NCBI RefSeq assembly: GCF_026151205.1
Contig: NC_087080.1
Span: 10,217,837-10,277,836, forward strand
Origin: Bolinopsis microptera
Lineage: Eukaryota; Ctenophora; Tentaculata; Lobata; Bolinopsidae
Direction: 5' to 3'
Length of the DNA: 60,000 nucleotides
Notes under the pieces: generated by a model
What the model was told of the DNA's origin: nothing
Database searches by the model: none
Seen by the model: only the letters and a program-made list of their open reading frames with translations
Shown here: positions 1 to 60,000 of the stretch, in pieces
How positions within the stretch are numbered: the stretch's first letter is position 1
Layout: every line of letters starts with the position of its first letter
Translations under genes and position numbers: made by a program

Positions 1-2
1 AG

Positions 3-590
3 CTCCACCAGCCCCAGTACATCTCCAGCCAGCCTTCCTACATGCCCGAACAGCTGCCTCAGTACGATCTGCCCGAGTCAAAGCTTGACTCCTTTATCCC
101 TGACCCATCCCAGATCGACAAGCTCAACCTGACGACTGCCCAGAAGCTGAACATCTACACCCAGATTCCAATACACGAGGTTGCAGATCCAGAGCTTCAG
201 GAGCGACTGAAGAGTGAGAGAAAGAAGATGAGGAACAGGATCGCAGCCAGCAAGTGCAGAAAGAGGAAGCTCCAGAAAGAAGCTGAACTCGAGGACAAAG
301 TGAAGATTCTGAAGAAGAAGAACGGTGATCTCTCGACCCAACTACAGGGATTGAGGGAAGAAGTTAAAGGATTGAAAGTAAAGATTATGTCCCACGTTCA
401 TGCTGGGTGCAACATAAAGCCCTTCTCTCTGAACGTAACGACGACAGACAGTGAAATGCCGCCCACCTCACAGCGTACCCTCAATAGTATGGTCGGAGTG
501 ACCACCCCAGTCGGCAACGGAGCCCTACCTATCGGACATTCAGCGGCAACGACGCCCGTTGTCAGCTTACCTAGCATGCATCTGGTGTAA
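3..590 (+). CDS. jun: Jun/AP-1 family bZIP transcription factor, 3' part (5' end outside window)
   Basis: The frame is open from the window edge (position 3) to the TAA at 588-590, so the first in-window ATG at 42 is not the start and the gene is 5'-truncated by the window. About 195 residues are visible. The basic region (MRNRIAASKCRKRKL, about 195-275) is the near-invariant Jun DNA-contact helix, followed by a leucine zipper over roughly 280-380 and the Jun-like ending of the zipper (MSHVHAGC, where vertebrate Jun has MNHVNSGC). Jun proteins dimerise with Jun or Fos and bind TGACTCA-type AP-1 sites in the nucleus. No splice junction is seen inside the piece, consistent with the usual single-exon jun gene. 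The residues after the zipper are Thr/Pro/Ser-rich and not conserved. The N-terminal delta and transactivation regions with JNK sites would lie upstream. Confidence 0.95.
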   Translation, partial: LHQPQYISSQPSYMPEQLPQYDLPESKLDSFIPDPSQIDKLNLTTAQKLNIYTQIPIHEVADPELQERLKSERKKMRNRIAASKCRKRKLQKEAELEDKVKILKKKNGDLSTQLQGLREEVKGLKVKIMSHVHAGCNIKPFSLNVTTTDSEMPPTSQRTLNSMVGVTTPVGNGALPIGHSAATTPVVSLPSMHLV

Positions 591-1990
591 TGTTTTAACG
601 TGATTTTAATTTATTACTGTACCAGCCTCTGTGATGGGAGGTTGAATTAACACTGAATAGGTGCATTCTGTTGCCATGGTGGCACCTGCTTGTCGTCATG
701 GTAACCCAGTTTTCATGCTGAACAAAGAGAAAGGGACTAATATCACGCGGTCTGAAATATTTGCTTTATATTGTGAGCGCTCGAGACGTGTTGTACTCTC
801 TATTTTTAATTTTGTAGATTTGTGATGCTAAACAAATGGTACCCTCTCGAACTCCAAATATAATATATGATATATATGTCGGCTCTGTGAAGAGCAGCTT
901 GGCTATTCCAGAATGATAAACCTTGAACGATTTCCTTTGTCAGTTATTTTTGAAATCGATCTTTTCCTCGAGCTTGTCTCCATGGCAACTCGTACATCTG
1001 GAATAGTAGGCTGTCTTACAACTGATTATAATGCAGTGGTGGTAAGATGTTGAAGCCACTTTGATCTTGATATACATATCTTCATGAAGGAAGAATTACA
1101 TTGATTTAGAACCATTTTCCAGATTTGAGGACAGTCCCGGACCCAGAATATTAATTACTGATTTGCAACTATTTGTACTATTTGAACAGATTTGTGTACA
1201 TTTATCGGCTGATTGTTATTTTTGAGAAAAATTTTTGGTTGAAAGTAAGACGATATATTTTGATCATAATTTTTGCCATTATAAAATTTCGAATTTCGAA
1301 TTGAGAGAATGAAATATCACGTAGCACGTGTGTAAGTGTCTGTGTGTTTGTGAGTGTGTTTGAGTGTGAGTGGTAATCTTGTTTTCCCCGTGTTTTGTGT
1401 GTGTTTGCAAACAAAAACTCCCAAGTAAAGCTGCACAGTGCCCGAGTCACAATTATTACACAACACGTTTTCTTTCCGAGCTCTCGTCATTACGACACAT
1501 TCCATCGCTAATCAAATCATTTCGTCCCTCTGAATATTGTGACCTGGTGCTACCCGGGCACTGTAATCCCCTGCCGGCCTCCCGGCAAACAAAGCATAAA
1601 ACATATTCCGGCATGCTCCTGGGATTGTTTAATCCCACGACGGAGCACTAAACTTACAAGAGGTAGGGGCTATTCTGCTCCTACTGATCACCCGTTATTA
1701 TAGCCTGAAATCCTGTTAGCTCCGTTTTTAAAGATTTGCTCGACTACAGCTCCCCATGGGACACATGATTGGATTTTGCAGCTCGGAATCAGGCTATATA
1801 AGGGATTAAACTTCTGCATTGTGATTTATGTGGTTGTAGAAAAAAAAAACATGCCACTGCTGCCTAGCACCCTAAATAATAAAGCTTGTAACTAAAGCTG
1901 CAGCATTTAACAATTCGCTGCAACATTATAGCTGAGCGAATTTGTATGAGGGATTCTGTGCCGCTCTAATAAAAACAAACATTTTTGTCT
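591..1990 (+). other. probable 3' UTR of jun
   Basis: No coding signal follows the jun stop codon. The stretch is AT-rich with several ATTTA pentamers, as in unstable immediate-early mRNAs. AATAAA hexamers lie at 1878-1883 and 1968-1973. The second is followed by a GT-rich run (about 1996-2012), the classic downstream element, so cleavage near 1990 is likely. Three CCATGG(Y)AAC-like X-box sequences (about 670, 700 and 980) also lie here. Extent is inferred from signals only. Confidence 0.55.
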
Positions 1991-3699
1991 GTTGAAGTGT
2001 GTGTGTGTGTTGTATTGTGAAGTTTGACCCAACAAAAATATTGTGTGAGCTGCCTGCTACGCTGAAAAATAGTTAAAATGTCACCAGCTTTTGTATTCTA
2101 TCCAGCTGAAAATTATGATCAACAAAACGTTCCTATATTTTTATATTACGTCGATGTTTTCTACACATTATGCCAGATTTTTTGAAGTGCACCCATGCAT
2201 AATTACGATTTAAATACCCATTGCTCATGCTATCCGCACAGTGCCATATTTTTTAATTTTGACTAAAAAATAAGCAAGCTGTATTTACTTGTTATGTTAA
2301 TTTAACCGCACCTTTCAAGACATTCTCAAAATATATTTTACGCATTTTGATTTCTTCATATGGCTAAGAAAAATGCTGAGAGCTTATTAAAGCTGTTATT
2401 GTTAACATGTATTTATGGTTAAAGATGTTATTTGAATTTGTGATTTTTACTCCATGATATGTGATGATAATGATATGTTGTGTACTTTTTTTTGAGGAAA
2501 ACGGCAGTTTCTAATATATTTTTACGAAAAAAAACTGATTATCAGTTCTGAAAAAACAAATCCGCATGATGCTCCCACCATGAAATATTATGAACAGTTA
2601 CTTTCTGTGCCTAGCAGTATCTTTTTCCGATCTGAACGTTTCCCGGAAGTATCTTGCAATGTTTTTTATCGTGGGCTTATAATAACCATGAGTGACTTAC
2701 AGGAATATTGTGTGAATATATTAGACGGAATATTTTGACAGAAAAATTACATTGTTACCATATATTATGTGCTGGAACACTTGTGACATTTAACATGCTG
2801 TGTATTCTTTTGTTCTTAACTTACTCAAATACAAGTACCGAAAACACAAATCGGATCATAACGAAATTATCTACCCTTTAATTATTTCAATTATAACTCT
2901 CTTAAATAATGTACTCTCCACCCACACACACACACACATACAGAAACGAGTTCTGAGGGCATATAGCATGTATCACATACATAACGTAACATATATGTTG
3001 AAATATGTCATCACACTGTAGTCAGTAAGCAAATAAGTCCTTGAGGTACTGGCCGAGGTTGATAAGGTGTTAACACGGTAACCCTGTAACCCAGTAGCCC
3101 AGTAGCCCTGTCATGTAATATGTACATGTAACCGGAATGTTCTCGAACAAATCCGTGTTAACAGAGCAAAAATCTCTCCAGATACAACAAAAATCGGCAG
3201 AAACTTCGGCAGAAAACCACCATCTTCACAGCTCACACACTGCGGTCGATATGTACATTCATCGTGGGTGCCTGTGAAATTTATGACAAACAATTTGTGT
3301 ATATGAGATCGTGTATATCGTTGATCAAAACATTAGTGCAATTTACTCCTCAAGTACATGTGTATAATTGAGTGTATACTTGGTGCTCGCTCTCCGGTGT
3401 GTATCTGCGGGCCGGTCACTGTTAACCCACATCTAGTACTCACATTTCTCTCTCTCTCTCATCTCTCTCTCTCTCCAATACGGCCTAGCTATTTTCAATT
3501 ACCTTTCCCTGTTCCAGTTCGGTCCGGAGTATTTATGCCCCAGTAACCACATCAGCTGGTCTATTTGTAGTGGGCCGGGTTTCTTTAATTACACTCACAC
3601 ACACACACAGTAAGGCACGTACCGCTTTTACACGAGTCATGTGGCGGCCATTATTTGTTCAGATCAGCAGCACCTTGTTGCTGTCCGGCACAAATAGTG

Positions 3700-3739
<40 letters not shown>

Positions 3740-6700
3740 GAGGGTTGTTGTGCTTTTCCTGGATAAAATTGAGCAGCTAATAACAGGTACTAATTGTGTG
3801 ACAGTACAAAGTGAGGCCGGCACTAGTTTGGTAGAGGTGTGGTAGTAGTGTGTCACTAAGTGTGGGGGGGTGAAGGTGCAAGGAAGGGACAGGGCCAGTA
3901 ACCTAATTAGCCCTTCACCCAGTGGTTGAGTTAGCCTTGTTGTTTTCTGCCCGAGACAGCCAGTACCCTACACGTGCAACTCCTCCACAGCACATGTCAT
4001 GAAGCTCGCCGCACGTGCATTATTTCTCTCCTATCTCCCAACTAAAAGTTCGGGTAATTAATCTGAATCCGATCTGCAACCGACAGCCTGGACACGTTTT
4101 CTCAGGTTTATCTTTTAAACCTTGCAAATCTCGCCCGCAAAACCAGTCAGGGCGTGTTCCTTTCAATAAACAAGTCCCTGACAAATGGAACACCGTATTA
4201 TTATTCTGTCTTTTTTACATCATCTTGTGGACCTCAAAATGCAATTTCTCAGCTTCCAGAACTTTCCTAATAAAATTACATCCAGCTGCTTCTCGGGGCA
4301 TTTATTTAAAACCAACAGCTCCCGGTAATGTGTACAAAGATAGCAGTTTCAGCTTGTCGTGATGCTATTTATAGTTACACACTATTTATATTATAACACA
4401 CGGTCGTCTGCCGTAGCCTCATGTTTAGTTCGATGCATCATATTGTATTTGTATGGACTATTCTAGAATATTCCACTGAAATATTCCAGAAAATGAACGT
4501 CTTCGATACATTATCCTTTGGAAATTAATCTAAATTTTGATAATATCAATAAGGGGTCCCTCTCAAACATAATTCATAATAAATCTTTGTTCGTGAGCGA
4601 CAATTAATGATATTAGAGTAGGAAACACCTGGCCGAGCTGTTCCGATTGGCTTTCGTCAGACAACAGAGCTCTCTGATTGGCTGCCGATACCATAGTTTC
4701 CGGCTTTAGTCAGGTGGCCATCACGTGCCTTGTTAATTGGTAATATACAGTTATTTAATTCGAGTCAGCTGACACGTCCTCTCATACAAACTATCACTTG
4801 TTATTCTACATATATACCGGGGTTCAGGTGAAAAGTGCCACAAACTTTAGGTCTAATTTTTAATACGTCTAGGAAATGAGAATTTTGAAATTATCACTAT
4901 TAATAATTTACTGAAAGTGATAGTCGGCATGTGTGTTCAAATGGTTAGGCATGATCCAATTAATAAGATGGAATTAGGATAAAATTAACCATCATGAGGA
5001 TTTAGGCTCCCCTCGCCACGTGTATAAAATGTACTGCAGCACTGAGCACAGTTTTGTACATCAGTTCAATATTGTAGATAATGGTATTGAAGATACTTTA
5101 GATTACTGCTGCAATAAGGACATTCTGGGAGTCATTAATACCCCGATGGAGAGTAACTGCAAGTTCAGTGATTAATGAGCAGTTAAAAGAAACACCCTTT
5201 AATTTTACCCCAAATTCTCCGCACAATTCTCCCACAAATTCCCCGATAATTCCCCAATAAATTCGCTGAGAACATCTATATTAGAATCAAGTTAAACTCA
5301 CCGTAACACCCCAGCTACTCAACCCCTTATTTAAGGTAAATACAGCCCAGGAACAAGATTCCAGTTAATGTGAGGTGGTTGGTTCCGGGCTGGTTCCACT
5401 AGATCATCTCTGTGAGAGTTGTTGGTGGCAGGAGGCACTGTGTCGCTGATCTGCGGGGCAGATGGCTTCTCTAAACTTAAATCACTATATTTTTGTTTGA
5501 TCACCCTGACGCAAATCGTAAGGCGAGTAGGACCTTGTTAATTTCATGGAGGACTAAATCTTGTTCAATCTTCTGGAGGAGTTAGATCACGAGGTACGGG
5601 CCCTCTTTTTCTGGATAAAGTTTATCGATAAGATTTGATGTCTACGACTTTGCAGATCTTTATTTTTATTGGAGTGAGATCACGGTAAATAGAGACGGAG
5701 TTCTTATCTTTTAAATGTTCAAGAAGATAAGATCACCGAGCTTATTGTGCGGAAAGTTAATAATAAAGATAAAGATCATCATCATTCATCTTAAACACCT
5801 GAGATTCAGCCTTTTTGCAGCCTTGAAAGCGATAGCTCCTCCTGCAAAATTACAGAAGGATCCAAGGAGTAGAACCTCTTGCAGTAGCATTTATCACATA
5901 CAACTTATCTTCATTGTAGAGCGATGCTTCATTGAGAACACAACACTTTAAAACCATGTTCCATGACTTAATTTCCAAAAGTTTTAAACCACTCCATCAC
6001 ACAAAGCATTACCATGCACACTACACAGTACATTACACACTACTCACTGTACATTGTATTAGTAGGTACTACAAGTCTGGATTATTAATAGATCTATTGG
6101 TAGATCTTCCGGGTATAGACTTATATTTACTGTAATGGTGTAGCGAGAATTGTGTCGTACTCCGATACTGCCCGTACTATTAAGATGCCGGATGCAGGGT
6201 CTGCGGATACCGGCACACTCTATAACATCGTCATGTTCCTCTGATTTCATAATCTAGAGCTACACAAGTGTGCAGATATGAGCTGTGTGAAGTCTAGGTT
6301 ACTGATACTGTGCTCAGTATTCTTCTAAACCTCCTAATAAACCACCCTAATTCACCCATAATATGCCTCATAATACACCGCTACAGTCCATTAAATAGTC
6401 CCTATTGTTAGAGAATTTGCCAGAGTTTTGGCATTGTTTAAACGCAGAGAACAGCCCAGAACATTGTTAGGATAGCCGGGAACATAGTGGGCCCAAGATG
6501 AGGTAATCCAGACAGTTGCCTCCAGGCTAGCTCCACTGTCTGCCCACAAACTGTAACAATCGAGTTCTCATCCCCAGCCTGTCTACGCTACAGTCTAAAT
6601 AGACTGGTAACTTCAGTGCTCTGTTCCCGTCCATATCTTCTGGAATATTGCTCTGATGGAGAGTAGAAACCTCCAGGCTTACTCTTACTGTCTACCTAAA

Positions 6701-8637
6701 AACTGCAACATCCGGATCCTTATGATCTGGCTAAGACAGACCACTAAGTGAAGACAGTGGGCGTCTTCTTCATGATCTGTCTTCACTGTAGACTCAGTTG
6801 TCTGGTAGCTTCACCCCTCTAGCTTCGTATCTCTGCTAGCACATGCAGGTGGGTAGATCTGGATACCGGTGGGATGGTTATTAACCAATCAAAACCCTGA
6901 TTACCTACCACGTGTCAGAGCAAATCAGGTCCACTTTCCCGCCGGAATCCAGATCTAACCCTTTACCTCTACCCTCTACTATGTACCATGTTAGTGCTGT
7001 CTGTACTGTACATCTAGCCACAATGTTACAATACTCCTGTGTGTTGTGTGTGAATGGAGGGCACATTGTATCAGGTGATGTCTTGTTAATACGATAATGA
7101 GAGAGCTAATTGCTTTGGATCGTGGGAACGAGGCATCAACCACCACAGATTGTGTGCAGCTCACCAGACCAAAAGTATATTTAGGGAAACTTTTTTTGGC
7201 TGGCAAATTATATGAGATTAGACTGAGGAGTGATGAGGAGGTGTTAGCCCTGTTTCTGAGAGTTTGTTTCAGATATTTCGAGAAGAGTAATATTGGTAAT
7301 TTATCGTGCGAAGAGTACAAGCGATATCTGAAATCTAAATCGTTCTTAATAGAGCTTTTAAATTGAGCTGAACGTCAGACCAAGACAGCAATTACAGTAA
7401 TTATTTGAAATTAACGGTAGATCATAACTAGGGTAGAGTGCAGTTCTAACGGTCATTATCCTGTCCAAACTTGAACGCTAATTGGATAACTGGCCCAACC
7501 AGATCCGGGGTAGAAGGGTGGACTTTTGAGATTCACAATATTAGTAACAGCAGGTTCTGCTAAAATGGGCGTAGCTGGAATTTTCCCGAATTAGAATTTC
7601 TAGAATTTCATTGCCAAGAATTCGGTAAAATATGTAGGAAGCTTGTTATCCACCCTTGACGAATCTAGACAGTCTTGTAAGTGGGGGTGTTTTTTCTCAA
7701 AGAGCTATTGAGATCATTAGACGAATAGTAAAAACTGGGCCCAGGCATTGCCCCGCACAAAGATGATGCGTACTGTAGGGCGTTGGTCTTCTAATCGTGA
7801 AGTTGATGGACGGCACGATGAAATCACCAGACACGAATAAGAAATGCCTTTGTTCGAGCAGAAATTTCCAAATTTTACCGGTTTTACACCCCTCTGTAAA
7901 GTTACCTGTTCACAGTTGAATTCCAGACCAAATTCTTAAATTTTTTCTTCTCCCGATTTTCAAAAATAGAATTCTTGTAGAAACACAGTTAGAGGAACTA
8001 TTAACTAATTTAATAATTTACGCCTTGACCGGGCAACTTTTAGAGCCATTGTTCAAAATGTTTCTTTAATTGAATTATGGAGGTTGAACATCTTGCCCAG
8101 GAGAGGAGAAAAGATTGTCAACAAAAAATTAAAACTTTCGACCACCAGGGAAAGAGAACATAATATCGCGTGTAGAGAGAGAGGAGCTACATTTTATTTG
8201 AATATGCGGATAATTCATGACGGGTAATTTATCACTCTCACACATTTCGGGACAATCTAGTATTCACTGTGCGCCACCTGGCAATCTGCGGGAAACACGG
8301 TAAAATATTTGGGGAAATCATCATCTCCGCGACATCTCTCTCTCTCTCTCATTTTAAAGTCTTCAATGTTTAAACGTACCTACCCCTCTCACAACAGGTC
8401 CACCTAATGGCTGGCTAATGGTTACACTCCTGATTTTCACGGAGAGGATGTAACTAAATCATACCACGACTTGGTTGGTAATCAGGGAAGACGTCACCAG
8501 TGAGACCAAACTCACTTCCTTCAGCCGAACTGGGGGCAATCTATCACGACCCCGATAATTGCATCATGCTCTCCCGGATCATTGGGCGAACAGACACTGT
8601 GCTGGTTATACTGTGTCAGGTTGGGTGTCGGAGTATG
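1991..8637. other. intergenic, no confident gene
   Basis: Only short ORFs without recognisable domains are present. Simple repeats include CA runs near 2922 and 3593, a TC run near 3449-3475, a GA run at about 3702-3735, and TC again near 8335. A promoter-like patch at 4645-4727 has two GATTGG (inverted CCAAT) boxes 31 bp apart followed by CACGTG. A 61-89 codon ORF at 7097-7366 has no recognisable family. Confidence 0.5.
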
Positions 8638-8723
8638 CACGTGGTACAGTGACAGTGTCTGACAACGCACGTGACAACACACGTGGCAACGCACGTGACA
8701 TCACACGTGATTAGGAACACGTG
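8638..8723. promoter_or_regulatory. phased cluster of six CACGTG E-boxes
   Basis: Six perfect CACGTG palindromes start at 8638, 8668, 8680, 8692, 8704 and 8718. The middle four are spaced exactly 12 bp apart, forming a short degenerate tandem repeat with GACAAC-like spacers. CACGTG is the canonical site of bHLH and bHLH-ZIP factors (USF, Myc/Max, MITF/TFE, HES/HEY-like). No gene start is visible nearby, so the regulated target is unknown. Confidence 0.6.
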
Positions 8724-11700
8724 ACACGATTATGAAATACTAGCACTTGAAAAGGTGCAGCCACCTCAACAAATAAGTATTTTCAATAAAAAATTAATGA
8801 AGATGCCAAATTTGTAATGAAATTTCTGACTTTAATTTATGTCAAAGAACTTTGGCCGGAGTAGAATTAACAAAGAATTGCGATTTGTAGTGCAGATTCC
8901 AGTGAATACATGGTTTAAGGACACTGAACAGCTGGTACGAAACGAGAAGGTGCCAGAAGAAGGAGATTAGATGATCGTGGGAAAGATGCATGGGACGAAA
9001 ATCCAAGATCGTGGGAAAATTTCCGAGAAAAATTAGCACTGGACAGGTTGTTAGTCGAGGGAGCCTAGATAAGGTAAAAATGAATGATAATATTGGAATG
9101 TGTCAGTGACATAATGAACAAATTCATCCTGTCATTGTAGAATACCGTGGCAATTGTCACCCACTCCGCTACATCCAGACCAGTTAAGTAAAGAGGGATG
9201 TCCAGGTTGTCATGTTTAAATTCTTAAAATAGAAAGTACATCATAACTATCTGTAGCAGTTAAGAAAGAGAGTTTATTCGAGTACCCACGAATCCTAAAT
9301 ATGCTGCCTGAAATGACAGGTATGGAGATTGACGCAGGGAAGCGGGACTTAACTTGTTTCGGTTTCAAGTGAATTAAATTACACGTGATTTGTGCATTAC
9401 GTATTCTTTAAAGATATTAATATTTAATATGGCGTTATGCTATTCTGCAGAAGAATACAGACAGATTACAGACAAGATGTTCTTTGTGGATTAAAGACAC
9501 TTTAATAACTTACTTTGATACCAGACTGTTAGTTAAACAATCATCTTATCTCTCTATATTAATACATTTTCTGCCAACATCTTTACTATAACCTCTCAAA
9601 GTAACAAGGAGAAATCATGAGATTTTCCAGATGGTGAAATCTGGTTTTAAGCAGCATATTTTGGGCCCCAAATGACTCTCCCATGTGTCAATACATTCCA
9701 CAGGTTCTGATCTCAACTCTCACGTGGATAATATTGGTTTAAATTTCAACTAGGAAACAGTTTATCGGCTCGGAGAAAGAAGATCATAGGGATATTTTTG
9801 CCAGGATGGTGCTATTAGAGGCGGTCTCATGTTTAAATTTCTATCAGATCATTTGCAACACGCCTTTGTTGAAGAAGGAAATGTTTGTGAAATGGGTATT
9901 TTAATGTATTTACCAAATAGGTACCAATGGTATTAGGAATTTTACAAATGTAATGTGAGTCCATTATTTCAATCTGTAGCCCAAACAACTCTGCATTATA
10001 TTTAAAGCCTAAAGAATACGCCCTCTATCGAAACTAATTCCTGAAACCTAATCTTAGAAAGGTTAGTCTTTAGACTAAAGTTAGTCTTTTAATAATACTC
10101 TTAGACATGTTCCTTATTACCATTCACTGGTACTGCTGTGAAGACAGTGACAGTACATGGATGTTAATTGTATCATATCAAGGTAATTACCAGCAAATTG
10201 CCACACATTTTGTACTTAACAAGCTATTAATGGGCTAAATATAGCATCAAAATGATGTATTTTTAAATTGAAAAACAATTAGCACTTGTGTTTGTTAGAC
10301 GTCGGTTAAAATGTAATTTGTTTTGATCAACTTCCAGCCAAATCAACACAAATGTGGTTAGTACAAATTTGGATCCATCCGGCTTGATGGTAACAATAAA
10401 ACCTGATTTACAACTCAAGAATCTTCTAAAAATCACTTCTGAACTTTTAGAAACTTCTAGAAACTTCTTCGTGGAAAGGCAATCTAATCAACGACCGTCT
10501 CAACTCTAAAATGACATCCAACTCTGAGAGTCAAACCTAAAGTAAATAATCCCAAATAGAAGTGACTTGAACAGTGATGTACCACCGCTTTAGGTAACCC
10601 ATTATAGTCATCGTTTTTGGAGGTATAGTCATTGATCAGCTAAGAAGGTATGAAATAATGCTGCCATCAAATCATACGTGCTATTACCGAATTGGCAACG
10701 ATTTCACTTTTTTCATGGTTAAATGAGATAATCACACAATCACCACAATACTTACTAAAAGTTTGATCACCTAAATATCTTACTCCAAAAGCGCATTTTA
10801 CATTCGTTTTTTTACATTCGCTTTTATTTTTCAACATATCTCCAGCGTGTAGCAAAGTTGTCAAACTCCCCATCTCAAACTTTATTCACGTGAGTGTCTC
10901 ATTCGAGTGTAATCTATTTCCATTATCTTTACACACACTGGGCTCACACTCTAAATAAACAGTGTTACCCGGCTAGTACCTTAATTCAATAAACATTGAA
11001 CATTAGACTTTATCATAGTTTACACATACAGGTTCATACCGATGGTCCATGTTGCCTGGTTGAGACACAGCGAGAAGTTCAATAACTGGCTCATACTCTA
11101 AAAATGTGCATCGGCCAGTTTTTTATAAAAAATGCGAATTACAAACACGAAGCTACATTACATGTCTCCAAGCACAAAGCCTGGCAACTCCAGAATAGTC
11201 TCCCAATAGGCACACAATAATAGTTTTGAAGCCCACAATTACAAAAGAGGCCCACATAATTAGAAATCCGGTATGGCAGGGCGCTTTCTTCCATAGCTGG
11301 TGATGGATATCCAGAATGGCAAGACACTTTGTCCCATAATTAGATACCCAAGTACCCTGTATCAAATATCTCACCTTGATGTGAACTGCAAATAGTAATA
11401 AATATGTGTGATTTGGTGTGTGAATGTGTATGATTGGTGCCATGTTTTAGCTGATATTTGCCAAACAATGCAATGCTAGCCCCACTCATTGTTAATGTTT
11501 ATTAAAACGAGGCCACCAGCGAAATTGAAGCCAGGACGAACACAATTTGAGTGGAGGTATAAAACTCTGACTCTTAATTTCACAGTTCTATCACTGGTAC
11601 TGCTAACTTATACTGTTACAGAATTCGGAGAGATTTTTAACTTATACAGTAATACCTCTCTAGACTACACGTCTCACATTTTGGGTAGGGTCGGGGTTTA

Positions 11701-14700
11701 AAACTCGAATTATCAGCCAAAGAGAGTTTTGTAATCTACCAATAAATGCTTGCTTCACTTGAGTCTAGACTCTGGACTACTCTCGGCCTCCTTTACTGGT
11801 GCATGTAATAACAAGCAGAGCTAGCTGAACCCATCTAACAAGACCTTGTTCCCCCCATCCTAAAGGTTCGGAGAAAACCCAACTTACCTAAAGATACAAA
11901 TAACTTACTGATCCTGAACCCGTTTTGTAACTTACAGAAGAATATGTGGAATATTTGCTTGCCTCGTCTACCATCCTCCCTGGAACATGTTACAATAAGC
12001 AGCACGAGGATCTCCCGGATCTCACCAAATCGCTCTTTCTCACATCCTCCGACTTCCGAGTCGGAGAAAACCCAAATTCCAGGTCATTAGGGTGATTATC
12101 CTTGTCATCACTCTAAAATGGCCACCCAATCAAGGAGTAAGCTGGGTATTATCTCTCTCAGTTCCCCTCCATTCCCTGGTCACCGGCTCCCAGCTGCACT
12201 TTCCCCGACTAGTTACCAGGGTTACCAGGGTGCTTCCATGGTGGTTACCAGGGTGGTAGTATCCCTGGAGTGAGTTGGCCAGGGTGAAGGAGGGGAGAAG
12301 GAGTCAGGTCTAGTCGGAGATAGCCGTTAATTGCCAGGAGTCGGAGCCACCGTCTACTGCCTATCAGACAATCTATTAGTTGTCGTCTAAAACAAACATG
12401 TGCACAGGAGGAGGATTTGGTGGATTTGTTGCAATTGTAACGGTGGTGGTGAATAGTTGTTAGAGCAATATAGAGAGACGTGGGTTGTGTGAGTGAGTGG
12501 AGTTGTAGCTGTGAGGTGAGGTTGTTATCAAGTTAGAGGGTTTTTGGAATGGTATTTGAGACATAAATAACCCCCTGCATTCCATCTGTTGATAATGGGT
12601 TACAAAATATTATTAACATAAATTCATGGGTCAGCATTACCGCCGGTAATGTAATCTAATTTTCAAATGCAGCAGATTTATTCGCACATCCTGTAACTCG
12701 AGCCGGTTACAGATGAATCTTTGTAAAAGTTTGTTTAATGATGTAATGGGAACCCACGGCAAATTATTTTGTCAGCACGGCACCGTTTTCAGGGACAGGT
12801 TAAGCAGTAAACTCAGGTTTATGTGAAAAAGTCAGGTTGGTGGAGGATATGGTCTGAAATTGAGGACATCTTCTCTAATCAAGAGCAGTTCTTCTTATTT
12901 GGGATATACTCTCAGTATAACCAAGACACGAGGGAAATTTTAACCGCAGGTTGAGTATTTTACAGATGCTGGTTGTGTTATTCATTAGTCTTTGAGATAC
13001 ACGAACTTAACATTGTGTACCTGACTTAATATTGTGTATACTAGAATGTGTTTACATTGCACTCTAATTACGATTGTACATCCCCAGAATAAGTCTCATT
13101 AAGCTAGGAAACTACTGAATTGATAGTGCCATTAAGCTAGGAAACTACTGACTTGATAGTGCCATTAAGCTAGGAAACTACTGACTTGTAATCATGCAAC
13201 TCATTGAGGTTGGTGCCCAACAACAGTTGAATGATATTAACTATACGCTAAAGTGGTGATACTGCCAGTGGACTGGTGGACAACAGATTGACTTACATGA
13301 GGGTAAGCATGTGGTTACATCATTTGTTGTGAACTTTAGCAAAGTTTGGAGTGAACAGGAAGTAGAAAGAATCACTTTCAAAGATATAACCCAACGAAAA
13401 ATTCCAATTTTATCTCCGGATTTTAAGAGAAGAGTTCCATTGAGGTACGTTACACTAGTTTTAATGCATAGAATATTACTAATGTATCATAAATAGATAT
13501 GATGGGGAAACTTTATGTTTTTGATAGAAATTAAACGGTAATTAATACTGTAATGTGCACTTTAGATTATTCAGACGTCAGAGGAGTACTGCGGTACCAA
13601 TAATTTTAGATGATTTCATTATTCAAAATCTTGATCCAAGTTTTATTAAATTTTGTGGTCAAATCGTTAGTCCTACGCAGTTTGTGGTCAAGTAGGAACA
13701 GTTTCCGGAAATGGAAATCTGTTCAATTTATGATAATTTGAGCAATTAAGAATCGAAATCCCAATATATGTAAACAGATTCAGATATAAATATTTCCTGA
13801 GAGCTTGTTTGCAAGATTTTGGAACGAATTAGGATCGCACCAGTTTACTGTATATTATCACCTTCATGATACAATGGTCCTGATTGAAGCGATAAAACCC
13901 AATTCATGTCTTCTCACAAGTGAAAGCCCGAAAATTAGGTGCAAATGAAAAACTAATGACTCGGGTAAAGATAAGGTAACGATGACCGCTTTAATCATTC
14001 ATCATTCACAGGTCAAGAGTGATTACCTTATCCATTCTTAAATTAAACTTTGAAGATATTGCAAAACGTTTACCAGCGACCTTGCAAATATCTTCATTAC
14101 CCTGGCCTTGTTTGGTAACATCTAATAATCCCAATAGACCACAAACTACAAAGGATTCTTTTTAACACAGGGAAGTATGCTCCAATAATTGGTTAATGGG
14201 GAAACAAAGAAAGCTCAAAACGGAATCTCCAGTACCAGTAATTCAACGAGAGTTCTGGTTAATTTGATAATTAGTAAGCATAGATTCAGCCTCTATTCTG
14301 AGACCAGCCGAGGAATTCATTCCATCATGCAATTGTGTCAGACCATTCAGTATTCATTGGAATGCAAAGGCAGGAAATTCAGGCTAATGGTGATGGGGTA
14401 TCTGGGACTATTGAGGGCACAATACATGGGGATTATGGCACCATATATTCTGGTGAGAAGGAAACATGCAATAGTATAATATACACTATAGAGCCATTCC
14501 GTCATATGTTCTCAATTTCATTAGCTCGATCTAGGCCAATGATCTTGAGTTTCTAGAAACATAAGAGGGATCATAACATAACTCATAAGAGTGGAATTTA
14601 GGATAATAAGAGCTGAATACAACCTTAATCCCCGAGTAGGCTGCAAGCCAAGCATGATAACCATTAATTGGATGATTCTACTTAAATCATCATCTTAGTT

Positions 14701-15480
14701 ATCTAATCCACGAAATAACCATTTAAAAAACTCAAAATAGCCTCACTTCTCAACAATATTCTTCTGGATTTCGTTCTTTAACTCGTCTATCAGCCTCAGT
14801 GTGTAATTACGAGTACTAAGCAGTAAACATGTAAGTACCTACATTTCAACTATTTACAACAACAATCTCCTAACCGGGTGCTCTAACGCAGAGTACGTGA
14901 TCAAATCAACAGATATTAACAGCTTGAGTGTACAACAGTCCACCATCTCCACCAGCACTCTAATAAAGAATATTTCTATAATGTAATTGTCTCCTTACAT
15001 GCTACACATCAAGCAAACTATTCTAGTACCTAGTTGAGCGTGTAGTTCGTAATATCGTTTCTTCTGCTCCGTTATACTTTTATACATTGTATTGATGATG
15101 ATAGTGTATCAGTGTATGTTTCATTAGTCATTTGGCCGCTAGACTGGTAACCTTATTAAGATATCCCTACCAACAGTGATTTAGATAGAGTTGTGTATTG
15201 GCAACTAGTAGCATAGCCAGTTGGAAATCCTTGCTTCGACTATATATTAACTCTGTCTCCCTGTTCCACTGTGGTTTGAGAGAGTTGTTAGCTTAGTTGT
15301 TAGCTTAATTACCAATAACATCATATTCAACAATGAACTGCTAACTTTACAACTACTCGACTATTGGAGCTGTTTATCTAACTCAGTTAACAACCAGAGC
15401 TGGCTTAGAGCCAGTATTTAGCTGGTTGAAGTTTAAACAAACGTTGTTACCAATCACTTTTTAAGTTTGAAGAAATATTC
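8724..15480. other. intergenic, no confident gene
   Basis: No ORF here has a recognisable domain. Two overlapping 70-95 codon ORFs at 14189-14556 in different frames look like chance or old relics. Apart from a 33-bp tandem repeat at 13.1 kb, I see only AT-rich unique sequence. Confidence 0.5.
13098..13190. repeat. 33-bp tandem repeat, about 2.8 copies
   Basis: A 33-bp unit beginning ATTAAGCTAGGAAACTACTG is repeated at 13098, 13131 and 13164. The third copy decays after about 26 bp. Copies one and two differ by a single base in the unit interior, indicating a recent duplication. Confidence 0.85.
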
Positions 15481-15640
15481 TGTAAAACCCTCTGGTGTCG
15501 AGATTACTCCATCAGATCCCAAATTCGGATCCACTACTGTTAAGGAGACCCGCATCCAGTAGGGACTGTCAGCGGTAAGCTACAGCTCCTGCTGGTAATC
15601 GACTCGGAAAACAGTGGTGGTCCCCGTTTTTGGGTTGGAA

Positions 15641-18600
15641 ATGATGAAAACCAGATCTAAATCAGTTGAGAACAAAAATACCGATTCTAGTAGGCTTACT
15701 TATCCAGATCAATGTACAGACCCAGAAGAAACAAATAAAACTGTCTCTCAAGCAATCAAGGATTTGAGGACACTTACCGAGACTTGTCCAATATGCGATC
15801 TTAAAGTGACTGAGTATGACGATGGCTTGCTGTGCGAAAGATGTCACTCATGGCATCATAGGACTTGCTTGAAGATCAGTAAAACAGAATACAAGAAATT
15901 GAGTGAAAGCGATGATGAATATCTATGTACAAGATGCATAAAAACAACATCAAAGGACGCTGATACTGTGGTAGAAGAGGCAAAGGAGTGCTGTTTCCCA
16001 GATCATGAAAATGTAAGTGATCCATCTCGATTGAAATTAGGACCATGGAATAGTTGGGAAGTTCTGACAAAATGTGAGGAAATATATGGTGTTATAGTTA
16101 AATGGAGAAGAAACATATTTTTGCTTCCCTCAGGGGCGGCAGGAAAAGCATTCATCGAAGAAATGACTAAAGTGGCCAACAATTTCACGTCAGGCAGTGC
16201 TATGGAATCAGTGACCATGACCCTTTTGATGATAATGCCATCACTGCTGTTGCAGAAACCCTCAAAGAGGTCCAAAGCAAAGGAACACACTGAAGTGTTG
16301 AAGAGAAGACTTGTTTTGTGGCAGGCAGGTAAGCTAGAAGAGCTGCTGCGAGAAGGACAGGAGATTCAGAGGAGATTGGGAAAGGGGAAGCATAAACATG
16401 GCCATGTTGAGAGAGTCTTCACTCGACTCATGATGAAAGGAAAAGTCAGTGCAGCAATGCGGTGGATTGGTGAAAATGCCACCGGGATTCTTGAACCTAC
16501 TCCAGATGTGATTAAAGTGCTGAAAGAGAAGCATCCCAAGGCATCACCTGCATCAAAGGGAAGCTGTCTGAGTGGACCAGCGAAGAGGGTAGAGCCGGTT
16601 ATCTTTGACAGTATTGACGGGGAATCGATAAGACAAGCAGCAAAGAGAGTACAGGGTGCTGCAGGGCCTTCAGGAATGGATGCGGATGCATGGATGAGAC
16701 TACTGTGTTCTAAACAGTTTGGTAAGAAGTGTGAGGATCTATGTAATGCCATAGCAGGGATAGCAAGGAAACTATGTGTCCGGAATTTGGATCCATCGCT
16801 GTTGACCTCATTGACAGCATGTCGACTTGTCCCCCTGGATAAAAAGCCTGGAGTCAGGCCAGTAGGCATAGGTGAAGTCTTAAGAAGGATAATAGGGAAA
16901 ACAGTAATGACCCTCCTACAGAAAGATCTGGTTGGAGCAACTGCTCCTATTCAAGTTTGTGCTGGTCTTCAGGGAGGAGTGGAAGCAGCAGTCCATGCTG
17001 CAAGGGACTGCTTTGAAGACCCTGAAACTGAAGCTATCATCTTAGTGGATGCAGAGAATGCATTCAACTTGCTGAACCGAGAGGCTGCTCTCAACAACAT
17101 GAACATCGTATGTCCAGAAGTTGCTACTTACATTATGAACACCTACAGAATGCCTGCTAGACTGTTCATGGCAGGAGGAGATGAGCATCTTTTTAGTGAA
17201 GAAGGGACCACACAAGGTGATCCACCTGCCATGGGATTTTATGCCTGTGGTACAATACCATTGATTGATGCAGGAAACATTGAGAGAAAGGTGACTCAGA
17301 TCTGGTATGCTGATGACTCTGCTGCTGGGGGAAAACTGGAGGAAATAAGGAAGTGGTGGGATAACCTCTGTATTAAAGGACCACTCTTTGGATACAACCC
17401 TAAATCTTCTAAAACATGGGTGATAGTCAAGCCTGAGCACGAAGAGAAGGCAAGAACCCTATTCCCAGATGTCAATGTGACAAGCATTGGTCGACGATAT
17501 CTGGGCAGCTTCATTGGAACAGACCAAGGAAAAGAGGCTTTCATTGAGGAAAAAGTTCAAGAATGGTGTCGTGATCTTAAACAGTTAAGTGATATAGCAT
17601 CAAGAGAACCTCAAATAGCATACAGTGCATACATGTATGGGCTTAGTAAAAGATGGAACTATGTGTGCAGAACTACCCGAGGAGTTGCAGATTGGCTCAC
17701 TCCTCTAGAACAAGTAACACGTGATGAGTTTATCCCAGCTATCATTAACAGGCTGTTTAGCTGCACTGATGAACTAAGGAACATAATGGCTCTACCACCA
17801 AGATATGGAGGATTGGGTATACCAGTTATGATGGAAATGGCAGACCGAGAGTACAATTTCTCATGTAAAGCCACAAAACCCCTTAAAGAAGCTATTCTCA
17901 AGCAGATAGACAACTACACAGAGGACTGGAGACACAGTAAAGAAGTGAAAACTGAGATAACGACTGAACGAAATCTCTTCTATCGACAAAAACAAGCAGA
18001 AATATGCCAGGAGCTTGAGTCAACACCACTGGCAAAGTTGATGTTCCAACTAGCGGCTGAGAAAGGGGCAAGTGCTTGGTTAACAGCACTACCTTTAAAA
18101 GAGTATGGATATCTGATGAATAAACAACAGTTCTCAGATGCAATAGCTCTCAGATACAACCTGAACTTAAAGGACTGCCCTAAGACATGTACGTGTGGCC
18201 AGAAATACTCAGCAAACCATGCGCTCATCTGCAAGCTTGGTGGATATGTGTCACTGCGGCACAACTCGCTGAGAGACACCTTTGCAGAACTAATGAGAAC
18301 TGTGAAATGCAAGGATGTGCAGACTGAGCCAGTTCTTCTACCAGTTGATGGTCTAGAATTACCAAAGGGAACAGTCCTAGGAGACCAAGCCAGGCTGGAC
18401 ATTTCTGCAAGATCGATTTGGAATGCTTCAGAGAGGGCATTTTTTGATGTAAGGGTATTTCATGCCCCAGCCCCCTCCAATGCAAGCAAATCGATACCAG
18501 CAATGTACCTGTCCCATGAAAATGAGAAAAAGCGATGTTACAATGCAAGGGTTCTTGAAGTGGAGAAAGGAAGCTTCACACCTTTAGTGTTCTCGACTTC

Positions 18601-18829
18601 TGGTGGAATGGGTGGTGAAGCTGAGAGACTGGTCAAGAAACTGGCCAGTAAGATGGAGTACCACACTGGCCAGAGGTACTCAGACGCTGTAGGATACATC
18701 AGAAAGCGCCTTCGCTTTGAAATCCTTAGAACAACAGTGATATCTCTCCGTGGAGACAGAGGTGCGAGAAAAAACATTGTTGATATAAACAGTCTAGATC
18801 TTAACTTGGAGCCACAAGGCCAAGGGTAA
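15641..18829 (+). CDS. Non-LTR retrotransposon polyprotein: PHD finger, reverse transcriptase, restriction-like endonuclease
   Basis: Intact ORF of 1062 residues from the ATG at 15641; the frame is open back to 15614, but that first codon is GTG. Residues about 49-99 form a PHD-type Cys4-His-Cys3 zinc finger (CPIC, CERC, WHHRTC, CTRC). The reverse transcriptase core follows: a finger motif with KPGVRPVGIGEVLRR (about 400), motif A VDAENAFN (about 468), motif B EGTTQGDPP (about 520) and catalytic YADD (about 555). A C-x-C...H...C knuckle lies at about 845-866. The C-terminus matches a restriction-like endonuclease (ARLDIS, FFDVRVF, EKKRCYN, LEVEKG; about 914-975), the layout of R2/R4/NeSL-class LINEs that nick target DNA and prime reverse transcription from it. 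The N-terminal PHD finger in place of the usual C2H2/Myb target-recognition domains is distinctive. No frameshift or stop interrupts it, so the copy is young and perhaps active. The 5' UTR may begin near 15485 and the 3' UTR end near 18960; I could not fix either end and saw no clear target duplication. Confidence 0.9.
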   Translation: MMKTRSKSVENKNTDSSRLTYPDQCTDPEETNKTVSQAIKDLRTLTETCPICDLKVTEYDDGLLCERCHSWHHRTCLKISKTEYKKLSESDDEYLCTRCIKTTSKDADTVVEEAKECCFPDHENVSDPSRLKLGPWNSWEVLTKCEEIYGVIVKWRRNIFLLPSGAAGKAFIEEMTKVANNFTSGSAMESVTMTLLMIMPSLLLQKPSKRSKAKEHTEVLKRRLVLWQAGKLEELLREGQEIQRRLGKGKHKHGHVERVFTRLMMKGKVSAAMRWIGENATGILEPTPDVIKVLKEKHPKASPASKGSCLSGPAKRVEPVIFDSIDGESIRQAAKRVQGAAGPSGMDADAWMRLLCSKQFGKKCEDLCNAIAGIARKLCVRNLDPSLLTSLTACRLVPLDKKPGVRPVGIGEVLRRIIGKTVMTLLQKDLVGATAPIQVCAGLQGGVEAAVHAARDCFEDPETEAIILVDAENAFNLLNREAALNNMNIVCPEVATYIMNTYRMPARLFMAGGDEHLFSEEGTTQGDPPAMGFYACGTIPLIDAGNIERKVTQIWYADDSAAGGKLEEIRKWWDNLCIKGPLFGYNPKSSKTWVIVKPEHEEKARTLFPDVNVTSIGRRYLGSFIGTDQGKEAFIEEKVQEWCRDLKQLSDIASREPQIAYSAYMYGLSKRWNYVCRTTRGVADWLTPLEQVTRDEFIPAIINRLFSCTDELRNIMALPPRYGGLGIPVMMEMADREYNFSCKATKPLKEAILKQIDNYTEDWRHSKEVKTEITTERNLFYRQKQAEICQELESTPLAKLMFQLAAEKGASAWLTALPLKEYGYLMNKQQFSDAIALRYNLNLKDCPKTCTCGQKYSANHALICKLGGYVSLRHNSLRDTFAELMRTVKCKDVQTEPVLLPVDGLELPKGTVLGDQARLDISARSIWNASERAFFDVRVFHAPAPSNASKSIPAMYLSHENEKKRCYNARVLEVEKGSFTPLVFSTSGGMGGEAERLVKKLASKMEYHTGQRYSDAVGYIRKRLRFEILRTTVISLRGDRGARKNIVDINSLDLNLEPQGQG

Positions 18830-19190
18830 TTTTTGATTGTTAAGGGAATTTTTTGAATTCTTAAAGGGTTGATTTTATATAGGGTCATTGCTATATTATG
18901 TGTATATTGTTTGAATAATTTTATATATATTTTTATTTAGCTGGTTCTACACCGGGACTTGTTCATTCTAGAAACTAGGCCGGCATTCGTGACATTCTTG
19001 TGCTAATTTTCATACGATCTTCATTCCTCTAAGTTATAGCACCAATGGTGCTGCACCATAATATATAATATCATAACTAATGGATAAGAGTAAAACACCA
19101 GCCCAGGTTGAAATACCCCACTGTTCACTTCTCAAACTACCAGCCTAACCTCCATTTTCCTCCTGTTCACCAGATTGCTAACCATTTACC

Positions 19191-20384
19191 ATGTGTCCTA
19201 GGAACGCAGTTCTAAATCAGCATAGACGGGACAGAATGGCTTCCAGAAAACAAATCCTAGTGGGGTTCTTCATGGTCCTGACCCTGACCCTCATGCTCTT
19301 CTTCATGACCAGCGACTACAGCTTCGCACTCTCATTCCGAGCTAACTCCCACCCGCTTCAGATAAAGGACGAGGAGAGCTTGGTGAAAGGGAACCCAAAG
19401 TTCTTTGGTGGTGAGGATGTAGAGGTAGTGGTGTATGAGGGGAAGGAGGGGGAGGTGGTTCCTGAGGGACTCATACCGACTGATAGCACGCATTCTACAG
19501 TAGTGATTATCAATACTGGAGAGGAGAAAACGATGGAGGAGATTGCTGATGAGATGAGGAACGGAGGAGACTGGATGGTCGGGGAGGCGGACAGAGGTAA
19601 CGAAATTGAGTATCCAAAGGTGGAAATAAATCACGGTGTTGAAGTGAACCCTGCAGAGCCTACTGAGGGCACCACCCCATCCCCAGAGCCTACTACTACG
19701 GTGAAGAGTACAACAACAGAGAACACCACCACTGAAGTTACCACCACAACTACCACACCCACCCCCACAACAACACCAGAACCAGCTACTACTTCTAGTT
19801 CCCCTATTATGAAGGAAGACAAGAAGGGTGTCAAGATGAATTGGAAGAGAGATGTTGGTAATATGGTCACCACAGAGACGGACCCCCAGTCCGTCAGCTC
19901 CACAGGTGCTCCTTCCTTCTCATTACCTTCTTCAGAACCAACTACAGAGTCAGTATCACAGCAACATGATCTTCAGACCAAATCAACAGTAAAGTTACCA
20001 TCATTATCATCAGAGTCAGTACCAGTGGTCACACAAGATTTCACTGACAGTAACACTGAAACAGCTGACAAATCTGCAGCTTCCCAGACTGTGACCCAAA
20101 CGGGTCCCATGGTCACAGATTTTGGCACGTCGACAGAACAAGGGGTGGACAACCATAGCATAACCGGGACCCCTAAAACTGTCAGTTTCAATCAGAGCAG
20201 TAGTCCAATGAACAATACAAATCATAACAGCAGTGATGCTGCTTCTACAGTAGACTCTAATTATCAGATTCATAATCAAGACAGTCTCCAAGGTGAGGGA
20301 CCAGTTGTTATTGAAAACAATGATTTACCAGAAGAATATCTGTCAGATGAGTGGGACGACAGTGGTGAGAACTCATTTGTTTGA
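19191..20384 (+). CDS. Ser/Thr-rich (mucin-like) type II membrane protein, unknown family
   Basis: Intact ORF of 397 residues. The N-terminus has a short basic segment (residues 1-19, RRDRMASRKQ) then one hydrophobic helix (about 20-45), the topology of a type II membrane or signal-anchored Golgi/cell-surface protein. Met16 is an alternative start that leaves the anchor intact. The stalk has a Thr/Pro-rich mucin-like block (about 160-205), Ser/Thr-rich segments and several N-x-S/T sites, so heavy glycosylation is likely. The C-terminus is acidic and ends in DEWDDSGENSFV; the acidic-flanked Ser-Gly there could accept a glycosaminoglycan chain (inference). A pyrimidine-rich tract ending in CAG at about 19173 could be a splice acceptor for an upstream non-coding exon. 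AATAAA at 20741-20746 suggests the mRNA end. No catalytic domain is visible, and I do not recognise the family. It begins about 360 bp after the retrotransposon ORF, on the same strand. Confidence 0.7.
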   Translation: MCPRNAVLNQHRRDRMASRKQILVGFFMVLTLTLMLFFMTSDYSFALSFRANSHPLQIKDEESLVKGNPKFFGGEDVEVVVYEGKEGEVVPEGLIPTDSTHSTVVIINTGEEKTMEEIADEMRNGGDWMVGEADRGNEIEYPKVEINHGVEVNPAEPTEGTTPSPEPTTTVKSTTTENTTTEVTTTTTTPTPTTTPEPATTSSSPIMKEDKKGVKMNWKRDVGNMVTTETDPQSVSSTGAPSFSLPSSEPTTESVSQQHDLQTKSTVKLPSLSSESVPVVTQDFTDSNTETADKSAASQTVTQTGPMVTDFGTSTEQGVDNHSITGTPKTVSFNQSSSPMNNTNHNSSDAASTVDSNYQIHNQDSLQGEGPVVIENNDLPEEYLSDEWDDSGENSFV

Positions 20385-20765
20385 ATGAACTGTAAAGATG
20401 ATTAAATTATTGGGAAAATGTTAGCTATGATTTTTAGAGTAAACTTAGTGCTATGTTCAGACTTCAGTATGACGAAAGAATCGAGAAGAATTATCTCGTG
20501 AGTTTATGAAAGAAGCTTTTCTGTAGATATTGTCAAAAACACATTTTTAGACCGTAGATTGTACATAGATAGGCAATTTGACTAAGGACTTTGCATAAGT
20601 AGACTCAATTATGTGGCCCCGTAGAAATCAAGCTTTTCTCTTCTTCTTATGCATAGAATACATCATCTTGGTAAGCAACAATCAGATATAATTGAGGAAT
20701 CCTTGAGTCTACACGTACCTTGTAAGTAGATGTAATCAATAATAAACTTGGTGCCATATCAGGTG

Positions 20766-22700
20766 TTAAGTTATGCATTAGATTAATGATATTCATTAGT
20801 TATATACCCTCACAATAGGTACATAATAAAGTACATAATAATCTACACAGGCAGTTGAAATATGTTAAATTTAGTTCGAAGATATGTAAAATATTTGGTA
20901 GAAAAGTACCACTTAAAACAAGTCTACGCTCATTTAATTCATAAAAAAGAGGCCCCATTCCAGAACCTTTGGAAGCACAAAACTATGGAACTACATTACA
21001 CGAAATAACCTCAGAAATTAGCTGTATCTTTCTGTATAAAACGTTTCTCCCAGCAGTATTCGTGAATCCTTAGTCGCCACACTAACTTAAGTAGTTACAC
21101 TTATGATTCATACAGGTATTTGGATGAAGTCACGTCTATTCTAACCTTCACTTTTCACGGATTTGCGCAAAATTCACTTGTAATATACTCCCATGAGTGT
21201 AGTTTACAGATTTCTCGTTTTGATTTTGTTTTGTTAAGAACTGTTATAAGTTATTGTGTTTTCATTCGTTACCATTCCGTAACAACAAGTTACAAATGGT
21301 GATCCAGTTAAAGGGCACGGCTTCAACCACCACCATCACGCATGCTCAACTTTTTAAAGCTAAGATATGCAGATTAGATCATCAAACGCAATCACAAGCA
21401 CAAAGTTTAAAGATAAGAAGCGATCCTGCGAAAAAGCTCTCAAATGCATTGTTCGGGCTCTCCGATGGATATTGTGCAAAACAATAACAGATTAGTGTTA
21501 AACTTGGCGAGTTTTAAAGAGTTTATTAGATCACACTGTCCCTGTTATAACAGAGATCTTAACGCCGTCACATAATATGTGATTATGATGAAATTGGTTA
21601 CTAACATTCTATGTATACGTAATGTACGTAGCTACAGCATTCTTTGCGTTGATAAGTAACACTTATATACAGAACCAGTTATATTAAAGTCTTAGACTTA
21701 CAGTGGCAGTACTATTTCCCATCCTTTATTATCGCTGACAGTAAACAAGTTGCTTCATCATGAACATGGCAACTTGACAACCGTGCCACAATAAGATTGG
21801 CTATCACGGGTTGCATTGAATGCAGACAAACCACACTTTCGCAATTCGCATGACTAAAGCTAGATTGATCATGAGACAGAATGGTCCGAGAGCTTCAGCT
21901 CGTGCTTGCGAATAGGAAGCTGGTTGTCTCCGAGGAAATCACGAGGGAAATGATTGTGAAAAAAGCTGAGTTTTTGAGGAAAAAAGCAGTTAACATGTTG
22001 TGTTTTAGACTCGAGATAACGTGATAAAAGTTCACGTTTAAGAATAGAATTGATAATCCTCACGAATATTTTATGAGTCGGTAGGGGCTGTGGAACAAAG
22101 TCGGACAAATGCAGTCGAACAATCAAATCTCACACGCAATCAAATGAACGCACTGGTTTTGACAGTGAAAAACTAACGAAAACGCTCGATCTTACCACTT
22201 ACACGCGCGTGTAACCCCTTGGCGCCAAATTTAAGTCATTTATTTAATCTGCGTGTGACAATAGTTCCATTGTGGTGGTGCTCTTTTCATGATTAAAGCA
22301 CTGTTTTCTGCACTTTCGTTTGAACCGCCCTTCTTTTGAGCTGTTCTCAGGCCCGCTGAAATCATCATATTTCAAAGAAGAAAGTAGCGATTTCGAAAAT
22401 TCCTTTCGGCTTTTTGTTTCACGATGGTGTAATCTGACATTTAAAAGTTCTCCTCCACTTATCATCATGCTCTCACTACTCCAGTCCTCCGTCTCTTCCC
22501 AGAGCCCCACTCTCTCGGAGGTATGTCAAATATTTACACCCATCATTTATCTGCAGGTTATGCATGACAACTTCCCGCCATACAGCTGTGCTCCGTTAAT
22601 AGAAGCTTACATCATCTACGTCATGTATTAAAGGATATGTCGACCTGTCTCTCTGCTTCATTCACCAAGTAGCCATACGCCAGAACACTACTTAACATTG
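20766..22700. other. intergenic, no confident gene; E2F-like palindrome at 22219-22228
   Basis: No supported gene. ORFs of 80-103 codons overlap on both strands at 21.9-22.6 kb without recognisable domains. TTGGCGCCAA at 22219-22228 is a perfect E2F/DP-type palindrome, just after CACGCGCGTG. This is the GC-rich edge of a likely promoter region that continues to about 23.1 kb. Confidence 0.4.
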
Positions 22701-22704
22701 CTCC

Positions 22705-22847
22705 CACGTGACCAGTCTAAGAACCAATCAGAGCACAGAATTGTAACCACGTGACCTCACCACCAACCAATCAGGAGCCGCTAGAACACAACATGCTCAC
22801 CACGTGACACAAACTGACCAATAAGAACACCGCATTCAGACCACGTG
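22705..22847. promoter_or_regulatory. regular array of CACGTGAC and CCAAT boxes
   Basis: CACGTG occurs at 22705, 22748, 22801 and 22842, each read in the same sense as CACGTGAC. CCAAT boxes start at 22724, 22767 and 22818. The E-box to CCAAT distance is 19, 19 and 17 bp. CACGTGAC is a preferred USF/TFE-type site and CCAATCAG a preferred NF-Y site. The fixed spacing suggests a composite promoter module, perhaps bidirectional. Two more CCAAT-type boxes lie at about 23026 and 23064. No flanking coding exon was found. Confidence 0.6.
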
Positions 22848-24054
22848 ACATATGATAGCCCTGATCCTGGAGACAAATTACATTACTTATTATCAGCTGG
22901 CGGGGCTGAAGGGTTTCGGAACCTATTTCAGACCCGAAGTCGTCAACCAACCTCAAGCTCCATCAGCGAGCTGTGAAGTGGTTTTATTGTTCTGAATCAG
23001 CTCGGTCCACGATGCCCTCCCTCGATTAGCCAATTGCCGTCACCAGATTATAATACTGCGTTCTGATTGGATATCGTGAATCTCGCTGAGCCTAGCAGTC
23101 TGAATCTAAGGTTCACTCGATTACGGAGTGGTTTTAATTCATAAAACAGACCTGGCCGGACCTCGGTAAACCCATTAAAGTGGAGACAAATGTACTGCTA
23201 AAATGGGTTCATATCGTGTATCATTACAGAGTGCAGGATTATAATTCCTATATATTGTATTATTATTGGGAAATTATAATACCCTCGGTAATACATCACC
23301 CAAAAGCTGAAGTCTGTACTAATCGATATCATTAAACTGTACGTCCAGGTTTATTAAACCTGCAAATTGAGGGGGTGTTTGACGGGGTGTATGCAGGGTA
23401 TGAGGTTTGGTGCCAGGCATGAAGTATGAACTAGACTGATATGTCACGTCCTGAGCTTAGAGTCCGGTAACAGTTAGTGCCGTAACAGTTAGTTCCTTGC
23501 AATTTCATAGAATGTTTTGGCATTTGAAAGGTTTATCAGACTATGTCAGTCATGTTTCAATGGTATCCAAATATTTTGTAATTCGATCTTTGGCGAAGGA
23601 AACAATGGAGGAATATTGGACATTGGTGCTATATCTAGGGTACATTTCTAGAATTTTATGGCCTGCACAGTAATTACTACTCAACGTATGACCGAATATC
23701 TTGCCGTTCTATTCCTGGGAACGTATTTGACATTTTCATGGATTCACATTGCACTTTGAATACCTAGCAACATTGGCCATGACACTGATGTCATGTTCCC
23801 TACTTTTTTCAGTCCAACTCAAACAAACCCTCACGTTTCTTCCGTGTCTCTGTCGTCCGCCACGCACGAAGTCATCACGAACCGGGATCCGGGATAAGAG
23901 TCCGGCCGGAGAAACCCCCCAACTCCAGCCTCCCCAACTTTAGCATCTCCCTGTACCTGACCGTCCAATTAGGTGTCTCAGTTCGGTGGAACAACACAAT
24001 ACCTTGTTTTCATCACGATATAATATTATGCGGAATATAATATATGTATCGTAC
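22848..24054. other. intergenic, nothing further recognised
   Basis: No coding or repeat feature that I can support. Confidence 0.4.
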
Positions 24055-24141
24055 CACGTGTCATCCCGCTACCCTCTCTACTTTACTAATTTACACGTGC
24101 ATTTTTCTGACTTCCACGTGCAACAAATCAAATGACACGTG
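24055..24141. promoter_or_regulatory. cluster of four CACGTG E-boxes
   Basis: CACGTG starts at 24055, 24094, 24115 and 24136; the last three are spaced 21 bp apart, two helical turns. No nearby ORF is recognisable. Confidence 0.55.
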
Positions 24142-27002
24142 CTGCATTATTACATATCTGTGTACTGTTTGACTCTGATTGATGATGTAACGGTTAATGA
24201 GAAAGGCAGTGATTTTGCGGCATTCATTATCAGACCTGATAACTTATCGGCTGTTAAATTGGCGGGTATTTAATATTTACCCTCGGATTTGACACCGCAG
24301 TAGGACTGTGTGCTACAAGGGTGTCTAGTAGGGTACTGCGGTAACACGTTATAATCTAGACGGGGGACAGGAGGGGGTTCAGACATTCTGTCTGGTTACC
24401 GGTTAGAGTAACTTCAGCCGGGAGACTTGTGGTTAGTGGCTTTAGAAAAGCGGAATTGGTGGCATGCAATTATTCAGCTAGTGGTATTCTGCAACTCTGC
24501 TGAGTAGAAGAGATTATTCACTGCCAAGCATCAGATGATTCTGCTGGCAAGAAACATTCATAGTAGTTTATTTTCTTATCGGTTTATTGGTTTTCTTGGC
24601 AACACTAAAAATTACGTAATGAACAGGTCACGTCATTATTGGAAATTGCTAGAATTGTGTCCCGGAAATTTGGCGGGCCCTTTACCCTAGGGACGTGATC
24701 AAATGCATTTCAAGTGACTCTAATGAAAACTTGGCGGGCCCTTTATTCTAGGAAAACGTTAAAGTAAATTTGAACCTGAAATTTTTCGGGTTCAAAGGGA
24801 GGCGATTCAGTAATTTGAACCTGCTGTGAACTATGAGAATCGGTGAGGAAGAAGGAACTAAAATCCCAAAATACCATTCAGTAAAAACTTTGGAAAGGAA
24901 TTTGATCAGAAATTTTGTTTCCTGTAGTGAAATTAACCTACTGATATAAAATCAGTGCAATTTAGGCGTGTTTATAACAGCAAGTACTCAACTGGAGGTT
25001 TCAGCTTTGTGCTATAATGAGAGCAGAAACTCCTCTATTTACTGTGGATTATTTTGAACTACTACTAACACGGCTGCTGTATTGTCCGTCAATAAGTCGC
25101 TAATATCATGGTCAATGGAGGCACATGCTGGCAAAAATTTTTGGTGAGCTATAATCAAAAGCAAAACTAATATTGCTTTCATGAGTGTTAACAGTTAATA
25201 CACGTGATTTCGTGCGATATGTTCTGAATAATTCAATTGTCAGCTGTATACCTATTGTATTATGTTACTCACTTCCACCTGCATCAGGTGGTTTTTTCGA
25301 GAATAAACTAGAAACTGGCTGACCATCCCTGAATTTAGATATCAACAAGTGGATATTTCTTTTTTGGTGCTCATCTAAGATAACTGCATTAGCTTAATTT
25401 AGCGATGGTACTGGAATGCCTCACGTGACCAAAATACTCTGGTTGGTTAATTCTAAAAAATACTCTGCACTGATAGGTTAATTGTACAAAATTCACTGTT
25501 AGGATTAGTTGAAATCTCCCATTTTATCGCATCTATTATTAAGAGAAGGCGTTGCAGTTAGGTCAGTGGCTGAGTTTAGATCGAGAGATAACCAGCTCGC
25601 ATTTACCTTTTCATCAGTTAACAATATCTCACCATCATGATACAGAAAATATCTCACCAACGACCAAGCCCACCGTATTTTTGTGAACAATGACATTTCT
25701 TTTCTCTACATATTTAGATCTATGTTGGATGGGCCGAATATACGGGCTGGCTGTCACATGACCTGGGCATGTTCAGTGAATTTAATACAATTAGAAATAC
25801 AATTAACTAATCAGTATAATTAACAGTTAACTTGAACTTGTTTACTGGGCTTGTTTGTGTCGGGCTATAATTCAGATGAAATTAGTTGAAAATGCTGGGA
25901 AATTTGGTACTGTTTCTGGTGGTGAGATTAATATGTGCTGAATTGGGAATATTGGGAAAAAGGAGTGCCCAAATTTGTACTTTACCGTGGCCAACCGCAT
26001 GGTAAATAAAGTTGTTAAAATAATCAAATGGTCCACAAACCGGTTAAAAAGTAACAAAACTAGTGACAGTTTTATCGATTAATTAAATTAAAAAGTGCAA
26101 ATTACACATTTTATCACCCAGGAAGTTTGCAACACTGTAATACAATACACTTCAACAACACAAATATTGTATCTTCTAGTGTGAATTACCCTTTAAAGTT
26201 AAACACTCAACAAACAGACTGATGTGATGCAAATTTAAAAGAGTTCTCAAAAAGTGAGAAGATATTATATAGCCATGCATCACATAATATGAGCTCTCAT
26301 TCCTTATTCGATGATTGAAATAAGGGTTATCCCCATTCTTTATAGTGTGTCATACTAAAACTCGCTCAAAATGACATTCCTTTTGAACACGCAATTTCAC
26401 TTCTCCCGGCCCTGCCGCGCTCATTCACTACTTAAGTACGCCCTCTGTCTCATTAACCTGTACGCTATCTTATCAGTAACCTAGATAATGTACGCTATCA
26501 CATTCAAAAATCAGCATGCACGCTATCTGACTCATTAGGAGCGCCGTCTAAATTACAAAAGTTTACCCCAAAATAAACGCTCTCGTTTTTCTCTCCTTAT
26601 CCGGTAATACTAACTAGGGTAGCATTAGTCGGGAGAGGGTCCACCAGCTTGGGACCCGTTATAATCTAATATAACACTGCAAATACCCTTTTCGGCTCCT
26701 ACTTCTCAGAGATTGCGTCACATTCATAATATTATCAGTGCAGGGTAGCAGTCATAATAAGGTCTAGATAAGACGTGAAGCGAACATGGTTTTTCTTGAA
26801 AAAACAGAAATTCTGGTGGCGATGGAATGCACCCCGTTTGAGCAAATATTTCAGGAATCTTCATTTTTTCAATAAAAATTCCACCATTGGAATTTTTCGC
26901 CCCGCAAAGAGTAATCAATGGACTACAGTTCGAGGATTTCACTTTAAGTGTCTAGCTCACACATATTTCCTTAAAATTATCCTGGCCCCTCATTGAACTA
27001 CA
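24142..27002. other. intergenic, no confident gene
   Basis: AT-rich sequence with scattered CACGTG (about 25201 and 25422). Only short ORFs without family features. Confidence 0.4.
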
Positions 27003-27400
27003 CTCTTCACGTGACAAGAATACTTGCCTCTGATTGGGTGATTTGCTTTGTGTCTACATGCTGTCTGTCTACAGACGATTTAAGACCACACTCGGTATAT
27101 TATAGGCACACAGCGGGTCTTCTGATGACATACCGTCCTAAAAATAGCACACTATATATTCAGAGGACTGTCAAGAGCAAGGCAAACCTTGCCAAAGACG
27201 CCCAATTGGTTGGCTCCCCCCTCGTGACCAGGGCGCGAGCTTGTGATTGGTCCGCGCGTATTACGTGACGGAACTTCTTTGCCCTGATTGGCTGTTGTTT
27301 GTGACGTTATCACTCGGAAAACGTGCAGTATGTAATACAGGGGGCGTGAGAGCGATGTTAAGGACGCTGTATAAAGTACACATTACATTTTGTGACATCA
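27003..27400 (+). promoter_or_regulatory. candidate promoter: CCAAT boxes, CRE-like site and TATA-like box
   Basis: CACGTGAC near 27008 is followed by inverted CCAAT boxes (about 27032, 27206, 27246 and 27287), TTACGTGAC near 27261, GTGACGTTATCAC near 27300 and GTATAAAG near 27370. The order, with the TATA-like element on the + side, points to transcription rightward from about 27400. No coding exon was found there: the first ATGs open only very short frames, so the product could be non-coding or lie beyond an intron. Confidence 0.35.
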
Positions 27401-30400
27401 TGGAATATACAGAGTAGATGACGTATTGCGTAGTGTTATTATATTATATATATTCTATATTGTTAGTGCGGGTAATTTTTAAATGATGGTCAAATCTGAT
27501 GATTGCTTAGATTCACGGCTTATGCTTTGTTATTTGATTAACACAGAATTAAGGAAAATCACAAATACACACTGAAGATAAGAAGCAAGTATTGGAATGA
27601 AGATGACCTATATTAAGTGCCGGTGCTTTTCAGCAGATTGTAATATTATACGAATAAAATCCTGGAACCAGAAGTTCAAATACCAGTATATTTGCGAGAA
27701 TGCTTGCTATTCCGCATATTACGTTAACCTGAATACTAAGTACATAGTAGTGGAGGAGGATGGTTTAGTTAACTGTTGAGTGTTACTAGTAGTGTAACTA
27801 TGGTAACTAGTAGTTACGGCGCCTCTTTGTTATTCACGGCACATCGTGTCTGGTATTCGGATATTTCAGCTAAAATGCAAACCTCCGCTTTAGTCACACA
27901 AATTTTGTTACATTTGGTAAATATCATCGGGAACACCCTGCATAAAAGAATTAAGATATTACATTTCTGATAAAACTTAAAGTCTTTAAAATCACCGAAC
28001 TCTGCCGACCAACTGGTAGTAGTTACTCCCCCATGTCTTTGAGAGCTAACTCCTACGTCAACTCCTACACTTTCCCCCAATAAAACATGCAGTCATCGCG
28101 ATCTTGTGGAGCTCATTAACCTCCACCCTATTTACGAGAATCACCCTCTCTCTCCCTCTCGCTCTCTCTGGTAAATATCAAATCACCAACCAGCGACCCA
28201 ATAAAAACCACCCAATTTTCGATGACATAACCTTTGTAATGTGTTAATGCTTACTACCTGCCAAGTGAAGCCTCGTGGTGACAATAAAAGGTGATTTAGT
28301 GGTGTGATCTTACCCTCACCCGGGATTAAACCTGTTTACATTCCCCCTAGCTCCAGCTGATAATTCTCCAAAACTTGTAAGTTTTCTGGAGGGTTTTAAA
28401 AAACTCCAGGTTTATACCCGACGTGCTCTCCTGGTGGGAGGATGTGTTTAGCAGGGTGATGACCGCATGTAATGTAATATCGTTATAGATTGTGTCATTA
28501 GTGCAGCTCGATATATACACCCACGACAGGAAACATCATGTTAACGTCACTGTCGCTTGCCAAGAACCCAAAAACCGCTAAGTAGCGTACTTAGCCGAGT
28601 TTTATGTGGAATTTGCACGTGCGGAAAGGTTTTGCTGCAGATATTTCCACGTGTCCACGTGCGTGTTTTCCCACGATGTAAGCGATGACTGAGAGCCAAG
28701 TTCCTGGAACTGGAACTGGTCATGGAATGTGGCAGGATGAGTTTTTCTGGCAGATATTTTGGGATGCTCGTGTGCCGAGAAGAAAACAAAAGCTGGCAGA
28801 GGAGAACTTTCATGTGGTGTAGCTATCCTTTGTTTTGAAGAAGATTCCCACGGTGGTGACGGTACATAAAACAATAGTAACAGTACAATTACTTTCCTGG
28901 CAGAGGTATGTAGTAGTAAAACGGATGTAACTACAGCTAGACAGCTAGCTATGGCCACTGTCTGCTGCTGTTAGAGACAATGGAGTCATGCGGGGCTGGT
29001 AGACGGTCAGGTGACCCGGGATACTTTCATCATTCAGCCGAGCGTATCTTATTAACAACTCCTCTCATCTTTAAGGAAAAAGATAACAATGTAAAAGATA
29101 ACAATGCAGTGCATTGTAGGGCAAGATCACCGACTGATAGTCCTCTCTCAGCAGTGGCTAGCCTGTTCTGAGTAGGGCTCATTTCTTATAGAAACATTGT
29201 AACCGATGGTATAGGTGATAGGTGATAGGTGTTAGCTACGTACATTTGAAATGATATGAAAACTCTGGTACTGTAGCCAAAGTACTGCAGCCAAAGTACT
29301 ATAGCCAATCTGATCAGTGAAAAAAGAGCTCAACAAATCTCAGAATCAAAGTTGCAGCATTTTGAGTAGAAACACGATCCGATAGTTGAATGCTCAGGAT
29401 GGCACATAACAATAACGATGATATGTTTGATAACATCCCCAAGCCTTTGATGAAGATTGCTGAATGAGGCTACACATATAGGCCAATAAGGGGTGCTTCA
29501 GCATGAGTACCATTATCTTAATCTGACATGCTCAAGAGTGAAAACAAGCCATTGTGCAACTATGATATATAAAGTATGATGTTTTATTGACCAGTCTGGA
29601 TTCTGAAGAAATTTAGTAACCAGAGCCAAAATCTAAATTATCGCCAACTTTTTCACTGAGCTTTGTTTTAAGAGAATCGCCATTCAATCTATTTAAGGTC
29701 ACAAGGGTACTAACTGCATAAGAAATATCACTGAAAATTGAATATTCAATCCTTCAGGTCCTAAAAAACAGGAAATAAGGGTGTATATTCTAGTGCGCCA
29801 CGTCTCTATTTCAATCGTGAATGTTAATCCTATTTTTAAAATGAAGCACTACACTACAGTAACGTTTTCTTGGCTAATGACTTAACATCGCACCAACAAG
29901 CACTTTCAACCGATTTAAACTTGTAAAATGGAACATGCATAGCCAAAGTGTGCACTCACCACTAGCGGTTTTAGTCTCTTTTCTTAACGGAGGAGTCCTA
30001 AACAGAGATTCATTTACATGTGCAGTATGCACGAGAGATATAAAAGGACTGTACAATGAGTTCCCGGCTTCTATTTTGGTCAGGTGTATTTTTAGATCCG
30101 CTCCAAACTCCGCTTGCTTGACCCGTGCATGTCGCAGGGGAGCCCTGCTTGTCATGAATACCGCCGACTTGGGGACCGTGAAATTATTAAAATCCGTTGG
30201 AATATATTTTAATAATATAGTTATACATTGTTTAGGTCGGACTGACTCTTTAGAGCCGGCTAGACAGACTTAGATTCCGAGTAAGTTTAGGTGTAAGTTT
30301 ACAGACGGAGAGTATTATATTGCCAGACATCCGGACCTGTTAAATCAATAAGTTTGACTCTCCTTGTTGGGGCCAAAAAAACCCCATTGAGAGGAACACA

Positions 30401-30520
30401 GGACTGAAGTCTGGTGGTGATTTCAGTCAAATGGGACAGCAGTAATTATTAATTAGACGATGATTTTCAGAACCAAGCACCGGGTTGTAACCGCAAGAGA
30501 ATCCGGAGACTTGATAGGTT
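27401..30520. other. intergenic, no confident gene
   Basis: Three CACGTG sites lie at about 28616-28665. A short tandem repeat of a 14-bp AGTACTNNAGCCAA unit (three copies) lies at about 29267-29308. ORFs of 60-118 codons on both strands have no recognisable domains. Confidence 0.4.
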
Positions 30521-30527
30521 GTTGAAG

Positions 30528-30710
30528 GCCACGTGAGACCACGTGCTATTCCCTCATTGGTTACTTAGCGACACGGTGGTTGCTACGAGACTGGTACACA
30601 ATGGCACAAGACCTACAGACAAAACAGACAAATTGAGAGTTAATCTGCAACAGTCACAGACAGCCAATGAGACTGCCGGAAATTAAGTGCTGGCCAATCA
30701 GGAGTCCGGA
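30528..30710. promoter_or_regulatory. CACGTG pair with three CCAAT boxes
   Basis: Two CACGTG sites about 11 bp apart near 30531-30545 are followed by ATTGG and two CCAAT boxes near 30558, 30664 and 30694. This repeats the E-box plus CCAAT combination seen at 22.7 and 27.0 kb. Confidence 0.4.
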
Positions 30711-31173
30711 AAACCCCACAGGATCATCCTGTAGACAGACAGGGTTCGCACCGACTGGAACATTTGTTATGGCGGTAGAAATCAAATATTAGCCGACCAG
30801 TGAATATGTAATATGTTGTACGCTCCAAGGTGGTGTAAAACGTGGCGGCAAAACCCTGCCGAACTGCATTCTTCGAGAAATCTTGTGTATCACATTCCTG
30901 TGTTATCATAGGAATTATTATTAGTAATAGTAATGCGGGGAAATGACATAATCCGACCTGTTATGAGGATACTCGTACATTTTACATTAATGCATTGCGT
31001 AATGTTATAAAATATAACACTCTTAATATGTAGAGTATATAAAACTAACGGGTTGAAGTCGACTATGTAACTCGTGTAGGTACTGCGCATTTCGTAATGT
31101 CTCTCCGGCTCGGGTCAGGTGTTAGTATATCAAGTTACACTAGCTTTGGAGATACCCGCCAAATGCTGCGAAG

Positions 31174-31254
31174 CACGTGCCCTACGTCACATGTCACGTG
31201 GTTTGACGTCGTCCCACGTGAGGTGTGATGCGCGCGTCACTTGCTAGGCACGTG
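31174..31254. promoter_or_regulatory. four CACGTG E-boxes interleaved with CRE-like TGACGT sites
   Basis: CACGTG starts at 31174, 31195, 31215 and 31249. ACGTCAC and TGACGTC lie between them, the half-sites of CREB/ATF factors. The patch is more GC-rich than its surroundings, as expected of a promoter. No associated exon was identified on either strand. Confidence 0.5.
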
Positions 31255-33139
31255 GGCGGGAGGTGCTGAAAAACTTTGACACTGTCGAGGGCTGGGGAGC
31301 CGGGAACTTGGGTAAAAGCTGGAGGTTGCGTGGGAAATAGAGGAGCGAGCGAGGGAGATAGGGTCTCTCTAACGTACCCTTGATAGGTTTTCTGGGAAAC
31401 ATATTTTGTAACTTTCACCGTCCCTTATTTGGGTTCCCGGAATTTAGACTACTGAGATTGTTTCATGGTGGTCTTATCAGTTATTGGTCGCTAACTTGGC
31501 TACTATAAAATAGTACATCAGACCTGTCACGCCTGTAAATCCAATTCCCACTGAACTATAACATAAAATGTCGACCGAGAATATATTTTGCCGAGGAAAA
31601 CTTAGCCAGAAATCGCTATCAGCGGTCGGCATTCAGTCTCCCTACCCTGTTCATTTGTCATTAGCTGTGTCGGATATTGGTACAATTCGACCACTGACAT
31701 ATGTCACTAGGAGTAATTGATCGATCTGGGAGAAATTCGAGAGTAATTAACCAATCTGAGGCCTGAGCATCTATCACAAAAACTGGCGACCTCATGTGAC
31801 GTTAATAATTGTGTATATAATCATACATTATATAATGTACAATTGATAACAACAGGGCACAGGCATATTAATCTTGGCAGCATCCCAAGATTTGATCAAT
31901 TGTATTGAAGGTTGAGAATATAATAGATTGGTTAATGCCTAATGGCTGTATAATGCTATCACTTACATTCCAATGTTATCATTGCATAGTTACAGGATGT
32001 TTGGTAATGGCGTTTCACGTAATAATCTCACTGTGAACACAATAGTTCCTTCAGTGGTGAAAACTGCCTTCACTGATCATGTTCACAACAGCCAAGCTTG
32101 ATGATACATCTGGATTATTATTGATTACTGACTAGCTTCTAATTACCATATATACCTCCTATCATGTTTCAATATAGACAAAACACTGCGATAATTTGTG
32201 GGTATATCACATAACCGAGCGTTATATCGCTGATGAAATGGTCTGAGTTGTGTCCGACTATCTCACAATAGCCCACCAAGAGGCATGGTTCCCAGTTCCC
32301 ACTGAATTAACTGAAACTACTTTTACTTTACTTCTTTAACTCTATGGACCCTGAAGCTGTTTGATAGATATCTGCTCGTAGGGAGTATAAATAGTCAAAA
32401 TAAAGAATTCCATCACATGTTCACAATCTACAGGCGTTATACTGTTTGATGTTCGATGAACATGTCAACATTGATATTGCCTTACATCCAACTTATCAAC
32501 GAATTTTGGAACTAAAGAGTCCCAATTTTAAGTCTAAGGACAAATTTAGCATAGTATATCTCTGATATATAGTAGGATTTGAATAGCTTAGACTGATCGG
32601 TCTACTAGTTGGTAGTTGAACCTACAATTGAACTAAATATGGGATATAGAACCATATTGACATATTAGCTCTGCTTTTCTTAAAGATGGAAAATGACATC
32701 TCCAGATATGGCCAAAAATAACGCCACTTTCAAAATAAAAACAATTTACCATAATAGCCATCGCTTGCATGAGGTAATCTTTCCGCCTGATCAATCACCG
32801 CACCATTGCCAAATAAGGAGATAATAGTCTCGTCAGCTTAACCACATTCCACCGAGTACTTCCGTCCTACTTGAGTACACGGCCTGCAGTTGGTGCCCAG
32901 GGTGGGTCAGAGGACGGCATAATTACGTCTGCAAGTAAAAAGGGGCTCAGTGTCTTCCCTCAATTAACATGACGTAACCGTAATCCGGGTTGGACATGTC
33001 GTATTGAGCGCGCGCGGTGACATTTTGCTATGAAAATGGATCACGAAGACTGTAAAATCGAAGCAGCTCAGAGCACATTTATTGACGCGACGCGCGCAGC
33101 ATGCAGCTTGCTAGCTAGCAGTATATACAGCTGATGTTC
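31255..33139. other. intergenic, no confident gene
   Basis: AT-rich sequence without supportable features, apart from a short CpG-rich patch near 33007-33110. Confidence 0.4.
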
Positions 33140-33147
33140 GTACGAAC

Positions 33148-33373
33148 CAGTGGCGTAACTTAGGGCCCCGCAGACCCCGCTGTGCGGGGGGGCGCCGTAT
33201 AAGGGGGGCGCAATTTTCCTGAATTTTAGGCCCTTTCACTGAAAAAACGCCTAGTTTGTGTATTTCCCCTGTCCAATTTAGCGTTCGTCCGACGCGAAAA
33301 AAATATTTGGGGTACCTTTTTTTGCTTCAGGGGGCGCAAAAAGCTGTAGGGGGGCGAGAAAAAAAGTACCCGA

Positions 33374-33406
<33 letters not shown>

Positions 33407-33476
33407 GGACAAAAAATTTTAGGGGGCGCTTTTCGTCACTGAGCGGGGGGCGCCAACAAGCAAAGTTTCGCCACTG
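33148..33476. mobile_element. hAT-type non-autonomous element (MITE) with 8-bp target duplication
   Basis: The ends form terminal inverted repeats: CAGTGGCGTAACTT on the left and its near-perfect complement on the right (one mismatch over 14). The 8-bp sequence GTACGAAC flanks both sides (33140-33147 and 33477-33484), the target duplication length expected of hAT transposases. The 329-bp interior has GGGGGGCGC-type runs and 29 consecutive T (33376-33404), and no coding capacity. Such copies move with a transposase supplied in trans. The perfect duplication points to a recent insertion. A diverged relative lies at 42.4-42.6 kb. Confidence 0.85.
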
Positions 33477-34005
33477 GTACGAACTGTGACCACCGACCAA
33501 TTTCTGCTCAGAATTCAGTGAAGACCTGGCGACTGACAAGTATTCTGCAGTCTCTATTAGCGGTCAAAGACTGTCAAAGGTTTATTTCCCATTGGTGCTA
33601 AGTAGTAAGTAATCATTCCAGGCCGCAGACTGTACGGTCAGGCGTCAGCCGCTAGGTCTATACAGACGCTACTGCCAACAAGAGAGCTTATTCAGCTCAG
33701 CTTAAATTCTGATTGAAGTACGAACAATTTAGTTACCTCGTAACTCTGTATAATGCCAAACTATGCAATTTAATGGGAACCACATGAATCTGACGACAAA
33801 CGGAATTGTTAGAGTGGTCTACCTAGACATTTTTGTGATTTTCAATTAATTGTAGATGAATACTCTACTCAGCCAATCTGGAGTGAACAATTTTTCCGCT
33901 TGAAACATTTCCAGTTTAATAAGGCTGGTTATTTGAACCTTATGCTTAGGAACTGATATCGAATTTCGATGGACTAAATATAGTGGCTCAAATTTCAACA
34001 TTGAT

Positions 34006-34123
34006 GGATACGGCCATACTCGGTTGAATACACCCCATCTCGTTCGATCTGGGAAGTTAAGCAACTGCAGGCCGGGTTAGTACTTGGATGGGTGACCGCC
34101 TGGGAATTCCCGGTGCCGTATCC
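34006..34123 (+). rRNA. 5S ribosomal RNA
   Basis: About 118 nt with the conserved 5S landmarks in order: a 5' ACGGCCATAC, a central AAGTTAAGC, and TTAGTACTTGGATGGGTGAC (loop E and C-box region of the TFIIIA/Pol III internal promoter) followed by CCGCCTGGGAA. The ends GGATACGGC and GCCGTATCC pair perfectly as helix I. A T5 run at 34124-34128 is a Pol III terminator. Helix III/loop B bases differ from vertebrate 5S, but pairing appears kept. It stands alone here, not in a tandem 5S array, so it may be functional or a recent dispersed copy. Confidence 0.92.
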
Positions 34124-34668
34124 TTTTTGAGTAATTCTAGTGAACTGATCATATTTATTACCTTTCAAGAAATTCCATCCTTGATTGTTCAAAATCTAGA
34201 CTCATGAAAACGCATTGCGGTTTGATGGTAGGCTTTGATGTGGGAATGAATGAATTTGTAAATATACATCAAAACTCAATCATAGATCATTTCAATGATA
34301 AAATTACTCCAAAAGATGCATTAACATATATAATATTTGAATAATTGTCAAATATTTACAAATCATCAAAGAACATCAGAAACAACTAAAATTTAAAAAA
34401 GCGATCTGTAATGGAATATTCGAATAATCTTCCTTATCTTTTTTCCTCTTAAAAATCTTCAATAATGAGTGTTACTTCATTATCTTTTCGCCTAACAGCT
34501 ATCAATTGTATTATTAAATGATGTTTAGGTAGACGTTTTAGTAGCCTCAGTCGTGACTTTCACCCTATATCAGAATTATTCTGCCGATCAACATCAATTA
34601 TATTGCTACTATACTGACCACAAACCATTACAAAATGAACATGTTATAAAACCACAGAAAACACACTT

Positions 34669-37600
34669 CTATATCTCTTCCGAGTTAACTTCTTCAAGTT
34701 CGGCACGGCACCTCTTTGATTCTAAATAAACCTGCAATAATGCAATTAAGAAAATAAGTATGAAAGTAAGATGATATTAAAACTAAAATGGAATGTTTGT
34801 TTCTGTGATCATGGTGGGATTTTCTTCGTTTGGTATCCTTCCTTTTAAAGTTTTTTAAAAAGCATACACGACAAATCAGTCGAATTTCTAGTTTGCAACC
34901 AATCAATTTACGGAGAATCATAAATACAAATTACATCAGTATTGGGTGATGTTTTGTTATATATAAGTATAACAAAACATCACCTAATAGTCAATATTAA
35001 TATTTGTACCGAAATATTCACCAACCTGGCGTGATAGAACAGAAGCAGCGACAAACATGGACACTGCTACAAGGAGGAAGACCAGTCCCCAGCCATATGT
35101 AGTCCACTGTAGAATAATAGCTCCAGAGAGAGGTCCGAATATTGCTCCCACCGAACCAAAGCCGTCTATTATACCTGGTTAAATGTAGATTGTAGCTGTT
35201 GTCGGTGGAAATGGTGAAAATATTAAAAGTGTTTGATTATTTAAGGTGGGTACTGGGTGTTAAAACTTAGAACTGGGAATTTGATAATGGTAATAGAGAA
35301 ACGATAAATTTAAAAGTAATTTAGAAGAATAAAAAACGCATCCTCACCCGTAGCCATGCCGACAAGTTTCTCATTTCTCCCAGTTTGCATTCTATTAATA
35401 GCGGACGGCATGCAAGCGCTAGCTAACGAGTACGGCCCGTTCTGTGTGATCCCCACACAAAGTAATATAACCAGGAAAATAACAAGTGAGGCTGTTGAGA
35501 GAGTGCTGTACCAGTAAAGGGAGAGAATGAATACTGAAGCTAGGGCGGCGAAGGCTGTGCTGAACACTCCATACAGTTCGGTCAGGTAAACCGCCAGTCC
35601 AATTAAAAGGGTACCTGCACAGTGAACGGTTACGATCAGTCAGATTGTGTGATTTGTTTAGTGTGAATAATTATTTAAACCCCGGATAGGCTGGGTTACC
35701 AGATTTATTTCGATATTTCCTTCCCACAGATAAGCTGTATCCATCATTCGGGAAGAGTTTCTCTCCTCAGACAAAGCTGAGGACAGTTTACTCGACTTAA
35801 AAGAATATTTAAGTCCGCGTTACTACATGATTAAAAATATATCCTCCTCCCCCCTTATACTGGAACCCCCCCCCCCCCCCCCCCCCCCCCTTATACTGGA
35901 ACCCCCCCCCCCCCTATTATACTTGAACCACCCCCCCTGGTATACTGGACCCCCCGCCCCCCCCCCCCCCCCCTATTGTACTGTAACCCCCCCCCCCCCC
36001 CCCCTATTGTACTGAACCCACCTACACACCCTCCGAGACCCCAGACAGCAGTAAACCAGCAGGATAACACGTAAGATATCTGTACACCCTGCAGAGTGAG
36101 GGACTCGAACCACGTGGGGATCCAATAGTAGAGCACATACACACCTGTAGTAGAGCACGTGTCAGTACTCGTGTATTTAAACTATGTTCAGACTTCAGTG
36201 GAAAAATACGTAAGACAGGCATGTTTTGTAATATTCTGGAGAGGGCTTTGATAGAGAATCTTCTGATTGGTTTCGATTAGTTTTACAGAGACCTGTATTT
36301 GGTATGAATTAATAAAATACTCACTTAGTTTTACAAAGAAGAGATGAATTGCATATTCTATGATCCCTGGCAATCTAAGTGCTTCCAACAAGGTTTCTTT
36401 GTTCCCCAGATTCTCTGGGAAAAGTTTTCAATCAAGTTGAAATAAAAATGTTTACTAAAAAGCCATGTTGAAATATTTTAATTCTGGTAATATAGTACAG
36501 TCAAATCCGTCCTAATTTAAGCCTTTGTCGGACAAAATTCGCAACAAAGCGATTTTAACGGGATATGGTCGGGACAGGTCCCAGGAATCATTCCAGAGAG
36601 TTCCCAAAATCCTCGACTTCAGGAAAATCCACAATTACCACTTTTTTACCACCTTTTTACCACTTTGGTTTTCTGCAAATAAGTCACGTTCTGAATATCC
36701 TAGAAGATTCTAGTTTAAAGCATTGTGTTTAGAAAACAAAGAAGAACAACTTTTCCTTTAACAACTTTTTCAAAAATAAATTATTTAATTAATAAATTAA
36801 ATAATTAATAAAATTTCAAATATTTCAAAAATATATTTTCATAAAAAATGTTCACAATTGCATTCCACGTGCAATGAACTAATTTTTATAAAAATTTTCA
36901 CTTTCAATATTTTGGACTTGTAAAATTTTCGAAATTCGTAAAGAATAACCACTATTTATCACTTTTTACCACATTGAATCTCCGCTAATAAAACGACTTC
37001 TGAATGTCGTCGAAGGTTCTAGATTGAACCAATGTGTTCAAAATATAAAAGAGAACAACTTTTTATCTGACAACCTTTGGATTAGATAATTAATTGATTT
37101 ATTAATTAAATAATAATTAAATTTTTAAAAATTTCAAAATATACTTTTTATCAAAAATATTTGCCGTGACGTAAAATGAATTTACTTGAATAACAGAACA
37201 TACACCGTCACATAGATTAGATAACAGATTTAAAAAATTCAGATAAATGGAATAAACGGTAAAATATCAAAATTTGTACGATACTATTATAGCTTATTTA
37301 TAAATATTTACACATCATATCTCTCGACTTACAGAAACATCAACTGGATTAGACCACAGAACTGCCTCTCTGCAAATCAAAACATCTGCAAAACGATGTG
37401 CGAAACGGATTGAAAATGACGAAGTTATCAAGCAATTTGTTTATCTCGTTAGCGAAATTGATTGGGTTATCAATGATTACCTAATTGCTTATCACGTGAC
37501 AGGGTGCTAGGATACCGTAATTGGGCTTTCTGCACGATTTCTGTGCCACGCTTTCACTGGATCAGACACCACCAGTCGGATCCACGGAGTTGGTAAGGAT

Positions 37601-40600
37601 CGGCTATTCAGAACGATTCCGATAGTGGGAATCTAGTGCACTAAGCTACGGAGAAAGTCACGAGAAATTTTTGGGCGAGCGAATTAGGAACTTAGTAAGA
37701 GCCTAACGTATGTGTACTATACCACCTCCCCCCTCCCCCGCACAATAATTTACCCTGTCTGTAATCCGGTTTGAGGATTTATCATTTAGTGCGATCTCTA
37801 CGTTACAGAATGGACATTTGTTTAAACTGTGTTCGCGGACTAAAGATGGTCCTGTCTCAGTTACAACGAACTCCTCTTCATTGGCCGATATAATAGTTAA
37901 CAGCACTATGTTTACAGTATGCACTGAAGGGGTATCCTAGTTGCTTGAACTTTTAACAGGTGCCCCGCCTCATTTAAACCTCAATTAAGTTTCCTATCAT
38001 TCGGTTGAGTCGACCGTTGAGATCCCTTAGATCCAATGGATCCTTAGCTACTCCCTAGACTAGGTGACACTGGGATTCGAACCCTGAACCTCTGCGCAGA
38101 AGGCGGATGCTCTAACCGCTAGGCTAGATATGAATCTTTGGAACTGGTCTATGGTCACTGTCTGCAATAATACACACAAGACGTCACTCAGAGCTGAATC
38201 AGTCATGCCGTTGTACTGCCGTTTAATTTCGTTCAGTGACCAGGGGTTGTTGATCCAACCTGTGGTGCGTTGATTTCTTTATTTATACAAGGTATGAGAG
38301 GCGTCAGGATAAAGAATAGGACTGTACGTATCCGTTTCAAATTTGCTGGGCATAGTTTAAAAGTTAGTGCACTTACTTAAAAGATAAATAGTTTAAATAG
38401 TACCTGAGGACAGCAACCCTTTCCATATTTCATTCCGTGCAAATTTACATTGTCGATCATTCGCCCTCTTAAAGCTATTCACCGAAACTAACTCCTCATT
38501 TGCCTGGTAAATTAAAACATTGTATTGGTTAAGAATAGCTGATTTCATAAAAATCGAGATCACTAGATGAAGCAAGACTTTCAGTTCTTGAACAGAAGTC
38601 GCAATCTTCAACAGCAGACATCAAGTGCGAACAGCTCCCGCCAACATTCTTATCGTGTTTACCATCAGCAGCAGGTGTGGGATGAGAATGACCTAGATCC
38701 GATAAGCTGGGATGGAAGATGAACAATGGGACACATGTACCAGTGACCACTCTTATGAGTACAGCTCCGAAAAAGCTCATTCAAAAAATCAGTTGCAAAT
38801 GTTTAAAGTCAGGTTGTGGCAATGCTTGTTCATGCAGAAAAGCAGGAATACATTGTGGATCAACCTGCCTCAAATGTCAGGACAATTGCAGCAATGTGCC
38901 AGCTGAGGACTCATAAGTTAGACTGTTATCTAGTATATATATGGTTATATAAAGTACTACTTCGATTTCCCGATTAATTTAATGGAAATTTGTTAATTAT
39001 TCGTGATATGTAATTTTAAAATATTTTGATCAAAAATAATTTTTATAATTTTTGGATATTTGTTTAATAATCGAATTAACTAATTAATTAATTATCTAAT
39101 CCAAAGGTTGTCAGATAAAACTTTGTTCTCTTTATATTTTGAACACATTGGTTCAATCTAGAACCTTCTACGATATTCAGAAGTCGTTTTTTTAGCGGAG
39201 ATTCAATGTGGTAAAAAGTGGTAAATAGTGGTTTTTCTTCTCAAATTTCGTAAATTTTACAAGTTCAAAATATTGTTAGTGAAAATTTTCAAAATTTTCA
39301 TAGAAATTAGTTCAATATTCGTGGAATGTAATTGTGAACATTTTTCATGAAAATGTATTTTTGAAATATTTTAAAATTTATTAATTATTTAATTAATTAA
39401 ATAAATAATTTATTTTTGAAAACGTTGTTAAAGAAAAAGTTGTTCTTCTTTGTTTTCTTAACACAATGCTTTAAACTAGAATCTTCTAGGATATTCAGAA
39501 CGTGACTTATTTGCGGAAAACCAAAGTGGTAAAAAGGTGGTAAAAAAGTGGTAACTGTGGATTTTCCTGAAGTCGAGGATTTTGGGAACTCTCTGGAATG
39601 AATCCTGGGACCTGTCCCGACCATATCCCGTTAAAATCGCTTTGTTGCGAATTTTGTCCGACAAAAAGACGGATTTGACTGTACTAATAGGGGCTATTGT
39701 GATATTTTATCAAACTAAAGTAGACTTAGTTCAAGGATCTAGCTTGTGGTTAAACTATGATAACGGGTACAGTACTGCCCTCCTAAAACATGTTCCATAT
39801 ATTATATTTTGTATTCTCACCCTGCTGCCTTGTTTCAGACGTTTGTCCATCAGTCTGAATTATTGGAGCTGTGCCATCCTGGGGTTCTTTAACGTTCTCG
39901 GCCTCATTTGTAGAGCTAACATCTTTCTGATCTTTATTTGCTAATATCGGTGTCGTTTCTAAGGTGTCACCAAATAAAGGTGTTATCAATTAACACTCAA
40001 AATATGCCGTTTTGGAATTAAGATTGTTTCAAAGGTTCATTTTTAAGTTTGACTTCAAAAGACGATATACAATCAGCAAGATACGACTGGTTCGATCAAA
40101 TTGAAACAATGGACAGATATATAGAAAGTTTATATCAAGTCCCTCAAAACAGAAGGTGTGATCGAAAACAATGAAATTTTCAAACCATCCACAAGAGGTG
40201 CTGAGTTGGGCGGGAGGCTGGGTAAGAGGAACATATCCAACACTCCGATAGCTATTAGTACCAGACCACACAGAATAAAACATGTTCCCCATTTGTCAGA
40301 GAAAGATACGCTGAGACTTGATATCACACACCCTATGATTATCCCTGAAATAAAATCATCACGTTATAAATCACGTGATAATAGTCCTGCAATAAAATTT
40401 GTCTGCATGAATATGATTTTTATGATAAATCGTCGATTGATCTCTTCTTTTTTGATTGATTCTCTTTGATTGATCTCTTTTTTTCGATTGATCTCTTCTG
40501 ATGATATATTTCACTGGGTCTCGTAATTTTTGTATGATTTTTTTGTGACGCAACAGATTGACATGGTTTTACTGTTAAATAACAAAATTACTGATAAAAA

Positions 40601-43600
40601 ACAAATAGTGCACACTGCAAATGTATAAATGAAAGCGTTCAGATTTCACACACTTCTCAACGCAAATGTTCTTCATAAATGTTCAAAAGTTTGGCCAAAG
40701 AAATATTGTCAAGCGAAAACCTTTCTTGAATCGGGCTGATAATAAGCTTGCACTGCGATTCAACAGAATACAAATCCCAATAACTCAGCAGATCAGATGG
40801 AAATTCTTTCCACTTATCGGATACCTGAGACGAATTCTTAAAAACATTCAAAGGAGGATCTTGTGTTTTAACGACTGTTTCATTGGCAAGTTTTCCTGAA
40901 GAAATGTTTGTTAAATGTTGCCTAATTTCACTTGAAAGATGCTCTCCAACAAAATCATAAATCCGTTCCGCAGTCCGGTGAGGTGACAAACTCATCTCCC
41001 TGTGGGAAATCCTCAAGTAACGTTCCTTCCACCACGGATCCTTTTCAATAAAATCAATGGACCTGAGTGTTTCGTAGCAGTAGTTGTAAGTCTCCCACGC
41101 TGCCTTGATTCTCTGATCAGGTATATTGTTCCTGCCCCACTCCACTGCTGTACGCTCGTTCCACATAAAGAACTCTAACCCTACTCTCCTTGATAGCATC
41201 ACTGGAAAAGGATGTCTCACCAGGTGTACTATCTTAACATTAGCCGTTTTAATACGAGCTATCTTCGTGATATCTGACAGGTCTCTCAATCGTATGACCT
41301 TCATGGCAACAACTTTCCGGAACTTGCAAATCTCCTGATGTGAGAACCCCTCTTTCAGCAGCTGGACATCACACTCGGTTGTGTTGAACCTGTGTCGGTG
41401 CTCCTCGGGGGTTCCACAATACTCGTACTGTTCTCCTAAAACAGCAGTAGGATATACACTACAGTTGGACATTATTTGTTGCAGATATAACATCCTAAGA
41501 TCCGATACAGTGTGATCGGGACGGGCCCCGACTAGAGCTCCCTGTTTATACAGCTCTGTCAGTCCCCACTCGTGAAACGGTTCGAAGAGATATTGTATTT
41601 TTGGGTTATGGTCAAATGTCTGACCTACGAATGTTGAGCCGCTCCTGAAAGATGCCACTAAAAGGACGAACTTTTTTTCGGGGTTCAAGTCCAGAGTGAA
41701 GGCTGGATCACCAATCCCGACACTTTGAGGACCCGTATAGAATTGTTTGGTTATTCTGTCTAAGCCAGGAATTGCCACGTATGCGACCAAAAGGCAACAA
41801 GTTAAAAAGAAATAGAGTAAAGCAAGCAGAGTCCATTGAAACCTCGACAACAGCATTATTTTCTGAAAGCAGAAAGAATGATTTTGGGACAACAAAACTT
41901 GATTTCGAGATATTACAGATGAATGAGTTGTTATTATTTTAATTGTACTAATTATACTTAATGTAAATAAAAATGATGTACTGTACAGAACTATAATACA
42001 CTAAAAAGTCACCATGTTTATAAAATAAAGTCGCTAACGACATCACAAAAACACGTTATCATGAGGTGTGTATTACAGATTTACACGGTAAATCACTGCA
42101 AACCGTTATTAGTCTATAAGTTTTACAGACTAATAACAGTTTGCGATTCTGGATTTTTTCCGGTACCGGTAAACGGCCGTCATAAACATTCTACAATGCA
42201 GGTATTACTATTGAGCTTCTCATCATCGATACGCAAATGACTGGAAATTTGCAATGAAACTTGACATCTTGCTAACCAAAACAGAATTATCTTTGCGTGT
42301 GCCACGAAACCAACTCAAACCGAACAAAGTTAAGCTATTATGGATACATCCATCAGCTTGATAAAACAAAAGGTTCAACCTAATAACAAAATATTCACCA
42401 GTCTCATGAGAATAAAGCAATGGGGAGGCAGTACACAAGTGACGTAACACTAACGAAGAGCCCGCAGACCCAGCTATGCGGGGGCGCCATCAGAAGGGGG
42501 CGCTTTTTTCCGAATTTGAGGTGTTTTGTTTGAGGTCAACTTAACGTTTGATCGACAAATGGTAACGTTACACCACTGTATTTATCATAGATTTTCGTTC
42601 ACCTAAAATAACTAATTGAAGCAGGTACGATTTAGATGCGGCGGATGCGGAATCGCATGATTCTCCGAATATTTCATGGATCGTTGTGTAATTGTGCAAT
42701 AAATTAAGAGAAGATTCGGGATCGTTTATAAATTCGTGATATTTTGCCTATCTAAATGGTGCATTTGCCTCTTAGCATAATCCAATTAATAGGCTATCGG
42801 CTGGTCAATCATGGTCTGTTAACAATGTTTATGAAATATTGAGTAGACACTAATTGGTATCGAATAGAATTGTGATACTACATGTTTACTGTATGTTTTA
42901 AAACATTTGATCGAAACTGCTTTGAATATCATTCTGTGCTGTTTCAGTTTAAAAATGAAATACTCGCGCTACATTCCCCCTTACCTAAAAACTTGCAACT
43001 CCCGAAAGCAGTCATAATGAAATCCCTGGCTACCTCGTGACAGAAGTAGTGATCTAGCATCTTTATCAGGGTGGGATATCCAAACGCTTCAGCGAATCCA
43101 TTCAGCATCCTGAAGACGAGGAAATACCTGAAATTGTGAACTTTGTTAACCGTGATTCTTGTCCTACTGGAAATACTTAGTTGTAGTTTTACGAGGAATC
43201 TTCAAATTATGATTGGATCAAACACGAATTCGGACTGTTTTTTATTGATCGATTATATTCATGTTAGTGTTACGATTCTAAATGATGATTTAGCTTACCA
43301 ATAGTTGTGGACGTTCCAATAGTTGGCCATTCCGTAGAAAATGGTCGTGATTCCGGCAGCAAAACATCCAATTATTAAAACATGCTTACAGTTGAACTTT
43401 TCACATAAGTAGCCCACGATGAAGATCCCAATTGCATAAGTTGCTGAAAATATACAGTATTTTCAATTTTGTAGGATACTTAGCCGAAAAACATAATGTT
43501 TACACAAATAATAATTAATAAATAATTCCTTTTGGCAATTATTTCGATCAATCTGTCTAAATAAATATATCTAGTTCAAATGATCCTAAAATTACATGTA

Positions 43601-46600
43601 CTAACCAAGACCGGCAGTGTCAAGAAGTCCGAGTAGCAACCAACCGTCAGGACCGTTGAAGGGAGCCCAGGTCTTGAGCAGGGTCATCTTAACCAGACTG
43701 TACGGTTCTCGTGACACATAGAACCCAAAGTAAGTGAAGAACGCCAGGGAGTACACTTGGACCTGGGGGAGGTCAGGTTTGTTTTCTGTTGTTATGTCAG
43801 TTTTCTGTCCTGTAGTTCGAAGGTGTGCTTATAGTTAGAAATATGTCCCTGTTGGTTCCACAGTTATTTGAGTTTGGTTATTATATATGTGGTTGATATT
43901 TATATATGGGGGGGGGTGTAACCCAAAAAAACCCAACTCCTACCCAAGAAAAGGTAATACTGGGATTGGGTTTTTTTGGGTTTTTTTGGGTTTTAAAAAC
44001 AAAATTTAATCAAAATTCTAGCTATTTCATTAATTGTATTGAATGTGAATTATTTCCCACTGAGTCTTACCTACGTGTTGTTCTCATGTCTTAACTTAAT
44101 AGATAGTTTACATAGTATATAAGTGTGTTTATATTGATAGTATGTTATCACGATAGCAAACAGGATGTCTCGTTCATCGAGATATAATCCATATGATTGC
44201 ACAAAGTGGAAATGTGCCAAATGTGGCAAATGTGTTCTCCTGTCATGGAAGGAGGCTATGACGAAGGTCAAGGGCAAGTCAAAGCACATGACTTAAATTA
44301 CTTGACTTAAGGCTGCTTCAGAGTCCGAGTCTCGATGATGTGTCTCCAAAGCTTTCTGTCCGCCGCGCCATAAGCTCCTTAATCTCCCCAGTGTTCTTGA
44401 GTCCAGTGTCACTTATTAGGTTATCGACGAAGGTGAGCGGTGGTCTACCCCTCCCTAGGTTCCCAAAGGAGAAGCTGGTGTGCTGCCAGGTCATCATGTC
44501 GCTGGATGTGCCCAGCCAACCTCATTCTTCTGGCCTGTATCTTCGAAATAACTCTTGGGAGTTATGTCCTCTCCAGTCCACGTTTAGGGCCATCTGAAGC
44601 ATTCTACTGTAACATCCGTCTATTCTTTTCTTCAAAGATTCTGTTATTGTCCACGTTTTCGTTCCATACAGGAAGATTGATTCAACCGTAGCTTGAACAG
44701 AGGGATCTTTAAATCTCGGCCTTGCGTAACCTAAAGTCGTGCTCCGTTGTACTAAAATCCTCACTTCCTCTAAGGCATGTCCGTCCTTAGAAATTATTGT
44801 GTGTGGCTCCTCTCCTACTAAATTAACTGTATGATGCTTGGTTTTAGACAAAAGAGATTTCCTGCCTCCTCATCAGATGAGGCTTCTGTAGGACTGTAGC
44901 ATGTGATGACAGTGAGCCTGGGCTTTCCATTGAAAGACATGGTGAGGATCCTTGCGCTGTAAGATTTTATAACTTTATAAGACTTATAGCCTCATATGCT
45001 GTCCTCGTCAAGATGATTCCTCGTCAAGATGATTCCTACTCTCCCATTAGAAGCGCCAGCTGCGTTTCTCCATGCAGATGAGATCACTGGATGAATCCCT
45101 TTGTTCATCTTTTCTATTCTGGTATTCTCAGCAATCAGCATGCACTACCCGATGTTCGATTCTTGCAGGGCAAGGATGTGCAGCTGCTTCGAGAAAATAG
45201 TTCTTCAAGTTCGATGCGTTTGTGCTGTTCTCTGACTGTTCTTATGTTAAACGTGCCAACCTGAGCAGCCCTTTTACATGATACAATGCAATTGATGTTC
45301 ATATTTTTTGATTTTTTCTTGTTTGACTTTCTGTAGAATTAGGTTGTCGTGTTGTAGAGACCGAGTCATCAGTTTCTGTAATAGCAGTGTAATTAGTAAT
45401 TAACCCGGCAACCACTTTCACTAGAAAAATAAGGGGCTTTAACCCTTGAGCTGTTGGTTAACTTCATCTTGACTTTTCAGTTCGCTCACAAGTCACAACC
45501 CTGTGCAGTCCCCTACACATTGGCAGTGGATTGTGTTCTTAACCCTTGCGCCACTAAAAGGTTAAGGGCATCCGCTTGAACAATAGCCATCTTCAACTCT
45601 CACCATAATATCTTGGGTATCTTGAGCATGTAATTGCACGAACATATGCTATACAAGACAAATGTGACACTTCCTTTTTCTACCCAACAGCATCAGTTGT
45701 AATCCTTACCCAATCGTCACCTGCTCCAGTGTGGGACTTTCCGATTTTATCCCAAAGCATAAGGAGGTTAGAGTGAGAACAGAGCTACACTTTAGCGGGG
45801 ACTAACCCTTCCCCTGACTACCTCGTTACCCGGTACCCCGGGCAATGGGCATAGGGAGCCGTATCCTGACTACCAGAGTGTGGTCCAGTCTAGCTGGGTC
45901 ATAGTAGACTAGGTTGAACAGGGTAACAGCCAACACCTCTTTAGCTACTGTGCAATCCACAGTAAAGATTTACGAGTCTCAAAGCCTCTTGTAGACCAAG
46001 AGTTAAGGAGTCAATAGATCAAATTATTGAACTTCCGGGGCTCAATGTCTCCCGTCGACCGTCCTGCCTTTAGCCTGGACCCCCTGTCCAGTATCCAGTC
46101 TTCACCACGCGGAGGTAGTGGCTTTCATCATGCTGTCAGATGAGTGTCTGGAAGAGGGCACCAGCAGGATACCCCTTTTCAAAGTTCTGGGAGCCTCACA
46201 TCAGACCAGGGCTTCCACCCAGCTTCTATCCAGCGGTGACGCCTTGGGCCACCTAAGCTTCACACAACCATTGAAAGACCACCTGCCTACTTGTAAAAAT
46301 TTTGATGATGCGATTATTACAGTCGAGGGTCTGATGCTGTACATTCTCAGTGTAACAGCTGACAACAGTTATCAACATTTTATGCCCTGGCTGTTTACAT
46401 CCGATGCCTGCGAGCAAACTTTATGCTTTCCTGCGCATAGGCCTCCAGGCAGGCATTAGAACTAATCTGTGTTCTAAGGATATGTTGGTTGGCATGGGCA
46501 AATCAAACCGTTCCCTCGAGCTTGATGCACTCGGCAAAAGTTTGATCCCTGTAACAGTTGCCCACTCTCGCAACAAGCTTGTTATACCGCATCCGAAAGC

Positions 46601-47517
46601 AGAGAAACTATTTAGAAGTAAAGATACTTGAATGCCAAGATTGTTACAAGCTATGAAGAAGGGAGTCTCAAGGGGTAGAGAACTCCTTCAAGAACACTGT
46701 AACTTTGAAGGAGAGGCTTTCCCACCATCTTCTGACGGAGCAGAGAGTGACGAAGCGGAAACAGATGATGAAGAAGAGGAAGTGGAGGATATTGACTAAT
46801 CAGAGGAATGGGCGACAATAGTAACTGTGTATGGTGATGCTCTGCATCATGATACGGCTGTTGAGGTTTGCCTCAATGGAGGGCGAGATCGAATGCCATC
46901 CCAGTCAAGATTTTAGCGACTCCAGGGCCATAAACAAGCGAAGATATCACTTAATATCACATACGTGATCATGCAGCTGATGGTAACTACAAGATTCTTT
47001 CAGTTGGAGATAGAGCACGGTTTCTCGTTAAGCGGATGATCAGGAAAACGGAAACAGAGATCGTGAAGGTGAGAAGAAAGGCTTTATTCCTCTCGTACCG
47101 GTTGCGGTCAGGGTTGGGGTTATCAATGAGTTGCGTCCCTACTAACTCAATTTGCCATGGCCATCGAAGTGAGCATTACATATGGCTGATATCATATCTG
47201 GATGGCCAACTTCTTCTGAGCACATCAGTGAATAAAATACTGCTTTTGGGTGATATTTAAGCGATTATATCTATTGTGATGTTGTAGTGATGAACCACAA
47301 AGTGATGTTGTACTGATAATTGTTTTGCTAGGTGCCTACATGATTTTATTTCCGTCAAATGAAAAATTTGTAAAAAACCCAAAAAAACCCAACTCCTACC
47401 CTGAAAAAGGTAATACTGGGATTGGGTTTTTTTGGGTTTTTTTGGGTTACACCCCCCCCCCCATATATGTGGTTGATATTTAGGTGATGTACTGACCTGT
47501 AGCGATCTTGTAACCAT
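34669..47517 (-). CDS. SLC37-family sugar-phosphate/phosphate exchanger (MFS), at least 11 coding exons
   Basis: Exons, read on the minus strand: 47517-47497, 43762-43606, 43443-43299, 43127-42985, 40344-40186, 39958-39821, 36414-36325, 36144-36022, 35614-35348, 35174-35026 and 34731-34669. All junctions are GT-AG and stay in frame, giving 484 residues, close to the SLC37 norm. Family landmarks appear in order: FYVSREPYSLVK in helix 1, LDTAGLATYAIGIF, GMANYWNVHNYWYF (compare the family GYFWNIHVLWYY), NGFAEAFGYP, an acidic cytosolic loop (exon 6), LRLPGIIEYAIHLFFVKL, ITQNGPYSL, and MATGIIDGFGSVGAIFGPL (family TAIIDGTGSIGAALGPLL). Members exchange glucose-6-phosphate or related phosphates for Pi across the ER membrane. 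The start is uncertain: the frame continues upstream of the ATG at 47517 to an AG at 47575, and an upstream 44-bp candidate exon (47676-47633) would join in frame across a 58-bp intron. Most introns are 160-410 bp; introns 1, 4 and 6 are enlarged by insertions. Confidence 0.9.
34945..34984. repeat. perfect 17-bp hairpin in the last SLC37 intron
   Basis: GGTGATGTTTTGTTATA at 34945-34961 is exactly complementary to 34968-34984, with a 6-nt loop. It may be a small foldback element or a structure in the intron RNA; I cannot tell which. Confidence 0.8.
35846..36014. repeat. poly-C minisatellite (poly-G in the SLC37 transcript)
   Basis: Five degenerate units of long C tracts (25, 13, 7, about 22 and 18 C) separated by TATACTGGAA-like linkers. 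It lies inside SLC37 intron 8. On the transcribed strand it is poly-G starting about 18 nt after the 5' splice site of the exon ending at 36022, and could form G-quadruplexes. Confidence 0.9.
38060..38131 (-). repeat. tRNA-derived segment (SINE head or tRNA pseudogene)
   Basis: The minus strand carries an A-box-like TAGCCTAGCGGTTAGAGC and a good B box (GGGTTCGAATCCC), with an anticodon-like arm whose loop would read TCT (Arg-like). The acceptor stem does not pair, so this is not a functional tRNA. It lies inside the long-TIR element. Confidence 0.5.
38698..38916 (+). pseudogene. relic of a mobile-element protein C-terminus with a Cys-rich CXC-like domain
   Basis: The frame opens after a TGA at 38689 and ends at 38914-38916. 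It encodes a segment with AP(x)KLIQKISCKC, CGNACSCRKAGIHC and STCLKCQDNCSN. The spacing (C-x-C, C-x3-C-x-C, C-x3-C-x2-C) resembles the tesmin/CXC-like Cys cluster found at the C-terminus of many uncharacterised invertebrate mobile-element proteins. The upstream protein is missing, so it reads as the 3' remnant of a captured or internally deleted coding region. It lies just inside the right arm of the long-TIR element. Confidence 0.5.
40433..40500. repeat. degenerate GATTGATCTCTTTT tandem repeat
   Basis: About four imperfect copies of a GATTGAT(C)TCTTTT unit, in SLC37 intron 4 between the sulfotransferase gene and the next SLC37 exon. Confidence 0.6.
40657..41856 (-). CDS. Golgi carbohydrate 6-O-sulfotransferase (CHST1/CHST3-like), nested in SLC37 intron 4
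   Basis: Single-exon coding region of 399 residues from the ATG at 41856. The frame continues to an ATG at 41895, but a pyrimidine-rich tract ending in CAG (41865-41863) makes a strong splice acceptor six bases before the chosen ATG, so I infer an upstream non-coding exon and take the inner start. A signal-anchor helix (about residues 7-29) gives type II Golgi topology. The 5'-phosphosulfate loop is RSGSTFVGQTF (about 71) and the 3'-phosphate motif is LVRHPFPVMLSRR (about 212-223), the two PAPS-binding sites of the family. Several N-glycosylation sequons are present (NCS, NTT, NIS, NET, NSS). Members transfer sulfate from PAPS to C6 of Gal, GalNAc or GlcNAc in keratan/chondroitin-type glycans; the exact acceptor cannot be told from sequence. 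It shares the strand of its host gene. Confidence 0.9.
   Translation of the reverse strand: MLLSRFQWTLLALLYFFLTCCLLVAYVAIPGLDRITKQFYTGPQSVGIGDPAFTLDLNPEKKFVLLVASFRSGSTFVGQTFDHNPKIQYLFEPFHEWGLTELYKQGALVGARPDHTVSDLRMLYLQQIMSNCSVYPTAVLGEQYEYCGTPEEHRHRFNTTECDVQLLKEGFSHQEICKFRKVVAMKVIRLRDLSDITKIARIKTANVKIVHLVRHPFPVMLSRRVGLEFFMWNERTAVEWGRNNIPDQRIKAAWETYNYCYETLRSIDFIEKDPWWKERYLRISHREMSLSPHRTAERIYDFVGEHLSSEIRQHLTNISSGKLANETVVKTQDPPLNVFKNSSQVSDKWKEFPSDLLSYWDLYSVESQCKLIISPIQERFSLDNISLAKLLNIYEEHLR
42098..42144. repeat. near-perfect 18-bp hairpin
   Basis: GCAAACCGTTATTAGTCT (42098-42115) pairs with 42127-42144 with one mismatch and an 11-nt loop. It lies upstream of the nested sulfotransferase in the same intron. 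Confidence 0.65.
42435..42579. mobile_element. diverged hAT-like MITE relic
   Basis: The interior CCCGCAGACCC...TGCGGGGGCGCC matches the hAT-type element at 33.15 kb, and the ends (CAAGTGACGTAAC and GTTACACCACTG) are decayed versions of its termini. No target duplication is recognisable. It lies in SLC37 intron 4. Confidence 0.5.
44300..45350 (-). pseudogene. internally deleted LINE relic: APE endonuclease fragments joined to the reverse transcriptase C-terminus
   Basis: Read on the minus strand, about 45290-44860 gives AP-endonuclease-like pieces (VGTFNIRTVREQHKR, LHILALQE, NGRVGIILTR, PRLTVITCYSPTE) with stops and frameshifts. From 44851 the frame passes directly to the far C-terminus of a RTE/CR1-type reverse transcriptase (ATVESIFLYGTKTWTITESL, DGCYSRMLQMALNVDWRGH, then MRLAGHIQRHDD and GRGRPPLTFVDNL). 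The catalytic RT core (the xxDD region) is missing, so the copy is dead. A 16-18-bp tandem duplication (CCTCGTCAAGATGATT) lies near 45015-45045. It is inside the composite insertion. Confidence 0.75.
46118..46797 (+). pseudogene. frameshifted coding relic with acidic C-terminus, unrecognised
   Basis: The frame 46118-46459 and the frame 46404-46631 join if one A is removed near 46415, where the text DACEQ continues as LYAFLRIGLQAG. After a TGA at 46629-46631 the same frame continues for 55 codons (MPRLLQAMKKGVSRGRELL...) to an acidic end, EEEEVEDID, before TAA at 46798. The continuity across one frameshift and one nonsense codon shows a decayed protein-coding sequence of at least 225 residues. 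I do not recognise the family; a mobile-element origin is likely because it sits inside the composite insertion. Confidence 0.55.
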
Positions 47518-47829
47518 GATTTGGTCGGCCCTGCTGATCCAGTAAATGTGGTATCTGTTGGTCCCGAAGAAGGACTAGGTTTAATAACTGCTGCTGTATT
47601 TTGTTAATCCATGTTGAGATGATCCCACTCACGTTGGGTCTGATGGTTGTAGATAAGTAGTATTTCTTGTTCCTACCTATTAAAATGTAGGGAGATTATT
47701 GGTGAGATTTATCACTGTGAGATGAAATAATGTGTTTATATCCGGCCCATATGGATAGTAGCAGGCACATTGCACAAGTGCTAGCTACTAACCATGTTAG
47801 AGTGGCTCTAAAGGGTGAGTGAAAAATAA

Positions 47830-48673
47830 CTACCATGAATATGAATGTCGCAAATAATTTAATTTACTAATCTTGTCTTCACAACAAATAATACCACTTC
47901 TGATATAATAGTGTCTGTCCGATCTTCTTTTGCCATCTGTTTCATCTCCAATACGAGCAGATGCCAGATGGTGTCTGGCTTGCTCTTCAGGTGACCGATC
48001 CGGAGAAATTAACACATTTTTGTGGTGCTGACTCAGTCTCAGGTCCTTCCATTTCAGGTCCTTCGATTTTTGTTAACGAAATTTTGACAAGTCTGGTCTT
48101 GTCGGCTGAATTCCTTCCAATCCTGACAGGTTCAAAGCGTGGTTTCACTTCGATCTGCTGAAACAGTTCGTACACTTTATCAATTTCTGTCCTGTTATTG
48201 CGGTGCCCGGCGAGCCTTTTAAATTAGCTCGACTGTACGACCTGATCTCAGCTTGTACAGTGTCCTGAACGGCAAATTTCAATATTGTCTGAACAGATTC
48301 TAAATGCTTCGATTTGACTTGAAGAAGTTCACTATGCAGCTTGATAACCGACTCTTGTGATAGGATGAGACAGCTTTTCAATTCCTCTGCATCGCATTCA
48401 CAATTTCTCTGACAAAGAGGCTCATCTGATAGTACACACTAAACGTCATGTTTGACATAACCTTCTTGGTTGGCTTTTCAAACATTTCAATAGAGATAAG
48501 AGAGCTGAAAACCATGTTCTATCTTCAAAGTTCGAGGCTTCTGCAACTTCCGAAATCCAACTGTTAAAGTCCTGATGTGCTTTAGTGAAAAATGCCGAGT
48601 GATCTGACAAACGTCGAAGTAAATCCATATCTTCCATTATGTACTTGTACTTGTATTGAGTTGAAAAGCACAA
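47830..48673 (-). pseudogene. decayed LINE ORF1-like sequence
   Basis: Three minus-strand open segments (48673-48446, 48381-48145 and 48015-47830) read as successive parts of one protein broken by frameshifts: an N-terminal helical segment, a coiled-coil-like middle (LSQESVIKLHSELLQVKSKH), a region with KPRFEPVRIG...KTRLVKISL, and LISPDRSPEEQARHHLASAR...YYIRSGII. The last two motifs follow the RRM-CTD pattern of LINE ORF1 RNA-binding proteins. It lies just upstream of the first SLC37 exon. Confidence 0.5.
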
Positions 48674-48699
48674 TACGTTATAATGTTAAACGATAAAAT

Positions 48700-50006
48700 A
48701 GAGATAAGAGAGCTCTGATTATCAACACGTAACAAAAACTGAAAAACTGCATTATCTAAATGCTACAAGTACAAAGCTATGGAAACTTAATCAGTGAACA
48801 TTGTACAATGGTCTGACAGCATTGGAGTTGTTTCAACCAGTTCAGCTAATATTACCAATAAATTATCAAAGAACGGAGAAGTGTGTTAGAAATGAGAAAC
48901 GGCTAATTACGAGTATTAGTAAACAAATAGAATAACTTGAATAGAAAAGATTAAATCAAATGATTTTATACAAATGTTGTAAGGTCAATTTGATCAACTG
49001 GCAAACACTTCTCAACTTTTGAGAACATGTACAGAACATGTACTGAACAAGTATGCCTAGTACGGGAAGCTGAAGATACACTGAACTGAATGCGCGGCGC
49101 ACACTGCACGCGTACTATAGTTATTAATTAAACACGTACTAAAGTTTAACAATTTGAGCGAATTGTCTCCAATCAACTACGTATCATTTGTTACAAACCT
49201 AGACAAAAATGTGTGCAAGTAATACCAACTTCAATGAATTCCAAACTAAACTGTGTGCAATACGTTTGCCAAGTACATTACAGATACAGTGTTTCATACT
49301 ATACACGGTGGATAACTCGAAAATCGCGGGATCTTTTTGAGGATCCAAGGAAATCGTTTAGGTGGAAATTACATATAGTATGTAGTGGTTAGAAGTTTGT
49401 GGTCTGTACTTATAACAAGAATAGTGAAATCTTTGTGAATGTGAAATCTCCGTTGGGATTTAGCATAATATCTTCAGGGCTATGCATAGCCTATAATAGA
49501 CAAAAAATAGAACGTAGCTTTTACGAAAGTTGAGCTTTCATCACACTTTCCAGTTGCACACCTGATAACTTAACTGATTATAAGGTTTTCGTTTTGATTG
49601 CTGTAACGTTTTTGTGATGAGACGATCATTACAAGTTTCTTGGCAGATAAGCTTATAATCTAAAGCCATGATGACTGTCTAAATTTGCGTCTATTTCCTC
49701 GATATCGTGATAGTATATCAAAACAAGATCATATTTTCAAGGATATCGGGGTTTCGCAAAATAACAAGTAGGCTGGAAATTGTACGACAAAATTGCAGTG
49801 TGAACCAATTAATAGCTAACTATAAACCCATTATACTGCAGACTCGTAGAGCAGAAACCCCAACAATCAACATGGGAACTTGAGCACTGCATTTATTGAC
49901 TATTGTTAATGTAATGTGTAGCGGACCAGCAGGAGACCAACCTTTTGTTTTGAGATCTTTAGAAATAGAACATTTTAGACAATACTGGATTTTTGGAATG
50001 TAAACT
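48700..50006. other. intergenic, nothing recognised
   Basis: AT-rich sequence without ORFs or repeats that I can support. A SLC37 promoter may lie at the left edge, but no clear element was seen. Confidence 0.4.
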
Positions 50007-50206
50007 ATATGGACACGTTCATTGAAGTTTGAGGATATTGGTAAATTTCTAAAATAGCGTTTTCGACGATAGTGGCTTAATTAATAATAAATAATTTTAG
50101 CATCAATCAATCTAGCGTGTTCATAAGTTCTGAACATTAGCCACGTGACCCATACTCCCATATTCACTGCTCAGAAATACAACTTGTTGCTTTTAGGTAC
50201 TGTAAT

Positions 50207-50240
50207 GTAAACAATGTCACATTTTTGTGACATTGTTTAC
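50207..50240. repeat. perfect 14-bp hairpin made of two facing motif copies
   Basis: GTAAACAATGTCAC (50207-50220) and its exact complement (50227-50240) flank ATTTTT. Each arm is one copy of the internal motif of the surrounding element. Confidence 0.85.
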
Positions 50241-50770
50241 CATAGCTGTCCAATTAGCATTTTTTGGTCTAAAATGTAGTAGATTAGGTCAATCTAACAA
50301 TTATGATACAACGTAGGCCTTAATCGCAGTGATCGAACGGCTTTAAGGCAATATTTCGTAAACCTTGTCACACTCAGAATACGAGACCCCTTTTCTACTG
50401 TGAGGTGTCCTCAAAACCCTTTCAACTCATTATTTAAGGGTTCTTCTGCCAATCATAGCCCTAAAATATATTGTTTTGAAAAGTTAGCACTTGGTTATTG
50501 GGAAATGATGTAAATTCTGTCACATTATGTGGAATTTGAAATTCTGGGTGAATTTCCGAAATCATTTATATCTGATTTTGGTTTGGAAGGCAGGCAAAAC
50601 TCCATATAAGGACGATACACGGATATAGTTGATTCAAGTATAGGGCAGTTGATGTAAAAATCGTCACAAAATGATACGACATCGTAAATAGGTTAAATTT
50701 GGAAAAAATGATTATATAATGAAATAGTCTGTGATTAACATATTACGTACATTATAAAATGGGCATGTGC

Positions 50771-52268
50771 TTTTATATTTCCTGTATCTCTGTATTAATC
50801 ATTTCAGACTATAATTAGGACTGTTCACGTGAAAGAAATTGTATCTAAATTTTACAATGACTTATGTGACGAAATTTACATTTCTTGACCCTATTTTGAA
50901 GAACCATACCTCGGTTAGAATTCAATGTTCTTCCAGGAATTATTGGTTGGTTATTGCTCATCAAATTAGAACTCAAGTTTAACAATGCTGAGTTTAATTT
51001 TACTAAGTTACTGAAATGTGACGAAATTCACTTTTCCTGCCCCAAAAGTATAATTTCAATGTGACGAAAAATTGGCATGGGTTTCTACATTTATTGTATA
51101 AATCCATTCCAACTATAATAAGGGGGAATAAGGACTGTTGATATGAAAGAAAATCTATCTAAATTTTAAAATGACGCATGTGACGAAATTTACATTTCTT
51201 GCCCCTATTTTGAAGAACTATACCTATTTATGAAAAACAACAGACTCTAATTTTGTTCACGATAATGATCGTAAATCAAAGAAGGGAGCAGATGCCTTAA
51301 ATGGATACAGTCTGGGCGAGAGTCATGAAAAGATAACCATCCGTTGAAATATCGTCCCTGAGTCTTAAACAAAGAACTTAAACTTAAAGAGAACTGAATT
51401 TTATTGAACTGGAAGTGGAGCAGCTATATAAGGACAGCTGTGCTCAATGCTCATCATATTTGGTCTCAACATTCCTCCTTATATGCTTACTTGTGTCAAA
51501 ATATATATATATATTATATATCTTTAGTCTCGTAGTTTAAGTGTATTTAAACTGTGCTACACTTCAGTCTGTTACTATGATCTGTGATAAATTTAAATTT
51601 GTAAATGTTCAAATAAAAGAAGGCCGTTCTAAATAAGAATTCCACTGTAGTTTGCTTGCATCAAGAATCAAGATACTTTGTCCTTACTAGCTTGCATCAA
51701 GATGTAACTTATAGTATGGTAGGTAAACTGTGCTACAGTCTACACTTCAGTATGTTACTATGATCTGTGATAAATTTAAATCAAATTAATTTATTTGGCT
51801 TTTATATTTCCTGTATCTCTGTATTAATCATTTCAGACTATAATTAGGACTGTCTACGTGAAAGAAATTGTATCTAAATTTTACAATGACGTATGTGACG
51901 AAATTTACATTTCTTGACCCTATTTTGAAGAACCGTACCTATTGGTTAGGATTCAATGTTCTTCCAGGAATTATTGGTTGGTTATTGTTTAGCAAATTAG
52001 AACTCAAGTTTAACAATGGCCGTATTTACAATGCTGAGTTTAATTTTACTAAGTTACTGAAATGTGACGAAATTCACTTTTCCTGCCCCAACAGTATAAT
52101 ATCAATGTGACGAAAAATTGGCATGGGCTTCTACATTTCTTGTATGAAATATGAATCCATTCCAATTATAATAAGGACTGTTGATATGAAAGAAAATCTA
52201 TCTAACTAATGCAATGGCTGATGTGACGAAATTTACATTTCTTGCCCCTATTTTGAAGAATAATACCT
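50771..52268. repeat. tandem duplication of a ~460-bp block, offset about 1029 bp
   Basis: The block 50771-51225 recurs at 51800-52268 with few substitutions and small indels, including the shared start TTTTATATTTCCTGTATCTC and end CTTGCCCCTATTTTGAAGAA. The intervening sequence also has a partial local duplication near 51552-51600 and 51728-51780. Confidence 0.85.
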
Positions 52269-53441
52269 CGATTAGGATATAATGTTACTTTATCACCATA
52301 CCTATGCATATGTCGATAAACTAGTTATTTTGCCAACAAATAGCAAATAAAGTTATAATATTTTTTTGTGATGAAATTTACAAATTTTTACCATGTTCAG
52401 GTGTTGAAATGTTAACATATCACTGCCATATAATAATTTATATGACCGGTGTGTGGTTGAAATATTGTTAATTGATCCATAGTACGTAATATAGGGTGTT
52501 TAAGTTGGTATACTAATATTTACTCAATTTCACACATGTTGAGATATCATACAAATGTATGTGACAAAGTTAAAGTTTACCTATTTCTGCCTTCTGTATT
52601 TGTATTTGCCTATAACAATGAAGTATGTGAACAATTCCAAACACATTCAGCTCACAAAATAATACTAGACTATTCGGCATTTCTTTTCAGGATGTCATTA
52701 AACATCCCTCATATAAATTTCTTAAATGTGTGACGGAGTTTACATGGTGCTACCATTTAACGAAAAAAGTCGCTAAATATGTAGATAATAGTCATATGCA
52801 ACTATCCTAAGAATTTGAAATTCGAAAATTTGGTCAAACACGGCAACAAGGGGTCCATATAAACTCTGTCACGTTTTAAAATGTGACAAAGTTTACAACT
52901 CACTGCCGGCCGCATTTAAGCGATATCTTATCGTCTAATAAAGATATCGTTGTGCGACAAAGTTTATCTAGAGGATGAAACGATTATCATAGGCATAGAG
53001 GGTTTATATAATTTCATAGTGTGACACATTTTACATATCTTCGTGGCATTCAGTAGGATCATAATATTTACCAATATTCTCAAACTTCATTGAACGTGTC
53101 CATATCAATTAAGTATCTTCATGAAAATAGTTATTTTGGAGGCCCGATATTATCCCCATATCGATGCAGCTGTAAAGAGTCGTCACTACTCATCACTACT
53201 CTTCACTCAATTCATGGTATCCGACCCAATGATATCGTCTTTATTAAAGACGAAATTTATTTGAACGGCCCAGCGGGTTCGAGGGACGATTTTTGACCGA
53301 GGCCGAGGACAGACGAGGACTCGGACGACCCCTGGAACGGCCCTTTTATTGAAACGTCCTAATAAAAGACACTGCGAACTTCTGGTTAAACTAGGCCATT
53401 GCGGTAGGTCTGTTTGGTCCCTCTCCTTTCTACTTTATATA

Positions 53442-54240
53442 CCTTACTCGGGATTATTATGACCGGGATAAAGTGGTGGGTTTAGGGTAATTTCGCCATA
53501 TTTTTCCCGAACCACATTTTCACCGGTCGTTAATAAACCCGCCTACTCAGCTTTTAGGGTTCCCAAGGGGTATGGGTGCTCATATTTTAAACGTTGTCTT
53601 ATATTCACTAAAGAAGACTATTGGGACACTTGTTGTAGGTTTTTCGACTTCATTTGGCTAAAATTGCAAAAAATTCACATTTTTGCCCAATTCTTGTCAT
53701 ATATCCTTATTGTCAAATTTGATTTAAATAGGCCAATTTTTAATTTCTTAGGTATTGACTATCTCTACATAATGAAATAGGACTCAAAGTAAAAGTAACA
53801 GTTAAATTAAAACTTAAATTAATTAAAACTGATGAAAGGGATGATCTAGATGAAGATAACGAAGATGATTACAACTTATTGGAGGACTAAACAGCTCTCC
53901 CTTTATCTTAATATCGATCTGGTTGTTACGCTTCAAATGTTAAAAATTATTTTCCATCTAGTTTGATTAACCACGAGTCATTATGTCTGTCTACTTTCAA
54001 CAATTATTGATAATTCGACTTGTTTCACAAGTTTTAGCAATGCGAAAATTTCTGCTTGCTTATCTCTAATAAGGAAATTTACATCTGAGACAAAATTTTT
54101 GAATCTAAAATTGAAAGGTTGGACACCGGTAAAATGGCGACCGGGAAAATGTGGTGGGTTTTGAGCAATTTCGCCATATTTTTCCCGAACCCTATTTTAA
54201 CCGGTCGTTAATAAACCCGTCGTAATAATCCCGAGTAAGG
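53442..54240. mobile_element. 799-bp TA-flanked MITE
   Basis: The termini are CCTTACTCGGGATTATTA and its exact complement, flanked by TA (53440-53441 and 54241-54242). Inside each end lies a roughly 70-bp module (GTGGTGGGTTT...AATTTCGCCATATTTTTCCC...CCGGTCGTTAATAAACCCG) in the same orientation at both ends (53470-53543 and 54152-54219). The middle has a short acidic reading frame ending at 53890 (DDLDEDNEDDYNLLED) that may be the tail of a lost coding region. No transposase is present. Confidence 0.75.
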
Positions 54241-54242
54241 TA

Positions 54243-55115
54243 GGCCAACGGACAATTGTGCCCAGTTCACACACATTAACAGGTACCCTATCAATGACGT
54301 GATTTGATTCGAACTTAAGCAGTCAGCACAGTGTATCATATTCACTAATTGATTAATTATTAGAACGTATCCAGTGTGGTCGTGTATTGCTGCTGAGATC
54401 ACGGTTTATACCAATTGACTTCACTGTTTATTTTTAGTTGATTGTCCTGCCTAGTTTGCATTTATTCCAGCTATCTACACTATTTCTTTTATTTTGCAGC
54501 ATCATTTGTTCGTTATACTTGCTTGTTCTAGTTTTTCAGTAATTTTAATCTGTACTGAACTTATTTCATAATCTGAAAGTAAGGTGAACTGACCTGTTAC
54601 AGAATTGTTCTACCAAATCTTCGTAGCTAGATCTATTGATGAAGTCATTTACTTGCCAAATTTTTGATATCTGCTAGACCAGGAAATGCCGCTGAATTCC
54701 ATGTTCGTTTTTTACATTTTGTGCAATCGAAGTGTCCCGAGTGTATTGATATGTCAATTGTCATGTGAGTGCATTTTATGGACTTGGATTTAAGAAATAA
54801 CATTGTCTGCAAAGTGGCGGAAAGGTGTCCTTTAAAGATTGGAAAATTTCAGTTTAATTTACTTTACAGTAGAAATACATCCAATCATCGATCACATACG
54901 ATTCTAGAGGTACAATGTATTACAATTTACCTCAAGAATCGGATGATTTCCCATCATCTGCGGTTTAATCGAACTAAGCAGTAAACTGATAGAAACTTAA
55001 GGGCGGTGATATTTCAAAATAATAGGAGAAATCCGGAAAATGTCAGCAATTCAAGTGGTAGCAGCAATGAAATGAACCTCAAATTAGTTAAAAATGAAAT
55101 TTCTCCCACATCAAA
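54243..55115. other. intergenic, nothing recognised
   Basis: No supported gene; a 71-codon ORF at 54769 has no family features. Confidence 0.4.
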
Positions 55116-55247
55116 GTTTAAACGCATCACAAAGAGCAGATATGAGATGTAGAGTACCTGTTTAAACGCATCACAAAGAGCAGATATGAGATGTAGAGTA
55201 TCTGTTTAAACGCATCACAAAGAGCAGATATGAGATGTAGAGTATCT
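55116..55247. repeat. 44-bp tandem repeat, three copies
   Basis: A unit starting GTTTAAACGCATCACAAAGA is repeated at 55116, 55160 and 55204. The copies are virtually identical, differing only in the C/T near each unit end, so the expansion is recent. Confidence 0.9.
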
Positions 55248-55609
55248 GATGAGTAGACAGAACACATGTCACGTGATCCTCATGTGACTAATTCTGATCT
55301 ATTGTTATTTTCTCAAAGTTTTTAATGAGTATTTCCGTAGTTCATCAGGACAGGTAAATAACAATCCATATAAAAATCAACATCACTATGTCTACAGTCC
55401 TGAGTGATAAAACATTAAAGCAGCTGAATTTGTATTGTGGCACCGCTAGCTTATTCAAATGAGATACATACGTACTGTAGTTACAGTTAGACACGAACGT
55501 AAGTTCAATTAGAGCTCAATAATTACATTACGATCAATAATTACATTACGATCAATAAATTTGAGGTATAAAGGAATCAAATAGAAACAATGTTCATGAT
55601 GACAAAAAT

Positions 55610-55691
55610 CGACGAGGATGGGATTCGAACCCACGCGGGCATTGCCCAATGGATTAGCAGTCCATCGCCTTAACCACTCGGCCACCTCGTC
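55610..55691 (-). tRNA. tRNA-Ser (anticodon GCT)
   Basis: 82 nt on the minus strand. The acceptor stem GACGAGG/CCTCGTC pairs perfectly with discriminator G. The D arm carries TGGCCGAGTGGTTAAGG, the anticodon loop is CTGCTAA (GCT, decoding AGC/AGU), a long variable arm (TTGGGCAATGCCCGC region) is typical of type II serine tRNA, and the T arm has GGTTCGAATCC. No intron. It appears functional. Confidence 0.96.
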
Positions 55692-56219
55692 CTCTTGAAG
55701 TGTTGAATTGAACTGTATCAATATCATATTATATATAACGCTCTAATGCACAACAACTCTCCATGTGGATGCACTAAATGATGTCAATTTGTACTATGTA
55801 TGATGTATCAGTACATTAAGATACATTTACGGTGTTAACTTTCAAGTAAACATAAAACCATAAACCAGGTTATAAACACATTGAAATTTAACCCAACTTT
55901 TCTAGCCTAAACTTCACGGAAGTGATACAATTATGAACAGTTCTTAACAGTTTATCATCATGAGTTGTTGCTTTTAAAGGTTTATGTTGTAATCAATGCA
56001 GCTAATTGAACGAACGATAAAATATGGAGTCCCAGACTTCGAAGTTCATAACATATATATTTTCATAATATACGACATTTGATATGATCACTATATGGGA
56101 TTACATCATCACTTCTTGTACACATCACTTCTTGTACATTTCCTTACCTTGTATTGTGGAGATAAAATATTAATAATCTTCAATTTTCTAAATCTTGTGT
56201 AAACCAGAACACAAAAGTG

Positions 56220-56292
56220 AACCTCCGGCGGGACTCGAACCCACAATCCCCGGCTTAGGAGGCCGATGCCTTAGCCATTAGGCCACGGAGGC
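56220..56292 (-). tRNA. tRNA-Arg (anticodon CCT)
   Basis: 73 nt on the minus strand. The acceptor stem GCCTCCG/CGGAGGT pairs with one terminal G-U. The A box is TGGCCTAATGG, the anticodon loop CTCCTAA reads CCT (codon AGG), and the T arm is GTGGGTTCGAGTCCCGC. A T-run follows downstream as Pol III terminator. No intron. Confidence 0.96.
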
Positions 56293-57489
56293 TTATACAT
56301 GGTTGTGAATCAGTAGATCGATGAATAAATTTGATTACTGGACTAACTAAACTTTCCATGCTCAATGGTCCTACAATATTCAGATTTCATCTTGTAATTT
56401 GTTTACATTAAACAGCAAATAATTTTCACGTGACCAGCTGTTATAAAAATTAACGTTAATTTTCACTCAGCAATGTAAAGTATGTGAGTGAAAACTGAAG
56501 TCAGTCAACCTTCAATCTTGGAGGAAGGTATGTATTTTAAACGGTTCATTTATCTACATTTAGCATTTCCTCAACCTCTATAGAAATTAAAAACCAATTA
56601 AGCACTTCCTTTAAAATGAAATACGGCCTACGGGTGGGGAACTATTGTGACTTAAATGGGGAACTGCTGTGCTCCGGTATTGAGACCTTTATGATAATAC
56701 GGGAACTACTGTCTCACACGTGCAATCGTGCTCCACTCTCCAGCAAGTGTCTGGTTAAGTTTGATATGCCAATTGCATATCACTTTTGCTCTACTCTTGT
56801 AACTACGCCATCGAATCTTAATATTGGTTCTTTCGAAAGCTTTGATGAAGCTAAAAATTTCAAATGACTGAACGGTAAATAATTAGACCTCAATGCAAAC
56901 AGCCTTTAAGTAAAGTAGATTACTTAAGCCATTATTAGCAGCTCAACACACAGTTATTACCTCCTCAGATCTTTACAAGCCTGGACGATAGCTTAGTCAA
57001 ACTCAACTGATGATCTTAAACATAATTCTTTTCCAATTAAAGATCTGATTATAAGATTATAAGAATTTGAACAGATATCAATGAGCGGATATTAATGAAC
57101 TCTCCGATTGGAAAAATGTATTTCAACCAACTCCTGAGTTAATGTTCGTACTTCCTAGAACAAATAGCTGACGTTTACTTATAGACATCTTGATAATGCA
57201 GTCAAATTAGTTAATGATTTTGGACAGTAGACAGTAGACAGCAGTCAGCAGACACAATCTTTTACAAAAAAGGTACTTCAAAACGAACCTCGGATCATTT
57301 TCAATGATATGTTAAATCAGTCTCCAGAACACAGAGTTAACACTTTCTCCAGCAACTAAAACCCCAGACTGGTCGGTTCCTAATTCCGACCTCATCAGAG
57401 CACTATGCCCGATATAGCACATCATCGTCAGGATTGGAAGCATTTTGAGAACAAATGAAGCACTTAATGAAAGTTTACAGAAGCACGCG

Positions 57490-58656
57490 ATGGTTTACCG
57501 ATTCTTGCTAAACTTCCAATCTTACAGGCCCCTAGCGACTACTCACACTTCAATCCTCGTCCCCCTACGAATGTGGAATGCAATAAAACGCAAGTTCAGA
57601 TCTATTTCCAGTACCTGCTGCCCCACCCTGGTCAGCTCTCCAGCTCCAGTTCCCTTTACTCCAGCCACCAGCTGCTGCTCCAGCGGTTATTACTACTATG
57701 ATTATCATTCCGCCCGCTCACGCCCAATTGAGCGTGGTTATGATTTCTCGGTCGAAGATGCCCCTCCGAAGAAACAGCGGAGAGGTTTTGTCAGGTTTTC
57801 AGGGAAGATGAAGAACAAGAAGTTGACTGAGAAGGCTGTAAATGAGTTGAATCAGTACGGGTCACAAGGACACCGTGTTGTACCTGATCCCATTGATTTG
57901 AACGCTATACATCCTTGGTTGAGTGGCGTCCGTCCCATGGATTCTAGGATGAGACAAGAGGTGGAATATTTAGTTGAGACATACGACAAGGAATATGAAA
58001 AACTTGAAAAATCATCCGTTCTTCCAACAAAACAGGATGACGACGACCTTGCGAGCATAGCCCCGTCAGTTGCTTCAAACACCTCGAGGAGAAGTGCTTA
58101 TCATTCGGATCGGTTAGATTTTGCAACCCGGATAAGATTTGCCAAAGAGGCGGCAATGAAAGAGAATCTTGCCAAGATGAAAAAACACAGACCTTCAAAA
58201 AGTCGGAAGGGAAAATCGGATCGGGCCGTGAATAAAAACCTAGCTGTTGCGGTCTACAGCATGCCTTTACAGCCTCCTGAATATAGGAGATATAACAAGC
58301 GGGAGGGATTTGTCGCTCTAGAGGAAAAATTTAGACGTTCCTCTTCTTCTTCTTCAAGCTCCAGCAGTTCTAGTTCATCTGGTTCAAGTAAGAAGAAAAA
58401 GAAGAAATCAAAAAAGAAGAAAAGCAAAAAACACAAATCTAGAAAACGTAAAAGTAGTTCAAGCAGTTCAAGCAGTAGCGATAAATCCAGCAAAAAGAAA
58501 AATCGAAGACATAAGGAGAAAGAAGTTGAAATAGAAAAAGAAAACAAAAAAGATAGTGAAGAGAAAGATCAACATTTGAAGGGAGGAATGGAGGAGAATC
58601 AGGAGAACACGATCGAGGAGAACAAGATTGAGGATAACCAGTTTAAGGAGGACTAG
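57490..58656 (+). CDS. Lys/Ser-rich low-complexity protein, unknown family
   Basis: ORF of 388 residues from the ATG at 57490. A pyrimidine-rich tract ending in CAG at about 57526 is a strong splice acceptor, so the real start may instead be the ATG at 57571 (MWNAIKRKFRS), giving 361 residues. The first part has Cys/Ser/Tyr-rich sequence and a basic motif PPKKQRR. The middle (GSQGHRVVPDPIDLNAIHPW... MRQEVEYLVETYDKEYEKLE...) looks like a folded or helical segment. The C-terminal third alternates poly-Ser and poly-Lys (SSSS..., KKKKKKSKKKK) and then a Glu/Lys/Asn-rich tail. Such KS-rich tails suggest nuclear or RNA-associated protein, but this is inference. I do not recognise the family. The reading frame stops at a TAG in the middle of an acidic tandem repeat that continues downstream. 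Confidence 0.7.
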   Translation: MVYRFLLNFQSYRPLATTHTSILVPLRMWNAIKRKFRSISSTCCPTLVSSPAPVPFTPATSCCSSGYYYYDYHSARSRPIERGYDFSVEDAPPKKQRRGFVRFSGKMKNKKLTEKAVNELNQYGSQGHRVVPDPIDLNAIHPWLSGVRPMDSRMRQEVEYLVETYDKEYEKLEKSSVLPTKQDDDDLASIAPSVASNTSRRSAYHSDRLDFATRIRFAKEAAMKENLAKMKKHRPSKSRKGKSDRAVNKNLAVAVYSMPLQPPEYRRYNKREGFVALEEKFRRSSSSSSSSSSSSSSGSSKKKKKKSKKKKSKKHKSRKRKSSSSSSSSSDKSSKKKNRRHKEKEVEIEKENKKDSEEKDQHLKGGMEENQENTIEENKIEDNQFKED

Positions 58657-58875
58657 ATTGAGGAGGACAAGATGAGGAGAACGGCCAGGATCAGAACAAG
58701 ATTGAGGAGAAAAAGATCGAGGAGAACAAGAATGAGGAGAAAAAGATTGAGGAGAACGGCCAGGATCAGAACAAGATTGAGGAGAACAAGATTGAAGAAG
58801 ACGCAATACAAGAAGAATTAGAAGAAACAGAGCAGAAATCTGAGAAAGAAGAGGCACACAATGATGCACCTTGAT
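58654..58875 (+). pseudogene. former acidic tail of the Lys/Ser-rich gene, cut off by a stop and a 1-bp deletion
   Basis: After the TAG at 58654-58656 the same GAT/TGAGGAGAACAAG repeat goes on. In the neighbouring frame it encodes IEEKKIEENKNEEKKIEEN, then NGQDQNKIEENKIEED and an end ...SEKEEAHNDAP before TGA at 58873-58875. A single lost base at about 58672 (AAGATGAGGAG where other units have AAGATTGAGGAG) explains the frame change, and TAG could derive from AAG. Confidence 0.55.
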
Positions 58876-59116
58876 GTTCGGCAAAGTTAGAAACTTATTT
58901 TATTGGATAAAGAATTTAGTGGTTGAGCTGGTGCGATCCTCTCACTTCTTATTTTATCAACTGTATTTGTGATCTTGTTTTTCATCTTCTTGATTCAAAT
59001 ACTTCCTTTGCTTTTACATGCTTTCCGTTTATGTCTTGTTAATTTATAGTGAGCCTTATAACAAACAGCTGTAAGTGTTAAAAAGTTGGTCTGATTCAAC
59101 TGTAGTACAGCTGCCA

Positions 59117-59208
59117 ATTACCATGGCAACTGCCGTTAAATCACCATGGTAACTGAAGTTCAGTGGCCCTGGTAACTATTTTTAAGTCACACTGGAAGCT
59201 ACAGTCAA
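59117..59208. promoter_or_regulatory. 23-bp periodic array of X-box-like sites
   Basis: X-box-like sequences ATTACCATGGCAAC, ATCACCATGGTAAC and GTGGCCCTGGTAAC start at 59117, 59140 and 59163, exactly 23 bp apart, with a weaker fourth unit at 59186. The first two fit the RFX-type consensus (GTNRCCATGGYAAC-like). They lie about 250-320 bp upstream of the small secreted-protein gene. Confidence 0.5.
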
Positions 59209-59440
59209 GAACACCACTTTTATGTCAAAACAAACCAGTCACCAGCTGCTTGTACCTTCATAAGTACCTGTTAATTGAACTCTACCAGCTGGATTCGATT
59301 AGAAAATCTTTGTTTTAAAATATCTGTGACTGTACTTCTGACACAGCTGTTTAGTGTTCCATCACAGTGTTGCAATACCCGCTTACTACTCAGCTGCCTG
59401 TTTAGTGTTACCGCTCCTCACAATACACTTACATAATTTC

Positions 59441-59902
59441 ATGCTTTATCTACTGATCTTTGCTGGCTTTCTGCTTACTTTGGTTGCTGGGGGATCTTTA
59501 AACTGCAGTTCGGATGAAGTTGACCATGATGCTCAACAGAATGTGCTGAAACTTGATTATGTCAACGATAGACTGCGGCATCTTCATCACCACAGGTTCC
59601 AAATTTTATGGAATATCGATCTCCAGGCTATGGCGGAGGAACATAGAGACATCATCGCCGCGCTGGATCCAGGCATTGGTTTAGACTTCTTTGTTCAACT
59701 TCGCGCGGGAAAATGGCTTCTGTCTATGAGCCGATGCCCTGTTGTCATCAGAATGTTGGCAGACGAATATATTATTAACAAGGAGGCACTGATCGGTTAT
59801 CTGTTGGAACATAACATTATGATGATTGGGACTGTAGGATGTGCCCTTTATCATGAAGGGAGAATGGGGAAGATATTCTGCATTTATGGATTTTCTAACT
59901 GA
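59441..59902 (+). CDS. Small secreted protein, possible divergent CAP/SCP domain
   Basis: ORF of 153 residues from the ATG at 59441; upstream in-frame sequence to 59354 lacks an ATG. A clear signal peptide occupies about residues 1-20 (LYLLIFAGFLLTLVAGG). The mature part, VNDRLRHLHHHRFQILWNIDLQAMAEEHRDII, resembles the first helix and loop of CAP-superfamily proteins (HN.YR..H....L.W...L...A...A), and the end, GTVGCALYHEGRMGKIFCIYG, resembles the CAP C-terminal motif (GCG.A......VC.Y.P). The central catalytic-like His/Glu positions of CAP are not evident and the protein is short, so this is a tentative assignment. Ends naturally at TGA; single exon as seen. Confidence 0.6.
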   Translation: MLYLLIFAGFLLTLVAGGSLNCSSDEVDHDAQQNVLKLDYVNDRLRHLHHHRFQILWNIDLQAMAEEHRDIIAALDPGIGLDFFVQLRAGKWLLSMSRCPVVIRMLADEYIINKEALIGYLLEHNIMMIGTVGCALYHEGRMGKIFCIYGFSN

Positions 59903-60000
59903 GTTAATTCGTCTGCGTGTGAAGATTCTTTCAACCCAAAATAATTGTTTTATTGTGTTTGTTATACGCCTTTGTGGTATTTTTATTTCTGAAAATAGTG

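Follow-up and report, generated by a model that had tools for sequence, protein, structure and literature searches.

A transposon-like unit in Bolinopsis microptera, with ends best read as partial direct-orientation copies of one small foldback MITE

How could a mobile unit come to carry the same hairpin module, in the same orientation, at both of its ends? This question was raised by a unit of 3,555 bp (43908–47462) in Bolinopsis microptera, which starts with G9-TGT, finishes with ACA-C11, and lies in a stretch of 60,000 nucleotides that was analysed as a whole (the window). Its sequence is best read as that of a transposon-like unit, the ends of which would be partial direct-orientation copies of one small foldback MITE. 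The coordinates of its features, and of a second element with the same layout, are collected in Table 1.

Table 1. Positions of the features of the unit, its flanks, and the second element (positions are counted from the first letter of the window).
Feature	Position	Strand	Remark
Possible degenerate extra copy of 19-bp unit	43864–43882	+	12/19 identical
19-bp unit ATATATGTGGTTGATATTT, first copy	43883–43901	+	exact repeat of 47463–47481
Candidate left TSD, ATATAT(G)	43902–43908	+	same as 47463–47469; 8/9 as 9-bp TSD
Terminal sequence of the unit			G tract, then TGTAACCCAAAAAAACCC
Left terminal sequence, G9-TGT	43908–43919	+	outside module; inverted copy at 47449–47462
Left foldback module, 73 bp	43920–43992	+	direct repeat of right; G-quadruplex motif at 43962
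Interior	43993–47375		~3.4 kb, intact gene absent (six-frame reading)
Frameshifted coding relic, acidic tail	~46031–46800	+	six-frame reading
Right foldback module, 73 bp	47376–47448	+	same orientation as left; G-quadruplex motif at 47418
Right terminal sequence, ACA-C11	47449–47462	+	inverted counterpart of left end
Candidate right TSD, ATATAT(G)	47463–47469	+	after C tract; opens second 19-bp unit (47463–47481)
Second element, same layout	53440–54242		27-nt inverted ends (25/27); unrelated to 43908–47462
Modules of second element, 81 bp	53461–53541 and 54139–54219		direct, 90%

Counting the AT flank, the outer ends form an inverted repeat of 36 nt (43901–43936 versus 47432–47467), in which 34 positions agree; the unit thus has the inverted terminal repeats of a class II (TIR) DNA transposon. 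The homopolymer G/C ends that had been proposed in an initial annotation were borne out as a G tract (n = 9, 43908–43916) and a C tract (n = 11, 47452–47462), and so were two foldback modules in direct orientation. The left and right modules are identical at 70 of 73 positions, and as the three differences are clustered, a single template for both is not required. Each module is a palindrome (arms of 17–21 nt, of the type AACCCAAAAAAACCC / GGGTTTTTTTGGGTT), and as single-stranded DNA, both hairpins outfolded 200 of 200 shuffles (z −3.6 and −4.5). The terminal regions can therefore fold back as those of Foldback elements do, whereas the long inverted TIRs with internal repeats of that class were not found, the modules of the unit being direct. 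A G-quadruplex motif was identified in each module, corresponding together to two of the seven listed for the window. The earlier description of the modules as telomere-like was given up, as each hairpin arm holds just three G3 runs and no array; the G-quadruplex motif was retained. With up to three mismatches, GGGTTTTTTTGGGTTTTTTTGGG was restricted to the two module sites in the 60 kb (none in 100 shuffles), and no further copy of the module core was found elsewhere in the window.

Were both modules whole MITEs, one would expect ACA plus a C tract just after the left module, and a G tract plus TGT just before the right. The left module in fact runs into TTAAAAACAAAATT, and AAATTTGTAAAA precedes the right module; each lacks its inner terminal piece (12–14 nt), and both stop at the palindrome edge. 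Inner edges of up to 60 nt, compared with each other and with the outer ends, scored no better than shuffles (fractions of 0.80, 0.32, 0.76, and 0.38 in the four comparisons, each being the share of shuffles scoring at least as well). For 20-nt inner edges against the matching outer ends, shuffles scored at least as well in fractions of 0.31 on the left and 0.12 on the right, the latter reflecting a faint resemblance of the right inner edge to the left outer end with TGT in common. At corresponding places on the two sides, the inner terminal pieces are thus either gone or beyond recognition. The anatomy of the features, the direct orientation, the absent inner ends, and the flank repeat are real. 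This agrees with the annotated pair of MITE copies each missing its inner end; the accompanying claim, that two separate MITEs were paired like a bacterial composite transposon, was not shown, since such a composite has two complete element copies at its ends and here both inner ends are missing.

A 20-bp direct repeat (43883–43902 and 47463–47482) flanks the unit and is exact; in 2,000 Markov-generated pairs of 60-nt flanks, the longest common word averaged 5.8 nt and reached at most 11 nt. As the repeat is common to both sides, the unit must have arrived or grown as a single insertion rather than as two independent neighbours. The annotated duplication of 13–20 bp thus exists in the sequence, whereas its role as a target duplication is doubtful, because ATATAT(G) adjoins both tracts and the longer flank need not have been duplicated on insertion. 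Position 43908 can be either the last base of this TSD or the first G of the element, and of the 10 occurrences of ATATATG in the window, seven are away from the unit. Three readings fit the flanks. A target duplication of 19–20 bp may have been accompanied by an extra piece of 6–7 nt; the inverted ends may be lengthened by ATATAT and joined to a 13-bp duplication; or the unit may have inserted into the second copy of a prior 19-bp tandem dimer, giving a TSD of 6–7 bp. The last is the simpler reading and is preferred, as no coincidence at the junction is needed. It is also how an older local duplication, named beforehand as an objection to a target duplication, would look: the repeat can be read as a 19-bp duplication plus a short TSD, a reading that is unproved. 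The TSD would be 6–7 bp if exact or 9 bp with one mismatch, compared with a MULE range of 8–11 bp; the 9-bp alternative is possible and would fit a Mutator-like element.

The 19 bp upstream of the repeat resemble the 19-bp unit at a level that was reached by 0.2% of the 19-mers of the window and by 0.4% of its adjacent 19-mer pairs. This segment was the best of ten adjacent 19-mers (five per side), the other nine matching at 4–8 of 19 positions. Together with ATATAT(G) at both tracts, this resemblance led us to rank a 20-bp TSD below a short one. That the 20-bp repeat is itself the TSD (19–20 bp, with 6–7 nt extra on the left), made by an unusual integrase or target-primed mechanism, is improbable. 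The exactness of the repeat speaks for it, as does the absence of a perfect 19-bp tandem dimer from the window, which gives a low prior to a pre-existing duplication. It would, however, make it a coincidence that the 20-mer opens with the same 7 nt that precede the G tract, and the likeness of the upstream 19 bp (12/19, albeit the best of ten examined) also counts against it.

On the minus strand of the interior (~45290–44290), characteristic motifs suggest a non-LTR retrotransposon relic that retains the endonuclease and a C-terminal portion but has lost what lay between them. The LINE relic of the initial annotation is thus suggested by these motifs, whereas its pieces gave no significant match in Pfam, PHROGs, or PDB. 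Two pattern matches to the RT-like relic were obtained in a viral contig collection, and neither was confirmed. The plus-strand relic was also without a significant match when its pieces were searched in libraries including Pfam and PDB, and a P-element-like reading of it, suggested by motifs, was rejected as unsupported by Pfam or PDB. No transposase match was obtained among the interior pieces given to Pfam, and a non-autonomous member would have none.

Relatives of the unit were searched for at several levels. With the low-complexity filter off, a blastn comparison of the interior with the remaining window DNA yielded three matches, all short and weak (best E 0.049), and the whole unit with the filter on yielded none at E 0.1. 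Three tblastn matches in the window (E 0.009–0.042), obtained with 102 six-frame pieces of the interior, were taken as chance, and there is no clear second copy of the interior in the 60 kb. DNA scans of the viral contig collection gave no match to the exact ends and core of the unit. The end pattern had three matches in a collection of genome contigs, and the one examined (L001) was a different hairpin. Four short weak matches were found in phage sequences (E 0.009 to 0.4).

The second element with direct modules has outer ends of TACCTTACTCGGG; the TA found at each outer edge may represent a TSD. At its inner edges, no residue of the outer ends was detectable (fractions of 0.74 and 0.98), and four further comparisons of its edges with shuffles gave fractions of 0.27 to 0.75. 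Its hairpins are weaker (z −1.9 and −1.5; equalled by 5 and 18 of 200 shuffles), and its direct copy reaches 13 bp past the hairpin on one side, which excludes a simple hairpin inversion there. Ten inverted-repeat rows were listed for the window, of which five belong to a long-arm element (36493–39686) and one to 50007–53105; the other four comprise one for each direct-module element and two that resemble chance pairs. The direct-module layout was thus present in two of four candidate elements of the window, a tiny sample. The element at 36493–39686 has inverted arms of ~680 nt (89%) and ends of TAGTACAGTCAAATCCGTC, which resemble MITE ends of the pogo/Tigger type. The 3.1-kb unit at 50007–53105 has 40-nt inverted ends (95%) and internal direct duplications, the longest being ~460–480 bp (88%).

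The window also contains features apart from these elements. An open frame of 1,076 aa (15599–18829) matches a PHD finger at its N terminus (Pfam 4.4e-6) and, weakly, a reverse transcriptase (E 0.03, under the Pfam cut-off); it has the look of a non-LTR retrotransposon carrying a domain of the chromatin-reader type. On the minus strand, an open 447-aa frame (40657–42000) has a sulfotransferase domain (Pfam 2.5e-8) and no match at E 0.01 among PDB sequences. A C-tract minisatellite (35843–36030) consists of runs of up to 25 C between TTATACTGGAA-like units with periods of 24–36. A 5S rRNA gene (34006–34124; whole model covered, 109.7 bits) and genes for tRNA-Ser (55610–55691) and tRNA-Arg (56219–56292) were also identified.

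For the origin of the unit, we tentatively favour, at somewhat less than an even chance, the repair of a single foldback MITE that broke or excised: over-extended synthesis would have copied it almost twice, and filler would have been joined in between. The ancestor would be a non-autonomous foldback TIR transposon of ~99 bp (G tract, TGT, 73-bp hairpin, ACA, and C tract), inserted at ATATAT(G) within a short 19-bp tandem duplication with a target duplication of 6–7 bp. After a later break or excision, repair synthesis from each flank may have proceeded from the outer end through the hairpin module and halted before the opposite homopolymer tract, and the hairpins and G-quadruplex motifs are plausible stalling points. 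Two incomplete MITE copies would result, necessarily in the same orientation, and they would have been joined via 3.4 kb of filler with retrotransposon-like and coding relics, as in gap filling of the Pack-TIR type. Along with the solitary MITE, its break, and the repair route, we infer the TSD and a capacity for movement; as both outer ends remain, the unit could in principle move, given a matching transposase elsewhere.

Repair of one MITE is supported by modules that are direct, 70/73 identical, and complete to the palindrome edge, both without the far terminal piece. It would also place both stops at the palindrome edge without any extra losses, and the unrelated second element repeats this layout, its inner ends likewise being undetectable. 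It is weakened by the overlap of the halves over most of the MITE, with breakpoints near its ends, and by a filler for which the 60-kb window offers no clear relative, whereas a bias to nearby sources has been reported for such fillers. The clustered differences between the modules and the faint likeness at the right inner edge also count against it, and neither a solo 99-bp copy nor an empty site nor a filler parent was seen in the 60 kb. If gap repair regularly yields this layout in small foldback elements, it would provide a simple sequence signature for DNA capture and would show how a minute MITE can grow into a kilobase-sized carrier, no composite transposition step being needed. It is doubtful that G-end foldback transposons are repeated capture devices, in which the G tract and the G-quadruplex hairpin halt repair at fixed points, every repair leaving two almost complete, directly oriented MITE copies around foreign DNA with both outer ends preserved. 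If they were, there would be a class of capture elements recognisable by outer ends that are inverted, modules that are direct, and inner ends that are missing, a signature present in two unrelated elements of the window.

The same anatomy could have arisen from two neighbouring MITE copies in direct orientation, comobilised by a transposase acting at the outermost ends and carrying the intervening DNA. The direct modules, the presence of the outer ends, and a flank repeat around the whole unit are all consistent with this, and pairs of Drosophila FB elements are comparable. A bacterial case, the TIME-COMPs, is described in the available part of PMC13367494. Such a composite, however, needs inner ends of 12 and 14 nt, and the two inner TSDs, to have been lost at matching positions, no significant residue of the inner ends was detectable, and the second element would require the identical double loss; we consider it unlikely, though worth weighing. 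No such losses are necessary if the inner terminal pieces never existed, that is, if the family intrinsically has G-tract/TGT ends and a subterminal module at each end, the direct orientation having come about by module inversion or end conversion. Solo MITEs, if any, would then come from recombination between the direct modules.

A palindromic module with arms of 17–21 nt could support inversion, and Galileo is described as showing TIR expansion and exchange of sequence in the part of PMC3573991 that was available. The direct copy of the second element extends 13 bp outside the palindrome, beyond what module inversion can produce, although this touches the layout and not 43908–47462 directly, since the two elements are unrelated. 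Inversion of the palindromic module as the sole cause was therefore rejected for the second element, where the copy exceeds the palindrome, and is possible for the unit. No further copy of the unit is known, which also counts against an intrinsic structure, and we regard this origin, too, as unlikely. That there is no transposon at all, and chance or an assembly artefact produced the pattern, would suit a single copy whose searched pieces gave no recognised transposase; the in-register nesting of inverted ends of 36 nt, direct modules of 73 bp, and a flank repeat of 20 bp makes it scarcely credible.

TIME-COMPs resemble the unit in a cargo bounded by two miniature elements and differ in being bacterial and Tn3-derived, according to the accessible portion of PMC13367494. 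SaTars, which are microsatellite-targeted MULEs, share with it a non-autonomous nature, TA-rich repeats, and a TSD that is often hard to define; in the text available from PMC5907723, they are plant elements and form arrays of unrelated elements rather than duplicated modules in one element. Pineapple MITEs also target TA, as reported in the excerpt of PMC8449440 that was covered. Repeated folding ends and non-autonomous members are common to the unit and to Tm1, Tetris, and Galileo, which have composite TIRs with internal repeats and TSDs of 8–10 bp (Tm1 and Tetris) or 7 bp (Galileo). Their repeats sit in inverted TIRs, whereas the modules of the unit are direct, and G-tract ends are not reported for them in the parts of these papers that were covered (PMC3169594, PMC4079207, PMC3573991).

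Pack-TIRs, including Ssk-FB4, hold DNA of non-transposon origin between the two parts of a single TIR element, and the unit has the same arrangement, although its interior is partly retrotransposon-like by its motifs. In the sections of PMC8277862 available, animal single-copy Pack-TIRs are proposed to arise mainly by gap filling, and many fillers derive from nearby sources. The two breakpoints lie at a short distance from each other (median 4.6% of the TE) and tend towards its interior, from which the authors favour breaks inside the TE over excision. Unlike in these Pack-TIRs, the halves of the unit overlap over the 73-bp module, and no nearby source of the filler was found in the window.

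In the literature searched, which covered few subscription papers, the exact layout of inverted outer ends with direct modules was unreported. The closest analogue found is the MuTAnT group of Mutator-like elements of Medicago truncatula, with variable GGGG/CCCC ends (0–4), foldback TIRs, and TA-rich targets in the part of PMC4486113 that was covered. The unit shares the distal G/C stretch, the folding modules, and the TA-rich site, and MuTAnT elements are mostly short and non-autonomous; they differ in being from a plant, in a 9-nt TSD, and in modules that belong to the long TIRs rather than forming direct copies, and captured filler is unmentioned in that part. As GGGG/CCCC ends, TA-rich targets, and foldback TIRs coincide in MuTAnT (PMC4486113), the initial statement that the unit matches no superfamily was too strong. 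The MuTAnT TIR search mask given there (GGGGTTTGCTAGAACA) differs from the GGGGTGTAACCC of the unit, and membership in MuTAnT or the Mutator-like elements is not claimed because of this different terminal sequence and the lack of a recognised transposase. The finding can be considered a moderately unusual form of a process that is already known.
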